Positions 1 to 64,000 of a DNA stretch of 64,000 nucleotides are shown one piece after another. This stretch comes from Geoglobus acetivorans. Its GTDB lineage: Archaea > Halobacteriota > Archaeoglobi > Archaeoglobales > Archaeoglobaceae. How positions within the stretch are numbered: the first letter of the stretch is position 1; the number at the start of each line of letters is the position of its first letter. The stretch spans positions 372,001-436,000 of the forward strand of contig NZ_CP009552.1 in assembly GCF_000789255.1 (NCBI RefSeq), given 5' to 3'. Under the pieces are notes generated by a model. That model was given only the letters and a program-made list of their open reading frames with translations, was not told the DNA's origin and did no database searches. Both the position numbers and the translations under genes were made by a program.

Positions 1-301
1 AGCGGAGGAGGCTATCAGGGCTGTAGAGGTCGTGGAGGGTCTCAACGGTTTCGTCGGAGTGGATGCTGTTGCCGGCAGTGAGACGTTCGTGATTGAAATA
101 AATGCCAGACTGACAACGCCATCGGTTGCGTTCAAATACGCTTACGGGGTGGGCTATGCTGAAATGAGGGAGATGATACTTAAGAATGGCCATGCTGAAT
201 TCAGGCCATTGAGGAGAATCATGCTTTTGAAAGGTAAGGGAGATGGATACGTTCAGCATGGAGAACATTCCATAATTTTAAAAACAATTCAGGAATTCTG
301 A
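1..301 (+). CDS. ATP-grasp ligase, C-terminal fragment (tyramine--L-glutamate ligase-like)
   Basis: The frame is open from the left edge of the window (codons from base 2) to the TGA at 299-301, so only about the last 99 residues are seen. The stretch V-E-I-N-A-R-L-T-T-P-S matches the metal-binding E-I-N-x-R motif that closes the ATP-grasp fold, and the following segment resembles MfnD, which joins glutamate to tyramine in methanofuran synthesis. A methanofuran role would fit the fwd operon at 21-25 kb, but other ATP-grasp ligases share this motif. The ATP-binding N-terminal part lies outside the window. The next gene starts 6 bases downstream and may be co-transcribed. Confidence 0.6.
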   Translation, partial: AEEAIRAVEVVEGLNGFVGVDAVAGSETFVIEINARLTTPSVAFKYAYGVGYAEMREMILKNGHAEFRPLRRIMLLKGKGDGYVQHGEHSIILKTIQEF

Positions 302-307
302 AGTCAA

Positions 308-1870
308 ATGTTTACGATTATCGTTCCCGCTCACAATGAGGCGAAAAGGCTGGAAGAGAGTATTGAAACACTTGTGAATTTTTTGAAGAAAAATTTTGAC
401 GAATTTGAGATAATCATAGCTGAAGATGGCTCCACTGACGGCACTGACAGAATAGCACAGAGCTTGGAGGAAAAATACTCTTTCGTCAGGCATCTGCACA
501 GCGATGATCGGCTCGGAAAGGGCAGGGCCATTTTTGAAGCTGCGAAGATTTCGAAGTTTCCTGTAGTTCTGTATATGGATGCTGACCTCTCGACCGATCT
601 AACACACATAAGGGATTTGCTCATTGCCATTGATGGGGGTTATGACATTGCCATCGGTTCGAGGCTGGTCAGGGGGAGTGAAATTAAAAGACCGCTGAAA
701 AGAGAACTTCCATCCAGACTTTACAATCTGCTCGCAAGAAAAATGCTCGGTTCAAATATAAGGGATCATCAGTGTGGCTTCAAGGCTTTCAGGAAGGACG
801 TGCTGCTTAAGCTCGGGGAAATGGCGAGAGATAACCACTGGTTCTGGGATACGGAAATACTTGTTCTCGCTCAGAAAAAGGGATACAGGATAAAGGAAAT
901 CCCGGTGAGATGGAAACATAATGAGGGAAGCTCAGTTAGCGTTATGAAAACCTCTCTTTATCTGTTCTCAAGTTTGCTCAGACACTCTGAAAGGGCGTTT
1001 CTGTACTTTTCCATAGGGGTTACCTTTTTGATCTTTGCAACGCTTGTGTACTTTGCAAATCCGGATAAACTGGTTCAGTCCTTCAGAGCTCTGAATTATG
1101 TAAACATCCTCATCGCATTCCTCATTTATCTTGCGTCTTTTCTCCTCAGGGGGGTGAGGTACGAGCACCTCATGAAAAACATCGGGGGTAGTGCAGGAGT
1201 GGGATATGCGGTGATGGCGACTGCCATAAGCCAGACCCTCAACATTCTCACGCCGGTGAGGATTGGCGATCTGGGAAGGGCTTATGTTTATTCGAGGAAG
1301 GGCATTTCCTACCAGACCAGCTTCAGCGGGCTTGCTGCTGAAAGGATATATGATGTGATTGCGATCCTTATAATAGCGTTTTTCAGCATTGCTTTTGTTG
1401 GAATGGCGTATTTCAGGATGCTTTTTTATGCAGTCATATTTCTCGGAATAATTATTGCTGGGGTAATCTTTCTCTCAAAGACGAGAGGATATGTGGCGAA
1501 GGTGATGGGGGACGCAAAGGGTCTGATATTTTCAAGAATGGCATTGTTTTTCATCCCTCTTTCCCTCTCCATATGGATGGTCGATGTTTTCGTATGTTAT
1601 ATTGTCCTCAGGTCTTTCTCCGATGTCCCCCTGTATCTCCCTGCATTTGCAGTGGCGATGGGAAATGTCGTCAAAATCCTGCCATTGACTCCTGGAGGAA
1701 TCGGGACGTATGAGGCAACACTAACTCTGATCCTGAGTTCGTGGATTGCCCGGGATAAGGCACTTGTCGTGGCAATAGCCGATCACGCCATCAAAAACAT
1801 CGGCACTCTGGTGCTTGGTTTGCTGTCTTCGATAAAACTGGGATTGAGCCTGAGGGAGATGAGAAAATGA
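308..1870 (+). CDS. GT2 glycosyltransferase fused to flippase-like membrane domain (AglD-like)
   Basis: A 520-residue two-domain protein. Residues 1 to about 235 form a family 2 glycosyltransferase of the dolichyl-phosphate sugar synthase type, with E-D-G-S-T-D-G near residue 40 and the D-A-D metal-binding motif near residue 91. From about residue 240 it becomes a polytopic membrane domain of the lysylphosphatidylglycerol synthase / UPF0104 type, with the typical T-P-G-G-I-G-T-Y-E segment near the C-terminus. This architecture is that of Haloferax AglD, which makes a sugar-charged dolichol phosphate for N-glycosylation. It follows the ATP-grasp gene by 6 bases and overlaps the DUF2298 gene by 4 (ATGA), so the two membrane genes are likely translationally coupled. 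The donor sugar cannot be read from sequence. Confidence 0.88.
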   Translation: MFTIIVPAHNEAKRLEESIETLVNFLKKNFDEFEIIIAEDGSTDGTDRIAQSLEEKYSFVRHLHSDDRLGKGRAIFEAAKISKFPVVLYMDADLSTDLTHIRDLLIAIDGGYDIAIGSRLVRGSEIKRPLKRELPSRLYNLLARKMLGSNIRDHQCGFKAFRKDVLLKLGEMARDNHWFWDTEILVLAQKKGYRIKEIPVRWKHNEGSSVSVMKTSLYLFSSLLRHSERAFLYFSIGVTFLIFATLVYFANPDKLVQSFRALNYVNILIAFLIYLASFLLRGVRYEHLMKNIGGSAGVGYAVMATAISQTLNILTPVRIGDLGRAYVYSRKGISYQTSFSGLAAERIYDVIAILIIAFFSIAFVGMAYFRMLFYAVIFLGIIIAGVIFLSKTRGYVAKVMGDAKGLIFSRMALFFIPLSLSIWMVDVFVCYIVLRSFSDVPLYLPAFAVAMGNVVKILPLTPGGIGTYEATLTLILSSWIARDKALVVAIADHAIKNIGTLVLGLLSSIKLGLSLREMRK

Positions 1871-3702
1871 CTGACGTCGTTTCCGGTCTGATAGTACTTG
1901 TAGTGGCCATGGTCTTTCTCTCGAATCTGTTTGAGCATTACTACATTTCGAAACTGCTTTCAGTTGTTCTGCTGTCTTTCATAATCTATGCTTTAGCCCA
2001 TTTCACCGACTTCAGCACGGCATTCATGATTTCCATAATTGCGGTATCTGCCCCCATTGCTTATCGTATGTGGAAGAGGAGGTTCAGGATAGACTTTGAG
2101 GTTGAAGCTGTCTTTATCCTGGCATTTGCATTTTTCCTTTTCCTGAGAAGCCTTGTTCCCGACATCAACGGGGCGGAGAAGTTCATGGACATGGCATTTC
2201 TCAACTCGGTTCTGAATGCTGAACGTTTTCCGCCACCTGATCCGTACTTTGCAGGTGGGATGCTGAACGTGTACTACTACTTCGGCCACGTGCTTTCTGC
2301 GGTGATCGTGAAACTCTCAATGCTCCCTCCTGAATATGGTTATAACGTTGCCATGGCTTTTTTTTCGGCTGCAAGTGTTTCTGCCGTTTATGGACTGGCA
2401 AGGGATATGGGTGTCGGCAAATTTGCGGTTGTTGTCCTTATTGCCGGAGTTCCGTATTCTGTTTATGAGCTGTTATCAACTCTTTCGACGGGAAATCTCC
2501 CCGGGTATCTGTTTTACTGGAATTCAACGAGGATATTTTCTGACAGCACTTTTGGCCATGCCATAACTGAATTTCCTTACTTCAGCTTTATCCATGCAGA
2601 CCTGCATGCTCACGTTATAGCAATTCCCCTCAAAATACTGTTTATAGGGATTCTTTACAGGTTTTACAGAGAAAATGAGTATGCTCTTGCAATTTCTCTC
2701 ATGAATTTCGCCCTTTTTGCGACGAATTCCTGGGATGCACCTGCTTTCTTTCTGCTATCCTCCGCTCTTCTGATTTACAAGGACAGGAGTTACTGGCCAA
2801 TCGTGGCTCTGTCTGCAATCCTTATCCTGATCTTCAGACTCGAAATGAATGCGAATGCTACCTTTAGCTTCTCAACTGAGTTCAGCAGTATAACTGAGTT
2901 TTTGCTCTTCTGGGGTTTCTTTGCAATCCTGCTTTATGCGAGGTATTATGGGGCTGTGAGGAATAAGCCTGTGTATCTTCTGATTGCAGTGCTTTCGCCG
3001 GTTTTTCCTCCGGCCATTTTCTTCCCGATTCTGCTTTATGCAGCTGAAAAAAGGGAATTTACCGATTTCCTTGTAATGCTTTCGATCCTCACAATCGCTG
3101 GGTGTGAGGTTGTTGTTATAGATTTCAGAATGAACACGTATTTCAAGTTCTATCTTCTTGCCTGGACGCTGCTCATTCCTGCTGCCTCAGAGGGACTCAG
3201 AGTAATTTATGAAAGGCGGAAGAGTATAGCCATACTCATCATGGCGCTGATGCTTATTTATCCAGCTGTCGCAACACCCGTAAGGCACTACAAGCACGAA
3301 TTCTCTCTGGATGGACTTAAGTTCATGCGGGACAGCTATCCCGGGGATTATTATGCTGTGAAATTCCTTTACGGAAAGAATGCGGTCGTTATCGAGGGAG
3401 TGGAGGGCAGTTATTCCTACGGCGGAAGGATTGCAACCTTTACCGGGAATCAGGCAGTCATAGCCTGGCCAAATCACGAGGTGCACTGGAGGGACAACGG
3501 TGACGAGCTTTCGAAGAGAATATCTGATGTGAGGGCAGTGTACACATCCTCATGCCCGGTTTCTCAGGAAATAGCGAGAAAGTATGGTGCCGGATATATC
3601 GTATATGGTGCTTATGAGCGGAAACTTTATGGTGAAAGCAATTTCAGCTGCATGGATAAGGTTTTTGATGAGTACGGTACTGAAATTTACGAGGTGGATT
3701 GA
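1867..3702 (+). CDS. DUF2298 polytopic membrane protein
   Basis: A 611-residue membrane protein with a dozen or so hydrophobic segments and a soluble C-terminal tail of about 140 residues. The segments N-G-A-E-K-F-M-D-M, P-P-P-D-P-Y-F-A-G-G and H-A-D-L-H-A-H are hallmarks of the DUF2298 (Chlor_Arch_YYY) family of archaea and Chloroflexi, thought to be GT-C-like glycan enzymes; the acidic and histidine residues probably face the active site. It starts in an ATGA overlap with the AglD-like gene, which supports a shared glycan or lipid-linked sugar role. No reaction is established for the family. Confidence 0.82.
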   Translation: MTDVVSGLIVLVVAMVFLSNLFEHYYISKLLSVVLLSFIIYALAHFTDFSTAFMISIIAVSAPIAYRMWKRRFRIDFEVEAVFILAFAFFLFLRSLVPDINGAEKFMDMAFLNSVLNAERFPPPDPYFAGGMLNVYYYFGHVLSAVIVKLSMLPPEYGYNVAMAFFSAASVSAVYGLARDMGVGKFAVVVLIAGVPYSVYELLSTLSTGNLPGYLFYWNSTRIFSDSTFGHAITEFPYFSFIHADLHAHVIAIPLKILFIGILYRFYRENEYALAISLMNFALFATNSWDAPAFFLLSSALLIYKDRSYWPIVALSAILILIFRLEMNANATFSFSTEFSSITEFLLFWGFFAILLYARYYGAVRNKPVYLLIAVLSPVFPPAIFFPILLYAAEKREFTDFLVMLSILTIAGCEVVVIDFRMNTYFKFYLLAWTLLIPAASEGLRVIYERRKSIAILIMALMLIYPAVATPVRHYKHEFSLDGLKFMRDSYPGDYYAVKFLYGKNAVVIEGVEGSYSYGGRIATFTGNQAVIAWPNHEVHWRDNGDELSKRISDVRAVYTSSCPVSQEIARKYGAGYIVYGAYERKLYGESNFSCMDKVFDEYGTEIYEVD

Positions 3703-3934
3703 AAAACCTCTTCGGATGGTGTGAAACAGAACCTGCCGTTGAAGCACAGTCCTCCGTTACCAATCCAGTACCTGCAGGAATACCAGTGGCATTCTCCGGG
3801 CAGAATTTTTCGTTTGTATTTTTCACACAGCATGTTATATTGCAAAATATGCACAGATGTATATATCTGTTTCTGTGTGTCTGAGAGACTGTGTGAACTT
3901 ATGTACATGAACAGGTTGCTGACAGCCATCCACT

Positions 3935-5356
3935 TTAAAATTCTATTCCTGCCTTTTCCATGGAGATTTCAAATTCTCTCCTGATCCTGTTCTTTCTGTA
4001 ACCCATATCGATCCTGTCCCACGGAAATTCATAGTCTGGGGAAAACCCTTCGAGGAATCTTTCCAGCCGGAATTTTCTGATCGTGCTGAGTCTAAGCTTT
4101 CTGTCCAGAAAATCTCCGATGCTTTCGTCTCCACGGGAGATTACGGTTTGAACTGCAAATCTTTCAATGCTCTCGATTTCCACATCTGCAATTCTTCTCA
4201 GCTTGGAGTACAGGTAGTCTCTTTTCTTTTTCAGCTCTTTTATATTCTCCATTGCGTTTTTCGACAGGTCTCCGCCATAAGGCAGCCACTGAAATGGCGT
4301 ATGGGGTTTCGGGACAAGCGGGTTTATGGAAACCTGTACACTCTTTCCGAGATTTCTTATCTTTTCTACCATCCTCACAATTTCGTCCAGGTCGCTGTAG
4401 GTCTCTCCGGGCAGACCGAACATGAAATACAGCTTGATTTTTTTTGCACTGGAGATTTCTGCGGCCTGCATGACATCTTCTTCGCTTATGCCTTTGTTCA
4501 GGACCTCTCTGAGCCTCTCGCTTCCGGCTTCCGGTGCAATGGTCAGGGTTTTAACCTCACCCAGGAGTTCTGCATGTTCCTCATCAAACCTGTCAGCCCT
4601 GATGGATGATGGTGAAACCTCATAGCCCAGATTCTGGAGTTCGGAGACTATCTCAAGGAACTCGGGATGATCGGTGGGCGATGGGGCTATCAGGGCAACC
4701 TTACCTGCCAGTCCGATGTTCTCCTCGGCTATCTCGATTATGCTGTCTCTGCTTCTCCATCTTGGCGGCGAGTAAATCTGTCTGACAATGCAGAACCTGC
4801 AACCTCTCGGGCATCCCCGCCCCATCTCTATCAGTATTGCCTTACCGTACGCTCCTTCTGCGACAATCTGCCTCTTCATCTCTGTGTCGAGGCTAACAGA
4901 TCTCCGTTTATTCGAGCGGGGAAACAGACCTTCGACTGATTCATCCTCTATTATGCTTTTCACAGCATTTTCTGCCTCACCGATGAATACTCTATCAAAG
5001 TGCTTCAGGTACGGGAACGGATTCTGGATTATGCACGGACCTCCTGCGATTTTTTTACCTGCGAACCCGGATGAGTTCAGAATTCTGAGTGCGCTGAACG
5101 CATCCTCTTCGTACTGTATCGAAAACAGCGCCACGTCAAATTTTTCGAGCGGCGTAGCGGATTCAACACTTCTCAAGCCGTTGAACACATCTGTGTAAAA
5201 TCTCTCTGCGATGTAATTTTCTTCCCTGTTTATTTCGAAATACAGTCTCTGAATTCCTGTGTTGCTTATCCCGCCAACGTATCTGTTTGGATAGATGACT
5301 GCAATTCTTCTGGCTTTACTTGAAAATTTTTTAAAAAAGGGGTTGAACTCTCTCAT
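3935..5356 (-). CDS. Radical SAM protein with B12-binding-like N-terminus
   Basis: A 473-residue protein. The first 150 residues have the layout of a cobalamin-binding Rossmann domain (I-A-V-I-Y-P-N-R-Y, then G-G-P, then F-I-G-E-A-E). Near residue 185 comes C-P-R-G-C-R-F-C, the CxxxCxxC cluster motif of radical SAM enzymes, followed by S-S-I-R-A-D and G-L-P-G-E-T, typical of B12-type radical SAM proteins. The substrate is unknown. It overlaps the end of ilvN by 4 bases (ATGA), so it is the third gene of an ilvB-ilvN-rSAM operon. Convergent with the DUF2298 gene, separated by 232 bases in which nothing was recognised. Confidence 0.82.
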   Translation of the reverse strand: MREFNPFFKKFSSKARRIAVIYPNRYVGGISNTGIQRLYFEINREENYIAERFYTDVFNGLRSVESATPLEKFDVALFSIQYEEDAFSALRILNSSGFAGKKIAGGPCIIQNPFPYLKHFDRVFIGEAENAVKSIIEDESVEGLFPRSNKRRSVSLDTEMKRQIVAEGAYGKAILIEMGRGCPRGCRFCIVRQIYSPPRWRSRDSIIEIAEENIGLAGKVALIAPSPTDHPEFLEIVSELQNLGYEVSPSSIRADRFDEEHAELLGEVKTLTIAPEAGSERLREVLNKGISEEDVMQAAEISSAKKIKLYFMFGLPGETYSDLDEIVRMVEKIRNLGKSVQVSINPLVPKPHTPFQWLPYGGDLSKNAMENIKELKKKRDYLYSKLRRIADVEIESIERFAVQTVISRGDESIGDFLDRKLRLSTIRKFRLERFLEGFSPDYEFPWDRIDMGYRKNRIRREFEISMEKAGIEF

Positions 5357-5838
5357 TCCAGCGCCTTACTGCCTCTCTGCATCGCTATTTTTCCTGTTCT
5401 CGTAACTTCCTTTATCCCGTACTGCTTCATCAGGTCTATGAATGCGCTGATCTTGTCTTCATCTCCGGTAACCTCTACTATCAGCGAGTCTCTTGCCACG
5501 TCCACTATTCTTGCTCTGAATATGTTGGCTATCTCAATGATCTCTGCTCTGCTCTGAGGTGTTGCGGAGACCTTCACCAGCGCGAGCTCCCTTTCAACTG
5601 AATTTTTGCTGACATCACTGACCTTTATAACCTCGATCAGCTTGTTCAGCTGTTTTGTAACCTGTTCGATTGTCCTGTCATCTCCGGAGACGACAATTGT
5701 CATTCTCGATACTCCATGTTTTTCAGTAATTCCGACTGCCAGGCTCTCGATGTTGAATCCTCGTCTTCTGAATAGCCCCGCAACTCTGGCAAGGACTCCC
5801 GGGCGGTCTTCAACAAGAACTGCTATTGTGTGTCTCAT
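5353..5838 (-). CDS. ilvN: Acetolactate synthase, regulatory small subunit
   Basis: At 161 residues this is the usual length for the small subunit. The N-terminal ACT domain is clear (V-L-V-E-D-R-P-G-V-L-A-R-V-A-G-L-F-R-R-R-G-F-N-I), the segment that binds valine for feedback inhibition in known IlvN/IlvH proteins, and the C-terminal domain has I-A-N-I-F-R-A-R-I-V-D-V. It regulates the catalytic subunit encoded 3 bases upstream, in the first common step of valine, leucine and isoleucine synthesis. It overlaps the following radical SAM gene. Confidence 0.95.
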   Translation of the reverse strand: MRHTIAVLVEDRPGVLARVAGLFRRRGFNIESLAVGITEKHGVSRMTIVVSGDDRTIEQVTKQLNKLIEVIKVSDVSKNSVERELALVKVSATPQSRAEIIEIANIFRARIVDVARDSLIVEVTGDEDKISAFIDLMKQYGIKEVTRTGKIAMQRGSKALE

Positions 5839-5841
5839 CTC

Positions 5842-7509
5842 TCACACCTCCTCGTCGATAACCTCGTGCAGAGCAGCTCCAGCCGGCACCATCGGATAGA
5901 CGTTTTCGAGCCTGTCAACCCTGAAGTCTATAACCACCGGGGCGTCGATCTCGAACGCCTCCTTAAGAGCGTCCTCGACCTCCGACGGTTTCTCGACGGT
6001 CATGCCCACAGCGCCAAACCCCTCGGCAATCTTTTCAATGCTCATTTCCTTGCACCTGAGACATGTTGCAGAGTAGCGCTCGTCGTAGAACAGCTCCTGC
6101 CACTGTCTGACCATTCCGAGGAACATGTTGTTCAGAACTGCCACCTTCACATTGATCCCGTAGTCAACGCAGGTTGCGAGCTCCTGAACGTTCATCAGGA
6201 AGCTGCCATCTCCGGCTATGTCAACAACCTGTTTTTCCGGAAATGCTGTTTTTGCACCCATTGCTGCCGGAAAACCGAAACCCATCGTTCCGAGACCGCC
6301 GGACGTTATGAACTGCCTCGGCCTCTTGACCTTAAAGTACTGTGCAGCCCACATCTGGTTCTGACCAACTTCTGTTGTAATGATCGCATCTGGCTGAAGC
6401 TCCCATATCTTTTCGATAACATACTGGGGTTTGATTTTTTCATCATCCTTCCTGTATCTCAGAGGGTATGATTTTTTCCAGCCTTCGACCCTGTCCTCCC
6501 ACTCCTTTCTTTTTCTGTAGGTTATGTTGGTAATTAGCTCCTGAAGAATCAGCTTTGCATCCCCCACAATCGGAACATCTATCTCAATGTTCTTCCCTAT
6601 CTCGGCGGGGTCAATATCTATGTGGATTATCTTCGCATCGGGAGCAAAATCGGAAACCCTTCCTGTCGTCCTGTCAGAGAACCTTATTCCAATGGCAATC
6701 AGCAGGTCGCTTTCCTGGACGGCGTAATTTGCATACTTTGTACCGTGCATTCCTATGAATCCGAGGCTTAGTGGATGGGTTTCGGGAATCGCACCCTTGC
6801 CCATGAGGCTTGTCGCAACGTATGCTGGAATTGTCTCGGCAAGTTTTGTAAGCTCTTCACTCGCGTTGGAGAGTATGACTCCGCCTCCCGCAAGAATTAC
6901 CGGCCTTTCGGCCTTCATTATCAGTTCGGCAGCCTTCTTTATCTGTCTGGGATGTCCCCGGTACTTTGGCCTGTATCCCGGGAGAGTGATTTTTTCAGGG
7001 TAATCGAATTCAACCTCTGCTGTTGTAACGTCTTTTGGCAGGTCTATCAGCACGGGACCCGGCCTTCCTGTGCCTGCAATGTGGAATGCTTCTTTTATTG
7101 TTTTCAGAAGCTCATTTTCGTCCGTAACCAGATAGTTGTGTTTCGTAACAGGCATGGTTATTCCAGTTATGTCCGCCTCCTGAAATGCATCGTTACCAAT
7201 TAAACTCCTTGCAACCTGTCCGGTCATTACGACGATGGGTGATGAATCCATGTATGCCGTGGCGATTCCTGTAACCGTGTTTGTTGCCCCCGGACCGGAT
7301 GTGGCAAATGCAACACCCACCTTTCCAGAGGCTCTCGCATATCCGTCTGCTGCATGCACTGCTGCCTGTTCGTGCCTCGTCAGGATGTGTTTTATGCCAG
7401 AATCGAATAGAGCATCATACACTTCTATTATTGCGCCTCCCGGTATTCCGAAAATGTGCTTAACACCCTCTTTTTCCAGAGCTTTGATAATAGCATCAGC
7501 CGCTCTCAT
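5842..7509 (-). CDS. ilvB: Acetolactate synthase, catalytic large subunit
   Basis: A 555-residue thiamine diphosphate enzyme that condenses two pyruvates, or pyruvate and 2-oxobutyrate. The N-terminal domain has F-G-I-P-G-G-A-I and the ThDP-activating Glu in R-H-E-Q-A-A; the C-terminal domain has the G-D-G-S-F-L-M-N ThDP/Mg motif. The ATG at 7509 follows a GGTGGTGG stretch that can act as ribosome-binding site. ilvB leads the ilvB-ilvN-radical SAM operon. The predicted TATA box lies about 110 bases upstream, leaving a leader of roughly 90 bases with two valine-rich mini-ORFs described separately. Confidence 0.96.
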
Positions 7510-7528
7510 AAACCACCACCACTAACAT
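7496..7528 (-). CDS. Putative second ilvB leader mini-ORF (Leu and Val run)
   Basis: An ATG at 7528 opens a 10-codon frame reading [10 protein letters not shown]-stop, ending inside codon 5 of ilvB in another frame. Four consecutive valine codons (three GTG, one GTT) directly before the start of a valine-synthesis gene are suggestive of a leader peptide whose translation depends on charged tRNA-Val. The same bases are the GGTGGTGG stretch that may be the ilvB ribosome-binding site, so the valine run could be a by-product. Seen in sequence; function inferred. Confidence 0.35.
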
Positions 7529-7535
7529 GGAAAAT

Positions 7536-7598
7536 TCAGCATACTACTACACTCAAAAAGAGATTGCACAGTTCTGCTAGTCTGCTGCACTTTCGCAT
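7536..7598 (-). CDS. Putative first ilvB leader peptide (20 codons, ends Leu-Ser-Val-Val-Val-Cys)
   Basis: An ATG at 7598 opens a 20-codon frame ending in TGA at 7538-7536. It has four leucines and a terminal run of three identical valine codons (GTA GTA GTA). The ATG sits about 26 bases from the centre of the TATA box at 7620-7629, where an archaeal transcript is expected to begin, so it would be a leaderless mini-gene at the 5' end of the ilvBN mRNA. Stalling at the valine codons could control the downstream mini-ORF or ilvB. No such leader is described in the archaeal ilv genes I know of; the call rests on position and codon content. Confidence 0.42.
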   Translation of the reverse strand: MRKCSRLAELCNLFLSVVVC

Positions 7599-7617
7599 TG
7601 ACCCAACATCTGGGAAT

Positions 7618-7637
7618 GAATTTAAATAGTTTTTCAT
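7618..7637 (-). promoter_or_regulatory. BRE/TATA promoter of ilvBN
   Basis: On the minus strand an A-rich BRE-like stretch (GAAAAA) runs into TATTTAAA, a good archaeal TATA box. Its distance predicts a start of transcription near 7597, at the ATG of the first leader mini-ORF and far upstream of ilvB. Confidence 0.6.
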
Positions 7638-7678
7638 GGTTTTCAGACGAATTGGTCTGTTACAAATAAAAAATGAAT

Positions 7679-9367
7679 TCATGAGGCTATGAACAGCAGA
7701 AGGTAGACCGCAAAGATCAGACAGACTATCAGCACTCCGTAGCCTGCACTGAGCTCCCTGAGCCTCACACTCGCTATTGCCTTGAACTTCGATGTCATCT
7801 CGAGGAACCTCCTGTCCAGCTCCTTGGAAAACTCCGTGAACCTCACACTGTAGTCAATGAAGTATCTTCCAAGGACTCTGGGCAGCCAGTCCGTGTCGAG
7901 AACGATTTTCGCCTCTCCTCTGAGCTTGTCCCTCATTAGCCAGAAGGCGAAGAACGTGAATAGCAGCAGCTGGCTCATTGCCAAGACCTTTGCCGGGGCG
8001 TAGGGATGGTACTCGACCGGATACGGCAGTATGGAATACAGGAGCTTGTATCCGGGATACGTTCCAAAGAATACATTCAGCAGTGCAAGTATCGCCATTC
8101 CCGCAAGCATGTTCTTCGGCGGTTCTCTCGCCTCGATTTCGGGCTCCTTGGAGAACCACACGTTCCAGGGCAGCTTCAATCCCGTGTGCAGGAATGTTCC
8201 CACACTCGCACCCTCGAGCAGCAGCCATACCAAAGGCAAATTAGCCTCAGCCGAAGCATACACTGTCATGTTCTTGCTCACGAATCCACTGAAAAGCGGG
8301 AATGCCGAGATGGAGAAAGCTCCGACCATGTACAGCCAGAAAGTTATCGGCATGTATCTGTAAATCCCGCCAAGCTCCGTGAACTTGCTCCTGCCTGTAA
8401 CGTGTATGACCGCACCCATTCCCATGAATAACAAAGCTTTGTACAGGATGTGCGTGAAGGCATGAGACGTCGCGCCGTTTATTGCCATTGCTGTGCCTAT
8501 TCCCACTCCCGCGACCATGTATCCGACCTGGGAGATGATGTGGTACGACAGCAGTCTCCTGCCATCATTCTCCAGGACGGCGAAGATGACTCCGTACATG
8601 GCCATTATCGCACCAAGCCACATCAGAATTTCTTCTCCTGCAAACCCCCTTGCGAGGGTGTAAACGGCGGTCTTTGTCGTGAAGGCCGTGAGATACACCG
8701 CTCCTGTAACCGTCGCTTCAGGATAGGCATCCGGCAACCAGGCATGCAGTGGTGGGACCGCAGCGTTTATGATGAATCCGAGCAGCATGAGGTAGTATGC
8801 GTAACCGATGGATGGGTCAAAGTGGTAGAATGCTATGCTTCCGGTCTGGAAGACATACATTACGATACCTGCAAGCAGGCACAGACCGCCAAAGAGGTGC
8901 CAGAGGGCATATCTGAACCCGGCACTCTCTGCACTCTTAGTCCTTCTGAACCAGATCAGGAACAGGGACGCAAGAGCCATTATCTCCCAGAAGACGTAGA
9001 GAGTAAAGACGTCACCTGCAAAAACCGCTCCGAGAGCGCTGCCGACGTACATCATCGCCGAAAAATGCTCGCGTCTGTCGGCATGAAGGGCATAGACGTT
9101 CATTGCTATTGCAGCGAGGGAGAAAACATACGCAAAAACCATTGCAAGCCTGTCCACTCTTGCAAGGACAAGCTCGTAGTCGAGGAAGTGCAGCTTCAGT
9201 GCTGTGAACGGGATTTCCCCAAAGTAACCGAGGGATGTTAGCAGGAGTATTGACAGGGATGAAAGAGGGAGCAGAATGAACAGAATCTGCTCAGCTCTCC
9301 TTGACCTGATGAATGGAATCAGGAGGGCTCCAAGAATTATGACAATACCGGGGTGAATCCAGGTCAT
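7679..9367 (-). CDS. Mrp/Mbh-type antiporter subunit, NuoL/M/N family (third copy)
   Basis: A 562-residue polytopic protein of the proton-conducting NuoL/MrpA/MrpD family: V-F-W-E-I-M-A-L-A-S near residue 130 holds the conserved membrane Glu, and the lysine-bearing helices with H-A-W-L-P-D-A-Y-P-E and H-A-F-T-H-I-L-Y-K-A-L-L-F-M are present. A long C-terminal extension (residues 460-562) with a charged amphipathic stretch and a final helix recalls NuoL/HyfB-type subunits. It is the last gene of the Mrp operon, 5 bases after the 79-residue gene. With the genes at 9609 and 11078 it makes three antiporter-type subunits, where the classical Mrp complex has MrpA and MrpD. Confidence 0.88.
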   Translation of the reverse strand: MTWIHPGIVIILGALLIPFIRSRRAEQILFILLPLSSLSILLLTSLGYFGEIPFTALKLHFLDYELVLARVDRLAMVFAYVFSLAAIAMNVYALHADRREHFSAMMYVGSALGAVFAGDVFTLYVFWEIMALASLFLIWFRRTKSAESAGFRYALWHLFGGLCLLAGIVMYVFQTGSIAFYHFDPSIGYAYYLMLLGFIINAAVPPLHAWLPDAYPEATVTGAVYLTAFTTKTAVYTLARGFAGEEILMWLGAIMAMYGVIFAVLENDGRRLLSYHIISQVGYMVAGVGIGTAMAINGATSHAFTHILYKALLFMGMGAVIHVTGRSKFTELGGIYRYMPITFWLYMVGAFSISAFPLFSGFVSKNMTVYASAEANLPLVWLLLEGASVGTFLHTGLKLPWNVWFSKEPEIEAREPPKNMLAGMAILALLNVFFGTYPGYKLLYSILPYPVEYHPYAPAKVLAMSQLLLFTFFAFWLMRDKLRGEAKIVLDTDWLPRVLGRYFIDYSVRFTEFSKELDRRFLEMTSKFKAIASVRLRELSAGYGVLIVCLIFAVYLLLFIAS

Positions 9368-9372
9368 TCATC

Positions 9373-9612
9373 TCACCTTCCCAATCTTTCGTAGTAGTCC
9401 TCGTCCCTCATTATGAACCTGCCAATGGACTTTGACACGACAACGAGCAGAATGCACATGACGAAGCCGTAGGCTGCGCTGAACGCCGGAATTTCCCATG
9501 AGAAGTGATGCTCTGGATGGGCAGCGAAGTAGTATGCGATGTCTGCAGTGATCAGGAGTGCTGCAATGGCGTACAGGTACTTCATCCACCTTTCTGCATC
9601 AAGCTCAATCAT
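9373..9612 (-). CDS. Small membrane protein of the Mrp operon (79 aa)
   Basis: The ATG at 9612 overlaps the stop of the preceding antiporter subunit (ATGA) and gives a 79-residue protein with two hydrophobic helices (residues about 10-30 and 42-62) joined by a short loop with H-P-E-H-H, and a charged tail. The longer open frame upstream in the same phase is only an overlap with the antiporter gene. I do not recognise the family. Tight coupling on both sides makes it a likely accessory subunit linking the second and third antiporter-type subunits. Confidence 0.75.
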   Translation of the reverse strand: MIELDAERWMKYLYAIAALLITADIAYYFAAHPEHHFSWEIPAFSAAYGFVMCILLVVVSKSIGRFIMRDEDYYERLGR

Positions 9613-11081
9613 ATTCCACCACCCCAGACGTCGTTTACCGCTATTCTCGCCAGCTCGAAAACGTTCAGAATGTCGGGATTCAGGAAGAGGATTATCGAAA
9701 ATGCTGCGGTCAGGGCGAGTGGCACCACCATGTACAGGTGGTACAGCCTGCCCCTCTCGTCGAACTCTCCGTCTGGCTTCCTGAAGAAGGCATTCCTGAT
9801 GATCGGGAAGAAATAAACCACATCGAGGAGCGATGCCGCCAGAATGGCTGCGAGGGCAATCAGGTTGTTGGCACTTATGGTGCCGAGAGCTATGTACCAC
9901 TTGCTTATGAACCCCGCCACAGGGGGAAGACCGCTCATTCCGAAAGCACCGATTGAGAATGCTGCAAATGTTACGGGCATTGCCCTCCCAAGTCCGTCAA
10001 GCTGACTCACCCTGTCCTTACCGGAAATCACTGCTATTGCCCCGGCACACAGGAAGAGCGTTATCTTCATGTAGCCATGGAATGGAATGTGCATTATAGC
10101 CCCTGCAAAGGCCAGAGGGTTCAGCATTGCCGCTCCCACTAAGATGAAGGAGAGCTGGTTTATTGTGGAATACGCTATCCTCCTCTTCAGGTTATCCTCT
10201 CCAATCGCCAGAATGTTTGCCACAATCATCGTGAATCCTGCTATGATGGCGAGAATCGCACCAAGGTTTAGACTGGAGGCGAGATTGGGGCCGTAGATGT
10301 AGTAGACGACCCTTATCACTCCGAACACTCCCGCCTTAACAACCGCGACAGCATGCAGCAACGCCGAGACGGGGGTTGGGGCAACCATCGCCGTTGGGAG
10401 CCATGAGTGCAGGGGCATGTATGCAGCCTTGACGAAACCGAGGAGGTAGATTATGAAGAGTATTCTCAAAATCTCTGCAGGCCCGTTGATGAAGCCCCCT
10501 GCCTGAAAGTCAGTTGTTCCGGTGAGCCAGTATGTTATGGCGAGTGCAACGAGGAGCGCGGCTCCAGAAGGCAAGAGGTAGGCGAGGTACCTCCTTCCAC
10601 CAGATATTGCCTCGGGTGTTTCTTCATGGGCAACAAGCGGGTAGGTGCAGATTGTTAGGAGTTCGTAGAAAATGTAGAATGTGAGCAGGTTCTTTGAAAA
10701 AGCGATACCAAAGGCCGAAAATATCGCAACGGCGAAGCTGAAGTAAAACCTCGTCTGAGCGTGCTCGTTTAAGGCACGCATGTAGCCGATTGAGTATATC
10801 GAGACCAGAATCCACAGCGAGGATGAGGTTATGGTGAATATCATACCGAAAGCGTCAACCCTGAAGGCAAAGTCAAGTCCTGGAGCGATGTGGAAGAGCG
10901 TAACTTCGACCGGAGCCTGCATAACCTCCTTAGACAGCGGGACTATGGCGAGGAAGCTCACGACGGAAGCGAGGATTGTAACGCTCTCCCTCAGATTTGG
11001 ATATCTGCCGGTGAGCAGTATCAGAAGTGAGGCGATACCGGGGGACAGCAGAGCAATCAGCACAAGCGCCTCAGCGCTCAT
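9609..11081 (-). CDS. Mrp antiporter subunit D-like, NuoM/N family (second copy)
   Basis: A 490-residue polytopic membrane protein with F-Y-I-F-Y-E-L-L-T (conserved membrane Glu) near residue 140, A-Y-M-P-L-H-S-W-L-P and H-A-V-A-V-V-K-A-G (conserved Lys) in mid-protein, and G-L-P-P-V-A-G-F-I-S-K-W in the C-terminal half, all hallmarks of the MrpD/NuoN proton-channel family. It starts in an ATGA overlap with the upstream MrpD gene and ends in one with the small membrane gene. Confidence 0.9.
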   Translation of the reverse strand: MSAEALVLIALLSPGIASLLILLTGRYPNLRESVTILASVVSFLAIVPLSKEVMQAPVEVTLFHIAPGLDFAFRVDAFGMIFTITSSSLWILVSIYSIGYMRALNEHAQTRFYFSFAVAIFSAFGIAFSKNLLTFYIFYELLTICTYPLVAHEETPEAISGGRRYLAYLLPSGAALLVALAITYWLTGTTDFQAGGFINGPAEILRILFIIYLLGFVKAAYMPLHSWLPTAMVAPTPVSALLHAVAVVKAGVFGVIRVVYYIYGPNLASSLNLGAILAIIAGFTMIVANILAIGEDNLKRRIAYSTINQLSFILVGAAMLNPLAFAGAIMHIPFHGYMKITLFLCAGAIAVISGKDRVSQLDGLGRAMPVTFAAFSIGAFGMSGLPPVAGFISKWYIALGTISANNLIALAAILAASLLDVVYFFPIIRNAFFRKPDGEFDERGRLYHLYMVVPLALTAAFSIILFLNPDILNVFELARIAVNDVWGGGI

Positions 11082-12565
11082 GGCACCACCCCTAAGGTTT
11101 TCGCAATCGTGTCGAGCATCGGCATGCCAGCACCGCTGAGCCAGAACAGTCCGAAGGCTATGGTGAGGAACGACAGGAATATGGCCGGCAGGAGCATCTC
11201 AGCCGGAAGTTCTTCTCTTTCCTGCTCATGGTGGTGGTCGCCCTTCATGTACATGGTCTCGATCACTCTCCAGAAGTAAACGAGGCTGAGAAGAGAGCTT
11301 GCAACCATGACGAAGATGTATGCTATCTGTCCTGTTTCGATGGATGCAAGGATTATATAGAGCTTCGTTACGAAACCAACCGTCGGGGGGATTCCGATCA
11401 TCGATATCGCGGCTATGGTAAACGCTGCTGCTGAGAATGGCATTTTTCTCCCAATCCCGGCGAGATCATCGATCTCTCTGAACCCGAACTTGTAGATGAA
11501 GCCGCAGGCGACCATGAAGAGTGTCGCCTTCATTATGGAATGGTTGAGGAGATGCACAACGGCAGCGCTCAACCCCCACTTTGTGTGAAGAAAGGTCATG
11601 CCAAGAACTATGTAACCGACATGGGAAATTGAAGAGTAGGCGAGCATCCTCTTCAGACTCCTCTGCATTATGGCAAACACAGAACCCAGAATTACTGCCA
11701 GAGCGGCAATCCAGGCGATGAGAGTCCATACCTGAACGAACCTTTCCAGGAAGCTGACGGTGAAGACGGAGAAGACCACCCTTATCAGAGCATAGGCATT
11801 TATCTTGGCCATTGCCGTGGATATCAGCACCGTGACAGCGGAGGGAGAGTGTTCGTAAGCGTCAGGCTGCCAGGTGTGGAATGGAAAGAGAGCCATCTTT
11901 ATCGCAAGCCCAATGAAGTAGAACACAAATGAGGCCTGCACGACCCTGTTCTCGTAAACTAGGGAGAGCAGGATCCTCGCGTCGAGCATGTTCAGGGTGC
12001 CTGTCTCCGCGTAGAGAAAAGCCGTTCCGAGCAGATAGAACGAGATTCCGACAGTCCCGAGGATGAGGTAGTTGTATGATGCAACGAAAGCCTTCCTGCC
12101 AGCCATTGCTATCAGCGCATAACCCGCGAGCGAGGCTATCTCAAGGAAGACGAAGAGGTTGAAGAGGTCTCCGGTAACGGAAACGCCAACCAGTCCAGAT
12201 ATCATCAGCTGCCAGAGTGTGTAGAAGTACGGCCACTTGCTCTCCTCGATTTCTTTTTCCACAACTCTCCTTGCGTAGATGGTTGCGAGAAGGCTGAACA
12301 CGAGGACGATGGACAGCATGTAAACTCCGAGCTCGTCAACCACATACTCTATGCCCCACGGAGGTCTCCAGCCGCCCAGCCAGTACCTTATCAGCCCGTT
12401 TTTCAGGATGTAATTCAGCAGAATTGCGGAAAAGATCAGCTGGATGATTATAGTCGCGATAGATATGTAATATCCGGCTCTTCTGCTGAATATTCCCGAT
12501 ATCAGGATCGTGAAGGATGCTAACAGGGATATCGCAACAATCAATACTGGCAGGTGTTCCATCAT
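11078..12565 (-). CDS. mnhD: Mrp antiporter subunit D
   Basis: A 495-residue NuoL/M/N-family protein. The conserved Glu is in L-F-V-F-L-E-I-A-S-L, the mid-membrane Lys in A-M-A-K-I-N-A-Y-A, and G-I-P-P-T-V-G-F-V-T-K follows later. Its place directly after the MnhC gene (overlap at ATGATGG) is the canonical C-D order, so I assign this copy as MnhD. Unlike the other two copies it has a His-rich cytoplasmic loop (D-H-H-H-E) near residue 450. Confidence 0.92.
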   Translation of the reverse strand: MMEHLPVLIVAISLLASFTILISGIFSRRAGYYISIATIIIQLIFSAILLNYILKNGLIRYWLGGWRPPWGIEYVVDELGVYMLSIVLVFSLLATIYARRVVEKEIEESKWPYFYTLWQLMISGLVGVSVTGDLFNLFVFLEIASLAGYALIAMAGRKAFVASYNYLILGTVGISFYLLGTAFLYAETGTLNMLDARILLSLVYENRVVQASFVFYFIGLAIKMALFPFHTWQPDAYEHSPSAVTVLISTAMAKINAYALIRVVFSVFTVSFLERFVQVWTLIAWIAALAVILGSVFAIMQRSLKRMLAYSSISHVGYIVLGMTFLHTKWGLSAAVVHLLNHSIMKATLFMVACGFIYKFGFREIDDLAGIGRKMPFSAAAFTIAAISMIGIPPTVGFVTKLYIILASIETGQIAYIFVMVASSLLSLVYFWRVIETMYMKGDHHHEQEREELPAEMLLPAIFLSFLTIAFGLFWLSGAGMPMLDTIAKTLGVVP

Positions 12566-12963
12566 TCTACCATCTCCCTCAGCTCTTCTTCGTCAAGCGT
12601 TCCGAACTCTCTGTAGATGCGAATCATCAAAGCAAGAGCTAAAGCGAGCGTTGCCGCTGAAACGACAATGCCCGTCAGCACCAGAACGTGGGGGACGGGG
12701 TTGACGTACATGTAGCCGTGCTCTATTCCCTTCTCCCAGACTATCGGCGCTGTCCCGCTCTTGAGGCCGAGCGTGTTCTCGATATCTCTTCCAACATCGG
12801 CCATGGATATGAAGAGCAGGAATATGGCCGTCTGGAATATGCTCAGCCCGATTATCTTCTTCACGAGGTTGTTGTAGACTATCGCCCCATACAGACCAAT
12901 CAGCATGAGCACGACAAAGCTCCAGTAGTTGTAGCGCTCAAGGAACAGCTCAATCACGTCCAT
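12562..12963 (-). CDS. mnhC: Mrp antiporter subunit C (NuoK-like)
   Basis: About 133 residues with three hydrophobic helices, of the NuoK/MrpC family (L-I-G-L-Y-G-A-I-V-Y-N-N-L-V-K-K-I-I-G-L, then V-P-H-V-L-V-L-T-G-I-V-V-S). GTG at 12972 and ATG at 12969 are in frame, but the ATG at 12963 has a GGGTGAT ribosome-binding site at proper spacing. It overlaps the mnhB end and the mnhD start. NuoK-like subunits form part of the membrane ion path. Confidence 0.9.
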   Translation of the reverse strand: MDVIELFLERYNYWSFVVLMLIGLYGAIVYNNLVKKIIGLSIFQTAIFLLFISMADVGRDIENTLGLKSGTAPIVWEKGIEHGYMYVNPVPHVLVLTGIVVSAATLALALALMIRIYREFGTLDEEELREMVE

Positions 12964-13408
12964 CCTCATCACCCTTCCACACGAGGTCGAAGAACAGCGA
13001 GGTGAAGCTCGCAGCCACGGTTATACCTATTCCGACCTCAATCACGTCAGCAATCAGGATCCCCCTCGCAACGGTGTGGGGTACGAACAGGCTGAGAAAC
13101 GTTGCAGAGTAGTTCAGAAACTCGGCAGAGCCAAGACTGTAGAGCACGGTGAGCACTCCGACTCCGGCGTATATGTAGAGGCCGAAGCTCTTGAAGGCCG
13201 TGTTCCAGCTTTCAGGAGCTTTCTCCCTGCCCTTCTCTGCCCCGAAGGTTATGGCGTAGAGTATGAAGGATGCGGCGAGAATGACACCGCCCTGAAATCC
13301 ACCTCCTGCTCCCTCAGTTCCCGTCATGACGTAAAAGCCGTAAAGCTGGATGAACGGGAGCATGGTTCGTATGGTTGTTTTGATGACCACGTTTACGTCA
13401 TCACTCAA
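12950..13408 (-). CDS. mnhB: Mrp antiporter subunit B
   Basis: 152 residues, four hydrophobic segments, with the family signature F-Y-V-M-T-G-T-E-G-A-G-G-G-F-Q-G-G-V-I near residues 26-44, as in MnhB/MbhF. It overlaps the upstream MbhD/E-like gene by 8 bases and the mnhC gene by about 14, inside the Mrp operon. Confidence 0.92.
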   Translation of the reverse strand: MSDDVNVVIKTTIRTMLPFIQLYGFYVMTGTEGAGGGFQGGVILAASFILYAITFGAEKGREKAPESWNTAFKSFGLYIYAGVGVLTVLYSLGSAEFLNYSATFLSLFVPHTVARGILIADVIEVGIGITVAASFTSLFFDLVWKGDEDGRD

Positions 13409-14207
13409 GGTATCCCCTCCTCAGCAGTGCTGCAACGCTAACCGCTGCTGTGAAAATGACCACGGTTTCTCCAAGCGTATCGTAGCCTCTGTAATCTGCA
13501 AGACCTGCCGTGACCATGTTGGGCGTGTTCATCTCCTCTTCGCTCTTTTCCTCCCACCTCACCGGAATGGAGTACCTGTACACCTTCAGCTCCCCGTTCG
13601 ATGATTCGATGAAGTAGAGCTTCTCCAAATTGGGGAAGAACTTCTCGTTCTTCTCAATCAGCACATCCCAGCCATGCTCTTCTTCGTTCCACACAATCCT
13701 GTAAGTCCCATCCTCGAGGGGTGGCCAGTTGCTGGCTGTGGTGTACCCGATGGACTCTATTCTGCTCCTGATCTCATCGGGAAGAACGCCATTTTCGAGC
13801 TGTGTAGAAATTCCGCTGTCTTCGAGGCTGAAAAGCTCGATCCACTTGTTTGGAGGGGATTCTGGCTCTCCAAATGGGGGCATGTCTTCAACGACGTAAA
13901 TGAACAGACCAGCGAGCATGAAAACAGCCATTGCTCCAACAACCGCCTTTGAAACGTTGATTTTGCTCGTGTCAAACCTCTTTAGCCTGGTGAGGCTTGC
14001 GACCATCAGGGCCGTTGATGCTCCCGCGCCAATGGCAGCTTCTGTGAAACCCACATCCACAGAGTTCATCTGGACGTAAATGCATGCCATGACGAACGTG
14101 TATGTGCCGAGGATTGCGATGGAGGCGAGTAAGTCTCTCACCATCAGTGCTGAAACCGCGGATACTATCAGGAAGATTATCAGGGCTATATCAAGCGGAA
14201 CTATCAT
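13401..14207 (-). CDS. MrpA C-terminal equivalent, MbhD-MbhE fusion with an inserted domain
   Basis: With the ATG at 14207 (GGAGGGT four bases upstream) the product has 268 residues. Residues 1-80 are the MbhD/DUF4040 part (V-G-F-T-E-A-A-I-G-A-G), about 90-120 begin the MbhE part (M-P-P-F-G-E-P), and the last 40 hold Y-R-G-Y-D-T-L-G-E-T-V-V-I-F-T-A, the MbhE signature. Between these, residues about 122-225 form a soluble stretch not expected in MbhE, rich in Trp, Tyr and acidic residues and probably extracytoplasmic. It replaces the C-terminal domain of classical MrpA. Overlaps mnhE by 17 bases. Confidence 0.87.
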   Translation of the reverse strand: MIVPLDIALIIFLIVSAVSALMVRDLLASIAILGTYTFVMACIYVQMNSVDVGFTEAAIGAGASTALMVASLTRLKRFDTSKINVSKAVVGAMAVFMLAGLFIYVVEDMPPFGEPESPPNKWIELFSLEDSGISTQLENGVLPDEIRSRIESIGYTTASNWPPLEDGTYRIVWNEEEHGWDVLIEKNEKFFPNLEKLYFIESSNGELKVYRYSIPVRWEEKSEEEMNTPNMVTAGLADYRGYDTLGETVVIFTAAVSVAALLRRGYLE

Positions 14208-14739
14208 GCTGACCCTCCATAAAGACATGGGCTATCTTGTTCTGCATCGTCTGCTCGACCAAGAGTGGTTCAGCCAGTTTCCTGTCTATGGCATGAACCA
14301 CAAATTTCCCCTTCTCCGGCTCAACCAGTATGGTTATCGTTCCGGGAGTCAGGGTTATGGAGTTCGCCATGAATGTCAGAGCGAGATCTCCCCTCAACGG
14401 GGTTTCGAATTCAACAACCACGGGGTCAAGGGGCATTTTCGGGTGTATGGCTCTCCATGCAACATCAAGGTTGGCGAGGACAATCTGCCAGAGCTCCCAG
14501 GCTATGTATGGTATTGCCCTCAGGAATTTCACGTGCCACTTTCTGCTCAGGTCAAATATAACGTTCCTCGACAGGTATGTGGTGATGAGGGCAGCAGCTA
14601 TGCCCTGGGAGATGTGAATCGCATTGAAGTGGCCCGGAGCGTCGGGTGAGATGGCCCAGGCTGACAGCAGAACCCAGAATACGAACATCGTCACGAAAGT
14701 GAGTATCAGAGATATTTTCCTGTCCAGATTCTCGCTCAT
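14191..14739 (-). CDS. mnhE: Mrp antiporter subunit E
   Basis: The ATG at 14739 overlaps the mnhG stop (ATGA), giving 182 residues; an upstream in-frame start at 14760 would only extend into mnhG. Two N-terminal hydrophobic segments are followed by a cytoplasmic domain with N-S-I-T-L-T-P-G-T-I-T, the MnhE signature. In Mrp complexes this small subunit is needed for assembly. Operon order here is F-G-E-(A')-B-C-D, closer to archaeal Mbh clusters than to bacterial mrpABCDEFG. Confidence 0.9.
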   Translation of the reverse strand: MSENLDRKISLILTFVTMFVFWVLLSAWAISPDAPGHFNAIHISQGIAAALITTYLSRNVIFDLSRKWHVKFLRAIPYIAWELWQIVLANLDVAWRAIHPKMPLDPVVVEFETPLRGDLALTFMANSITLTPGTITILVEPEKGKFVVHAIDRKLAEPLLVEQTMQNKIAHVFMEGQHDSSA

Positions 14740-15047
14740 TGAGACTCCTCCTTCTTCCACATCTTGACCCCTGTGAGGTACGCTGCCCTGATCAGCGCGT
14801 GAGTGCCCACGGGATTAGCGAGCAGTATGAAGAACGACAGGAAGAGCAGCTTGACCGAGAGGAAAGAGAAGCCCTCATAGACCATGAAGCCCAGAATTAT
14901 GAGCACCTCTCCGAGAGTATCGCATTTGCCTGCCGCATGCAATCTCGTGTAGAAGTCCGGAAATCGAATGATGCCGAGGGCTCCGGCTATCATGAAGAAT
15001 ACGCCGGAGAACATGAGCAAGGCTGAGACTACGTGTAGGGCTTCCAT
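14736..15047 (-). CDS. mnhG: Mrp antiporter subunit G
   Basis: 103 residues with three hydrophobic helices and the MnhG signature G-I-I-R-F-P-D-F-Y-T-R-L-H-A-A-G-K near residues 24-42. It overlaps the upstream mnhF by 19 bases and the downstream mnhE by 4. Confidence 0.92.
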   Translation of the reverse strand: MEALHVVSALLMFSGVFFMIAGALGIIRFPDFYTRLHAAGKCDTLGEVLIILGFMVYEGFSFLSVKLLFLSFFILLANPVGTHALIRAAYLTGVKMWKKEESQ

Positions 15048-15310
15048 AACTCTCCCCTTTCAATATACTTGGCAACTATCAGTGTACCAACAAAGTTCAG
15101 CATAGCATAGGTCAGAGGGATGTCAACGAAAATCGGCCTTTCAAAGAGGTAGCCGATGACAACCAGAAGCACCACGACCTTCGTGCCTATGACGCTGGTG
15201 GCCATCAGCCTGTCGAGGGTTGTGGGGCCTCTGAAAACCCTGTACATTGTCATGAGAATTGACACTGTAATGAGAATGCCGACAGCGAGGAAAACGTCAA
15301 GCATCTCCAT
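15029..15310 (-). CDS. mnhF: Mrp antiporter subunit F
   Basis: About 93 residues, three hydrophobic helices, with R-V-F-R-G-P-T-T-L-D-R-L-M-A as in MnhF/MbhB. I choose the ATG at 15310 because a TATA box is centred about 29 bases upstream; the in-frame TTG at 15328 would lie too close to it. First gene of the ten-gene Mrp operon. Confidence 0.9.
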   Translation of the reverse strand: MEMLDVFLAVGILITVSILMTMYRVFRGPTTLDRLMATSVIGTKVVVLLVVIGYLFERPIFVDIPLTYAMLNFVGTLIVAKYIERGELWKPYT

Positions 15311-15332
15311 AGTGGATTTTAACTCCAATAAT

Positions 15333-15345
15333 CAATATAAATAGG
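15333..15345 (-). promoter_or_regulatory. TATA box of the Mrp operon
   Basis: Minus-strand CCTATTTATATTG is centred about 29 bases before the mnhF ATG at 15310, predicting a leaderless or nearly leaderless transcript for the Mrp operon. Confidence 0.5.
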
Positions 15346-15432
15346 TTTCTAAAAATTCCTGAATGCCAACATCGTGAAAATTGAAAATGTTACACGATAC
15401 TGCTGTCTTTAAATGTTTTCCGGGCAAATCCA

Positions 15433-15831
15433 TCACGGGCGTTTGGCATCCGTACTGTATGCGATTGCAAGACCTCTTGCTATCGTTTCATCACCTTTTT
15501 TGACCTCCAGCCTGCAGAATGCAACTTTTCTGCCGTATTCTATCTCTGCCTCGGCAGTAAGTCTGTCACCATGAAATGCCGGTTTGATAAAATCCATTCT
15601 TATTGAGAGTGCGAATCTGGAGTAATTGCCGGAATTTACTGCAAGAGCAAAGGCAAAATCGGCCAGAGCCATTATGTACGCACCATGTGCAGTTCCATGG
15701 AAGTTCAGATAGTTGCTTGAGACAACTCCCTCCACCCTCGCGTATCCATCTCTGACCTCCAGAATCTCTGCATTCAGAAATTTTCTGAAACTGTCTCCAT
15801 CCGGTTCTGGCTTGAGATGCTTCCCGGTCAT
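15433..15831 (-). CDS. PaaI-family hotdog thioesterase
   Basis: About 132 residues with the hotdog-fold signature L-N-F-H-G-T-A-H-G-A-Y-I-M-A-L-A-D-F-A-F-A, in which the N-x-x-G-T-x-H-G and Asp residues form the active site of PaaI-type acyl-CoA thioesterases. The ATG at 15831 lies about 27 bases after a TTTATTTTTTA box, so this start fits a leaderless transcript better than the longer frame from 15894. Substrate unknown; in PaaI relatives, aryl- or short acyl-CoA. Monocistronic. Confidence 0.8.
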   Translation of the reverse strand: MTGKHLKPEPDGDSFRKFLNAEILEVRDGYARVEGVVSSNYLNFHGTAHGAYIMALADFAFALAVNSGNYSRFALSIRMDFIKPAFHGDRLTAEAEIEYGRKVAFCRLEVKKGDETIARGLAIAYSTDAKRP

Positions 15832-15904
15832 GATCAGGAATGTGCTGTTAAAAAATAAATTTCTTGGGTACTTCTGCACCCTCGGAGTTTTCAACCATCC
15901 ATTC

Positions 15905-16215
<311 letters not shown>

Positions 16216-16250
16216 CCCGGTGCATTTACTCTGACCCATGACCTGAGAAA

Positions 16251-16280
16251 ACTATCGGATACCGATAGTAATAAATACAA
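16251..16280 (+). promoter_or_regulatory. padR promoter with palindromic operator
   Basis: Positions 16251-16269 form a perfect inverted repeat, ACTATCGG-ATA-CCGATAGT, directly abutting and partly overlapping the TATA-like AGTAATAAATA (16267-16277). The ATG of the PadR gene is 31 bases after the repeat. A dyad over the BRE/TATA region upstream of a PadR gene fits autorepression by blocking TBP/TFB. Confidence 0.65.
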
Positions 16281-16300
16281 CACAATCAGAGACGCAATCA

Positions 16301-16822
16301 ATGTCAGATGCGCTCAAGGGCATGCTCAAGCTTCTGATTCTCAGAGAGCTTGAAAGCGGAGAGGCAACGGGTTACGAGCTCATCGAGAGAATAGGAAGAA
16401 TCGTATCAAAAAAACCGTCTCCCGGATCGGTTTATCCCCTTCTGAATGAGCTTCACGACCGGGGTTTTCTTGAGGTTTCGGTTAGGGGAAACAGGAAGAT
16501 ATACTCCCTCTCCACAAAGGGTAAGAGGGCTCTCGAAGAGTTGAAGGAAAGGGAAAGGATGCTGATACTTGATAAGATCAGGTTTCTGATGGAGGCGGGC
16601 ATCCTTTCGGGTGAGAGTGTTGATGAAGCAGTAACCTTCGTCATGGAAAGAAGGGAGAAGCGCTGGGAGCTCTTCAGGATTAAAAACTGGTTCAGGCTTC
16701 AGGAGGCGATTCTGAAGGCATACAGAAAGAATCCTGAGAAGACTGAAAGGGCTGTTGAAGATGCCATAAGGATGTTTGAAGCTGTTGGGGACTCTGAAGG
16801 TGGGAAACATGAGGAGGTGTAG
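16301..16822 (+). CDS. PadR-family transcriptional regulator
   Basis: 173 residues. The N-terminal winged helix is typical of PadR: L-I-L-R-E-L-E-S-G-E-A-T-G-Y-E-L, P-S-P-G-S-V-Y-P-L-L-N-E-L and Y-S-L-S-T-K-G-K-R-A-L. The C-terminal half is charged and helical, as in the PadR dimerisation region. It overlaps the next gene by 14 bases and heads an operon with a surface protein and a DHA2 efflux pump, the usual setting for PadR repressors of multidrug efflux. Likely autoregulated through the 16251-16269 palindrome. Confidence 0.9.
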   Translation: MSDALKGMLKLLILRELESGEATGYELIERIGRIVSKKPSPGSVYPLLNELHDRGFLEVSVRGNRKIYSLSTKGKRALEELKERERMLILDKIRFLMEAGILSGESVDEAVTFVMERREKRWELFRIKNWFRLQEAILKAYRKNPEKTERAVEDAIRMFEAVGDSEGGKHEEV

Positions 16823-18926
16823 TATTTTTTCAGTGCTGATTTTGGCGGCATTTCTGCTGGCCATGGGGGTTGCAAGTGCAGAGAGTGCAGATTTCAGGTT
16901 TCACGTCTCGCCGGTCAGGGATACCTTCTATCCTGGGGAGGAAGCGGTTTTAACCCTGCTGATAGAGAATGACGCAAAGGTTAGCAGTTTTATCATCAAT
17001 GAGAACACGTCGAATCTTCTGCCCCTCATCACAACTGCCAAGAACCTCAGAGTTGAGCTCAGCGGGAATCCACCTGTTGAGGTGAAGACGATCAATCCGC
17101 AGCTTGCCGGAGATCTGCCGTCGGGAATGGTTTCCAAGGTATCCTTCAGGATAAAGATCGATCCGGATGCTCGGGAGAAGGAATACACGTTAACCGTGAA
17201 GATTCACTTCACCTATGTCACCTACTCGATTGATCCGCTTACGAAAACGGCATACATAACCTATGACCATGACGTTTATCTCAAAAACGTCAACATTCGT
17301 GTGAGCAAGAAGGATTACGACTTCAACGTCAGGATTCTGAACTCGACCCTTCTGGCAGGAAAGAAAGATGTTGTGAGCGTGGAGGTCATCAACACGGGTA
17401 AGAATCCAGTACACAACACCTCTGTCATTCTGAACGCAACCCCACCTTTAATGCCAGATCCGACAGGCATGATTGCTTACATTGGGGATCTGGCCTCGAG
17501 AGAAAAGAGAACTGTATCTTTCAAGGTGTATGTGTCTGAAAACGCACTCAATCAGAGCTATCCAGCCAGGTTCGTTTTTCAGTTCAGCGACGCTGCAGGC
17601 TTTCCAAAAACTGCTGTAAAAACAGCCCCTATTTGGGTGGAGGGCAGCAATAGCATCGAAGTTGAGAACTGGCAGAGCATCCTGACTCCACCGCTGAACG
17701 CCCCTGTCAGGCAGAAAATAAGTGTCCCCTCTCTTCCATCCATCCCCTACATCCCATCGCTGCCATCTTCTTCGCCTTCATTTCTCTCCGGGAAAAAAGT
17801 CCAGCCCGCTTCAGGTGTCGTGACGATTCCGTCAAGAGGCATTGTGGAGGTCACACTCAAGAACACGGGAGAGGAGATGAGGGATGCTGTAGCCATACTG
17901 TCCTTTGACACCCCACTCATCCGTGTGGAGAACTCGCCATACATAGGGCATCTCGGCAGAAACGAGAGTGTCAGGGTTCTGTTCAACGTGGAGAACTTGG
18001 CTCAGGAAGGAAAGTACAGGGGATGGGTTGCGATCAGCTACACAAATCCCCGGGGAGATGAGGTTTTGACTGAAAAGCACTACATAGCCGTTGAGATTGG
18101 AGAAAGTCCCCTGCAGATAAGGGACGTGAAAGCCCTTCTTTCAGCCGGACAGAAAGGCGAGATGGTTGTGGAGGTGGAGAACGGAATCAAAGAGAGGCTT
18201 GAGGATGTCGAGCTGAGCCTCCTGTCGTCTGAACTCACGATAACGCCCCTCACCACAACTGCTTTCATCGGAAGCCTGGAAAGCGGAAAGGTTGGTAATG
18301 CAAGGTTCAGGATTGATGTGGATGATGATGCAGTCCTGGGGAACTACACCCTCTACCTGCTGGAGAGGTTTGAGATAAACGGAGCGGAAATAGTAAGCTC
18401 GGCCAGAATCCCGGTTTCGGTGGAGTCCAGAGGGGTGAAAATAGAAATAACATCGGTTGAAGCCACTCTTTACCCTGATTCCACGGGTGAAGTTGTCATA
18501 AAGCTAAAGAACTCTGGCAGCACCCTGTACAACACCATTGTAATGCTGGAGGTATCAGCACCGCTCTCGGTGGCTGGGGGAAGCTCTCTGGGCAGTCTCG
18601 TCGGTCAGTCACAGCCTGGCATGTACTTTGTCGGAACCCTTGAGCCCGGCAGCACAGCAGTGGTGAAGTACAGGGTGAAGGTTGACAAGGATGCGGGAGC
18701 GGGCAGCTATCCTGCAAATCTGAGGCTGAGCTATTACGATGCTGAGGGCTATAAGCATGAAACTGGCAGTTTCCCCATCGCTCTCGAGGTGGAGGAGAAG
18801 CCATTGATAACCCCGGTTCTTTTTGCTGCTGCTGCACTGGGGCTGATAGCCTTACTGATAGCTGCCGTAATTGCGAGGAGAAGCAGGAGGAAAAGAAAGT
18901 CTGAAACGAATGAACGGGAGAAATGA
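16809..18926 (+). CDS. Membrane-anchored surface protein with repeated beta-sandwich domains (COG1361-like)
   Basis: The ATG at 16809 gives a 705-residue protein with a Sec signal peptide (M-R-R-C-S-I-F-S-V then a hydrophobic core to A-S-A). The body repeats CARDB/NEW3-like modules, each with a V-K-V/N-x-G core and an L-x-x-G-x-x-x-x-V/A-x-F/Y-x-V strand. Near the C-terminus is one hydrophobic helix (residues about 670-692) and an R/K-rich cytoplasmic tail, so the protein is displayed outside the membrane. The domain type is that called S-layer-like COG1361 in archaea. It is coupled to the efflux gene by an ATGA overlap and may act as an extracytoplasmic accessory of the pump. Confidence 0.78.
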   Translation: MRRCSIFSVLILAAFLLAMGVASAESADFRFHVSPVRDTFYPGEEAVLTLLIENDAKVSSFIINENTSNLLPLITTAKNLRVELSGNPPVEVKTINPQLAGDLPSGMVSKVSFRIKIDPDAREKEYTLTVKIHFTYVTYSIDPLTKTAYITYDHDVYLKNVNIRVSKKDYDFNVRILNSTLLAGKKDVVSVEVINTGKNPVHNTSVILNATPPLMPDPTGMIAYIGDLASREKRTVSFKVYVSENALNQSYPARFVFQFSDAAGFPKTAVKTAPIWVEGSNSIEVENWQSILTPPLNAPVRQKISVPSLPSIPYIPSLPSSSPSFLSGKKVQPASGVVTIPSRGIVEVTLKNTGEEMRDAVAILSFDTPLIRVENSPYIGHLGRNESVRVLFNVENLAQEGKYRGWVAISYTNPRGDEVLTEKHYIAVEIGESPLQIRDVKALLSAGQKGEMVVEVENGIKERLEDVELSLLSSELTITPLTTTAFIGSLESGKVGNARFRIDVDDDAVLGNYTLYLLERFEINGAEIVSSARIPVSVESRGVKIEITSVEATLYPDSTGEVVIKLKNSGSTLYNTIVMLEVSAPLSVAGGSSLGSLVGQSQPGMYFVGTLEPGSTAVVKYRVKVDKDAGAGSYPANLRLSYYDAEGYKHETGSFPIALEVEEKPLITPVLFAAAALGLIALLIAAVIARRSRRKRKSETNEREK

Positions 18927-20509
18927 GAAGAATGGAAGCTGGACAATCCGGACATGTGGGATATGGCACGAAAGCAGTAAATCCGTGGCTCTCCCTGATT
19001 CCTGTGGCCACCGGAGTATTCATGGTGATGCTGGATACCAGCATACTGAACATAGCCCTCCCAAGCATAGCCGAGGAGTTCAACGCCTCAGCCTCCGACG
19101 TTCAGTGGCTCCTGAACGCATATCTCATAACTCTGGTTGTGCTGCTGGTCACCTTTGGCAGGCTGGGAGACATGGTGAAGAGAAACCTCCTTTACGTTAC
19201 CGGAATGGCCGTTTTCATTGCTGGAAGCCTTCTCTGTGCGGAGTCCTGGGACATCTTAGTGTTCATTGTGGCCAGAGTGATACAGGCAGTTGGGGGAGCG
19301 ATAATGCTGGGAAACAGCATGGCCCTGATCACAGAGCTATTCCCTCCGGGTAAAAGAGGGGCTGCAATGGGGCTTAACTCAATCCTCATCGCCTCCTCAT
19401 TCGCATTCGGACCTGTGATAGGTGGCTGGCTGACGACGCATATGAGCTGGCACTGGGTTTTCTACATCAACCTGCCGGTGGGTCTTGCAGGAATCGCCCT
19501 CGGATTGACGCTGCTTCCAGCAATGGGTGAAAAGGCCAAGGTGCCGGTGGATGTGCTTGGACTGGCACTACTGTCCATCTCTCTTGGCTCCCTTACAATC
19601 GGAATCATCCAGGGGCAGGAGTGGGGCTGGAGAGACGACAAGACAATTGCGTCCTTCATAGTGGCGTTCTCATACCTTACAGCCTTCATCGTAAGGGAAC
19701 TCACATGTGATTACCCCATTCTTGACCTGAATCTCTTCAGAATAAGAAATTTTACAGCAGGGGTTACTGCTCTCTTTTTCATGTCAATGGGGCTTTCAAC
19801 CTCTCTGTTTCTCATGCCATTCTTCCTGCAGGGAATAAAGGGGTTGACGGCTGAGCAGGCGGGGCTCTGGATAATGCCGATTCCAATTGTGAACACCGTC
19901 ATAGCCCCACTTGCAGGAAGGCTCAGCGACAGAATCAATCCGAAGATAACCATGTCGATGGGACCGGTGGTCTTCTCCATCGGGCTTTACCTTCTGAGCA
20001 AGATAAATGCAAACGTTACGTTCTGGGAGCTGCTGCCGGTGCTCCTCTTCATCGGCTCAGGCATGGGTCTATTGATGCCCCCTGCAATGAACGTTATGAT
20101 GACCTCCGCACCCCCTCACAAGGCCGGGATGGCAAGTGGAACCATTCAGACTTCCAATTCCCTTGCAAGAGCCATGGGGGTATCGCTGGGCGGAATACTC
20201 TTTACAGGAAAGATGAACGAGCTGATTCCGAATTTCGGAAATGAGATTCCGAACCCGATGCAGATAAAAATACTGGAAGTTTTGGCCATGAAGGGTTATG
20301 CCGGTCCGATTGTGATAATCACAGAGGCTTTCATGAGGAGCTTCAGAAGTGTTTTCCTGAATGCCATACCCTTTATCCTGATAAGCCTGTTCATCGTGCT
20401 GGTGTTCCTGAGGGGTGGAGAGCATCTTGAAGCAATCGGTAAATCAGGTTTCACTGATCAGAGTGACCAGAATTCGCATGGTTCAGGCTGGCCTTACACA
20501 GTCGAGTAG
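18923..20509 (+). CDS. MFS drug efflux transporter, DHA2 (EmrB/QacA) type
   Basis: 528 residues with about 14 hydrophobic segments. Typical motifs: M-L-D-T-S-I-L-N-I-A-L-P-S-I (DHA2 motif D1), the loop 2-3 motif G-R-L-G-D-M-V-K-R-N, and G-P-V-I-G-G-W-L (motif C of antiporters). It would export drugs or other amphipathic compounds in exchange for protons. Last gene of the PadR operon. A second start 4 codons downstream is possible. Confidence 0.92.
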   Translation: MRRMEAGQSGHVGYGTKAVNPWLSLIPVATGVFMVMLDTSILNIALPSIAEEFNASASDVQWLLNAYLITLVVLLVTFGRLGDMVKRNLLYVTGMAVFIAGSLLCAESWDILVFIVARVIQAVGGAIMLGNSMALITELFPPGKRGAAMGLNSILIASSFAFGPVIGGWLTTHMSWHWVFYINLPVGLAGIALGLTLLPAMGEKAKVPVDVLGLALLSISLGSLTIGIIQGQEWGWRDDKTIASFIVAFSYLTAFIVRELTCDYPILDLNLFRIRNFTAGVTALFFMSMGLSTSLFLMPFFLQGIKGLTAEQAGLWIMPIPIVNTVIAPLAGRLSDRINPKITMSMGPVVFSIGLYLLSKINANVTFWELLPVLLFIGSGMGLLMPPAMNVMMTSAPPHKAGMASGTIQTSNSLARAMGVSLGGILFTGKMNELIPNFGNEIPNPMQIKILEVLAMKGYAGPIVIITEAFMRSFRSVFLNAIPFILISLFIVLVFLRGGEHLEAIGKSGFTDQSDQNSHGSGWPYTVE

Positions 20510-21037
20510 ATGAAAATACTGCCGGGAAACCGGCAGGTTCGGGGAGTAGGAGGACACTGCAACTCAGTACGTTCAGAACTGTGACTGAAGGTCACCTTAT
20601 GAAGTTTATCCGCAATGCGTGGCAGCATGAGATTCATAAGTCTGCAACCTGAACCTGATCAATCAGATCCATCAGATATGGTTCATAGCCCTTTATGCTC
20701 TCTCCCCTTGAGCACATATATGCTATTTTGAAGGTTATTTCATGAGGGTATGGTCAGTAAAAGTGATATGCGCATATAACACCTGTAACTGTCTTACTTG
20801 GTTTTTCCTCTGCTAACTTATCGATAAGTATTGCAGCTTAACAACTTTCTTTCTTATACTCAATACGTCCCAGCTTCAATTTCATCAGGTTCTCTTATCA
20901 TCCTCTCCAGTTCTTCAAAGCTCCGGGGGTTTTCCATCCTGCTGTGGGAATTTTGAGCCTTTTCTCGACTGCTGTTGTGGCTGGACTGAGAGAATACCTC
21001 AGCCTCGTTAAATGCGGTCAAAAAATGGAGTTTCTTA
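20510..21037. other. Gene-poor stretch with two perfect palindromes
   Basis: No convincing gene. Two perfect palindromes stand out: ATATGCGCATAT at 20766-20777 and ACTTATCGATAAGT at 20816-20829. On the minus strand 20860-20937 encodes a 25-codon frame (F-E-E-L-E-R-M-I-R-E-P-D-E-I-E-A) that reads like an end of a protein but has no partner. The stretch may be a degraded insertion next to the tRNA. Confidence 0.35.
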
Positions 21038-21111
21038 CGGACCCGCCGGGATTTGAACCCGGGTTAGAGGCTCCGAAGGCCTCTGGGATATCCAAGCTAC
21101 CCTACGGGCCC
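21038..21111 (-). tRNA. tRNA-Arg (anticodon UCG)
   Basis: The minus strand folds as a 74-base cloverleaf: acceptor GGGCCCG paired with CGGGTCC (one G-U), T-A at positions 8-9, anticodon stem AGAGGC/GCCTCT with loop CTTCGGA (anticodon TCG), and T arm CCGGG-TTCAAAT-CCCGG. Discriminator G; no encoded CCA and no intron. Confidence 0.95.
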
Positions 21112-21230
21112 ACAATGTACGAATTGAAATCATGGGTTTAATTTATTTTTCCAGCCACTGTTTTTCAATTTGTCCGCCCGGATAGAAAATATGTATGATG
21201 CTGTGTAAAAAAAAGATTTGCACACTGTGG

Positions 21231-21935
21231 TCAGATTTTCAGTATTTTACCCTCTCCACCGACAAGAATATCTCCTGTCCAACCATCCTCACTCTTTCTG
21301 AAGGTTGGAAGCAGATCAAATTCTCCCCCTATTTTTATGGTTCCGGATTTCATGTCTCCTCCTGCATAGCCACAGTCTCCATGGATGATTATCTCTCCAC
21401 CTTTCATCTCCGTTCCGATGAAATCTCCAGCGTTACCTTTGATCTCTATTGTTCCTCCTGCCATCTTCTCTCCGATATAGTTTCCCGCATCGCCCTCTAT
21501 CAGAATCTTTCCGCCCTGCATGCCGCTTGGGTTGCCGTAGTAAGCACACCCGATGAGGTTCTTTGCGTTACCATTGACGATTATCTCTCCACCTTTCATC
21601 TCCGCTCCAAGCCAGTCGTCAGCATTACCTTCGATAGTTATCCTGCCGCCCTTCATGTACGCCCCGCAGTTTGCCCCGATATTCCCTTTTATGACTATTT
21701 CTCCGTCATCCATTCCTGATCCAACCCATTTGACCTTTGAAAAGTCTCCATCGAGCAGGAGTTTTTTACCGTCTCCTTCTTTCTGGACATCAAACAGCTC
21801 TCCGAGAGTTTTCTCAAACTTTCCGTACCAGACTCTGAAGTTCTTTATTTCCTCAAGACTCTTCTCTGCAAGTTCGGGGGTGAGTTCAGCCTCAACGCTG
21901 ACGTCGAATTCGAACTTTGGCTTAAGGATGAGCAT
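21231..21935 (-). CDS. fwdC: Formylmethanofuran dehydrogenase subunit C
   Basis: 234 residues, made mostly of a repeated right-handed beta-helix: successive G-G-x-I-x-I-x-G-N/D-A-x-x-x-I-G turns from about residue 70 to 200, as in FwdC and the C-terminal domain of glutamate synthase. It ends the fwdDBAC operon, 1 base after fwdA. FwdC helps hold the catalytic subunits together. Confidence 0.93.
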   Translation of the reverse strand: MLILKPKFEFDVSVEAELTPELAEKSLEEIKNFRVWYGKFEKTLGELFDVQKEGDGKKLLLDGDFSKVKWVGSGMDDGEIVIKGNIGANCGAYMKGGRITIEGNADDWLGAEMKGGEIIVNGNAKNLIGCAYYGNPSGMQGGKILIEGDAGNYIGEKMAGGTIEIKGNAGDFIGTEMKGGEIIIHGDCGYAGGDMKSGTIKIGGEFDLLPTFRKSEDGWTGDILVGGEGKILKI

Positions 21936-21936
21936 C

Positions 21937-23619
21937 TCAGTTCACCTCCACTCTAACCGGGTTTCTCAACCATTCTTCCTGGATTCCGTAATTCTTTCTC
22001 TGGATTGTGTAGTAGCTGCTGAAGAAGGAGTTCAGGTCCTCGTCAATCGATTCGAGGCTGACCTTCTTTCTTGCGTCGACCCAGAATGTTCTTCCCCAGC
22101 TTTCGGCAACAACGGCACCATCCTTCACGACTATTTCGCCACCCTTTATTGTGTAAACAGGTTTTCTGAACTCTGAATTTATCAGCTCGTACTGGGCTGC
22201 AGGGTCAACATCGTCCGGGTTAATGCTGTAGATCGCAACATCGGCATCAGCCCCGATACCCAGATGTCCCTTGTTTTCCATTCCCATGACTCTTGCAGGC
22301 AGACTTCTCGTCATCTGGATGACATCGTATAGGGTTTTTTCGACCTCTATTGCTGGCAGGGATGTTGCTTTCTGGACGTAGGGGCTAACTCTTTCAAGTT
22401 CTTTTTCCCTCATCTTTCTGCTCATCAGCATGGCCATTACGTATGGATATTCTGTGAATGGTCCACCGTTGGGATAATCTGTTGTCAGAACCACTTTATC
22501 GCTGTCAACCAGCAAACCAAGCTCAAGCCCGATTGCCCACTGCAGGGCGTGAACGGGATTCTTGGGGAGGTAGACTATTGGCACTATTCCAGCTCCTCCC
22601 TCAATTTCGCTATCCTTGTTGACCCATCTCGATCCTGTGAGCTTGTGCAGGGTGAACTGGAATGGGGCATCACCGGTCATTGCGGTAGCATGTCCGAAAA
22701 TTGCCTGTCCCATGTCAATGGTAACGTTATCCATCGAGTTCACAACCTTGGCGATCTCCTCGGCACCGCTTGCAACATCTCTCCATGAGCTTCCGGCATA
22801 AGCGTTAAACTGAACGTGGGTTACGTGGAGGGTCTGTCTTTTCTTGTTGGCCAGACCTGAAACGAGCTTCATTGTTTCGATCGTGGTCTGATAGTTTCCA
22901 GGATTTCCGAGGTTGTTGCAGTGGAGGTGCACAGAATGGGGGAGGTCAAGCTCTTCGTTGGACTTTACGAGCTCGGTGATGATCTCCTTGGGTGTAACTC
23001 CCCAGTTTGGCACCTCGTCTTCAAGGTTCTTTACGTTTCCTCCGTACATCCAGGCCTCAACGCCACCTGGATTTACAACCTTCACACCATAGCCCTTTGT
23101 TCTCTCAATTGCCCATGCAATGAACGCTTTCAGCTTTTCTCTATCCTTTTCGGCAACATATTTGAAAACAAAGTGCCAGTTTCCGAAAACGGGGAGCATT
23201 GCTTTATCCACTATTGGGATGGCGTCCAGCTCTTCGTGTGTGTGGGGTGAGCCTATCGGGGGTGATGCTGCCTCAACAGCAGTTGTATAACCTATTTTGG
23301 CATACTCATATCCGATGGCGGGGGATGTTAACAGCACTCTCCCGAGGGATACCCTTAATTTGTTGGCTGTATGTCTTACAATTCTCATCTCTTCTGGTCT
23401 CATCGTTCTGCCGACATTGATCTTGCTTCCTGCGATGTGTGCGTGCATCTCAACTCCGCCTGCAACGACAAGCTTGTTGTTTGCATCGATTACCTTGCAT
23501 TCCTCCTTGTTCACTTCACTTTCATCGACGATTTTACCGTCTTTTATGAAAACATCCATTTTTTCTCCATCTACTTTATTTTTCGGATCGATAACAATAC
23601 CGTTTTTAATCCAGAGCAT
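21937..23619 (-). CDS. fwdA: Formylmethanofuran dehydrogenase subunit A (amidohydrolase)
   Basis: The ATG at 23619 has GGGTGAT just upstream and gives 560 residues; a GTG at 23628 is also in frame. Amidohydrolase motifs are visible: H-A-H near residue 60 (metal site), H-L-H-C-N-N-L-G near 235, and a C-terminal A-D-V-A-I-Y strand. FwdA moves formate produced by FwdBD onto methanofuran at a dinuclear metal site. In a sulfate-reducing archaeon the complex works in the oxidative direction of the reductive acetyl-CoA pathway. Confidence 0.95.
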   Translation of the reverse strand: MLWIKNGIVIDPKNKVDGEKMDVFIKDGKIVDESEVNKEECKVIDANNKLVVAGGVEMHAHIAGSKINVGRTMRPEEMRIVRHTANKLRVSLGRVLLTSPAIGYEYAKIGYTTAVEAASPPIGSPHTHEELDAIPIVDKAMLPVFGNWHFVFKYVAEKDREKLKAFIAWAIERTKGYGVKVVNPGGVEAWMYGGNVKNLEDEVPNWGVTPKEIITELVKSNEELDLPHSVHLHCNNLGNPGNYQTTIETMKLVSGLANKKRQTLHVTHVQFNAYAGSSWRDVASGAEEIAKVVNSMDNVTIDMGQAIFGHATAMTGDAPFQFTLHKLTGSRWVNKDSEIEGGAGIVPIVYLPKNPVHALQWAIGLELGLLVDSDKVVLTTDYPNGGPFTEYPYVMAMLMSRKMREKELERVSPYVQKATSLPAIEVEKTLYDVIQMTRSLPARVMGMENKGHLGIGADADVAIYSINPDDVDPAAQYELINSEFRKPVYTIKGGEIVVKDGAVVAESWGRTFWVDARKKVSLESIDEDLNSFFSSYYTIQRKNYGIQEEWLRNPVRVEVN

Positions 23620-23624
23620 TTCAA

Positions 23625-24878
23625 TCACCCTTCAAGCTTCTCTTCCACAATTCTCAGCATCTCTTTCAGAATCTTCTCATCGCTCCAGTATGGTGAGTCA
23701 ACGAGCTTCTTCACCCTTAATGGTATTCCGTCCATTCTGTATGCCCATCCCTCGGCCTCTATTCCAGCAACTGCAGAAGGTATTACGACATTCGACAGCA
23801 GAGTGGTCATGTTGGGGAACGGATCAATCTGAATCACGGGTATGTTTTTCATGTGTTCAACGGCTCTCCTCGGGAAGTGTGCAGCGGGATCACTGGATAC
23901 CACGAGCATGGCATCACAGTCTCTTCTGAGAAGCATTTCCACAGCAGAAAACTCGGCAGGTGAAAATCTGGGATACCCTCTGCTGAAATCTATGGCATAC
24001 TGGTAACCCACCTCCCAGGCCGGTACCTCTCCGGCACCCACGACATTGTAATGACCTCTCATTGGCCATATAATCCATCTTGCATATCTGTTGAGAAGCT
24101 GAATTAGCTTTACAGCGTTTTCGATGTTTCTGTCCCTTCCTCTGGATTGTGTTACACCCAGACCGTAGAGAATAACTCCGTATTTTGCGTTTTTCATCAT
24201 ATCTGCAAGCTCTGCAAGCTCTTCTTTCGGCACTCCTCCGACCTCATTTGCCTCGATATCCTCCCCCTTCACGAGTGCCCTCAGGGCAGAGATTATCGCA
24301 TAGTCGTATCCGGGTTTTATCTGGATGAATTTGTCTGCCATCTTGGCAGATTTTGTTTTTCTCACGTCAACAACAATTACCTTCCTGTCTTTTCTGTCAT
24401 TTATTAGGAAACCCTTCGCCATGACGCTGTATCTTGTCGGGTGTCTCGGGTGGGCCTCGAGGGGATTGCTTCCCCAGAAAATGACGACATCTGCTCTGTT
24501 CTTAATTGCTCCGAGGCTTCCTCCTGGGATGCCCTCCTCGATAACCGCCAGTGTCCCGGGAGCGTGGCATACACTTGCGCACTGATCGTAAACACCCCTG
24601 ACCTTCTCGGTCAGAAGGACACCATATCTTATCGCTTCGTTAACTGTTGATGCCCATCCGTAGAGCAGGGGCTTTTTTGAAGAGACAAGTATATCCGCCG
24701 CTTTTTCAATCGCCTCTTCGTAGCTCGCCTCTTTTCCATCAATCATCGGGCTTTTGATTCTCTCCTTCTCCCTGAACTTCGCAAGACCAAGAGCACAGAA
24801 TCTCTTCCCTTTCTGGGTGTTTACGTCAAATTCAACATCATCGCATACATTACCACAGAATGTGCATACTGCGTCCAT
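23625..24878 (-). CDS. fwdB: Formylmethanofuran dehydrogenase subunit B (W/Mo catalytic)
   Basis: 417 residues. N-terminal C-T-F-C-G-N-V-C-D-D binds the 4Fe-4S cluster, and D-Q-C-A-S-V-C-H-A-P-G near residue 100 carries the cysteine expected to ligate the tungsten or molybdenum of the bis-pterin cofactor; it is Cys, not selenocysteine. FwdB reduces CO2 to formate or the reverse. It is 1 base from fwdD and overlaps the fwdA leader. Confidence 0.95.
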   Translation of the reverse strand: MDAVCTFCGNVCDDVEFDVNTQKGKRFCALGLAKFREKERIKSPMIDGKEASYEEAIEKAADILVSSKKPLLYGWASTVNEAIRYGVLLTEKVRGVYDQCASVCHAPGTLAVIEEGIPGGSLGAIKNRADVVIFWGSNPLEAHPRHPTRYSVMAKGFLINDRKDRKVIVVDVRKTKSAKMADKFIQIKPGYDYAIISALRALVKGEDIEANEVGGVPKEELAELADMMKNAKYGVILYGLGVTQSRGRDRNIENAVKLIQLLNRYARWIIWPMRGHYNVVGAGEVPAWEVGYQYAIDFSRGYPRFSPAEFSAVEMLLRRDCDAMLVVSSDPAAHFPRRAVEHMKNIPVIQIDPFPNMTTLLSNVVIPSAVAGIEAEGWAYRMDGIPLRVKKLVDSPYWSDEKILKEMLRIVEEKLEG

Positions 24879-24879
24879 T

Positions 24880-25248
24880 TTATTCCACCCCTAAAAGTTC
24901 TCTAACAGACTTAACATCCTCTTCTGTTTTCACTACAGTCCCTTTTACGCCCTTGAATCTTGGCATTCCTGTGCCATCGGTGTCGTCAGAAATTACCTGA
25001 TTTGCATACGGACCCATTGGTATGAAGATAACTCCTCTGGGCAGTTCTCCAATTTTCGCAAAGACAACAACTTCTCCAAACTCCGTCTTTACTTTAACCC
25101 TGTCCCCCTCTTTCAGACCGAGTTTTTTAAAGTCCGTCTCGTTTATCTCACAGTAGCTGACGGCTTTGAAGTATTCCTCAGAAAGTTTCTCTTCTACGGT
25201 CTTTCCCTGGTCTATTGTTCTGCCAGAAATGATTTCAACCTCAATCAT
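24880..25248 (-). CDS. fwdD: Formylmethanofuran dehydrogenase subunit D (pterin-binding)
   Basis: 122 residues from the ATG at 25248 (GGTGA upstream; a GTG at 25257 is in frame). It is the molybdopterin-dinucleotide-binding beta-barrel that completes FwdB: C-E-I-N-E-T-D-F-K-K-L-G-L-K-E-G-D-R-V-K-V and I-F-I-P-M-G-P-Y-A-N. First gene of fwdDBAC; an A/T-rich AAATATAT element about 35 bases upstream can be its TATA box. Subunits E, F and G are not in the window. Confidence 0.92.
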   Translation of the reverse strand: MIEVEIISGRTIDQGKTVEEKLSEEYFKAVSYCEINETDFKKLGLKEGDRVKVKTEFGEVVVFAKIGELPRGVIFIPMGPYANQVISDDTDGTGMPRFKGVKGTVVKTEEDVKSVRELLGVE

Positions 25249-25397
25249 ATCGGTCACCGTTATTTTTATCCAGGTCTCCCGGAATATATTTAACGATTGC
25301 CATTTTTTACAATTGAAAAAACGGTTTTAAGCGAGATTTGCCGCAGGTGTGCTGCTGTGCAGAGCAGGCAGAAACTGTGGAAATTTTAATAAGGAAA

Positions 25398-25410
25398 ATG
25401 TTTTTATAAA
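25398..25410 (+). promoter_or_regulatory. TATA box of the MgtE-like gene
   Basis: The T/A stretch ending TTTTTATAAA, in the intergenic region shared with divergent fwdD, predicts a start near 25432. A GGGGTGA ribosome-binding site follows at 25441-25447. Confidence 0.45.
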
Positions 25411-25457
25411 TCTCCTAAAAAAGTTACCCAAAAGCGGGAAGGGGTGAGATACGATGG

Positions 25458-26660
25458 GTGGTGATGACGATGGATTACAGAGGCTTTCAGGAGCTGTATT
25501 CTGCCAGGATAAGGCAGCTTATGGCAGGAACGCTTCCCGCTTTACTCTTCTGCATATTTATTGAGTTCATTGCAGGCGGAGTTCTCGGCGCATATTTCGA
25601 GAAACTCATGGAGTCCTACAGGATAGTCCTTGTAATCATACCCGGACTGATGGGATTGAGAGGAAACATTTTCGGCTCAATGGCTTCCCGGCTGACCACA
25701 ATGCTTCACATCGGTATTATGGAGCCGAAAATATCCGATAAGGAGGTTCAGAAAAACATTCTCCTGAGTCTCTGGCTTTCTCTTATCCCTGTGTTCATTC
25801 TCTGGGCGGTTGGTGTACTGAAGGTCGGTGATGTGTGGTCCGGAATGTACATTCTTTTCATAATTGTTGTCTCAACGATTTTTTCCACACTGATCATGGG
25901 GTATTCCACAGCAATATCGACGGTGATTCCCTATTTGAGGGGTCTGGACCCGGACAGGGTTGCGGCACCCATAATCACGTCCGTTGGTGACCTAATAACA
26001 CTCCCTTTTCTGATTCTGTTCATTTTAATCTTTGAACATTATTTCTCTGTTTTTGTTCTTCTCAGCGTCATCAGTGTGGTGGTTTTTGCAGTTCTGGCAT
26101 ATAAAATCAAACTTGGCAGCGATGACGTCAGAACCTTCAAGGAGGTTCTGGCAATACTTGGGATAACCTCGCTCATAGCCAGTGTTTCGGGAGGATTTTT
26201 TGAGCATTACAGTGATCTGATTCATGCATCAGTGCTGTTCAGCATACTGTATCCTGCCGTAGCAGGCACCACAGGTAATTTTGGCGCAATTGTGGGGGCG
26301 GCAACCTCTACAAGAATTCACGTTGGAGACATCGAGGGTGTTATTGATCGCGAAACCCTTGCGGACATAGTCATTTATCTGTTTACCGGGTTCCTGATCA
26401 GTCTTGTCATGAACTTTGCGGGCATCATTATTGCAAAGTATTTTCTGGGTAAAAACGCTGGGATAGTTCCCGAATTCATAATTCTCTATCCACTGCTTCT
26501 TCTCACCGCCATGGTTGTTGCTTATTATATAGCCAGATTTTTCGGTAAACTTGGCTTTGACCCTGACAATGCAACTGTCCCGATGATTACGACGATATCC
26601 GACCTCATGTCTGTCATCTTCGTCATCTTCATATCCGGTGTGATTGTGGGGAGTTTCTGA
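25458..26660 (+). CDS. Divalent cation transporter, MgtE/SLC41 type
   Basis: 400 residues made of two homologous halves of about five hydrophobic helices. The first half has P-G-L-M-G-L-R-G-N-I-F-G-S-M-A-S-R and the second P-A-V-A-G-T-T-G-N-F-G-A-I-V-G-A-A-T-S-T-R, the paired signatures of the MgtE/SLC41 channel domain; P-x-I-T-x-x-x-D repeats carry the Mg-binding Asp. There is no cytoplasmic N/CBS sensor domain, so magnesium gating as in bacterial MgtE is not expected. GTG at 25458 and ATGs at 25464 and 25470 are possible starts. Confidence 0.88.
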   Translation: MVMTMDYRGFQELYSARIRQLMAGTLPALLFCIFIEFIAGGVLGAYFEKLMESYRIVLVIIPGLMGLRGNIFGSMASRLTTMLHIGIMEPKISDKEVQKNILLSLWLSLIPVFILWAVGVLKVGDVWSGMYILFIIVVSTIFSTLIMGYSTAISTVIPYLRGLDPDRVAAPIITSVGDLITLPFLILFILIFEHYFSVFVLLSVISVVVFAVLAYKIKLGSDDVRTFKEVLAILGITSLIASVSGGFFEHYSDLIHASVLFSILYPAVAGTTGNFGAIVGAATSTRIHVGDIEGVIDRETLADIVIYLFTGFLISLVMNFAGIIIAKYFLGKNAGIVPEFIILYPLLLLTAMVVAYYIARFFGKLGFDPDNATVPMITTISDLMSVIFVIFISGVIVGSF

Positions 26661-27033
26661 TTTTCAGACTGACGGGGGTCAGAATCTGGGAATGAATTTC
26701 GCTTATTTGCAGCAGTCAAACTTCTTCAGCCTGTCCATGAAAAGCAGCTCATGCAGGGGACCATCACTTTAACATGTTCTTGCCATAAACTTGTGATCTA
26801 TGGTAGAATGAAAAACAGTGAGTCACATGAAGTAAACAGCGTTCAGTCGTTCTTTAATTCTCCAAGGTCTTTTGGTTCATAAACTCCGCTTGGAGCATGG
26901 GTTCCAATACAAGTTCCGGAAATTCTTACTTTGAATAAATTGATTTTTTCTGTATTGATTGCCTAAAATTTTATAAAGCTTGTCAAAAATCGCAGTTGCT
27001 TACCTTGTAGGCAATTGATTCGGGGGAAAGACT
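26661..27033. other. Intergenic stretch with minus-strand coding relics
   Basis: No intact gene. Minus-strand 26843-26962 is open without a start codon and reads like the end of a protein (S-G-T-C-I-G-T-H-A-P-S-G-V-Y-E-P then K-D-L-G-E-L-K-N-D, stop). A second short piece near 26700-26760 reads L-L-F-M-D-R-L-K-K-F-D-C-C-K, stop. I do not recognise either family. Confidence 0.3.
26958..27015 (+). promoter_or_regulatory. Promoter of the MBL hydrolase gene, flanked by an inverted repeat
   Basis: A TATA-like TTTTATAAAG (26969-26978) lies between ATTGCCTA (26958-26965) and its exact inverted copy TAGGCAAT (27008-27015). The two arms bracket TATA box and predicted start. They may be operator half-sites; chance cannot be excluded at 8 bases. 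Confidence 0.4.
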
Positions 27034-27036
27034 GTG

Positions 27037-27792
27037 ATGGACATTATCATACTGGGCTCAGGAGTGTATAGCGGTACTCCAAAGCCTTTATGCAGCTGTG
27101 AGAACTGTTCGAGAGCAAGAAAATTCTTTCCATATAGAAGAACGCGCTTTTCAGTATATGTTCCCGAAATTAAAGCGCTGATAGACCCTTCGCCGGATCT
27201 GCATTATCATTTAGGGCATATTAATGAGGAAATCGACCATGTCTTTATCACACATGCTCACTTCGATCACATAGGGGGTCTGCCTGAGCTCCAGATTTTC
27301 AGCCATATCAAAATTTACGGGCACCATAAGACGCTTGAAGTGGCCAGAGATCTACAAAAACGCTTTGTGGGAGAGACCAGGTGGAACTGGGAATATTTTC
27401 CTTTGGAGTTCAACAGATGGTATGACTTTGGCTTTATGGTTTACCACTTTAAAGTTGCCCACGAGCCTGTAGAAGCGGCAGGAGGCTTCATACTCCGAGT
27501 TAAAAACAAAAAGTTGGTGATAACTGGCGATACTGGCCCAGAGATTCTTGATGATAGCAGTACTATAGAAAAAATAAAAGGTGCTGACTTGCTTGTTGCA
27601 GATATGACACATAAACACTCAGTCCCGAATGCCCATCTTGGAGTTGACGATGCGGTAAAGCTGGCCCGGGAGGTTGGGGCAAAGAAAACTGTCTTTGCCC
27701 ACATAAACCACACGAACTACACGCACGAAGAGCTTGAAGAAAGGGTAAGGCCCTATCTGGTGGCGAGGGACTTCATGCATGTTCTGGTTTAG
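27037..27792 (+). CDS. MBL-fold metal-dependent hydrolase, PhnP-like
   Basis: 251 residues from the ATG at 27037 (GTG at 27034 also possible; GGGGGAAAG precedes). The metallo-beta-lactamase motif T-H-A-H-F-D-H-I-G-G is near residue 72, and later His/Asp ligands are in A-H-E-P, T-G-D-T-G and A-H-I-N-H. The N-terminal C-S-C-E-N-C resembles the structural zinc site of PhnP-type cyclic phosphate phosphodiesterases. There are no phn genes nearby; the substrate may be a cyclic nucleotide or an unknown phosphodiester. Monocistronic. Confidence 0.85.
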   Translation: MDIIILGSGVYSGTPKPLCSCENCSRARKFFPYRRTRFSVYVPEIKALIDPSPDLHYHLGHINEEIDHVFITHAHFDHIGGLPELQIFSHIKIYGHHKTLEVARDLQKRFVGETRWNWEYFPLEFNRWYDFGFMVYHFKVAHEPVEAAGGFILRVKNKKLVITGDTGPEILDDSSTIEKIKGADLLVADMTHKHSVPNAHLGVDDAVKLAREVGAKKTVFAHINHTNYTHEELEERVRPYLVARDFMHVLV

Positions 27793-27870
27793 CCGGTCTT
27801 AATTTTGCCGCGATTTTTTTAGTTAATCACGCTGCTCTCTTCGGCTTTTATTAATCCCGTTATACGGGAA

Positions 27871-28086
27871 TCAATCCCTATTTTGTGCCAATCCATTAAG
27901 TAATGCAACTTTCCCTTCCACAATTTTCCTGTGCTGTTCTTCTGTTAGTGTGGGTGCTTTATTCGTCCAGAACCTGTAACATGGGATCTCGTAACATTGT
28001 CCGCAGTGCTCCAGTCTCGGTCATACTGAACCATTGGGGTTGCAAAAAGGCGCAATACTTGCACAAAATAGCCCTGTAATGATTTG
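27871..28086 (-). pseudogene. Remnant of a DUF3795-like cysteine-rich protein
   Basis: The minus strand reads C-G-Q-C-Y-E-I-P-C-Y-R-F-W-T-N-K-A-P-T-L, then T-E-E-Q-H-R-K-I-V-E-G-K-V-A-L-L-N-G-L, then a stop. The CxxCxxxPC pattern with a T-E-E-Q-H tail resembles the end of DUF3795 proteins. Going upstream the same frame is interrupted by a stop codon, and the homology ends at the tRNA-Arg gene. Likely a decayed gene; family assignment is tentative. Confidence 0.4.
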
Positions 28087-28101
28087 AACCTGAGGTGAAA
28101 G

Positions 28102-28174
28102 TGCCCCGGCCGGGATTCGAACCCGGGTCCGGGAGTCCGCAGCCCCCGAGGATATCCAGCTACCCTACCGGGGC
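28102..28174 (-). tRNA. tRNA-Arg (anticodon GCG)
   Basis: A 73-base cloverleaf on the minus strand: acceptor GCCCCGG/CCGGGGC, T-A at 8-9, anticodon stem GGGGG/CTCCC with loop CTGCGGA (anticodon GCG), T arm CCGGG-TTCGAAT-CCCGG, discriminator A, no encoded CCA. It shares the D-arm sequence of the tRNA-Arg(UCG) at 21.0 kb. Confidence 0.95.
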
Positions 28175-28425
28175 ACCTGTTCCACCCCAGCACGTGAGTT
28201 TAAAAAAGGATTTCGGAAGTGGAATCGTGAAGTCTGCATTGTGGCTGGAGGTGTTGTTGACATTCCTGCTTTTGTGGGAGATTACCCATTTGGATTAATT
28301 AAATTGCCGTCAGTTCAAAGGTGTTCATTCAGGTTCTCTCTCGAATGGGGTTCGTGAGATCAAAATTAATGCTCAAGGCAGCAATTCACTTCGCCATGAT
28401 TTCTGCAGTAATTTTCAGTAAAAAT

Positions 28426-28436
28426 AATTATAAATT
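28426..28436 (+). promoter_or_regulatory. TATA box of the acyl-CoA dehydrogenase gene
   Basis: AATTATAAATT is centred about 24 bases before the ATG at 28455, predicting a leaderless transcript. Confidence 0.5.
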
Positions 28437-28454
28437 CCCGCATCAACTACACAT

Positions 28455-29759
28455 ATGGGCAAATTTCTCGACCTCGACGAACTCGCCGAGGAGGACAGGC
28501 TTCTGAAGGAGGAGGTGCATCGCTTCGCCTTGGAAGTCATGAGGCCTGCATCGATCGAGCTGGACAGAATGGATCCAGAGGAGAGGGTCAAACCGGGGTC
28601 TCCGTACTTCAGGGTTTTCAGAGAGATGAAAAAGCTCGGATATCACAGGATAACAATTCCGGAGGAGATGGGCGGTGTTGAGCTGACACCTCTGCAGAGG
28701 TACGTGATAATGGAGGAGCTCGGATGGGGGAGTCTCGGGCTTGCAACGGCCATAGGTGTTGACCAGATTCCCTTTGCCTGTGCAGCCCTCTTTGGTCCAC
28801 CGGAAATTTATGATGAGCTTGTGGTTCCCTGGCTTGAAGACCGGGATGGCAGATTCCACGGCTGCTGGGGAGTTACAGAGCCAGAGCACGGCAGCGATTA
28901 TTTGATTGCCCTCAGGGAGGATGAAGACCTTGTGAGGAAGTTCGGTAAGGGCAACGTTACTGCTGAAAAGGATGGAGACGAGTGGATAATCACCGGCCAG
29001 AAATCTGCATGGGTCTCTTCAGCTCCAGTGGCCACACACTGCGGACTGCATGCGCAGCTGAAAGACGGAAAAACTCTGCTCGATGGGCTGTTCTGCATCG
29101 TTCCTCTCGATGCGGATGGGGTGAGAAAGGGAAAACCTGCTGACATGCTCGGAATGCGGGATGACCCTCAGGGAGAGCTGTTCTTCGAGGGGGTGAGGAT
29201 TCCTGAAAGCCATGTTGTTGTTGCACCCGGCTTTTTCTACGGTGTGTTTCTGGATCAGCTTCTCTGCCTGACGAGCTGCGGGATGGGTGCTTTCGCGGTG
29301 GGACTTGCGAGGGCTGCATTCGAGGAGGCTCTGAATTACGCAAGGAAAAGGGTTCAGGGAGGAGTGCCCCTTGTCAGACACAAGAATGTAAAGCTCAGGC
29401 TGTATGAGATGTTCGAGAAGATTGAGACTGCTCGATACTACGTCAGAAAGGTTACCGAATACACGCACCGCAGAATAATAGATGAGAGGACTGCTGATGC
29501 CTCCCCGAGACATGCGAGGGCCGCCCAGATATACGCGAAGAGGGTAGCCTTCGAGGTTGCAAACGACGCTCTGCAGATATTTGGCGCCTACGGGCTGAGC
29601 AGGGAGTTCATAATTGAGAAGCTATTCAGGGATGCGAGGGCTTTGCAGATTGAGGATGGGACCGTGGAGGTGCTGAGCCTTGAGGCTGCGGAAGATGTTG
29701 TTGCGAATTACGAAAAGGAGTATTACGATGCTGGACATGTTGAGAGATGGTATGAATAG
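28455..29759 (+). CDS. Acyl-CoA dehydrogenase family protein
   Basis: 434 residues, slightly longer than usual. FAD/acyl-CoA motifs: C-W-G-V-T-E-P-E-H-G-S-D near residue 137, W-I-I-T-G-Q-K-S-A-W-V-S near 178, and a C-terminal I-F-G-A-Y-G-L-S-R. At the site where most family members have Y-E-G-T with the catalytic Glu, this protein has E-D-G-T (Asp401), so the base may be Asp. The substrate is unknown. It is 5 bases from the start frame of the acetoacetate decarboxylase-like gene and probably in one operon with it. Confidence 0.88.
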   Translation: MGKFLDLDELAEEDRLLKEEVHRFALEVMRPASIELDRMDPEERVKPGSPYFRVFREMKKLGYHRITIPEEMGGVELTPLQRYVIMEELGWGSLGLATAIGVDQIPFACAALFGPPEIYDELVVPWLEDRDGRFHGCWGVTEPEHGSDYLIALREDEDLVRKFGKGNVTAEKDGDEWIITGQKSAWVSSAPVATHCGLHAQLKDGKTLLDGLFCIVPLDADGVRKGKPADMLGMRDDPQGELFFEGVRIPESHVVVAPGFFYGVFLDQLLCLTSCGMGAFAVGLARAAFEEALNYARKRVQGGVPLVRHKNVKLRLYEMFEKIETARYYVRKVTEYTHRRIIDERTADASPRHARAAQIYAKRVAFEVANDALQIFGAYGLSREFIIEKLFRDARALQIEDGTVEVLSLEAAEDVVANYEKEYYDAGHVERWYE

Positions 29760-29770
29760 GGGGTGTGATT

Positions 29771-30517
29771 ATGCTGAGAGGAATACCGTTTGATTCACCT
29801 CTTTACGAGGTGGACGAGGATAGGGGGATAGAGTACGTGAACTGCGAGGCAATTACGGCCTTCTTTACCATAAAAGGGGATGTTTCAGAAATTCTGCCTG
29901 AAGGACTTAAACCCTACAGTGATCCACCGCAGGGAGGAGTGTGGATCTCGCATTACTCCTTCAGCACCCTCGGAGAGTATTTTGAATTCATAAGCACGGT
30001 GCAGGTGGAGGACGAGGATGGTGAGATGGGGTATTACATCCCGTACATCTACGTTACAAACGACGCTGCCATGGCCGCTGGCAGGGAGCTGGCAGGAGCG
30101 CCGAAAAAGCTCGCCAGAATCGAGCTGAGCAAGGATTGTGATACGATTCAGGGAACTCTCGAACGTCCTGAGGGCAGGAGGCTCGTGACATTCACCATGA
30201 AACCGTCTGCGAGAGCTACGGGGGAGCTGATAGATCTGGTGCTGCCCAGGCCCACGTATCTCTACTCTGTCAGACACCTTCCACCGATAAGAGGAAAGGG
30301 TGGCGTTACCCAGCTCGTCAGGTGGTATGCAGAGATTGACTTCCACAGTGATGCAAACGGAGAGAGGGTGATCTTTACAGGCCCTGGAAGTGTCAGCTAT
30401 GACATGCCCTCGGCAGTAGACCCTGTTCACAGGATTGAGATTGACGAGATAATGCTTAGCATCTACTTCCGGTTCGACATGAAGCTGGGCTTTGACGACA
30501 TTGTGAGAGAATACTGA
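29771..30517 (+). CDS. Acetoacetate decarboxylase family protein
   Basis: 248 residues from the ATG at 29771, which has GGGGGTGTGAT upstream. G-R-E-L-A-G-A-P-K-K-L-A (Lys112-Lys113) matches the active site of acetoacetate decarboxylase, where the first Lys forms the Schiff base and the second lowers its pKa. Many archaeal members are not true decarboxylases but act on other keto acids. Coupling to the acyl-CoA dehydrogenase gene suggests a pathway ending in a beta-keto acid. Confidence 0.85.
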   Translation: MLRGIPFDSPLYEVDEDRGIEYVNCEAITAFFTIKGDVSEILPEGLKPYSDPPQGGVWISHYSFSTLGEYFEFISTVQVEDEDGEMGYYIPYIYVTNDAAMAAGRELAGAPKKLARIELSKDCDTIQGTLERPEGRRLVTFTMKPSARATGELIDLVLPRPTYLYSVRHLPPIRGKGGVTQLVRWYAEIDFHSDANGERVIFTGPGSVSYDMPSAVDPVHRIEIDEIMLSIYFRFDMKLGFDDIVREY

Positions 30518-30584
30518 GCTGATGGGCTCTCGAGATGCTTGAAAACCTTTATTTTTCATCAGCTGGCGTCATCGGAGGGAGAGC

Positions 30585-31124
30585 ATGAAGCGTGTGCTTG
30601 TGCCTGTGGTTCTCCTTGCGGTACTGCTCTCTGGATGCTCCGCTGAAGAAAAGAAAGTAGAGGGGAAACTCATTGTTAAAAGCGCATTTGGTAATGGAAG
30701 TGAAATTCCCGGAAAGTACACATGTGATGGAATGGACGTAAACCCGCCCATCCACATCGAGGGGCTTGAGAGCGAGGTGAAGAGTCTGGCAATAATTGCA
30801 GACGATCCCGATGCACCATCCGGTGTGTTCACCCACTGGATTGCCTGGAACATCCCGGTAACGAATGAAATTCCGGAGAACATCCCGAAGATGGGAGCTG
30901 TTGACAGACCGGTAAAAATGGTTCAGGGCGTAAACGATTTTGGAAAACTTGGCTATGGCGGCCCATGCCCTCCCGAAGGCCAGAAGCACCGGTATTTCTT
31001 CAGGATTTATGCCCTCGACACATTGCTCGATCTGAACCCTGGGGCGAGCAGAGAAGAGCTGGAAAAAGCAATGAAGGGTCACGTGATTCAGTACGGGGAG
31101 ATCTACGGGGTTTACGCAAGGTAG
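30585..31124 (+). CDS. PEBP/YbhB-family lipoprotein
   Basis: 179 residues. The signal peptide ends in the lipobox L-L-S-G-C, so the protein is probably anchored to the outside of the membrane by a modified Cys19. The rest is a phosphatidylethanolamine-binding-protein fold (Y-T-C-D-G-M-D-V-N-P-P, D-D-P-D-A-P-S-G-V-F-T-H-W, G-Y-G-G-P-C-P-P-E-G-Q-K-H-R-Y). Physiological ligand unknown. A TTTATTTTTC box precedes the start, so it may be transcribed separately. Confidence 0.88.
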   Translation: MKRVLVPVVLLAVLLSGCSAEEKKVEGKLIVKSAFGNGSEIPGKYTCDGMDVNPPIHIEGLESEVKSLAIIADDPDAPSGVFTHWIAWNIPVTNEIPENIPKMGAVDRPVKMVQGVNDFGKLGYGGPCPPEGQKHRYFFRIYALDTLLDLNPGASREELEKAMKGHVIQYGEIYGVYAR

Positions 31125-31173
31125 ACGCGCAGCTAAGGACATACTTTATCTATGAGTTTTTCGGTTATTCATC

Positions 31174-32808
31174 ATGAACCTTGCCCGTGTGGATCTGAGC
31201 AGCAGGGATGTCAGGGTCTCGGAAATTCCGGAGAGCGTTGAAAGGGAGCTGATAGGCGGGAAGGGTATTGCCACCAAGCTTCTGCTCAGCATTCCAGAAA
31301 AAGCAGACCCTATGTCCCAAGAAAACGCGATAATCTTAGCTGTAGGCCCTGTTAACCCCTTCAGACTGTCCGGAGCTTCCAGGATGACCGCGGTTTTCAA
31401 ATCCCCCCTCACAGGCGGGTACGGGGAAAGTCAGTGCGGCGGTTTTGCACCTCATGAGATGGCACTGACGGGAATTCACTGCCTCATGCTGGAGGGCAGG
31501 AGTGAAAGGCCGGTCTATCTGGTGGTCGAGAACGGAAGTGTCGGGATAAAGTGCGCAGACCACCTCTGGGGGCTTGATGCGTTCGAGACTGAAGAAGCGC
31601 TAAGGAAGGATGAGGGCGGGGAGGTCATCGCCATCGGACAGGCCGGAGAGAACCTGGTCAGGTTTGCATGCATAACTCACAGGAGGGGCAGGCAGTTTGG
31701 AAGGGCTGGCGGAGGAGCGGTTCTCGGCTCGAAGAGGGTGAAGGCCATCGTCTTTAAAGGAGACGGGGAGAGCAGGGTTGACAGGGAGTTCGAGGAGTTT
31801 CTTGACAGCCAGGTGATCTCAAAGCTATCCGCTCTGCAGAAATACGGGACGCCAAACATCATGTGGCTGGTGAACAAATCGAAGAGCCTGCCTTCGTACT
31901 ATTGGGAGAGATCCGAGTTCGACATTGAGAGCATTGACGCTGAGGAGATGCTCAGGTACTTTGTCAGGAGAAACGCTTGCTTTGGATGCAGGGTTGCCTG
32001 CGGGAGGATAAGCAGGACTGATAAGGCTGAGGTTGAGGGGCCCGAATACGAAACCCTCTACGCATTCGGCTCCCTGCTCGGTAACCATGATCTGGAATCC
32101 ATAATTGAAGCCAATGAACTTGCGGACAGACTTGGAATGGACACCATATCTCTCGGCAATGCTATCGGCTTTGCAATCAGGCTCAGTAGGCTTGGAAAGC
32201 TCGACGAGGCGCTGGACTTTGGTGAAGGAAACAGATACGTGGAACTCGTCAGGAAGGTCGCTTTCAGGAAGGGCATTGGAGACCTACTGGCAGAAGGTGT
32301 TGCAGGGATGGAAAAGCTAACAGGAGTTGAGGGCGTGCATGTGAACGGACTTGAACCTCCAGCCTACGATCCAAGAGGAATTTTCGGCATGGCGCTGGCA
32401 TACGCAACCTCGCCAAGAGGAGCGTGTCACATGAGGAGCTGTGCCTACAGGCCAAACCTTGCCGGACAGCTTGACAGACACTCTCCAGAAGGGCAGGCGA
32501 GGCTGGTTAAGGAGCTTGAGGATTTCTATGCGGTTGTTGACAGCTTGGTTTACTGCCGCTTCCTAACGCTGCCGCAAATAGGGATGGGCTGGGAGGACGT
32601 GGCAAGGCTGCTGAAGATTGCCACTGGTAGGGAGTACACCACAGGCCAGCTGAAAGCAATCGGCCATAAGATCCACAGCATGTCGTGGGAGTTCAACAGG
32701 AGGGAGGGGGTCGAGTATGGAAAGATGCCTTCTGTGCTCTTTGAGTACGGGCTGAGTAGAGATGACTTTGAGAGAATGCTTGGAGAATACAGAAAACTCA
32801 GGGAGTGA
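31174..32808 (+). CDS. Aldehyde:ferredoxin oxidoreductase family protein (tungsten)
   Basis: 544 residues, somewhat shorter than the usual 600. N-terminal R-V-D-L-S and G-G-K-G-I-A-T-K-L-L bind the tungstopterin; A-C-F-G-C-R-V-A-C near residue 270 gives three cluster cysteines and Y-C-R-F near 460 the fourth; E-G-P-E-Y-E-T is the usual active-site segment. It would oxidise an aldehyde to the acid with ferredoxin. It follows the PEBP gene by 49 bases and ends where the HepT/MntA pair begins. Distinct from the 615-residue AOR at 36.4 kb. Confidence 0.9.
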   Translation: MNLARVDLSSRDVRVSEIPESVERELIGGKGIATKLLLSIPEKADPMSQENAIILAVGPVNPFRLSGASRMTAVFKSPLTGGYGESQCGGFAPHEMALTGIHCLMLEGRSERPVYLVVENGSVGIKCADHLWGLDAFETEEALRKDEGGEVIAIGQAGENLVRFACITHRRGRQFGRAGGGAVLGSKRVKAIVFKGDGESRVDREFEEFLDSQVISKLSALQKYGTPNIMWLVNKSKSLPSYYWERSEFDIESIDAEEMLRYFVRRNACFGCRVACGRISRTDKAEVEGPEYETLYAFGSLLGNHDLESIIEANELADRLGMDTISLGNAIGFAIRLSRLGKLDEALDFGEGNRYVELVRKVAFRKGIGDLLAEGVAGMEKLTGVEGVHVNGLEPPAYDPRGIFGMALAYATSPRGACHMRSCAYRPNLAGQLDRHSPEGQARLVKELEDFYAVVDSLVYCRFLTLPQIGMGWEDVARLLKIATGREYTTGQLKAIGHKIHSMSWEFNRREGVEYGKMPSVLFEYGLSRDDFERMLGEYRKLRE

Positions 32809-32888
32809 GTTTCAGCACTCTCGGCCTGCCATCATCTCTCCTGCCTGCATCAAAAAGCCCAAATACTAAGGGTTTGCAAATTAAGGTT

Positions 32889-33308
32889 GTGAACGAAAAG
32901 AGGGTAGCAAGATATCTTGACAAGCTGGAGCATATGAAAGAAAGGATTGAAGATGTTATTGCGTGGATCGATGAGGCAGAAGAAGATAAGAAATCAAGAC
33001 TTGCAGTTTACAAGGCCTTTCAGGAAGCAGTTGAGGCTGCCTGTGATCTCATATCCATGTTTCTGAAGGACTCAGGGTATCTGCCAAAAGACGACTACTC
33101 CAACTTCGAAAAATGGGGAGAACTGGCTGACAGGAGAATATCTGACTGCCTGAAGGTGGCAAATGGTTTGAGAAACAGGCTCGTTCACCATTACAACGGG
33201 CTCGATGATAAACTCGCTCTCGATTCGATGAGGGACATCATACCCTGTCTTGAGGAATTTATTCAGGTGATGGGGTCATGGCTGGAAGAGAAATTGCAGA
33301 GCATGTAG
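32889..33308 (+). CDS. hepT: HepT-like toxin (HEPN RNase, DUF86)
   Basis: About 139 residues from the GTG at 32889; the longer frame from 32805 overlaps the AOR end and its extra residues look non-coding. The HEPN core is clear, with R-N-R-L-V-H-H-Y (the R-x4-H catalytic motif) near residue 107. HepT toxins are RNases or tRNA-directed enzymes neutralised by AMPylation from the partner MntA. The gene overlaps mntA by 31 bases. Confidence 0.85.
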   Translation: MNEKRVARYLDKLEHMKERIEDVIAWIDEAEEDKKSRLAVYKAFQEAVEAACDLISMFLKDSGYLPKDDYSNFEKWGELADRRISDCLKVANGLRNRLVHHYNGLDDKLALDSMRDIIPCLEEFIQVMGSWLEEKLQSM

Positions 33309-33688
33309 CAAGGGATTTTGAATTTCTCAAAGATAGAGTGCTTGCGGTTCTGATTTTCGGTTCGGCAGTGAGTGAAGCAGAAGCGAGAGATGTGGATGTG
33401 TGCATCGTCGCCCCCAATGGTTTTGACATCAGGGAAGTTTTCATGAGGATAGATGTCACCGGAAAGAATTACGATGTATGGCTCTTCGAGGAGCTGCCGC
33501 TCTACATGAAGATGGAGGTTATCTTAAACCACGTGGTTGTGCACTGCAAGGACATTTTAGAGCTTTACGAGTACTTTTACTTTTTCAGAAAACTGTGGAA
33601 GGATCAGGAGAGGAGAAACCGGTTGACAAAAGAGGAAATTGGAGAAATGCTTAGAGCATTCTCAGGAACACAGAGGAGGTCAACGTAA
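33278..33688 (+). CDS. mntA: MntA-like nucleotidyltransferase antitoxin
   Basis: 136 residues, minimal nucleotidyltransferase fold: V-L-I-F-G-S-A-V-S-E-A-E-A-R-D-V-D-V gives the GS motif and the D-x-D metal site. In known HepT/MntA pairs this enzyme adds AMP to a Tyr of HepT to silence it. Toxin-first order is the usual one. Confidence 0.85.
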   Translation: MAGREIAEHVARDFEFLKDRVLAVLIFGSAVSEAEARDVDVCIVAPNGFDIREVFMRIDVTGKNYDVWLFEELPLYMKMEVILNHVVVHCKDILELYEYFYFFRKLWKDQERRNRLTKEEIGEMLRAFSGTQRRST

Positions 33689-33728
33689 ACCCAGGCGATT
33701 CTCTTCAGAGGTTAAAAAAGAAAGTGGG

Positions 33729-34736
33729 TCAGACAATCCCAAGCGTCCTGTTCGTCTTCTTCATGCTCTCCCATTTGTCGGCGAGCTCGAACATCGCCCT
33801 TATTGCATCGATGTTCTCTGGCACAACTATTGCCTCCTGATGGATGGCCTGGGTTATGTAAAGCTCTCCATCGTGGAAGTTGATGCTTTCTCGCCATACA
33901 GCGTTCTCGAAGAGGTCGTAGCGGAGTCTGTACTCTCTCGCGAACTCGATTATCTTTGCTGTCGAGGTGAAACCATCCTCTTTCGAGAAAAGCATTATCC
34001 TCGGCTCTTCCTCGAATCTGGCTGTCACGTCATCAACACTCACGTCTCCATCGATCTCCACGGCTATGCTGTGCAGGTGCATGAGCGTTGTTGGCACCTT
34101 GAATGCCGTCGTCACTATGTTGACGTCAGGCAGCACGGTCTTCACGTCTTCAGCGTGGTGAGACGGGAGCTTCACAGGATCGGGCATTATTCCGTTCACA
34201 AGACCTTTTTTGTCCTCCTTTGGGTCTACAACCCTTCTTATCATCGTAGCCCTGACCTTCTTTATGCTGTACATGTCCTTGATGATTGAGAGAACCCTTG
34301 CCAGGCCCGTGGTGTTGCAGCTCACAACCCTTACAAAGTTCTTTCCCACAGCCTCATCGTAGTTCGCGAGGGCGCTGAATGACGCCTCGGCAACATGAGC
34401 TCTCTCTCCTCCCTGGAAAATCGCCTTGACGCCCTTTTTCTCGTAGAGGGGTTTGTTTTCCGCTCCAACCTTTCCGGGAGAGCAGTCCACAACAACGTCT
34501 GCTTTATCGAGCAGGTCCTCGATGGTGCCCTCAACCTTTATTCCAGCCTTTTCGAAAGCCTCCACTCTATCGGGAATTGCCGCGTAGAGCGAGTACTTTT
34601 CTGCCCCCATCCTCGCCTCAAAATCTGGTCGGGTTTTGGTAACTCCAACGACTTCCATATCTCCCTGGAGGCTTACCGCATCAGCAACCCTCTTTCCAAT
34701 AGTCCCGTAACCATTTATCGCAACCTTAACCTTCAT
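33729..34736 (-). CDS. gap: Type II glyceraldehyde-3-phosphate dehydrogenase
   Basis: 335 residues, archaeal type II. Rossmann motif [12 protein letters not shown] near the start, catalytic Cys in V-V-S-C-N-T-T-G near residue 140, and H-H-A-E-D-V near 195. It oxidises or forms glyceraldehyde-3-phosphate in glycolysis or gluconeogenesis with NAD(P). Overlaps the upstream CooT-like gene by 4 bases. Confidence 0.95.
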
Positions 34737-34924
34737 TCTCCACCCTCCACCACGATTTTATGACCTCTGAAGTCCATCAGTACTATTCTGCCCTCAACCT
34801 CGTCATATTCGCCAAGAAGACCCCACATTTTAATCTTTCCGTTTTCGACCTCTATCCTGACAACGTCTTCCATTACGACTTCCTCTTTTTCACCCTTCTT
34901 AAAAATGACCTTTGACTCACACAT
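34733..34924 (-). CDS. CooT-like small protein
   Basis: 63 residues beginning M-C-E-S-K-V; Cys2 and the small beta-barrel pattern ([11 protein letters not shown] then [11 protein letters not shown]) match the CooT family, whose bacterial member binds nickel through Cys2. Archaeal members were earlier called putative RNA-binding proteins. Coupled to gap by an ATGA overlap; its relation to GAPDH is unknown. Confidence 0.75.
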
Positions 34925-34963
34925 GATTGAGAATGGGATTCAGAATACTTAAACTCTCCTTTC

Positions 34964-35215
34964 TCAACCTCCAGCCCTCTTCGACATGAGCTTTTCTCTG
35001 AATTTCTCAAGCATCTTTCTTTCCGGAAATATCACTCTGTATAGTTTTAGCCCGAAATGGGATTTTCCGCACTTTTCTATATGTATTCTACCATGGCTGG
35101 TCTCTACTGTGTCCTCATAGATTCTGAATTCCAGATTCAGTTCAGTGAGAGTGTCCTTAATAATCTCCAGAATCTCCTCTTTGCTTATGCCGGTTATTAT
35201 CTCTATAGCACACAC
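34964..35215 (-). CDS. Small protein downstream of radical SAM maturase
   Basis: Taking the GTG at 35215, which overlaps the end of the radical SAM gene by 13 bases, the product has 83 residues: an I-T-G-I-S-K-E-E-I-L-E-I-I helix, then a beta-rich part with H-G-R-I-H-I-E-K-C-G, then a basic tail. I do not recognise a family. Start codon uncertain. Its place in the AOR-maturase operon suggests an accessory for the oxidoreductase. Confidence 0.6.
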   Translation of the reverse strand: MCAIEIITGISKEEILEIIKDTLTELNLEFRIYEDTVETSHGRIHIEKCGKSHFGLKLYRVIFPERKMLEKFREKLMSKRAGG

Positions 35216-36336
35216 CTCGCAATCTTCGAACTGTAGAGGCACTCGGAGCAGGAAGGCTCGTTGGCATAGCAGTCTATGTTGTTCTTGGCGTACCAGCATC
35301 CCGCAACATAGGGGCAGTCAGCACACCACGGGAAACTGTCGCTCATATCCTTCCTCAGCCTTTCGAATTCAGATATTTTCTGGAGTGCATCATCGATTTC
35401 CTCTTTATTCAGATCAGACACGACAAATTCTCTGATGTCCTTCCAGTGATTGTTGACGAATTCCTTATGACTGTATGCAAAACTCATGCATGAGGACACC
35501 TTTCCATCCGCCCTGACAAAAACGACATCTCTGTAAGGACACTCTCTTTTTTGTGAATCCCCGAAAAACTCTGCTTTCTCCAGCTTTACGCCATAATCTT
35601 TTGCAATTTCTTCACACTCCATGACCGTCTTTTCTGCTTTTCTGGCAAGGGCAATTCGGTCTCTGCTTTCGAGAATGTAGAGCATGTTTATTGAATACCC
35701 CCTGTCGTAGATTTTTTTCAGGATTTTCTGATATTCTTCCTTGTACATGCCCCTGCCTCTGCTCCAGTCCTTTATTGCCCTGATGATGAAATCCCTGTCG
35801 AGTTTTTCGACCTCTTCGACACAGAATCTGCTGCCCTCAAAGTAGAGGGCCTTGCTGTATATCTCCCTGTTGCCCGCAACGACATTCGTCAGCTGGACTG
35901 ATGCTCCGTAACGTGCAGAAATCTCAACGAGTTCTTTCAAAACCTCTATGTTGTCCCTCGTTACCACAATCTGGGTTACTGCCTTTTCTCCCACCATTTT
36001 CAGCTTCCTTTCGATGCTCTCGAACACAAGCCCCCTCCTGTGCCTTGCGTCGAAGTCTATTGATATTGCAAGTCTGTCAGCCATCTCGGCAGCTTCCTCA
36101 AATCCTGTGTCAACCATTCCGTTTGTGCTGATCAGGATTTTTCCATTCATCATTCTGAGTATCTCTTTGAGGTGTGGGTTGAGGAGGGGTTCGCCATATC
36201 CGTAAATAACGACCTCATCCGCGTCGCCAACCTTTTCAGCGACAGAGAGGGGCACGTTTCTTGCGAGGTCTCTTTTTCTGAAACAGTATTCGCAATTTAA
36301 GTTGCAGGATGTGGTTACCTCAAGCTGAATTTTCAT
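35203..36336 (-). CDS. Radical SAM/SPASM protein, probable tungsten oxidoreductase maturase
   Basis: 377 residues. T-S-C-N-L-N-C-E-Y-C-F near residue 10 is the CxxxCxxC radical SAM motif; G-Y-G-E-P-L-L-N follows. The C-terminal region is cysteine-rich (S-S-C-M-S, W-C-A-D-C-P, G-C-W-Y-A, S-C-S-E-C), as in SPASM domains holding extra Fe-S clusters. It begins 39 bases after an AOR gene, the place of the cmo-type maturases (W_rSAM family) found beside aldehyde oxidoreductases, so it probably modifies that enzyme or its cofactor. Confidence 0.82.
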   Translation of the reverse strand: MKIQLEVTTSCNLNCEYCFRKRDLARNVPLSVAEKVGDADEVVIYGYGEPLLNPHLKEILRMMNGKILISTNGMVDTGFEEAAEMADRLAISIDFDARHRRGLVFESIERKLKMVGEKAVTQIVVTRDNIEVLKELVEISARYGASVQLTNVVAGNREIYSKALYFEGSRFCVEEVEKLDRDFIIRAIKDWSRGRGMYKEEYQKILKKIYDRGYSINMLYILESRDRIALARKAEKTVMECEEIAKDYGVKLEKAEFFGDSQKRECPYRDVVFVRADGKVSSCMSFAYSHKEFVNNHWKDIREFVVSDLNKEEIDDALQKISEFERLRKDMSDSFPWCADCPYVAGCWYAKNNIDCYANEPSCSECLYSSKIARCVL

Positions 36337-36375
36337 TGGAAAAAATTGGTTGAAAATAGAATATATAATTTTACG

Positions 36376-38223
36376 CTAAGATATTCCGAGAGCTTTCAGC
36401 TTCTCCTCTGTCGGTCTGCCGTTGACCCATCCTCTCAGTCTGTAGTATTCCTCTTTCATCTTTTCGAACTCTTCTCTGCTCACGACCTGTCCCTTGGTTG
36501 GCCCGTTCTGGACAGGCTCTTCGAAGAGTCTTCTCGGCAGCGTATCGTCCTTTCCATCGAATCCGAATTTGTTCATTATCACTCTCTCGAGGTTGTAGAT
36601 TCTCTCTCCGATTGTCAGCACATCGTCCGGGGTTATGTCCCATCCGGTAACACCAGAGAGGAGGCTCGCGTAGTCATCTGCGCCGAGGGCGAAGGTTGTG
36701 AACAGGCAGTTGACCGTCGAGTTGACCGTTGAGGTGAAGTCCTGGAACACCTTTACCCACATTGCCTTTCCTTCGTATGTAAGTGGGTCGATTTTTTCTG
36801 GGAGCCCGAGAATTTCTGGACTCACTGTGTAGCCTGTGACGTGGCATCCTCCTCTGTTGGCTGTGGCGTAGTTCAGTCCAATTCCCTTGATGCCTCTGGG
36901 ATCGTATGCAGGCATCTCAAGACCTTTGACGCTCATGGACACATCCATGCCGAACATCTCTTCCATTCTCTTTGAGCCGAGTGCGAGATACTTGCCAATT
37001 CCGATTCTGTAGGCTGTCTTCCAGACACCATCCACAAGAGCAACAGGATTGCCGAAGGTGTATTCTATGCCCTGTGTGTCTTCAGGTGTGAGCTTGTCCT
37101 TCTCATAAAGCTCCATTGCACATGCTATTGCGGAACCCATCGAGATTGTGTCAAGCCCAAGTTCATCGCAGAGGTGGTTGGCCTTTATAACTGCTTCGAG
37201 ATCAATAACGCCTGTATCATTTCCGAGGCTCCAGATGGATTCATATTCAGGCCCTTCAGAGTCTATAATCTGGAATGGACCTGTTTTCACGGATGTGGCT
37301 CTCGCACATCCGATGGCACATCCCCAGCATGCGTGGTTCCTGTCGAGATATTTCTCGGCGAGTGTCTCACCGCTTATGTCGTTCGCCTTTTCATGGTATG
37401 CATCCTGCCAGTTCCTGTATGGCAAAGCTCCACTCTCGTTGATTATGTTGACGAGAACGGCTGTACCGTATTTGGGCAGACCTTCTCCGGTAACGGGGTT
37501 CTGCTTTATCTTTTCAAGCGCTTTTCTTGATGCTTCCTTGAACTCGTCAGGTTTTGCTATCTCTGGCCTGAAGCTACCTCCTACAACTATTGCTTTCAGC
37601 ATCTTGCTTCCCATAACAGCTCCCACGCCTGTTCTCCCTGCTGCCCTGTGGTTGTCATTCATTATTGCTGCGTAGTTCACCAGATTCTCTCCTGCTGGCC
37701 CAATACACGCCACGCTGATCTTCTCCTCATATCTCCTTTCGAGAGTGACAGTTGTGTCAAAAACGTTCTTGCCCCACAGGTCTCCTGCATTTCTCAGTTC
37801 AGCCACACCATCAATTATTTCGAGATACACGGGCTCACTTGCAGCCCCTTCAATCACGATCATGTCGAATCCGGCAAATTTGAGGTATGGCCCCCACTTT
37901 CCTCCACTGTTTGCAGAAGCCACAGAGCCGGTCAGGGGGCTCCTCAGCGCCATTACGTGATATCTTCCGGATTCGGGGAATCCGGGCACTCCAGTTGCCG
38001 GGCCTGTACTGAAAATCAGAACGTTCTCCTCCCCATAGGGGTCAATATCTCTTGCAGACAGCCCCTCTTTCTCATATTCCTTCAGGTACTGGTACAGGAG
38101 GTGTACAGAATAGCCCTTCCCTCCCAGATATTTCTTTGCAACTTCTTCATCGACGTCAATAACGTCTAAGGATCCACTGCTCAGATCAACTCTCAAAATA
38201 CTTCCCATAAAACCGTTTGCCAT
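36376..38223 (-). CDS. Aldehyde:ferredoxin oxidoreductase (tungsten)
   Basis: The ATG at 38223 has AGGTGAT at ideal spacing and gives 615 residues, the normal family length. N-terminal R-V-D-L-S-S-G and L-G-G-K-G-Y; A-C-W-G-C-A-I-G-C-A-R near residue 305 for the 4Fe-4S cluster with a fourth Cys in N-C-L-F; E-G-P-E-Y-E-S in between. First gene of an AOR / radical SAM maturase / small protein operon. Substrate unknown. Confidence 0.93.
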   Translation of the reverse strand: MANGFMGSILRVDLSSGSLDVIDVDEEVAKKYLGGKGYSVHLLYQYLKEYEKEGLSARDIDPYGEENVLIFSTGPATGVPGFPESGRYHVMALRSPLTGSVASANSGGKWGPYLKFAGFDMIVIEGAASEPVYLEIIDGVAELRNAGDLWGKNVFDTTVTLERRYEEKISVACIGPAGENLVNYAAIMNDNHRAAGRTGVGAVMGSKMLKAIVVGGSFRPEIAKPDEFKEASRKALEKIKQNPVTGEGLPKYGTAVLVNIINESGALPYRNWQDAYHEKANDISGETLAEKYLDRNHACWGCAIGCARATSVKTGPFQIIDSEGPEYESIWSLGNDTGVIDLEAVIKANHLCDELGLDTISMGSAIACAMELYEKDKLTPEDTQGIEYTFGNPVALVDGVWKTAYRIGIGKYLALGSKRMEEMFGMDVSMSVKGLEMPAYDPRGIKGIGLNYATANRGGCHVTGYTVSPEILGLPEKIDPLTYEGKAMWVKVFQDFTSTVNSTVNCLFTTFALGADDYASLLSGVTGWDITPDDVLTIGERIYNLERVIMNKFGFDGKDDTLPRRLFEEPVQNGPTKGQVVSREEFEKMKEEYYRLRGWVNGRPTEEKLKALGIS

Positions 38224-38299
38224 GGATATCACCTGCGTTATATAATCTATCACAATTCTATAAATACTTTATTGCGATAAATTAAATTTAATAAATCTA

Positions 38300-39658
38300 T
38301 CAGTATCTCTTCAGTCTGACTTCGAAAATGGCGCCACTTGGAGAGTTGTCGTACACCTTTATTTCTCCTCCCAGCAGTTCTACAACCTTTTTTGCGATAA
38401 ATAACCCTATTCCAGTCCCTCCAACTGTTGAAAATCCTTCCTCAAAGATTTTGTCTTTTATTTCGTCGGGTATGCCTTTTCCGTCATCGATTATTCTGAA
38501 AACTCCGTATCTCCCGTTGACGAAAGTTTCGATCGTTATTTTAATATCCTCGCTGTTACTGTGCATAACTGCGTTTCTCAGCAGGTTATCTATTACTGAT
38601 TTTATTGATTCATTTGCCCTTACAAAAACATTTGTAAGTGAGTACTGAATGTTTGCAAGGTCTTCATAGCTTTTGGCTATCTCTCTTATGTAGTCCGAGA
38701 TGTTTATGGTGTAGGTTTCGCCAATTGCCTCTTCTATGGCTTTGGACTCTTTTATAAGTGATTCAATTCTGTCAAGCTTTTTCAGAGCACTCTCTTTTAG
38801 TTTTTCTTCGCCAAGCTCAAAAGCTGCCCTGATAACCGTAATGTCGTTCAGGATGTCATGTCTGAGGATTTTATTTACAAGCGCTAAATACTCGTTCTTC
38901 TTCTTGAGCATTTCCGTGAGCCTGTGAAGGTCGGTGGTATCGACAAGAATGCTTGCAACGGCGGGTTTCCCGCGGTATATTATTCGTGAAGGTCTCCCTG
39001 TTACCCAGTATACATTTCCATCTTTCGTGAGGATTCTCCAGGAATAGGTTTCGACACTCCTTTTGCCCTCAAGTCGCTCCCTGTATCTTTTTTCTACCAT
39101 CCCTCTATCCTCTGGATGGACAAGCTCGAGAGGGTTTAATTTGGAAAGTTCTTCTCGAGTATATCCTGTCAAGTTCAAGAGGCTTTGATTAACGTAAGCA
39201 ACTTTATCATCTTGGAGTATGTATGCAGGATTTGGGGAATCGTCAACCAGAACGCGAAATAGTTCGTTATTCTCTTTAAGCCTGTTTTCAAGCTGTTTTT
39301 TCCGTGTTATGTCTATCCAGTTCCCTAAAGCCAGTATTTCATCGTCACACTCTATCGGGAGAACGTAGCCCCATACCCATCTGACTTTTCCATCTTTTCT
39401 GACGTATCTACATTCGTAGCTAGTTGCTTTACCATTGAATACTTTGAGGACTTCGCGTTTGATTAAGCCTAAATCATCCGGGTGTACAAGGTCATATAGC
39501 GATTTTTTCATTAACTCCTCTTTTGTGAATTTGGTGGCCCTCTCCACTATTTCATTGACATATATTAGTTTGAAGTCAGTGTCGTGTATGTATATTCCTG
39601 CTAGTGATTTGTTCACTATTGTTTTCCAGAACTTTTCGTCGAATTTATTACAGTCCAT
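38300..39658 (-). CDS. PAS-PAS sensor histidine kinase
   Basis: 452 residues with no membrane segment, so a cytoplasmic sensor. Two PAS/PAC domains (about 10-120 and 125-245) end in W-G-Y-V-L-P and W-R-I-L-T-K-D. A dimerisation helix carries R-H-D-I-L-N-D-I (phospho-acceptor His near residue 280), then N box N-L-L-R-N-A-V, G1 D-D-G-K-G-I-P-D and G2 G-T-G-I-G-L-F. A TATA-like TTTTATAT lies about 33 bases before the start. Divergent from a stand-alone receiver gene 172 bases away, which is its likely partner. Confidence 0.9.
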   Translation of the reverse strand: MDCNKFDEKFWKTIVNKSLAGIYIHDTDFKLIYVNEIVERATKFTKEELMKKSLYDLVHPDDLGLIKREVLKVFNGKATSYECRYVRKDGKVRWVWGYVLPIECDDEILALGNWIDITRKKQLENRLKENNELFRVLVDDSPNPAYILQDDKVAYVNQSLLNLTGYTREELSKLNPLELVHPEDRGMVEKRYRERLEGKRSVETYSWRILTKDGNVYWVTGRPSRIIYRGKPAVASILVDTTDLHRLTEMLKKKNEYLALVNKILRHDILNDITVIRAAFELGEEKLKESALKKLDRIESLIKESKAIEEAIGETYTINISDYIREIAKSYEDLANIQYSLTNVFVRANESIKSVIDNLLRNAVMHSNSEDIKITIETFVNGRYGVFRIIDDGKGIPDEIKDKIFEEGFSTVGGTGIGLFIAKKVVELLGGEIKVYDNSPSGAIFEVRLKRY

Positions 39659-39830
39659 CTGTAATTATTTATTTACTCAGTAGATATAAAATTAACGTCA
39701 ATTGACAAAATGGCGCTTCAGTCACTCGGCCACCTATACTGATCGCCACATCTGTTGGCAAAGCCAAAAATTGGTTCACAAAAATTAGACCGCAATAAAT
39801 TTATAAAGCGTATCTAATAAGAGAACGGGG

Positions 39831-40184
39831 ATGGATATGAAAATCCTGATCGTCGATGATGACATGACCGTTCGGGAACTCCTAAGGGTAATTCTGAAGG
39901 ATTACACAACATTCGAGGCAGATGATGGTGAGAAAGCCGTCAGGATGTATCAGGAGCTGAAACCGGATATCGTGCTTATGGACATCTTCATGCCAAAAAT
40001 GGATGGTATTGAGGCGACCAGGAAAATTCTTGAGATTGATCCTGAGGCGGTTGTTATTGGTGTAACTGCCTTTCATTCCAACAAGGGAGATGAACTGATG
40101 AAAGCTGGAGCGAAGGAAGTCATTTCTAAGCCCTTCACGAGAAAGTGGATTGTGGAAGCGATTTCAAGATATGCAAAGGCCTAA
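39831..40184 (+). CDS. Stand-alone response regulator receiver (CheY-like)
   Basis: 117 residues, one receiver domain: acidic triad V-D-D-D-M, phosphorylation site in V-L-M-D-I-F-M-P near residue 51, V-T-A and S-K-P-F. No output domain, so it must act by protein contact. An AATTTATAAAG-like box lies about 30 bases upstream. Positioned between the histidine kinase and the pilin-like operon. The in-frame ATG two codons later is an alternative start. Confidence 0.92.
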   Translation: MDMKILIVDDDMTVRELLRVILKDYTTFEADDGEKAVRMYQELKPDIVLMDIFMPKMDGIEATRKILEIDPEAVVIGVTAFHSNKGDELMKAGAKEVISKPFTRKWIVEAISRYAKA

Positions 40185-40223
40185 GTGGTTTCCGTTTTAT
40201 TTCTTTCCGACCTCTCTGGAGCG

Positions 40224-40976
40224 TTACTGTATTTCTGCATATATGCTGTATTTTGCAAGCACCAGCTTATCAAAGTACATTGTAACGTTGAGAGTACTGC
40301 CGGTGAGGCTGGTTTGCAGAACCGTATTGTTGCTGTATCCTCTCAGCTCGTCGAAGTACGTTTTCCAGGCATCGGCATAGCTTGAATTTATGCTCAGATA
40401 GATGTATCCGCTCTGGTCGAATATGTTTATCTCTGTGGAGTTCAGCCCGAACATGAGTGTTACCGAGCCCTCTCCTCCTGCGGATCCGCTGCCGTTAATG
40501 GATGCAAGGGCCACGAAAACGATGGTTTCGTTGTTTACATTTTTCTTGTAGATGAAAATTCTTGGATTCGACATGATTGTGGTTTTGTCGAAGGACTTCA
40601 CCCATACACCACCGTTTTCGAACGCCATTATGTAATTGGGGTAGCTGTACTCGACTCCTCCAAGGACATCTGTGGAATCAAGGACAGTCGAGTTGTTTAT
40701 CACGACTCTGGTGTGCAGATTTGCGTCTGAGGATACGCTTAATGTGCCACCGCTCAGGACAATTCTCACTTCTTTCTTTGTGCTTTTTCCGTATATGACG
40801 CTTTCAACCGCATCCTGTATTTTCCTGAATCCCTGCAACATGCTTTCGAATCTCACATCCTCTTTTGCATCATTCACTTTCGAGTTGACGCTGATGTATA
40901 TTGTAGTGATTGCTGAGATGACTATTCCGAAGATTATTATGAATCCCACGATCTCGGAAACACCCCTGCTGTTCAT
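40224..40976 (-). CDS. Pilin-like surface protein A (DUF7289-like)
   Basis: 250 residues. N-terminus M-N-S-R-G-V-S-E-I-V-G followed by a 20-residue hydrophobic helix, the layout of a class III (type IV pilin) signal cut after Gly. The extracellular part is rich in Ser, Asn and Thr with N-glycosylation sequons. Near residue 165 it has G-S-G-S-A-G-G, also found in the next protein upstream, and both end in A-D-A-W followed by L-V-L-x-K-Y: the two are paralogues. Last gene of the six-gene operon, 4-base overlap with its neighbour. Confidence 0.75.
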   Translation of the reverse strand: MNSRGVSEIVGFIIIFGIVISAITTIYISVNSKVNDAKEDVRFESMLQGFRKIQDAVESVIYGKSTKKEVRIVLSGGTLSVSSDANLHTRVVINNSTVLDSTDVLGGVEYSYPNYIMAFENGGVWVKSFDKTTIMSNPRIFIYKKNVNNETIVFVALASINGSGSAGGEGSVTLMFGLNSTEINIFDQSGYIYLSINSSYADAWKTYFDELRGYSNNTVLQTSLTGSTLNVTMYFDKLVLAKYSIYAEIQ

Positions 40977-41677
40977 ACAAACCTCACATCCACCACGTAT
41001 TTGGTCAGCACCAGTCTGCTGAACGGGATCGTTACCTCAACCTCTTCATTTTCCACACTGACATTGCCGATTTTTGACAGATACCGGGACCACGCATCTG
41101 CATATTTTGTTCTTATTTCCATTGTGAGATTCCCCGATTCGTTGAAAACAAACGTCTCAGTGGAGTTGAATTTGAGAATGATCCTTGTGATTCCACCTCC
41201 CAGACCACCCCCGGCTGAACCGCTCCCCACTATCTTGAACAGGGCCACAGTTAGATTTCCGTTTTCCAGGTATATTCTGGGATGTGAAATGACCGTCTTG
41301 CCAAAAACACCCCCGTTTTCTATGGCCATTGAAAAGCCTGAACTGGTGTATTCTATGGATTTCAGATCATCGCTCATCTGCAGGACCACTCCAGTCGAAT
41401 TTCTCACCGTAACTGTTACGTGTGTCTCATTGGCGACATGCAGAGAGCCACCTGAAAGGGCGAATTTGGTATTGCTCACAGGAAAAACATCCGCAGAGAC
41501 CTTGGATAGCTGTTCACTAAGATAAACAAGCTGGGAAACCACATTTCGCTCCCTTATTACTTTCTGGTGCGTGTCTATCACCGGCATACCGTACAGTAGC
41601 AGGACAGAGATTGTTATGACCATCATGGCAATAATCAGTATTGCATCCAGGACATCCGAAACGCCATCATCCCTCAT
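40973..41677 (-). CDS. Pilin-like surface protein B (paralogue of A)
   Basis: 234 residues: short charged N-terminus (M-R-D-D-G-V-S-D), one hydrophobic helix, then an extracellular domain with several sequons, the G-S-G-S-A-G-G-G motif near residue 150 and the A-D-A-W-S-R-Y / L-V-L-T-K-Y ending shared with protein A. It overlaps the VWA gene by 4 bases on its 5' side. Probably a minor pilin or structural subunit. Confidence 0.75.
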   Translation of the reverse strand: MRDDGVSDVLDAILIIAMMVITISVLLLYGMPVIDTHQKVIRERNVVSQLVYLSEQLSKVSADVFPVSNTKFALSGGSLHVANETHVTVTVRNSTGVVLQMSDDLKSIEYTSSGFSMAIENGGVFGKTVISHPRIYLENGNLTVALFKIVGSGSAGGGLGGGITRIILKFNSTETFVFNESGNLTMEIRTKYADAWSRYLSKIGNVSVENEEVEVTIPFSRLVLTKYVVDVRFV

Positions 41678-44097
41678 TTTAACACAACCTTTTCCGGACT
41701 TATTCTCGTTACATTCAGCTCTGGAACGGGCAGGTCTATGGTCGTTACATTAACTCCGGTGAATGGCCATGGCAGATATGTTACATTTGAGAGTCCAAAG
41801 ACATTTGTCTGTATGAGCCCCTCCCTGCTTGGCACGACCTCAAAGCTCGTGGTCCAGGTTTCATTTATTCTTATGCTCGTCAGATTCCACTGCAGGACTG
41901 TCAGGCCGCCCGAAATGCTGATGTTGGCACCAGGCGGAGGCTGGGAGAGGGTAACGTTGGACGTCAGCACATCGGTTATGGTAACGTTCACCGCAGCCTT
42001 CTCCTTAAGCTCCTTTGCAATCTGTTCGTATATGTTCTGAAGCTCCTCTGATGTTGCCGCAAAGAAGTAGTAGTCAGGAGATGTGGCTATCTGCTGCAAC
42101 AATGTTGCATTGGCGTCGCTGCCAAATCCGATTGTGTATATCAGTATGGACTCGTTGTTCACCTGAGTTTGTTTGGTGATTTCCGCTTCGTTCAAAGCCT
42201 CCTGAATTGCAAGGGTTTCAGAAGCAACGCCGTTCGATGTTATCGTGGGGTTTCCGTCTGAGAGAATAATCATGACCGGGATGTTGCCGGGAGTAGTGTT
42301 TGCCACAAGTTCCTCTCTTGCCATCTTTATTCCTCCACCTAACGGAGTTCCGCCATATGCATACAGTCCGTCTATGCTTGTGTTTGCCTGATCGGTGTTG
42401 TTGGTGAGGTACTGGTCAAGAGTAACTCTTGGAGTCCTGCCGCTGCTTCCCGCACCTCCGAAGGAGACGACTCCCACCTGATCGCTTGTTCTCAAAAACC
42501 CGTTGAATGTTTTTGCGGTTATCTTGGCAGCATCAATTTTTGCTATGTCGGCTGTGAGATAGTAATCCTGTGTGCCGTAGGGGAAGTCCGCAACCACATA
42601 GGCTGTGTAGGTTCCGCTGGCAGCATTTGTATCAGTGTAGTATTCACCACTGGAGGAGGAATACGGTCCCCTCAGGGCTCCTCCTGGCTCCTGAACCCAC
42701 AGATGGAGTTCCTTGGTTCCGTTTACCGGGGTAGCTTCAATCTTGAGGTTTTCAACAGCCGGTATCTCGAATGTGGTGATTGATGCGTTGGCATCCAGTG
42801 TGAAGGTCCAGGATGCAACCTGAGTACCTGGATAGTACCACCACCACCAGAAATAGCCGTCCTTCTCAACCTCCACCGTAACGGTATCGCTGCCCGTGGG
42901 ATAGTCCGCAACGACGCTGATGGTCCAGTTACCCTCCACAGGATTCTGGACAAAATACACTTCTCCATAATTCGGGAGGAAATATGGGTTGATGTACTGT
43001 GCCCTCGCAAAATCTCCATCGGGGGACTTGACCCACAGGTCTATGTCCTTCCCGCTGGATGTGTAGGCCTTAACGGTCAGACTGGAGAAGCTGCTGTCAA
43101 CATTCACGTAGTTCTCCCATTTGGATGGGGTTGCGGTGCCGGTGGTTGAGTTGTAGAGAGTATATCCGTTTATTCCGTAATAATCAGGGTCCATGCTCCC
43201 CGAAACGTCAATAACGTGCATCACGCTAACGTTTCTCGCCTGTTCGATTATTCCTCCACCCCTTAGATAAATCACAATCTGAACGGGGTTGCCCGGCTCG
43301 GTGATTCCGGGTATAACATATTTGGTGGCAAAGAGGTATGGATTCAGCTCCTGACTTTGTGGTATGACTGTTATGTTGATGGTGCTGCTGTCCGAGTAAC
43401 CGTAGCTGTCCCACACCGTGAGAGTTGCGGTGTATGTACCGTCAGATGAGTAGGAATGCTCCACCAGCGACTGGGACGGATTGTTTGGATCGTATTTGCT
43501 TTCATAGCTGCTCCCATCACCAAAATCCCATCTGAACCATAAATCACCCTCACCCGTCGAGAGGGTCATGTCGAAGGTTACGTTGCTCCCCACCTCAACC
43601 GTGGTTGGATATGCCAAGGCCACTGCAGTAGGCATCAGATGGCTGTATTTCGTATATTCTATTATGTGTACAGGTGTTATGCTGAAGGTTGAGCCGGCAG
43701 GCAGAACCTTCAGAGCAATGTTGTTGATCGGAATGTATTCGCTTTTTCCGGCCCTTTCGGAAGATATTTTAATGACGTATTCTCCGGATACCTGCGTGAA
43801 CTCTGCCTTGAAATCGTAATCTCCGACCGTGTAGGGCATGAATACCTTTGCCCTAACGTATCCGTTTTCAGGGGCAATCAGCGAGATATCCGTCAGCTTT
43901 ACAGCAATCTGGTTTCCGACGTCCTGGAACTGATTGTCCATTGCTGTGGAAACCGGTGCTTTACCAAGAAGATCGTTGAACTCAAGCGCTATAAATGAGA
44001 AGAATATCATGAGTATTACCGATAAAATCAGGTATTCCACAAGGAACGATACACCCTTCTCCGGGTTACGTGAGCTGGACTGTGATCGTTTCTTCAT
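41674..44097 (-). CDS. PKD/VWA adhesin-like protein with pilin-type N-terminus
   Basis: 807 residues. A basic N-terminus ending K-G-V-S-F, then one hydrophobic helix, as in pilins. Around residues 165-250 is a PKD domain (F-R-W-D-F-G-D-G-S). A VWA domain begins with the MIDAS D-V-S-G-S-M (Asp297), is interrupted by about 210 residues holding two beta-sandwich modules (each with L-W-V and a Y-V/S-V-V-A-D strand, like PPC domains), and resumes near residue 520 with V-G-V-V-S-F-G, G-G-T-P-L-G and L-S-D-G-N. C-terminal beta domain after 700. Likely the tip or adhesive subunit of a surface structure. Confidence 0.82.
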   Translation of the reverse strand: MKKRSQSSSRNPEKGVSFLVEYLILSVILMIFFSFIALEFNDLLGKAPVSTAMDNQFQDVGNQIAVKLTDISLIAPENGYVRAKVFMPYTVGDYDFKAEFTQVSGEYVIKISSERAGKSEYIPINNIALKVLPAGSTFSITPVHIIEYTKYSHLMPTAVALAYPTTVEVGSNVTFDMTLSTGEGDLWFRWDFGDGSSYESKYDPNNPSQSLVEHSYSSDGTYTATLTVWDSYGYSDSSTINITVIPQSQELNPYLFATKYVIPGITEPGNPVQIVIYLRGGGIIEQARNVSVMHVIDVSGSMDPDYYGINGYTLYNSTTGTATPSKWENYVNVDSSFSSLTVKAYTSSGKDIDLWVKSPDGDFARAQYINPYFLPNYGEVYFVQNPVEGNWTISVVADYPTGSDTVTVEVEKDGYFWWWWYYPGTQVASWTFTLDANASITTFEIPAVENLKIEATPVNGTKELHLWVQEPGGALRGPYSSSSGEYYTDTNAASGTYTAYVVADFPYGTQDYYLTADIAKIDAAKITAKTFNGFLRTSDQVGVVSFGGAGSSGRTPRVTLDQYLTNNTDQANTSIDGLYAYGGTPLGGGIKMAREELVANTTPGNIPVMIILSDGNPTITSNGVASETLAIQEALNEAEITKQTQVNNESILIYTIGFGSDANATLLQQIATSPDYYFFAATSEELQNIYEQIAKELKEKAAVNVTITDVLTSNVTLSQPPPGANISISGGLTVLQWNLTSIRINETWTTSFEVVPSREGLIQTNVFGLSNVTYLPWPFTGVNVTTIDLPVPELNVTRISPEKVVLK

Positions 44098-44479
44098 ATT
44101 CTACCTCCGTATTGCTGAAGATTATCTTGACCGTAAACGATGTAATCGATTCGGAGCCACCAACAAAACTCTTCTTGATATCATATACATCAATGCTTGC
44201 GTATGCTCCGTGCAGAGCATACAGCGCCGTTATCTGGTTGTCAAGGCCCTTGGCCCGCTGAAGAAACGATGACGGGTCTCCGGCGTACTCGGTAAGCTCT
44301 TCCACGGCAATTCTTTTCAGATATCTGATATCGTTTTTCGGAAAGTTCAGCTGGCTGATTGAAGTTTCCGTCCCTGCCAGCAGGTTCTGGGAATATACGT
44401 AGGAAAGGCCTATCAGCAGTATTGAGATCAGAAGTGCCATCGTTATGATCAGCTGGCCCCTGTCATTCATTTCTCTCAT
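44066..44479 (-). CDS. Small pilin-like protein
   Basis: 137 residues from the ATG at 44479, which has GGAGGGTG upstream and follows the previous stop by two bases. M-R-E-M-N-D-R-G-Q then a hydrophobic helix of about 22 residues gives a pilin-type start; the rest is a small extracellular domain. It overlaps the VWA gene by 32 bases. No family recognised beyond the pilin-like layout. Confidence 0.7.
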   Translation of the reverse strand: MREMNDRGQLIITMALLISILLIGLSYVYSQNLLAGTETSISQLNFPKNDIRYLKRIAVEELTEYAGDPSSFLQRAKGLDNQITALYALHGAYASIDVYDIKKSFVGGSESITSFTVKIIFSNTEVEYEETITVQLT

Positions 44480-44481
44480 GT

Positions 44482-45015
44482 CTACACCCTCCACATTATC
44501 AACCTGACCTCAAACAGAACCGGTATGTTGCTGTTAGTCCCCTCCACGTCTGTGGTGTTGATTTTGAATGGGGAGCCGTCTGCAAGTTCCCCATTTTTCA
44601 GAACCAGGTATGTGGAGGAGGTTACCGTTGTCGAGGTTGGGGTTTTGCTGGTTATGTTGTACACCTGAATTCTTCCGGTCGTCTGGTTAAGGTAGTAAAC
44701 CTGAAGATTGAAATCCACATAACCGGGGAGCAGTTTTTTCAGACTGCTGATGAGCTTATCCGGCATGTATGTGCCGTTGATGTGTTTCAGGGCGTATTGA
44801 AGTGTATCTTCAGCGTTCGATTCGTTGTTGAGAATCCTGAGGGCGTCATCTCCATACTGTTTGATCTGAACGTAAACAACCTCGTCTGAAATGGGCGAGA
44901 TTATCATCGTGCTCTGGAAGAGGAAATAGGCCACGCTGAGCATGAGCACTGATGCAATTATGCTCTCCAGGGTCATTATCTGACCCTTACCACACCGCAA
45001 CAACGAGTTTGGCAA
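44482..45015 (-). CDS. Pilin-like protein
   Basis: About 177 residues. The N-terminal segment G-K-G-Q-I-M-T-L-E-S-I-I-A-S-V-L-M has the charged, Gly-x-x-x-x-Glu look of type IV pilins (Glu near mature position 5). An extracellular domain with several N-x-T/S sequons follows. The start is uncertain because the frame overlaps the upstream gene by 29 bases. Confidence 0.68.
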   Translation of the reverse strand: MPNSLLRCGKGQIMTLESIIASVLMLSVAYFLFQSTMIISPISDEVVYVQIKQYGDDALRILNNESNAEDTLQYALKHINGTYMPDKLISSLKKLLPGYVDFNLQVYYLNQTTGRIQVYNITSKTPTSTTVTSSTYLVLKNGELADGSPFKINTTDVEGTNSNIPVLFEVRLIMWRV

Positions 45016-45889
45016 CTATTCTCCCCCCTATATATTCTCCCGCGTTCGTTGAGATAACATATCCTCTAACGTTATGCACCTGTATATCCACGTTAACCGT
45101 TCCACTGTACTGGTTGATGTCACCTGTCAGATCGAATGTGGATATGGTTTCGTTTCCCCGCACATCTATAACATTGATACTGTTTACATCTACCCTCATC
45201 CAGGGTTCTGTTGCGGACTGATTATCATTCACGCCGGTAATCACTATGACGAATGAACCGACTGGAGCAGGGACGGCATAATTGTAGTTGACGGTGTTGG
45301 GAGTATCAAGTTTACTTGAGATTTTGGACACACTTGTGGTGTTTTCAAAGGCAATTATTCTCTCATATCTCGCAACATTTGAACCGTCAGGTATCGGCTC
45401 CCCGATCAAGAGCATTGGCTGGCTCCCGTTCATGGAGTATATCGGATTCGATGAATTGCTTGACAGCAACTGGAGAGATATATTGAACCCGAACACTCTA
45501 TCCGGTGTTTTCAATCCCAGAGCCTTTCTCAACCCGTCAATTCCAGCTGACGCATATAAACTGTTCAGGGCATCGATCTTTACCGGGTCAAGCACGTTCA
45601 CTTCAGAGCCCATCAGGCCCGGCCTCACCTCCACATCAGGCAGAGAGTAATAGTTCTCCCAGTCCGTCCCGTTGACACTCCCGTTGCTCCAGTAACCGGG
45701 GTCCTCAACGAGAAGTGCAGAAATTCTGTATGCAAGAGGATATAGGTATATTTCGCTCCTCTCGGAGGCAAAAATTGCGGGAACATACTGGATTATAAAT
45801 ACAAAACTCATGAGAAAAATCGTGAGGCCTATGAGGAGATCGAGGCTGAGCTTGCCCTCGTCGTTTCTCATTTTTTCACTGCCTTTCAT
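44987..45889 (-). CDS. Pilin-like protein, first gene of the operon
   Basis: 300 residues: N-terminus with K/E/D charges and G-K-L-S-L-D-L-L-I-G followed by a hydrophobic helix, then a large extracellular domain with many Asn-glycosylation sequons. Only single-helix membrane topology can be predicted; similar to haloarchaeal DUF728x surface proteins in layout. GGAGGAG lies about 17 bases upstream of the ATG. A second ATG seven codons downstream is possible. Confidence 0.72.
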   Translation of the reverse strand: MKGSEKMRNDEGKLSLDLLIGLTIFLMSFVFIIQYVPAIFASERSEIYLYPLAYRISALLVEDPGYWSNGSVNGTDWENYYSLPDVEVRPGLMGSEVNVLDPVKIDALNSLYASAGIDGLRKALGLKTPDRVFGFNISLQLLSSNSSNPIYSMNGSQPMLLIGEPIPDGSNVARYERIIAFENTTSVSKISSKLDTPNTVNYNYAVPAPVGSFVIVITGVNDNQSATEPWMRVDVNSINVIDVRGNETISTFDLTGDINQYSGTVNVDIQVHNVRGYVISTNAGEYIGGRIVAKLVVAVW

Positions 45890-46101
45890 TTATGGTTTAT
45901 TCTCCTCCGGACAATTTTAGTTTTTTGGTTTGTTTTCCTCTCACCTGTTTTCTCTGTAAAGCTCCTGATGTGGCAAGGTTGAAGGTTCTGTGAACCACAA
46001 ATTTCATAAACCATACCCGGCGAGATAATGCAGACAGATGCATAACGGACTCAGCGGTCGCATCTGTCTGGTTATACTGCTTCCCACACCCTTATGTGGG
46101 T

Positions 46102-46185
46102 GCGGGGGTTGCCGAGTCAGGAAAAGGCGCGGGATTGAGGGTCCCGTCCCGTAGGGGTCCGAGGGTTCAAATCCCTCCCCCCGCA
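46102..46185 (+). tRNA. tRNA-Leu (anticodon GAG)
   Basis: An 84-base cloverleaf with the long variable arm of tRNA-Leu: acceptor GCGGGGG/CCCCCGC, D arm GCC...GGC, anticodon stem CGGGA/TCCCG with loop TTGAGGG (anticodon GAG), T arm GAGGG-TTCAAAT-CCCTC, discriminator A. A small hairpin, CCCACA/TGTGGG, ends just before it (46083-46100). Confidence 0.95.
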
Positions 46186-46374
46186 TTTGATTTTTCAAAT
46201 GAAAATTATCCGAAGTTCTGCGAAATGATTGAGCTGAAATCCATTACGAATGACGAAAAACGCCGGTATAAGAAAGCCGTCTCTGATTTTATTAAATTCA
46301 CCAATAATAATTTTGAGAATAAGTTGATTATTATTTATATAATCGAAATAAAACGGCAGTCCATTCCACTGTGA
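46186..46374 (+). other. Open stretch after tRNA-Leu, possible integrase relic
   Basis: A frame open through the tRNA 3' end continues into a basic, AT-rich reading (I-T-N-D-E-K-R-R-Y-K-K-A-V-S-D-F-I-K-F) before stopping. Placement at a tRNA 3' end and a resemblance to the core-binding part of archaeal tyrosine recombinases suggest the amino-terminal scrap of an integrase, but the similarity is by eye only. Confidence 0.2.
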
Positions 46375-46436
46375 TTTTTGCTTTTTATGGGTTGTCAAAG
46401 GAGACCTTTTAAACTTTTAAGAGCATACCTCTGGCT

Positions 46437-46688
46437 ATGAGACTCTATGCAATCCTCTGGAAGGAGGGGAATCTGTTTTTCATCAAGGAGTTTTTCACCG
46501 GGTTAACTACCCAGGGAAAAACAATGGACAAAGCGGTTGAGAATATGCGAGAGGCTGTGAGAATGTATCTCGAAAGGATGCCTGAGGTGCTGGAGGAGAT
46601 CGAAGAGAAAGATGTCGTTGGAGTTGTAAATATCGAAATCGATGCATTATTTGATGAAGATCCACTCGAGTCCACTGATTCACCATGA
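46437..46688 (+). CDS. Orphan HicB-like antitoxin (UPF0150)
   Basis: 83 residues with the HicB N-terminal beta-alpha fold (Y-A-I-L-W-K-E-G-N-L-F-F-I, G-L-T-T-Q-G-K-T-M-D-K-A-V-E-N-M-R-E-A). No HicA-like toxin lies on either side, and the C-terminus is an acidic tail, not a DNA-binding domain. It may counter a distant toxin or be domesticated. Confidence 0.75.
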   Translation: MRLYAILWKEGNLFFIKEFFTGLTTQGKTMDKAVENMREAVRMYLERMPEVLEEIEEKDVVGVVNIEIDALFDEDPLESTDSP

Positions 46689-46937
46689 TCTTGCTTTTTA
46701 AACAGGTTCCTGCGAGCCTCTGCGTTCCTTAGTTTCCATTCTGTTTTTAAGATGCTCTGCATTTTGATGGAGTTCGATGCAGGTAAAAATTTGAAATATG
46801 TCTCAATTATTTTACCTGATTCTTCCTGATGGGGTTTTAAAAACAGGATTCTGAATGACAGGATTTATGCTCAAGAATTGCCTGTGGATTTAGAAAAGAA
46901 CAATAAATTTTAAAAACTCCATAAAATCCTATTAATT

Positions 46938-47288
46938 GTGTCATGTGTTCACGAGGGTGGAGGTAGGGACTGGGCGCGGATGCCAAATGGCATCATCAAG
47001 CCCCACCCATACTGCTGCTCCTGTGGCACGATGAAAAACGTCTCGTCAGACAGGGGGAAAAAGCTCAGCCACTTCATGATCGCCCTGTCCAGGCTGAGAA
47101 AAACTTTGCAAAAAAAGGGTCACAAGGTTTCGGATGCCCAGATAAGGCTGATCATGAAAGATCTTAGCGAGATGGATGGTTTTGGCGATACCTGGTGGAT
47201 ACCGTATTCGAAGCAGAAGGAAATCTTTATCTCGGTGGTGAGGAAGTACATAAAGGTCTCCAGGAGTGTCGTGGAATCCGTGCTGTGA
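46938..47288 (+). CDS. Conserved archaeal-type hypothetical protein
   Basis: 116 residues from a GTG at 46938 preceded by a good TATA-like ATAAATTTTAAAA about 30 bases away, so it is likely leaderless and expressed. Cys and His near the N-terminus (C-V-H-E-G, H-P-Y-C-C-S-C-G) could bind a metal; the rest is helical and basic. Function unknown. Confidence 0.6.
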   Translation: MSCVHEGGGRDWARMPNGIIKPHPYCCSCGTMKNVSSDRGKKLSHFMIALSRLRKTLQKKGHKVSDAQIRLIMKDLSEMDGFGDTWWIPYSKQKEIFISVVRKYIKVSRSVVESVL

Positions 47289-47387
47289 TGCCCCCGGCCA
47301 GCAGAGACCGAGCGTTGAGCGATGAGGAGGGCTGGTCGGGGTCAGCTGGAGCTATCGAGTTTTCATCTCTCCTCTGAATTTCCGGGT

Positions 47388-48836
47388 CTAAATGATTGAG
47401 TTGAGTCTCGAGACGAGTCTCCTCACGATCCTGACGGGTTCGGGTGGCAGAGGGGACAGCAGGATGTCGACGTCCTCCTCATCGAACAGCTTCAGGATTG
47501 AGAGAGCGATGAAATACACCGTGAATGCAATGGCTATTTCTGCAAGAGAGAGTAACCTCCCGTTTAGATGGATGCTCAAAAACACTGCTGACAGGATTGA
47601 GTATGAAACTGCAATTTTAAGCAGGTATTTCGGAGACCATTTAAAGTAAAACTTTCCCGCATAGTAGGTCAGAAGGAGGACTGCCGACGTGATTGATGCC
47701 GCAACCACCGAGATTGTGGACGATGTTACGGGATTGCTGTCCATGAGGTGGATCATAGCAACCTGAACCACTGTTGCGGTAACCAGGCATAACGCAGGAA
47801 TTTCTGGTCTCTCAAATGCAACGAGATTGGAAGAAACGAGAAAGGTCAGAGATAGAAATCCGATACCTGCGGAAAGCATTCTCAGGATATCCTCACCGCC
47901 CATGTATTTTCTGCCGAAGAATATGTTGAGCCAGGTTCCCGGGTCGGCAGTCATGGAGATGCACACCGGGAACACAAAAAGGGCGACGTACTTTATCGAC
48001 TGGAATGCGTATTCCTCCCTTTCGGTGTTCGAGTGGGAGGATATGTAGGGGAAAAGCACGGTTATTAACGCGGAAGTGATGAAAAACGGCCCCCTCGCTA
48101 TCGTCAGGGCAGCATTGTAGTCTCCCGCAAGAGCATCGCTGCCGCTGAACCACCTCATGAAGATTATGCTGGAGTTGATGATGAAGTTGATCCCCAGGAA
48201 AATAATTGAGACGAAAAACGTCTCACGGATCATGTTACCGGAGAAACCTCTGGACTGTGGCAGCTCAAGCCTGGTTGCGTGGCAGGTCAGATAGATGAAA
48301 ACCGCTACGCTCGAAATCAGCAGACCACCGAGGGCACCCACAGCACCCATGCCGAGGACAACCAGGATAACTGCGGTGAGAAGTTTGAGGAAAGACATCA
48401 TAATGTTCGCGACCGCAATCTGGCCAAACCTCTTCACCGCCCTGAGGAGTGCGGCATAGGAATTGGTGAGTGCCGAAAGCAGCAGCACCCCCAACACCAT
48501 CAGGTTGGGTATAAGGTACGTTTCCGACCTGTATGAGTAGTAAAGTACCGCCAGAGATGCAGTGACTGCGAGGGCGAGGTTCCCGGCAGTAACGGTTCTC
48601 AGAACCATAGATGCTTCGTGCGGTGATGACGCTATCCTCCTCGTCCCGCTCCACGAAAATGTATTCTGTGTCAGGACGGAAGTGATGTAAAGTATTGCAA
48701 GCGCAACACCGAGGACTCCGAATTCCTGCTTCGGCAGCAGTATCCCCATGACCACCTGGTAGAGGTAGTTGAACAGTGTACCTACCACCAGTGCCGAAGT
48801 CATGATATAGCTGTACTTGGCGATCTCCTGCTTCAC
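47388..48836 (-). CDS. Polysaccharide flippase, MOP (Wzx-like) family
   Basis: 482 residues with 12-14 hydrophobic helices in the MATE/Wzx pattern: an N-terminal Y-L-Y-Q-V-V-M-G-I-L-L helix, P-F-F-I-T-S-A-L-I-T-V-L-F-P-Y-I in the middle, and an F-G-R-K-Y loop. It would move lipid-linked oligosaccharides across the membrane for surface glycan assembly. Divergent from the glycosyltransferase genes that start at 48.98 kb. Confidence 0.88.
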   Translation of the reverse strand: MKQEIAKYSYIMTSALVVGTLFNYLYQVVMGILLPKQEFGVLGVALAILYITSVLTQNTFSWSGTRRIASSPHEASMVLRTVTAGNLALAVTASLAVLYYSYRSETYLIPNLMVLGVLLLSALTNSYAALLRAVKRFGQIAVANIMMSFLKLLTAVILVVLGMGAVGALGGLLISSVAVFIYLTCHATRLELPQSRGFSGNMIRETFFVSIIFLGINFIINSSIIFMRWFSGSDALAGDYNAALTIARGPFFITSALITVLFPYISSHSNTEREEYAFQSIKYVALFVFPVCISMTADPGTWLNIFFGRKYMGGEDILRMLSAGIGFLSLTFLVSSNLVAFERPEIPALCLVTATVVQVAMIHLMDSNPVTSSTISVVAASITSAVLLLTYYAGKFYFKWSPKYLLKIAVSYSILSAVFLSIHLNGRLLSLAEIAIAFTVYFIALSILKLFDEEDVDILLSPLPPEPVRIVRRLVSRLNSII

Positions 48837-48977
48837 GGTGCTGATAAAATGTTAAGTGAATATATTGTTTTTGTAAAAATTTATGTGATTCTGAATTTAT
48901 AGTATGTATATTGACGAAGGCGTTTATAATAGTGTCGTATGTCCTACAATTGCCAGCGGTCTGGCTTTGATAGAGGG

Positions 48978-49703
48978 ATGTTTATGGAGATGATTTCTGC
49001 AATTCTTCCGGCTTACAATGAAGAGGATATTATCGAGAATGTGCTGCATGAAACTGCGAGAACATTAAACTGGATAACCAGCAGATGGGAAATTTTGGTC
49101 GTGGATGATGGCAGTATCGATTCAACCCCTGAGATTGTAAAAAAATTTGCAAAAACGGACAACAGGGTGAAGATCTTATCATACGGTAAGAATATGGGCA
49201 AGGGTTTTGCCTTGAGATATGGCTTCCAGCACTCGCGCGGAGACCTGGTAATCTTTATGGACGCAGATCTTGAGCTGCATCCGAGGAAGATAATCGAATT
49301 TATTGAAATAATGAGAGAAGAGGGAGCCGATATCGTGGTCGGATCAAAAAGACATCCGAAATCTAAGGTAGCGTACCCCCTCAAGCGAAAAATTCTAAGC
49401 AATGTTTATTTTTTGCTGGTTAAAATTTTGTTCGATCTCGATGTAAAGGACACGCAGACCGGTTTGAAGTTGTTTAAGAGGGATGTTCTTGCGGATGTTA
49501 TACCAAGGATTCTGGTAAAAAGGTATGCTTTTGATGTTGAGTTGCTTGCGAACTCTGTCAGGAGAGGATATAAAATTGTAGAAGCGCCCGTAGAACTGAA
49601 CTTCAGACATAACAGCCACGTCAACTGGAAGGAAGTATGGAAGATCCTTGTCGATACGATGGCCATAGCGTACAGGATGCATATAAAACGGTATTATGAT
49701 TGA
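48978..49703 (+). CDS. GT2 glycosyltransferase, dolichyl-phosphate sugar synthase type
   Basis: About 242 residues from the ATG at 48978; a longer frame from 48939 adds 13 unlikely residues. V-D-D-G-S-I-D-S-T binds the nucleotide, M-D-A-D-L-E is the D-x-D site, and D-T-Q-T-G-L-K-L-F-K is typical of dolichyl-phosphate glucose or mannose synthases. No membrane domain. It overlaps the frame of the GT4 gene and likely shares a transcript with it. Confidence 0.88.
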   Translation: MFMEMISAILPAYNEEDIIENVLHETARTLNWITSRWEILVVDDGSIDSTPEIVKKFAKTDNRVKILSYGKNMGKGFALRYGFQHSRGDLVIFMDADLELHPRKIIEFIEIMREEGADIVVGSKRHPKSKVAYPLKRKILSNVYFLLVKILFDLDVKDTQTGLKLFKRDVLADVIPRILVKRYAFDVELLANSVRRGYKIVEAPVELNFRHNSHVNWKEVWKILVDTMAIAYRMHIKRYYD

Positions 49704-49717
49704 AATCCGGTGTCGGT

Positions 49718-50797
49718 ATGGATATGCTGTGGTTCAACTGGAGGGACATAGGAAATCCCGAAGCCGGAGGGGCTGAGGTTTACACTCATGAGATTGCAAA
49801 GAGACTGGTAGGAAAAGGATATTCGGTAACCCTATTCACATCCAAATTTGAAGGCTGCAGAAAAGAAGAGGTTATCGACGGAGTTAGAGTCGTAAGGGGT
49901 GGCGGGAAGTATGCTGTGTACCGGAAGGCCAAAGAATTTTACAAGAAAAACGGTAGCAAATTTGACGTGATAATTGACGAAATAAACACGAGACCTTTCC
50001 TGACTCCTCGGTTTGTTGATGGGCATAAAATTATAGCTCTGATACACCAGCTGGCAAGGGAGTTCTGGTTTTATGAGACTCCCTTTCCCGTAAATCTAAT
50101 TGGCTATTATATTTTGGAGAAAAGGTGGCTGAAGAGTTATTCAGACATACCCACGATTACAGTTTCAAACTCCACAAAAGGGGATCTGGAGAGTTTGGGA
50201 TTCAAGAGGGTTTTTATAGTTCACAACGGACTGAATGTCGAGCCAGTTGACAGAGTTCCAGAAAAATCCGAGAGACCGACCGTAATTTACGTTGGAAGGA
50301 TGAAGAGAGCAAAGAAACCCCAGGATGTTATCGACGCGTTTAGGGTGGTCAGGACGGAAGTGAGGGATGCAGAGCTCTTGATGGTGGGAGACGGATATCT
50401 AAGGAGAAAGCTGGAATCCGTGACCGGAGATGTCAAATTTTTCGGATATGTTGACAGGAAGACAAGGGATGACCTGGTAAAAAAAGCGTGGGTTATTGCG
50501 GTTCCCGGGGTAAGGGAAGGGTGGGGACAGGTAGTTACGGATGCAAACGCTCTGGGAACGCCCGCAGTTGGATACAACATCCCCGGTTTGAGGGATTCAA
50601 TAAAACACGGATATAACGGGCTTTTAGTCGATAGCTCACCTGAAGCGATGGCAGGGGGCATAATCGAAGTGTTAGTAGATGATGAGCTGAGGGAAAAGTT
50701 AAGCAGAAATGCCATTGAATGGGCCAAGCAGTTCAGCTGGGACAGGAGTGCCGAGGAGTTTGAGAGGGTCATCGAGGAAGTCATCCGGCAGAGCTGA
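49718..50797 (+). CDS. GT4 glycosyltransferase
   Basis: About 359 residues from the ATG at 49718. N-terminal N-P-E-A-G-G-A-E-V-Y-T-H (donor domain loop), C-terminal V-G-R-M-K-R-A-K-K-P-Q-D-V and P-G-V-R-E-G-W-G (E-x7-E region) are GT-B family 4 marks. Retaining enzyme; sugar not known. Ends the intact part of this transcript before the toxin-antitoxin region. Confidence 0.88.
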   Translation: MDMLWFNWRDIGNPEAGGAEVYTHEIAKRLVGKGYSVTLFTSKFEGCRKEEVIDGVRVVRGGGKYAVYRKAKEFYKKNGSKFDVIIDEINTRPFLTPRFVDGHKIIALIHQLAREFWFYETPFPVNLIGYYILEKRWLKSYSDIPTITVSNSTKGDLESLGFKRVFIVHNGLNVEPVDRVPEKSERPTVIYVGRMKRAKKPQDVIDAFRVVRTEVRDAELLMVGDGYLRRKLESVTGDVKFFGYVDRKTRDDLVKKAWVIAVPGVREGWGQVVTDANALGTPAVGYNIPGLRDSIKHGYNGLLVDSSPEAMAGGIIEVLVDDELREKLSRNAIEWAKQFSWDRSAEEFERVIEEVIRQS

Positions 50798-50932
50798 AAA
50801 CCATGTTGCTGGCTGAAGTTCGAATACGGTAATTCAACAACCATCGTGGTATCAAAATTCGTAGACAGATGAAAGTTGCGTGTTTTGTGAAAAGGGCATA
50901 TATTCGTGTCTCTATACACTACACATTAATGC

Positions 50933-51198
50933 ATGAAGACGATTTCAATAAGGGATGATGTTTACAACAAGCTCGCGGATATGAAGGAAGGGAAAGAAAG
51001 CTTCAGCGATGTGGAGGAAGAACACCAACATCAAAAAGGTATTTCGGGGCTTTGAAGGATAGCGAGGTTCTCGACGGGATTGAAAAGAGTCTGGAACTGT
51101 TGAAATCGCTGAGGGATTTGGAGCCAAGGTATATCAGCTCCGATTGTGAGAGAGCCAAGAATGGGCTTGGGAAGGGCGAAAAGGTAAATACGTTTTGA
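50933..51198 (+). pseudogene. Frameshifted VapB-type (DUF217-like) antitoxin with a GT2-derived tail
   Basis: The ATG at 50933 opens K-T-I-S-I-R-D-D-V-Y-N-K-L, the start of a DUF217-type VapB, up to S-F-S-D-V-E, then the frame is lost and stops at 51055. A second frame continues R-Y-F-G-A-L-K-D-S-E-V-L-D-G-I-E-K-S-L-E. After L-R-D-L-E-P-R the reading becomes D-C-E-R-A-K-N-G-L-G-K-G, matching D-C-E-R-A-K-A-K-N-F-G-L-R-R of the GT2 gene at 52.8 kb also at DNA level. So a broken antitoxin is fused to a scrap of GT2. No matching PIN gene follows. Confidence 0.75.
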
Positions 51199-51213
51199 GG
51201 GGATTATAATTTG

Positions 51214-51528
51214 ATGAAGGAGAAGATAAGAGAAACAATTCTGGAAGTGGCTGAAAAGTTCGGGATAAAGGTAGACAGGATAATCCTGTTCGGTTCGAGA
51301 GCGAGAGGAGATTACCGAGAGGATTCGGATTGGGACATTTTGATTGTCAGCAAGACTGAGATTGATAGAAATACTGAGAGGAAGTTTCTTTACGAATGTG
51401 TTTTGAAATTACTGGACTTAAAAGTCGATGCGGAACCTATGGTAGTCAGTAAGAGCTATTACCTTAAACACAAAGATGTTTTCGGCGACATCTGCGGTAT
51501 GGCAACATCAGAGGGTGTGGTTATATGA
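51214..51528 (+). CDS. MNT-domain nucleotidyltransferase
   Basis: 104 residues from the ATG at 51214. I-I-L-F-G-S-R-A-R-G-D-Y-R-E-D-S-D-W-D-I gives the GS motif and D-x-D of minimal nucleotidyltransferases. Overlaps the HEPN gene by 4 bases, the usual antitoxin-like arrangement of MNT-HEPN pairs. Confidence 0.88.
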   Translation: MKEKIRETILEVAEKFGIKVDRIILFGSRARGDYREDSDWDILIVSKTEIDRNTERKFLYECVLKLLDLKVDAEPMVVSKSYYLKHKDVFGDICGMATSEGVVI

Positions 51529-51902
51529 TTGTCGAAAAAGCAAGGGAGTGGTTGAAAAAGGCTGAGACTGATCTAAAAGTTGCAAACATATTAATTAGAG
51601 AAGGAATCTACGATTACTCATTATTTCACTCCCAACAAGCGGTTGAAAAATACCTCAAAGCATTCCTGACTTATCACAACAAACCGTTTGGAAAAACTCA
51701 TAACATTCCTTTACTCTTAAGTTTATGCGCGGAGATCGATCAAAGCTTCGAGGATCTGCTTAAGCTCGATTTTTCCATTTTATTTCCACTCGGTGTTACG
51801 ATCAGATATCCCATAGGTCGGGAAGTAACGGAAGATGAGGCGAAAGAGGCAATTGAGATAGCTGAGAAGGTTAGAGAGTTCATTTTGAGGAAGACAGGAT
51901 AG
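51525..51902 (+). CDS. HEPN-domain protein
   Basis: 125 residues. A-R-E-W-L-K-K-A-E-T-D-L at the start and F-H-S-Q-Q-A-V-E-K-Y-L-K-A-F-L near residue 38 are the HEPN signature. It lacks the HepT R-x4-H catalytic motif, so it is of the non-RNase MNT-HEPN type. Toxin role presumed only from the pairing. Confidence 0.85.
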   Translation: MIVEKAREWLKKAETDLKVANILIREGIYDYSLFHSQQAVEKYLKAFLTYHNKPFGKTHNIPLLLSLCAEIDQSFEDLLKLDFSILFPLGVTIRYPIGREVTEDEAKEAIEIAEKVREFILRKTG

Positions 51903-51930
51903 CTCCGATGGTGTCATTGGGAATCAGCTG

Positions 51931-52077
51931 GTATCTGTTGTTATCCCAACCTGCAATTCCGGATGAACTCTTGAGCTGTGTCTGAAATCCGCAGTCAGCC
52001 GGAGCTATGGCGATAGTGAAATAATAGTTGTTGATAGATTCTCCGAAGATGGAACTGTCGAAATTGCAGAAAATTGA
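51931..52077 (+). pseudogene. GT2 glycosyltransferase N-terminal fragment
   Basis: The reading V-S-V-V-I-P-T-C-N-S-G, stop, T-L-E-L-C-L-K-S, E-I-I-V-V-D-R-F-S-E-D-G-T-V-E-I-A-E-N, stop, lies in one frame with one internal TGA. It aligns with residues 3-50 of the GT2 gene at 52779, including the unusual V-D-R-F-S. A decayed partial copy lying between the MNT/HEPN and VapBC modules. Confidence 0.85.
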
Positions 52078-52136
52078 TACTAAAATCAACGAACGAATTC
52101 GGAAAGAATATAAGTCTACAGAACGTCATTTAAGGT

Positions 52137-52376
52137 ATGGCTGAATTGAAAATTAGAGTTCCCGAAGATTTGAAGAAGAAGATGGAAAAATTCGGAGTTG
52201 ACTGGTCACCGGCGATAAGGAAAATGATCGAAAGGGAAATTCAAAATCTGACCGAGATCGAGAGAATAATATCCAGGAGCAAGATGACTGAAGAAGATGC
52301 CTTAGAACTCGGCGAGAATATCAGTAAATCGATTGCCGAGAGGTTCAGAAAGCATGTTACTGGTGATCGACGCTAA
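52137..52376 (+). CDS. vapB: VapB-like antitoxin
   Basis: 79 residues, an AbrB-less, CopG-like layout: a short strand (A-E-L-K-I-R-V-P-E-D-L) then W-S-P-A-I-R-K-M-I and a charged helical tail that would wrap the toxin. Overlaps the PIN-domain gene by 23 bases. Confidence 0.8.
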   Translation: MAELKIRVPEDLKKKMEKFGVDWSPAIRKMIEREIQNLTEIERIISRSKMTEEDALELGENISKSIAERFRKHVTGDRR

Positions 52377-52782
52377 TGTTGTATTTGCCGCTCTTATAGC
52401 CAGAGGAGGAACGTTCAGAGTTTTTGTAATGAACAAGATTCTGAGGAAATTCCGTTTCATAGCTCCAGAGTATCTGTTCATCGAAATTCGTGAGCATTTT
52501 GACGAAATACTCAAAAAGACTAAACTTTCTCAAGAAGAACTGGAAGTTGTTTTGGATTTTCTAGAGGAGCAGATAGAGGTAGTTCCGTTTGAAGAGTTTG
52601 AGGACGAGTATGATGTAGCCAGAAGGATTTCTCCTGATCCGGACGACGTTCCTTACTTCGCACTCGCACTAAAATTGAACTGTGCAATTTGGTCGAATGA
52701 TAGAAAGTTAGAAGAGCAGGACATCGTTAAAGTCTATACGACGCGGGATATAATACAGATGCTTAGGATGGAGGAGAAATGA
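52354..52782 (+). CDS. vapC: VapC-like PIN-domain toxin
   Basis: 142 residues from the ATG at 52354. V-I-D-A-N-V-V-F (first Asp), E-Y-L-F-I-E-I-R (Glu) and D-P-D-D-V-P-Y-F-A-L-A-L-K with W-S-N-D give the acidic Mg-binding set of PIN ribonucleases. Ends in ATGA with the truncated GT2 gene, so the module is transcriptionally joined to the glycan genes. Confidence 0.85.
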   Translation: MLLVIDANVVFAALIARGGTFRVFVMNKILRKFRFIAPEYLFIEIREHFDEILKKTKLSQEELEVVLDFLEEQIEVVPFEEFEDEYDVARRISPDPDDVPYFALALKLNCAIWSNDRKLEEQDIVKVYTTRDIIQMLRMEEK

Positions 52783-53171
52783 AGGTTTCAGTAATAATTC
52801 CAACTTACAATTCCGGGAGAACTTTAAGGTCATGCTTGGAGTCTATAAAAAACCAGAGCTATAGAAATATTGAAATAATAATCGTGGACAGATTCTCCAG
52901 CGATAAGACTGCTGAAATCGCAAAGGAATATGAAGCCAGGGTTTATCAACTGGATTGCGAAAGAGCAAAAGCCAAGAACTTCGGGCTGAGAAGGGCGAGA
53001 GGGAGGTATGTCATGTTCGTGGACTCGGACATGGAGCTGATGCCTGACGTTGTGAAAGAGTGCGTTGAGCTGGCCGGGATGGACAACAAAACAGGCGGGG
53101 TGATCATTCCGGAGCGGTCGGTTGGTGAGGGGTTCTGGGTGAGGGTCAGGGATTTTGAGAGGTTGAAATGA
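52779..53171 (+). CDS. Truncated GT2 glycosyltransferase
   Basis: 130 residues only; the catalytic half of GT2 enzymes normally exceeds 220. V-I-I-P-T-Y-N-S-G-R-T-L and V-D-S-D-M-E-L (D-x-D near residue 85) are intact, but the protein stops after V-R-D-F-E-R, where relatives continue into the acceptor region. Its TGA overlaps the next GT2 gene's ATG, which suggests a recombination joint or deletion. Whether it is active is doubtful. Two further scraps of the same gene lie upstream (51.14 and 51.93 kb). Confidence 0.8.
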   Translation: MKVSVIIPTYNSGRTLRSCLESIKNQSYRNIEIIIVDRFSSDKTAEIAKEYEARVYQLDCERAKAKNFGLRRARGRYVMFVDSDMELMPDVVKECVELAGMDNKTGGVIIPERSVGEGFWVRVRDFERLK

Positions 53172-54118
53172 ACATGAATGATTTGCCTTTGGTTTCAGTG
53201 GTTATTCCTACGCACAATCGAAAGGAGAAGTTGATCAGATTGATAGAGTCCATTTTGAGAAGTAGCTATCCGAAGGAAAAGTTGGAGATAGTAGTGGTGG
53301 ATGATGCATCTACCGACGGAACATACGAGGAGATTAAGAAAAAATTTCCAGATGTTAAAGTCGTTAGAAACGAGAGAGAGTTATACCTTGCAGGTTCGAG
53401 GAATGTTGGCATAAGACACGCCAGCGGAAGGCATATACTTTTGGTGGATGACGATAATGTCGTTGATGAAAATTGTATTTTCGAATTGGTCAGAACTTTG
53501 CAAAGCGATGGTAAAATTGGAATCGTAGCTCCTATAATGTATTATTTGAAACAGCCAAATCGTATCTGGTGTGCGAGTGTTAGAAGGAATATGATCACAT
53601 CTTTGACAAAGATCGTAGGAAGGGACGAGATAGACAACGGGCAGTATAGGGCTTTAATAGAGTCCAACGATTTCCCAAACGCTTTAATGGTTAAAAGGAA
53701 GGTTATAGAGATGGTAGGTTTATTGGATAATAAGCTCTTTCCTATTCATTATGATGAAGCAGATTTTGGGGAAAGAGTAAGAAGAGCAGGATATATAGTG
53801 GTTTGCAATCCTGAGGCAAAAATCTGGCATGACATACCATTGCCAGAAGAAGTGGAAGAGAAGGCAAGGCTCTTTCACTGTCACAGCGAGTTGAGAGCTT
53901 ACTATTGCGGTAGAAATAGAATAATATTCCACAAAAAATATTCGAAATGGTGGCAGTTTCTGATTTTCATTTCTATTTTCAATTGGTTGTTTACGCTGTA
54001 TTACTTAAGGGTGATTTTATTTGGCTTAAGGAAACCGTTCAAGGAAAGGTTGAAAATTGCAAAGGCTTATTTGAGAGGGGTTATGGAGGGGATGAAGTAT
54101 GCTTTCCAAAATATATGA
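53168..54118 (+). CDS. GT2 glycosyltransferase (rhamnosyltransferase-like)
   Basis: 316 residues. V-V-I-P-T-H-N-R-K, V-V-D-D-A-S-T-D-G-T-Y-E-E and V-D-D-D-N (metal site near residue 97), then a C-terminal acceptor domain and a hydrophobic segment near the end (about 255-275). Its first 55 residues are nearly identical to those of the GT2 at 55957, so the two are recent paralogues or have exchanged DNA. Overlaps the following phosphatase-like gene by 20 bases. Confidence 0.88.
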   Translation: MNMNDLPLVSVVIPTHNRKEKLIRLIESILRSSYPKEKLEIVVVDDASTDGTYEEIKKKFPDVKVVRNERELYLAGSRNVGIRHASGRHILLVDDDNVVDENCIFELVRTLQSDGKIGIVAPIMYYLKQPNRIWCASVRRNMITSLTKIVGRDEIDNGQYRALIESNDFPNALMVKRKVIEMVGLLDNKLFPIHYDEADFGERVRRAGYIVVCNPEAKIWHDIPLPEEVEEKARLFHCHSELRAYYCGRNRIIFHKKYSKWWQFLIFISIFNWLFTLYYLRVILFGLRKPFKERLKIAKAYLRGVMEGMKYAFQNI

Positions 54119-55067
54119 CAGTATTATGAACGTGCTAACCACTATTTTATTTGGTCCAACTAAAAGTACAGATAATGTGTTTAATCTGAATTGGGACTAC
54201 CTTATAATATTAGATGCTTGCCGGTACGATGTATTTAGTAAAGTCTATAAAGTATTTTTCTCTTCAAACATTAAATTTGAGAAAATAATTTCTCTCGGAT
54301 CAATGACAGCAGAATTTGTAGGGAATTGTTTTAGTGATAAAGAAGTTCTGAGAAAAATGCAAGATGTTGTATTCATAAATTCTAATCCTGTTGTTGATAA
54401 AACTCTCTCCAATTTAGGAGTAGATCCCAAAAAGGTATTCTACAAATATATCCCTGTATGGAAAAAATATTGGGATTATAATATCGGAACTGTAATGCCG
54501 GAAAATGTATATAATGTAGCATTAAGAACGTATATAAATTATCCAAACAAAAGAATGATAATATGGTTTTTACAGCCACATTTTCCATATCTTGATGAGA
54601 AATTTAAACATTTAAATGATATTGGGAAGGAATTTATGAATAAATCTCTATTAAATAATTCTGAAAATAATTTTATAATTCTTCTTAGAATATTAAAAAG
54701 AATAATTACAAAAGGTTACCTATCGGCAGGAATACCCGAAAAGTTAAGTGAGTATATGAGACATAATTCAGCAGATGTTTGGAGAGCATATACGTCTAAT
54801 TTACTATCAGCTCTGAAGTATGTAAAAAAGCTTGCAGAAATTTTACCTGGAAAAATAATAATTACATCAGATCATGGCGAATCTTTTGGAGAGCGTTTAA
54901 CTAAATTACTACCTATGGAGATATATGGACATCCGTCGAGAATTAGAATGCCCTCATTAATTGAAGTTCCATGTCTTGAAGTTGAGAACAATATTTCTCA
55001 AAAAGAATCTATTAGAAAAGCGTATCGTGATTTATTATATTCTTGTATTGTTGTTAAGGAAAGATGA
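54099..55067 (+). CDS. Alkaline-phosphatase-fold (sulfatase-like) protein
   Basis: 322 residues. D-Y-L-I-I-L-D-A-C-R-Y-D near residue 30 carries the N-terminal metal Asp with the Cys expected for a sulfatase-type nucleophile environment, and T-S-D-H-G-E-S-F-G-E near 262 is the C-terminal metal site of the superfamily. It would transfer or hydrolyse a phosphate or sulfate ester of the glycan. AT-rich codon use begins with this gene. Confidence 0.75.
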   Translation: MLSKIYDSIMNVLTTILFGPTKSTDNVFNLNWDYLIILDACRYDVFSKVYKVFFSSNIKFEKIISLGSMTAEFVGNCFSDKEVLRKMQDVVFINSNPVVDKTLSNLGVDPKKVFYKYIPVWKKYWDYNIGTVMPENVYNVALRTYINYPNKRMIIWFLQPHFPYLDEKFKHLNDIGKEFMNKSLLNNSENNFIILLRILKRIITKGYLSAGIPEKLSEYMRHNSADVWRAYTSNLLSALKYVKKLAEILPGKIIITSDHGESFGERLTKLLPMEIYGHPSRIRMPSLIEVPCLEVENNISQKESIRKAYRDLLYSCIVVKER

Positions 55068-55097
55068 AGAATTCAAAAACATAGAGGTGGTCCTAAT

Positions 55098-55964
55098 ATG
55101 ATGAAGCATTTGTTTAAAGGGAAATTAGGGAACTCAAAAAGAAATCTTATAAAAGCAGGTCAAATAAACAGAGAACAACTACACAAAAAATTAATGGAGT
55201 ATTACAATAAAAACAAGAAGTATTATGAAAATATGCTACTTTCTGCACCTTTTGAAAGCTATAGAATGTATATGGACTACTTAAAACCGGAAAGTGGTAA
55301 AAAAGTTCTAGATGTGGGATGTGGTGTAGGTACTGTTGTTCACCACCTATCTGAACAAGGATTTGAAGCTTATGGTATTGATGTTTCCCCCATAGCTATA
55401 GAGATTGCCAGAAAAAGTGGGTCCGGAACATTTAAAGTATATGATGGAAAAAAATTTCCGTTTCCTAATAACTACTTTGATTCTGCTGGCTGTAAAGATA
55501 CTCTCGAACATACAGTATATCCTGAACATTTATTGGATGAAATGATAAGAGTTGTTAAACCCGGAGGAAAGATAGTCATTAGTTGTCCAAACTTTTTTAG
55601 AGTTATTGGATTCTATGAACATCATCCATTAATGTCGGGATTGAGAAACAGATTATTGAATTTTTTCCTATTGGCTGAAAAGTATATTGCTTACAGGTTA
55701 AGTAAAAAAGAAAAAATAGAGTTTATGTTTATTGACCCTATTTTGGATGAGTCACCAGCTCCAGATAAAGATGCTGTATTTGCTACGAATCCCATAGATA
55801 TAATTTTCTATTTAAAATATAAGGATGGAGAGATTATATATTACTCTGGCAACAATAATTATTGTAAAAATAAATTATTAAATGAAATTAGTGATTTTCC
55901 TATTATAAAAAGTTTTACAGGCTCCTTCTTTATCGTGGCAAAAAAGGTGAAAAACTATGACTAG
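55098..55964 (+). CDS. Class I SAM-dependent methyltransferase
   Basis: 288 residues with motif I V-L-D-V-G-C-G-V-G-T near residue 73, Y-G-I-D-V-S-P (acidic ribose ligand) and L-E-H-T. The C-terminal 90 residues are family-specific. It probably methylates a sugar of the surface glycan. ATG at 55098 and 55101 are both possible starts. Overlaps the next GT2 by 8 bases. Confidence 0.88.
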   Translation: MMKHLFKGKLGNSKRNLIKAGQINREQLHKKLMEYYNKNKKYYENMLLSAPFESYRMYMDYLKPESGKKVLDVGCGVGTVVHHLSEQGFEAYGIDVSPIAIEIARKSGSGTFKVYDGKKFPFPNNYFDSAGCKDTLEHTVYPEHLLDEMIRVVKPGGKIVISCPNFFRVIGFYEHHPLMSGLRNRLLNFFLLAEKYIAYRLSKKEKIEFMFIDPILDESPAPDKDAVFATNPIDIIFYLKYKDGEIIYYSGNNNYCKNKLLNEISDFPIIKSFTGSFFIVAKKVKNYD

Positions 55965-56922
55965 CGAACCATCTTCAGTCTCAATAGTTATCCCAACACA
56001 CAATAGGAAGGATAAGCTAATTAGATTGATAGAGTCAATTTTACAAAGTAATTATCCAAAAGAAAAGTTGGAGATAATTGTTGTAGATGATGCTTCTACA
56101 GATGGAACTTATGAAGAACTTACTAAAATATTTAGTGATTTAATTAAGGAAAGAAAATTAAAGATAATACGAAATAAAAGAGATAGGTACTCAACATACT
56201 GTAGAAATATTGGAGTTAAGTATTCTCATGGTGAATATATTTTCTTAATTGACGATGATAATATCGTCGATAAAAGTTGTATTCTTGAATTAGTTAAAAC
56301 CTTTAAGCAAAATGATAAAATTGGCATGGTTTGTCCATTAAATCTCTGGAAAAAAGAACCTGATGTTATTATAGCTATAGGAGGCAAAATACCTATTTTA
56401 TGGAGAAGACTATTTTCAAGAGACAAGTATAAAAAATTAATAGGAAAAAGAATAAATTTCGTTAATTTGCCTGACACCATCGAAAACTGCGATTTCTGTC
56501 CTAATGCTTTTATGATCAAAAAAGATTTGGCCTTGAAAACATTGCCTGATAGCGATCTTTTCCCTCACAATTGGGGAGAAGTAGAGTGGGGAGTAAAAGT
56601 AAAACAATTAGGATATGAAATTATCTGCAACACTAAGGCTATAGTTTGGCATGATATTAATAATCCTTATAGAATTATAACAAGAATCGATAATGAATTC
56701 AAAGCTTACGATATAGCAAAAACGCGTATTATTTTTGTAAGGAAATATGGGGTTGTAATTGACAAGATTTTGCTTTTCATCACACTTCTCTTATATATTG
56801 TAGGGTATATTATAATCGCTCTGAAAAGTTCAAGAAGTAGATCAAAAAGAACTATTATAGGAGCAATACTGGAAGGTACTACTCACGGGTTATTTTATGA
56901 CTTTAATAATTTAAAAAGGTGA
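55957..56922 (+). CDS. GT2 glycosyltransferase
   Basis: 321 residues; same layout as the GT2 at 53168 (V-I-P-T-H-N-R-K-D, V-V-D-D-A-S-T-D-G, I-D-D-D-N) and a C-terminal hydrophobic segment. Lower GC than its paralogue. It overlaps the GTG frame of the 1235-residue gene and is likely co-transcribed with it. Confidence 0.88.
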   Translation: MTSEPSSVSIVIPTHNRKDKLIRLIESILQSNYPKEKLEIIVVDDASTDGTYEELTKIFSDLIKERKLKIIRNKRDRYSTYCRNIGVKYSHGEYIFLIDDDNIVDKSCILELVKTFKQNDKIGMVCPLNLWKKEPDVIIAIGGKIPILWRRLFSRDKYKKLIGKRINFVNLPDTIENCDFCPNAFMIKKDLALKTLPDSDLFPHNWGEVEWGVKVKQLGYEIICNTKAIVWHDINNPYRIITRIDNEFKAYDIAKTRIIFVRKYGVVIDKILLFITLLLYIVGYIIIALKSSRSRSKRTIIGAILEGTTHGLFYDFNNLKR

Positions 56923-56927
56923 AAAAT

Positions 56928-59900
56928 ATGGTGAAAAAACTAATGATGATTAAAAATTGGTATCTTTTAATCTCATTATCATTTTTGTATGCTTTACTGA
57001 GCAAATGGTGGTTGATTTCAGCACTAGCACATAATCACACAAGTATAGTATTTCTTCAAGGTGCAAAACCTGTAGCAGCACCAGCCTACTATACCTTCAA
57101 CAATCTTTTTTATACATGGTTATCAGTCATGAGTAGACCTATGTATCCTCTATCTTTTTACAATCCTATCAATCTAATTTATGTTTTTCCGTCCATATAT
57201 TCGTGGATACTATATGAGTGTATGTTTCCTTGGTTAGGAGGTTTACTATTTAGCATTTTTATAGTTGTATTTATTAAATATATTGAAAAAATAAATTCTT
57301 CATACTTTGATATCACCTATGTATTGTTTAGTGGGTTTATAGGTGGTTTTATTTATGAAACAATTCTACTATCACCATGGTTGGATATTTGGACTAAAGC
57401 TTTTGTATCCCTAGTTCCATTAATTTTAATATTTGCAATGCTAGCTTTAGATAAAATAAAAGAAGGTAAATTTCCAATAAAATGTGCATTATTTACTGCT
57501 GTAGCAATTACTTTTGTTTATGATATTAGAATTACTCTAGCATCAATAATTGTTATTTTTATATTGAGCATTCTAATTTTATTTATTTTAGATAAAAAAG
57601 CATACATAGAAAAAAGTAAAAGATGGGTTTTATTTTTATCTGTTGTATTCATAATTACTGGGACAATGAGAATACTTTCCGCTATTATTCCAATGTTTTC
57701 TAAAACTGAAAATCCTTTTGGAGGTTTTAGAACTCTAACTTTACCAGTTATTGTTGGCAACTACGATTTAGTATCGGTATTTGGATTGCCTTTTCCTTTA
57801 ATAAAAGAGTATGTAATGGTCTATTGCATATTTCTAATATTTCTGACTTTAATACTATCAAGTCTTTTATTAATAAGAGATAAATACATAAAGAAAACTA
57901 TCCTGTTTCTAATGATCCCTATAGTTTTTGTAATTTCTGTTATTTGGGTTTATTCACCCTTCAAATTTATTCATAAAATGCTTACTGAGATTGTTATATT
58001 AGGCATAGATGTTGGTGTAATGTTTAGAACTCCTCGTTTCTTCATAACGATAACTGGCACATTAGTCTCATTGATTGCGGGATTGTTAGCTTACTATATA
58101 TGGAAACGGAAATTAAAATATCTCCAAGCATTACTAGTAGTTTTTATTGTATTAATAGGTGGGTTAAATATATATTTAAACAATAATGAGCAAATTAAAC
58201 CATTAGCCCAAAGAGTCAGTATTTTACCTAAGGATTACCAAGATGTTTATTACGAACTAAAACAGTTAGTAAATGAAAGTGATGTGAGAGTACTGTATAT
58301 TCTCAGAACTGGAAAATATGAAGTAGAAAGACCACCATGGCTGAAAAGTATATGTTGGGGGATATTGGAAAAATCCTTCAATATATTGACTTATTTCTAC
58401 TATGGCAGACCAATGGAATATTTATATAGATTTATAATGAAAGAGGGGATAGACGGTAACACTCAACCAATTAGCACAATCCTATCTTACTTAGATGTAA
58501 AATATCTAATAGTAACTACTGACTATAAATTCAAAAGCATGAGAGAAAAATCTATAAAAATAATTAATTATTTATCCAATTCTTCGTACTTTGAAGAAAA
58601 ATGGAACAATACAAAAATATTTATATTTGAAATTAAAAGACCGGTAAACGGACATTTTTATGTTTCTTCTTGCCCATTTATTCTTATTAGCGGTGGATAT
58701 TCATCATTATCTACTGTAATAAATAGTGGCACACTGAATAATGATAATGGAATACTATTTTCTGATCAAATAATTCCATTAGAAGCTTTAGATAAAAATA
58801 AAATTGGAACGATAACAACTGTAAAAGGTAGAGACACTATAAATGACTTAATCACCCAACTGGTATATTGGAAGAAAGTTAATGGTATTATTGTAGTGCC
58901 TTCTAAGTTCACACTTGGGATAGATAAAAGCAAGTGGCACCCCTTCTTTATAGCTAATCCTCATCATGGAGAGTGGGAAGTGTTTTACATTTGGCCATTC
59001 AAAGGTAATGTAAAGTATGAATTTGACTTTAGAAATGATTGGGGATTCGTTGGGGCTACTAAACCCGGACAAAAACTAGATATCCCTATAACGATTAAAG
59101 AGGGACGGAAATATATAATATTAATAAGATATTTAGGGAACGCTGAAGGTGGAAAATTCGCAATAAAGATAAATAATAACTCATTGACCACAATTAATAC
59201 TTTTGATAAAACAAATAGTTTTAAATGGGCACTTATTCAATATGATTTTCCTAAAAAAGGTGAATATAGCCTTACAATAAAAAATATAGGAGGTAGAAAT
59301 GCCATAAATATAATACTTTCAATCCCTGAAAAAGAATACTACAGAGCAAAGCAGGAAGTGGAAAAACTCCTGCAGAACAAAACCATAATCTACCTCTTTG
59401 AAGCTGAATCCGACCTGTACAGGGGTGATGCAAAGATTATCAAGGACTTCAACGCCAGCAACGGCGAAATGCTCTCATTCGGTAAAAACGACAGGGCATG
59501 GCAGGATGTGGAAATGATAAAGCCCGGAACGTACAGGCTTGCGCTGAAGGGAATGGGGGAGTTCAGGGTCAGGATTGGCGATGAGGTATTCACGCTGAAG
59601 CCTGAGGGAAACTTCTCTTACACTCCGCCCTTCCACCTGGATAAGGGTGACCACAGGCTTGAGATAGCTCCGCTGAATGTCAGAAACATCCTGCAAAACC
59701 CGTCATTCGAGGATGTGTTTGCCGGGCTGCCGGAGAGCTGGAATATCGGCAACACTAAGGACTTCAAAATAGGCTTTGACAGAGGTTATGACGGAAACTA
59801 CAGCTTAAAAGTCTCGACCTCAACAACCGGGAAAAGATGGAGCTGGATAAGGAGCGAGCCTATGGATGTTGAGCCGGGCAGAGATTATCTGATCACAACC

Positions 59901-60635
59901 CACATGAAATACCGGAACGTCAAGGCATCACACGTGAAGCTTGAGGCGTACTATCCTGAAGAGAACAGATGGAGACAGCTAACCCCGTTCATACCGGGTG
60001 GAAAATCCGGAACCTCTGCCTGGCAGAAGTATTCGGCAATAATAAAGATCCCCGAAAATGCAACAGAGATAAGGGTTGTATTGAACGCCGGCTGGGTTCT
60101 CGATGAAGGCAAAGGGGAAGCCATAACCTGGTTCGACGACATAAGCGTTATCCCACTCGATGAGGCTCCAAAGCTCGATGTTGTATGGCTGTACTCCACA
60201 GAAACCAACCAGACAGTGGAGGGGCTGTTTGAGGTCAAAGAAAGGCCGGCTGAGGTGGTAAACTACACGAAAATCAACCCCACCCTGTGGAAGGTTAAAG
60301 TTAACGCAACAAAACCCTTCATGCTGAGCTTTGCTGAAGCATACGATCCATTGTGGGAGGCGAGAATATACAGGGATGGAGTAAAGGTTGGGACTGTTAA
60401 GTCCATCCCTCTATACTCGGTCATAAACGGCTTCTGGATCAACGAAACCGGCAACCTTGAAATAGTCATCCGCTACAAACCCCAGGACTGGTTTGAGATT
60501 GGGTTGATGATTTCCGGATTAACTTTCGCCGGTTGCATTGGCTATCTTTTCTTTGACTGGAGGAGGGAGAAAGGGGATGGTTGGGCTTTAAAGGTTCAAA
60601 ACAGAGTTAAGAAGTTCAGGTGGAAACTATTTTAA
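56928..60635 (+). CDS. Large polytopic membrane protein, GT-C-like, with C-terminal CBM-like domain
   Basis: 1235 residues from the ATG at 56928 (GGTGA six bases upstream). About 11-13 hydrophobic segments fill the first 430 residues, with F-Y-N-P-I-N-L near residue 75, typical of YfhO/AftD-like GT-C enzymes. A long soluble part follows. Residues about 920-1075 resemble a CBM4/9-type carbohydrate module (N-P-S-F-E-D-V, W-F-D-D-I-S-V). The C-terminal 140 residues, ending in a final membrane helix, occur again as damaged copies downstream. Base composition changes from AT-rich to host-like near 59.34 kb (residue about 805), so the gene is probably a recombinant. Confidence 0.8.
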   Translation: MVKKLMMIKNWYLLISLSFLYALLSKWWLISALAHNHTSIVFLQGAKPVAAPAYYTFNNLFYTWLSVMSRPMYPLSFYNPINLIYVFPSIYSWILYECMFPWLGGLLFSIFIVVFIKYIEKINSSYFDITYVLFSGFIGGFIYETILLSPWLDIWTKAFVSLVPLILIFAMLALDKIKEGKFPIKCALFTAVAITFVYDIRITLASIIVIFILSILILFILDKKAYIEKSKRWVLFLSVVFIITGTMRILSAIIPMFSKTENPFGGFRTLTLPVIVGNYDLVSVFGLPFPLIKEYVMVYCIFLIFLTLILSSLLLIRDKYIKKTILFLMIPIVFVISVIWVYSPFKFIHKMLTEIVILGIDVGVMFRTPRFFITITGTLVSLIAGLLAYYIWKRKLKYLQALLVVFIVLIGGLNIYLNNNEQIKPLAQRVSILPKDYQDVYYELKQLVNESDVRVLYILRTGKYEVERPPWLKSICWGILEKSFNILTYFYYGRPMEYLYRFIMKEGIDGNTQPISTILSYLDVKYLIVTTDYKFKSMREKSIKIINYLSNSSYFEEKWNNTKIFIFEIKRPVNGHFYVSSCPFILISGGYSSLSTVINSGTLNNDNGILFSDQIIPLEALDKNKIGTITTVKGRDTINDLITQLVYWKKVNGIIVVPSKFTLGIDKSKWHPFFIANPHHGEWEVFYIWPFKGNVKYEFDFRNDWGFVGATKPGQKLDIPITIKEGRKYIILIRYLGNAEGGKFAIKINNNSLTTINTFDKTNSFKWALIQYDFPKKGEYSLTIKNIGGRNAINIILSIPEKEYYRAKQEVEKLLQNKTIIYLFEAESDLYRGDAKIIKDFNASNGEMLSFGKNDRAWQDVEMIKPGTYRLALKGMGEFRVRIGDEVFTLKPEGNFSYTPPFHLDKGDHRLEIAPLNVRNILQNPSFEDVFAGLPESWNIGNTKDFKIGFDRGYDGNYSLKVSTSTTGKRWSWIRSEPMDVEPGRDYLITTHMKYRNVKASHVKLEAYYPEENRWRQLTPFIPGGKSGTSAWQKYSAIIKIPENATEIRVVLNAGWVLDEGKGEAITWFDDISVIPLDEAPKLDVVWLYSTETNQTVEGLFEVKERPAEVVNYTKINPTLWKVKVNATKPFMLSFAEAYDPLWEARIYRDGVKVGTVKSIPLYSVINGFWINETGNLEIVIRYKPQDWFEIGLMISGLTFAGCIGYLFFDWRREKGDGWALKVQNRVKKFRWKLF
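60201..60635 (+). repeat. 3'-end repeat unit, intact copy (copy 1)
   Basis: The last 435 bases of the 1235-residue gene (from E-T-N-Q-T-V-E-G through the last helix) are the reference unit for three damaged copies at 61431, 62650 and 63829. It encodes N-x-T-K-I-N-P-T-L-W, F-A-E-A-Y-D-P-L-W-E-A-R, I-N-E-T-G-N-L-E and a hydrophobic helix, all of which recur. Confidence 0.85.
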
Positions 60636-60656
60636 ATTCCAAATCAATCATAAAAC

Positions 60657-60857
60657 ATGCCTAAGGTGATTGAAGTCATCTACGAAAACGGAGTTTTCAA
60701 GCCTCTCGGAAAGTTAGAGTTGCCAGAAGGAGCAAAGTTACTGGTGTTTGTCGAGGATTTTAGTGAAATTGACAGCATATCCATCAGAACCAAAGAGATA
60801 GCTGGTGAAGCGTCTGGAAAAAAAATTCTTGAAGTGCTGGGAGATGTATGGATGTAA
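60657..60857 (+). CDS. DUF104 (AF2212-like) antitoxin
   Basis: 66 residues, I-E-V-I-Y-E-N-G-V-F-K-P-L at the start, the mark of DUF104 antitoxins first named in Archaeoglobus. Overlaps the PIN gene by 10 bases. It begins 21 bases after the 1235-residue gene. Confidence 0.88.
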   Translation: MPKVIEVIYENGVFKPLGKLELPEGAKLLVFVEDFSEIDSISIRTKEIAGEASGKKILEVLGDVWM

Positions 60858-61315
60858 TGGATGTGATCTACCTCGATTCCGGAGTACTGGTAGAGCTCCT
60901 GCTTGGGAAAGATGTGAAAAGGCAGAAAATAAAGTCAATAATAGCTGGAAAAAAGCGCTCTACTTCTGTTATATCTTTTGGTGAGGTGTTGTACGTTACT
61001 GTAGCTCTAAGCACTGAGAGGTATTACGGAAATAGAGGGCGTAATAATGTGAAAAGATTCATAAAAGAGAGACACGATGAATATCTATCCCTTTACAATA
61101 GCGTTTATCGCTTGCATTCTTTACTTAATCTGGATATATTGCCCCATCCAAAATTTGAGGGATTGCGGAAATTAATTGAAAGATATATTCTCCTCCCTCG
61201 AGACCTTATACACATGGCAAGTGCAATCGAAAACAACTGCAACTATTTCCTTACACTGGATAGTGACTTTAAACAAATTGATGAAAACATAGATATAATT
61301 GTTATTGAAGACTAA
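60848..61315 (+). CDS. vapC: PIN-domain toxin (VapC type)
   Basis: 155 residues. V-I-Y-L-D-S-G-V-L-V-E-L (Asp), S-F-G-E-V-L-Y (Glu), R-D-L-I-H-M-A-S-A and T-L-D-S-D-F give the four acidic positions of PIN ribonucleases. Partner of the DUF104 antitoxin. Confidence 0.88.
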   Translation: MDVMDVIYLDSGVLVELLLGKDVKRQKIKSIIAGKKRSTSVISFGEVLYVTVALSTERYYGNRGRNNVKRFIKERHDEYLSLYNSVYRLHSLLNLDILPHPKFEGLRKLIERYILLPRDLIHMASAIENNCNYFLTLDSDFKQIDENIDIIVIED

Positions 61316-61430
61316 ACCTTCCAAACTGTTCTTGGATAGCAGGAACAATCGGCAATCTTAACCTCATCCTTCAAACTCCAATTTTATCTTCTTTATCCAA
61401 GGCCTCACTTCAAAAAGGCTTTACTTGATC

Positions 61431-61848
61431 GAGACAAGTCAAACCATCGATCGAATATAAAGTCGACAAAAAACCCGCTGAGGCTATCAATTACACAAAA
61501 ATCAACCCCACTTTGTGGAAAGTCAAAGTTCAGGCGAAAAAGCCCTTCATGCCTTCATTTGCAGAAGCATACGATCCATTGTGGGAGGCAAGAATATACA
61601 GGGATGGTAAGCTGGTTGAGAAGGTAAAATCCATCCCATTGTATTCGGTGATAAACGGATTCTGGATCAACGAAACCGGCAACCTCGAAATAGTGATCAG
61701 ATATACACCACAGGACTGGTTCGAGTGGTTTGATGATTTCCGCTACAACCTTCATCGGCTGCATAGGCTACCTATTCTACGACTGGAGAAGGGAGAAAGG
61801 AGATGGATGGACTTTGAGGTTCGGAAGAGCTTCCTAAACGAATTTTAA
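61431..61848 (+). pseudogene. 3'-end repeat, damaged copy 2
   Basis: From E-T-S-Q-T-I-D onward it matches the end of the 1235-residue gene: Y-T-K-I-N-P-T-L-W-K-V-K-V, F-A-E-A-Y-D-P-L-W-E-A-R-I-Y-R-D-G, I-N-E-T-G-N-L-E-I-V-I-R-Y, then D-W-F-E. An early frame break near 61455 and a second after D-W-F-E scramble the final helix, though the nucleotide match continues to D-W-R-R-E-K-G-D-G-W. It also lacks everything upstream. A 111-codon frame remains open but probably has no function. Confidence 0.85.
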
Positions 61849-61978
61849 AGTTATGGTCTATAAAACTTCATATATCAGGAAGTTTTGAAGTTACTCACAA
61901 AGACGGAGTGTTAGCTCCCGGTTACTTATTATCTCCTATCGGGAAACATTTAATACCCAGTCAGATAAGAATTAAAAC

Positions 61979-62224
61979 ATGGCTGCTTTAAAGAGTGAAT
62001 GGGTGCCTGTAATTCTCACAAAGGAGATAATTGAGCAAAAAATGGAGCTCAAAAAAATTCTTCTAAAATATGGTGTAAAAGACCCTGAAGAGATAGAGGA
62101 AAAAATTGAAAGAGGGGAACTTCCAGAGCACCCAACCTATGAAGATTTTCTTTCCGCGCTGGCCTTGAAGAATAACATTGACGAGATGAAGAAACTGGTT
62201 GGGAAGCTTATTGAGGAGATCTGA
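61979..62224 (+). CDS. Small partner of DUF6516 protein (probable antitoxin or HTH-less component)
   Basis: 81 residues, mainly helical and charged (E-I-I-E-Q-K-M-E-L-K-K-I-L-L-K-Y-G-V-K-D-P-E-E-I). I do not recognise a family. It overlaps the DUF6516 gene by one base, so the two form a bicistronic pair. A TTTAATA box lies about 30 bases before the ATG. Confidence 0.7.
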   Translation: MAALKSEWVPVILTKEIIEQKMELKKILLKYGVKDPEEIEEKIERGELPEHPTYEDFLSALALKNNIDEMKKLVGKLIEEI

Positions 62225-62577
62225 TGCTCCTGAGGTATCTGACTTTTCTCAAGATAGTTAATGAAGAATTTTCTGATATGGTTGTAAATATTGAACTTCA
62301 TCCGGATAGAATAAGACTGATCTTGACGGATAAATCGTGGGTAGATATTAGATATCCGGTTGAGGATAAATTCTCGTTCCACTGGCAGAGAAGTGAGAAG
62401 ATATACAGAATTGACACAGCTCCTCACCACAGGAATATAAAGACATATCCGAGACACATTCATTTAGGCTCGGAAAATAATATAGTTGAGGACAATGTAA
62501 CTGAAGGAGGCAAATCACCGGAAGATAACTTCAGAAGATTTATGTTATGGGTGAGAAATACTCTCCAAAATGATTAA
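62224..62577 (+). CDS. DUF6516-family protein (probable toxin)
   Basis: 117 residues with D-T-A-P-H-H-R-N and Y-P-R-H-I-H-L-G, the paired histidine motifs of DUF6516, a family repeatedly found in two-gene modules of archaea and bacteria and suspected to be toxins. The reaction is unknown. Confidence 0.72.
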   Translation: MLLRYLTFLKIVNEEFSDMVVNIELHPDRIRLILTDKSWVDIRYPVEDKFSFHWQRSEKIYRIDTAPHHRNIKTYPRHIHLGSENNIVEDNVTEGGKSPEDNFRRFMLWVRNTLQND

Positions 62578-62649
62578 TCTTAAGGCGATTGCATAGTGAT
62601 TAATGGACAGATATACCTATTACCCCCTCCCAAATTAGAGAAAGCCAGT

Positions 62650-62997
62650 AAAATTAACTCATACGAGGGAACCAACCCAACATGGAATGTCAAACACAAC
62701 AAAACCTTTTCATGTTGTCATTTGCGGAAACATACGAAAATGGTAAAAAAAGCTGAAAACAGCCAAATCTCAGTATTCTGTCATAAACCGCCTGGATAAA
62801 CGAAACCGGAAACTTGGAAATCGTAATCCGCTACAAACCCCAGGACTGGTTCGAGTTGGCTTATTAATCTCAGCCACCACTTTCGTAGGCTGCGTAGGCT
62901 ACCTCTTCTACGACTGGGGAAGAGAAAGGGGATGAAGGATGCTTTGAGAGTTGAGAGGAGGATTAAGGAAGTTTGGAAAAAAGTTATTAACAGCTAA
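62650..62997 (+). pseudogene. 3'-end repeat, damaged copy 3
   Basis: Shares N-P-T-W-N-V-K, F-A-E-T-Y-E, I-N-E-T-G-N-L-E-I-V-I-R-Y-K-P-Q-D-W-F-E and the V-G-C-V-G-Y-L-F-Y-D-W helix with the end of the 1235-residue gene, but in several frames: a two-base loss at 62787-62795 and an early truncation. Its end (62940-62997) carries a different basic tail (V-E-R-R-I-K-E-V-W-K-K) before the stop. Confidence 0.82.
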
Positions 62998-63023
62998 ACA
63001 GTATTTTGGTTATAGGTGATGAA

Positions 63024-63272
63024 ATGATAACCATACCTGAAGACGTGCTGGCTTCCATGAAGCTACCTGAAAAGGATAGAGAGAGGATCTTAAAGGTAGA
63101 GTTGGCTATAGCCCTCTATCGGAGGGGTGTTCTGTCCATTGGCAAGGCGAGAAAGCTTGCTGAGATGAGCAAATGGGAGTTTATGGAAGAACTTGGCAGA
63201 AGGAAAATCGAAAGGCACTATACAGAGAAGGAACTTGAGGAGGATATTGCATTTGCAAAAGGTAATAAGTAA
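63024..63272 (+). CDS. UPF0175-family antitoxin
   Basis: 82 residues from the ATG at 63024, which follows GGTGATGAA. I-T-I-P-E-D-V-L, L-A-I-A-L-Y-R-R-G-V-L-S-I-G-K-A-R-K-L-A are typical UPF0175 motifs (helix-turn-helix-like). Overlaps the DUF3368 gene; such pairs are known candidate toxin-antitoxin modules. Confidence 0.85.
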   Translation: MITIPEDVLASMKLPEKDRERILKVELAIALYRRGVLSIGKARKLAEMSKWEFMEELGRRKIERHYTEKELEEDIAFAKGNK

Positions 63273-63741
63273 TTCTTCACCACTCATCCATCTATCAAAA
63301 ATCTCAAGATTAAACCTGCTGAAAGACTTTTTTAACGAAGTAATTGTGCCGGAAGCTGTTTATAAAGAGTGTGTCGTTGAGGGCGGAGACAGAGATGATG
63401 CAAGAAAAATTGCGAAAGCAAAATGGATCAGGGTTCTAAAAATAAGGGATGAAAAGCTCAAAAGAGCTTTCATGATGGGACTTGATGAGGGTGAAGCTGA
63501 GGCAATAGTGCTTGCCTTGGAAGAATCTGCCGATCTGATCCTTTTGGATGACTATGAGGCAAGAAGAGTGGCCAGGAGTTTTGGATTGAGCGTTACCGGA
63601 ACAGTAGGTATTTTAGTCAGGGCAAAGCGTGAAGGTAAAGTAGAGTGTTTAGAGGATGAGATTGAAAAGCTTATGAAAACAGGATTCTGGTTAAATAGAG
63701 AATTGTATGAAAGAATACTGGCAGAGTCGAGGGAGTTATAG
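63253..63741 (+). CDS. DUF3368-family PIN-like toxin
   Basis: About 162 residues. There is no ATG: the family start V-I-S-N-S-S-P-L-I is preceded only by TTG codons at 63253 and 63247, so I place the start at TTG 63253. D-E-G-E-A-E-A-I-V-L-A and I-L-L-D-D-Y-E-A-R-R supply the acidic residues of the PIN-like fold. Overlaps the UPF0175 antitoxin by 20 bases. Confidence 0.82.
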   Translation: MQKVISNSSPLIHLSKISRLNLLKDFFNEVIVPEAVYKECVVEGGDRDDARKIAKAKWIRVLKIRDEKLKRAFMMGLDEGEAEAIVLALEESADLILLDDYEARRVARSFGLSVTGTVGILVRAKREGKVECLEDEIEKLMKTGFWLNRELYERILAESREL

Positions 63742-63828
63742 GCATAATAAATCAACGTCAATAGAAACGATTAATTAATATGGGATAATAAAAATGCTCC
63801 CAGATATGGCTTGGTTTCTAATCCGATA

Positions 63829-64000
63829 CAAAAACAACCCTCTGGAAAGTCAAAGCCAACGCTTACAGAGCCCTTCATGATCGGCTTTGCCGAAGCTTAC
63901 GATCCTCTGTGGGAGGCCAGAATATACAAGGACGACTAATAGAGATGACCAAATCCATTCCGTTATACTCAGTCATAAACCGCCTGGATAAACGAAACCG
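63829..64000 (+). pseudogene. 3'-end repeat, damaged copy 4 (cut by the window edge)
   Basis: Matches the repeat from L-W-K-V-K through F-A-E-A-Y-D-P-L-W-E-A-R-I-Y-K-D to the I-N-E-T segment at the edge. It carries stop codons and frame changes, and shares with copy 3 a two-base deletion and substitutions across 27 bases (63974-64000 identical to 62782-62808), so copies 3 and 4 descend from one already broken ancestor. Confidence 0.82.

Follow-up and report, generated by a model that had tools for sequence, protein, structure and literature searches.

Six overlapping genes of Geoglobus acetivorans encode pilin-like proteins, the largest of which carries PKD and vWA domains. Do these genes specify a self-contained surface filament or adhesion complex, as the initial annotation proposed, or one part of a pilus whose assembly machinery is encoded elsewhere? 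The window analysed here is a stretch of 64,000 nt, positions 372001-436000 of the 1.86-Mb single-contig genome, and coordinates refer to this window unless they are given in kb or Mb of the genome. We find that the operon is real and conserved and belongs to a known kind of pilin operon, and that its modular vWA pilin is lineage-specific.

Six overlapping pilin-like genes

The six genes lie on the minus strand and run from 45889 down to 40224 (Table 1). Reading frames, coordinates, strand and overlaps all agree with the tightly overlapping arrangement originally described. Overlaps of 4 nt join gene A to gene B and gene B to gene C; the remaining overlaps are 32, 13 and 29 nt, lengths that vary with the choice of start codon. 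For gene D, an in-frame ATG at 44479 is an alternative start that would give a product of 137 aa. A scan for sigma-70 promoters and terminators, which does not cover archaeal promoters, gave results at chance level.

Pfam family matches were obtained for five of the six proteins, while the sixth, gene C, was assigned to DUF7266 through the N-termini of its orthologues. Genes A and B both belong to DUF7289 and share 30% identity, in keeping with the claim that two of the genes are paralogues. The extracellular domains had also been called glycosylation-rich. This holds for five of the six proteins, in which N-X-S/T sequons are about 2- to 3.5-fold more frequent than expected from shuffling, and fails for the 142-aa product of gene D, which contains none.

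Table 1. Features of the operon, genes in transcription order; module positions are residues of the gene C product
Feature	Position	Strand	Evidence or motif
Gene F, 300 aa, DUF7287 pilin-like	44987..45889	-	Pfam PF23958 E 1.1e-7; Archaeoglobales orthologues in order; leader conservation
Gene F leader			ends ..RNDEG; mature start KLSLDLLIG, Asp at +5
Gene E, 177 aa (TTG start as listed), DUF7288 pilin-like	44482..45015	-	Pfam PF23959 E 4e-16; conserved order
Gene E leader			ends ..CGKG; mature start QIMTLES, Glu at +6
Gene D, 142 aa, DUF7261-like pilin	44066..44494	-	Pfam PF23922 weak, E 0.005; position, orthologues, acid-free N-terminus
Gene D leader			mature start QLIITMALL; acidic residue absent
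Gene C, 807 aa, modular pilin (DUF7266-type module + PKD + vWA + C-terminal beta domain)	41674..44097	-	Pfam PKD, VWA; orthologues; AF2 model
Gene C pilin module, DUF7266-type	about residues 1-148
Gene C PKD	residues 156-244		Pfam
Gene C vWA	MIDAS D297-x-S299-x-S301, T584, D614		Pfam VWA E 8.2e-15
Gene C insertion after DxSxS, ~215 residues	residues 302-518
Gene C C-terminal beta domain	after vWA
Gene B, 234 aa, DUF7289 pilin-like, gene A paralogue	40973..41677	-	Pfam PF23960 E 8.5e-19
Gene B leader			MRDDG; mature start VSDVLDAIL
Gene A, 250 aa, DUF7289 pilin-like	40224..40976	-	Pfam PF23960 E 1.9e-24; AF2 mean pLDDT 89.7
Gene A leader			MNSRG; mature start VSEIVGFII

Leaders and pilin architecture

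In all six proteins a short, charged leader with Gly as its last residue precedes a single hydrophobic helix, beyond which lies an extracellular domain, so that the charged leader and hydrophobic helix reported earlier are seen in every product. Orthologues from about 50 other genomes were searched with our own family-specific leader patterns, in which position -1 was left free and the acidic residue was required for genes E and F; G or A occupied -1 in 79-100% of the matched orthologues of the six families. The six proteins and most of their orthologues are therefore predicted to have class III signal peptides, which are recognised by a charged leader, G or A at -1 and a hydrophobic helix. 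The acidic residue of the mature N-terminus is less uniform. It is found at +6 in 26 of 32 gene C orthologues and is absent from +1 to +8 in all 29 gene D orthologues. The capping subunit of bacterial tip complexes is likewise free of this residue. PilA, some gene A orthologues and many archaeal pilins lack it as well, and since so many archaeal pilins do without it, the acid-free start of gene D is weak evidence for a tip cap.

A structure model was made for gene A, the one small subunit modelled. It consists of a 60-residue N-terminal helix (residues 3-62) and a head of beta strands (residues 67-249). Compared with the PDB by fold, this DUF7289 model had no pilin among the 50 best matches listed, and TM-scores were low; a DUF7289 sequence profile likewise found no PDB relative. 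The structural check suggested by the initial annotation thus gave a long helix and a beta head, with a head that matches no solved pilin by fold. The missing match counts against the pilin reading but, pilin heads being very diverse, is compatible with membership. Ordinary Sec leaders and a lack of pilin likeness had been named as what would speak against a pilin operon; we found class III-type leaders and, in gene A, the plan of a pilin.

A pilin with a PKD-vWA extension

The large protein was first described as a PKD/VWA protein. Both domains are present (Table 1), but they do not constitute a separate adhesin. Judged from its sequence, the 807-aa protein is a DUF7266 pilin of about 150 aa with a PKD-vWA graft of about 650 residues, because its short homologues cover the pilin module only and match DUF7266, and because the long forms are confined to Archaeoglobales. 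Homologues outside Archaeoglobales and in paralogous sets measure 134-178 aa, apart from one of 211 aa whose start is extended, and their alignment with the 807-aa protein is limited to residues 5-147. DUF7266 is matched both by these short homologues and by the N-termini of two full-length orthologues. In a phylum-wide DUF7266 search, long proteins (frames of about 770-980 aa) were found only in Archaeoglobales. Long DUF7266 frames in GC-rich haloarchaea were considered as further grafts and rejected, the five checked being upstream artefacts: four of these proteins, tested directly, end at about 150-166 aa, and the long frame of the fifth (L174) extends upstream only. The PKD-vWA extension thus appears to be the unusual and new part of the operon, specific to the Archaeoglobales lineage in our sample.

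The vWA domain has an intact MIDAS, whose five residues are invariant in 19 orthologues, and the large insertion that follows the first three of them differs between genera. The AF2 model of gene C has an overall pLDDT of 81.7, with low confidence (about 40-70) over the pilin part at residues 1-150. A profile search against solved structures retrieved the bimodular vWA pilin PilB of Streptococcus sanguinis (PDB 7b7p, E 1.3e-9) and also the tip subunit Mfa5, and the best fold matches of the model include several tip proteins or adhesins of pili, namely SpaC, Mfa5, RrgA and PitA.

S. sanguinis PilB (PMC8179133) resembles gene C in combining a pilin module with a C-terminal vWA domain that has a canonical MIDAS. 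The match to 7b7p, however, covers the vWA part only (query 542-702), with no homology seen between the two pilin modules; gene C differs further in its PKD domain, its larger insertion and its DUF7266-family pilin module. Insertions beside the MIDAS have been described for PilB and RrgA as well, and the text on S. sanguinis PilB does not mention archaea (PMC8179133). The sortase and type V proteins SpaC, RrgA, PitA and Mfa5 share with gene C a vWA fold with extra domains beside the MIDAS; their assembly systems are unrelated, and the likeness lies in the adhesive module only. In the papers searched we found no description of a modular vWA pilin in archaea, nor any paper that names the DUF72xx families.

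Conservation of the gene order

DUF7289 regions were collected from 50 other genomes. About 20 regions from Archaeoglobales repeat the order F-E-D-C-B-A, far beyond chance, and it was seen again in loci from GTDB contigs, whose genomes largely overlap the first collection. Geoglobus sp. UBA235 and another genome of the genus (G144) have the same module. Outside Archaeoglobales, a simpler five-gene order F-E-D-C-A is found in Halobacteria and methanogens; L086 is an example, with DUF7287, 7288, 7261, 7266 and 7289 in succession, and other families of the phylum are represented by L089, L092 and L096. Of 296 genomes sampled from the phylum as a whole, 243 contain DUF7289 itself, sometimes in many copies.

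Gene C is not the only subunit with an added domain. At L050:10683-13070, in a genome that is possibly Ferroglobus, the gene D homologue, a DUF7261 subunit, reaches 795 aa and includes a Big_7 Ig domain. Grafting is thus not restricted to a single subunit.

Probable assembly machinery elsewhere in the genome

Neither a secretion ATPase nor a prepilin peptidase was mapped in the window, and the TadC genes that we saw adjoin ATPases elsewhere on the chromosome, which agrees with the observation that no ATPase, TadC or prepilin peptidase gene is nearby. The rest of the genome supplies these components. ATPases at 459, 74 and 996 kb each have TadC alongside and form three non-archaellum pairs; a fourth ATPase at 140 kb has no TadC nearby, and the fifth is that of the archaellum. 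A 244-aa Peptidase_A24 / Arc_PepC_II protein with the archaeal C-terminal domain, at about 1.575 Mb, is the prepilin peptidase, and a stand-alone PilA pilin (KGVSPVIGVILMVAITV) is encoded at about 1.671 Mb. With three ATPase/TadC pairs, a peptidase and PilA in the genome, the six-gene set is probably served in trans. The suggestion of a shared machinery is accordingly likely to be right, while that of a self-contained system was rejected: this is a standard euryarchaeal set, often found beside ATPase/TadC genes in other genomes, and its machinery is encoded in the same genome.

The co-occurrence of the pilin set with such machinery was then quantified. A T4P ATPase lies within about 10 kb in 18 of the 55 DUF7289 regions; the number of ATPases, the length of the regions and the size of the genomes would predict 2.6 such cases (p about 3e-11). 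The regions are not fully independent, owing to shared ancestry and to some genomes having given two. The association is seen both in Archaeoglobaceae (p about 5e-6) and in the remaining genomes (1.5e-6). Among Geoglobus-type modules, only 2 of 20 run directly into an ATPase and TadC (L055 and L070, of one genus), so the lack of a local ATPase is their usual state. The L055 genome may be that of A. veneficus.

In the ATPase tree two main lineages are seen, 459/140 and 74/996. The former holds most of the ATPases found beside these pilin sets, including those of two loci, L052 and L064, in which an ATPase/TadC pair stands tail to tail with a paralogous set whose gene C is short. The latter includes the ATPase of L055 and L070; in these two loci this relative of the 996-kb enzyme adjoins the operon itself. 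By tree and synteny, either the 459/140 or the 996 lineage may supply the cognate ATPase. The operon lies 41 kb from the 459-kb pair, a distance that relatives do not share. The set could be of PilB3 or PilB4 type, since both kinds of ATPase have PilB3_C matches.

Assembly in trans was proposed for Archaeoglobales by Makarova et al. (2016; PMC4858521). The euryarchaeal Clade 2 T4P sets of that paper share with our locus the pilin-like subunits, the clade-2 type of ATPase/TadC and pilin-less duplicates in Archaeoglobales; a PKD-vWA modular pilin is not described in the main text of that paper. PMC4858521 also reports that ATPase/TadC genes of Archaeoglobales are duplicated without pilins, which implies assembly in trans, and that pilin sets have been exchanged in A. 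veneficus. Both points fit the synteny and the ATPase tree obtained here.

Two side observations concern the loci of the 140-kb and 74-kb ATPases. At L009:8896-11044 (about 138.9-141.0 kb of the genome), an ATPase without nearby TadC is followed by a conserved 222-aa protein without Pfam match, and the pair recurs in three related genomes; this could be a retraction or regulatory ATPase. At L011:5088-7364 (about 71.1-73.4 kb), a second modular pilin, with Pilin_N, Big_1 and DUF2341 domains, is divergent from the 74-kb ATPase/TadC pair.

Proposed role of the operon

We believe, with a probability of about 0.62, that the operon encodes the minor-pilin complex, for tip formation and priming, of a euryarchaeal T4P with a vWA tip adhesin and assembled in trans. 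From the evidence above we infer leader processing, assembly in trans, tip position, filament formation and adhesion in the following way. The peptidase at about 1.575 Mb would remove the six leaders, and the ATPase/TadC pair at 459 kb, or that at 996 kb, would insert the six subunits as the first-assembled tip. PilA-type subunits would polymerise beneath it, and the vWA module displayed at the tip would act as a metal-dependent adhesin. The tip placement is drawn by analogy: in bacteria, complexes of minor pilins initiate assembly and bear grafted modules (PMC10191384; PMC12075869). The six subunits could instead be distributed along the filament or build the filament themselves. An adhesion role, as originally suggested, is plausible.

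The TadE/F/G and KilLMN tip complexes (PMC12075869) provide a parallel, with several minor pilins encoded together and the largest bearing an adaptable C-terminal module. The origin of Tad systems lies in an archaeal T4P (PMC6668835). The six proteins gave no Pfam match to the Tad families or to PilHIJK/TadEFG at E below 1.

That the operon encodes a whole filament, with DUF7289 or another of the six as the major subunit and PilA belonging to a different system, seems unlikely to us. In its favour, DUF7289 is duplicated here and sometimes present in many copies, and a second euryarchaeal system is assigned a pilin set and a major pilin of its own (PMC4858521). Six different subunits in single or double copy nevertheless resemble minor pilins, and major pilins are typically stand-alone genes according to the same paper, a description that the PilA gene of this genome fits. 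We regard as quite improbable a short pseudopilus or envelope-embedded complex, serving as a surface sensor or secretion device in place of an extended pilus. Surface sensing in Pseudomonas uses type IV pili together with a vWA domain (PMC9210963), and the long filament of our reading is a prediction; the PKD-vWA extension, however, is like the adhesins at the tips of extended pili, and ATPase/TadC genes of the adhesive-pilus kind accompany the set. Ordinary Sec-anchored surface proteins unrelated to pili, which would share the single N-terminal hydrophobic helix as a signal anchor, were rejected as very unlikely, given G or A at -1 after the charged leader in most orthologues, family-wide N-terminal motifs, the strong association with pilus ATPase genes and the long helix and beta head of gene A.

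The minor-pilin reading would give a likely function to DUF7261, DUF7266, DUF7287, DUF7288 and DUF7289, families that are widespread in Halobacteriota. A broader proposal, to which we give slightly less than even odds, is that bacterial tip and priming complexes of minor pilins have their general euryarchaeal counterpart in the DUF7287-7288-7261-7266-7289 set, with tips customised by the grafting of adhesive modules. The grafts would then be PKD-vWA on DUF7266 in Archaeoglobales, Ig on DUF7261 (L050) and DUF2341/Big_1 on a PilA-like pilin at another locus of the G. acetivorans genome, an interpretation that we hold equally tentatively. That archaea, like bacteria, turn pili into adhesins by cut-and-paste becomes a testable idea. 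The vWA tip could hold metal-reducing Geoglobus cells to mineral surfaces, and is a candidate means by which hyperthermophilic iron reducers grip them. G. ahangari attaches to iron oxide by means of curled appendages, structures whose make-up had not been determined (PMC4600277); a link between them and the operon is speculation.

Neighbouring genes

Just downstream of the operon, at 38300-40184, a PAS/histidine-kinase-type protein and a single-domain response regulator are encoded, the regulator gene being convergent with the operon. On the other side, next to the sequon-rich pilin operon, genes for glycosyltransferases, flippase-like proteins and membrane proteins follow one another at 47388-62000. 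This stretch, in which GC falls to about 28-31% at 54-58 kb of the window, may be an acquired locus for surface glycans. A short open reading frame at 61513-61848 repeats the C-terminal part of the 1238-aa frame at 56919-60635 and is probably a partial duplication. Two other glycosyltransferase genes, at 308-1870 of the window and at L012:2596-3279, lie about 620 kb apart and share the near-identical stretch FDEFEIIIAEDGSTDGTDRIAQSLEEKYSFVRHLHSD, which suggests a recent duplication or gene conversion.
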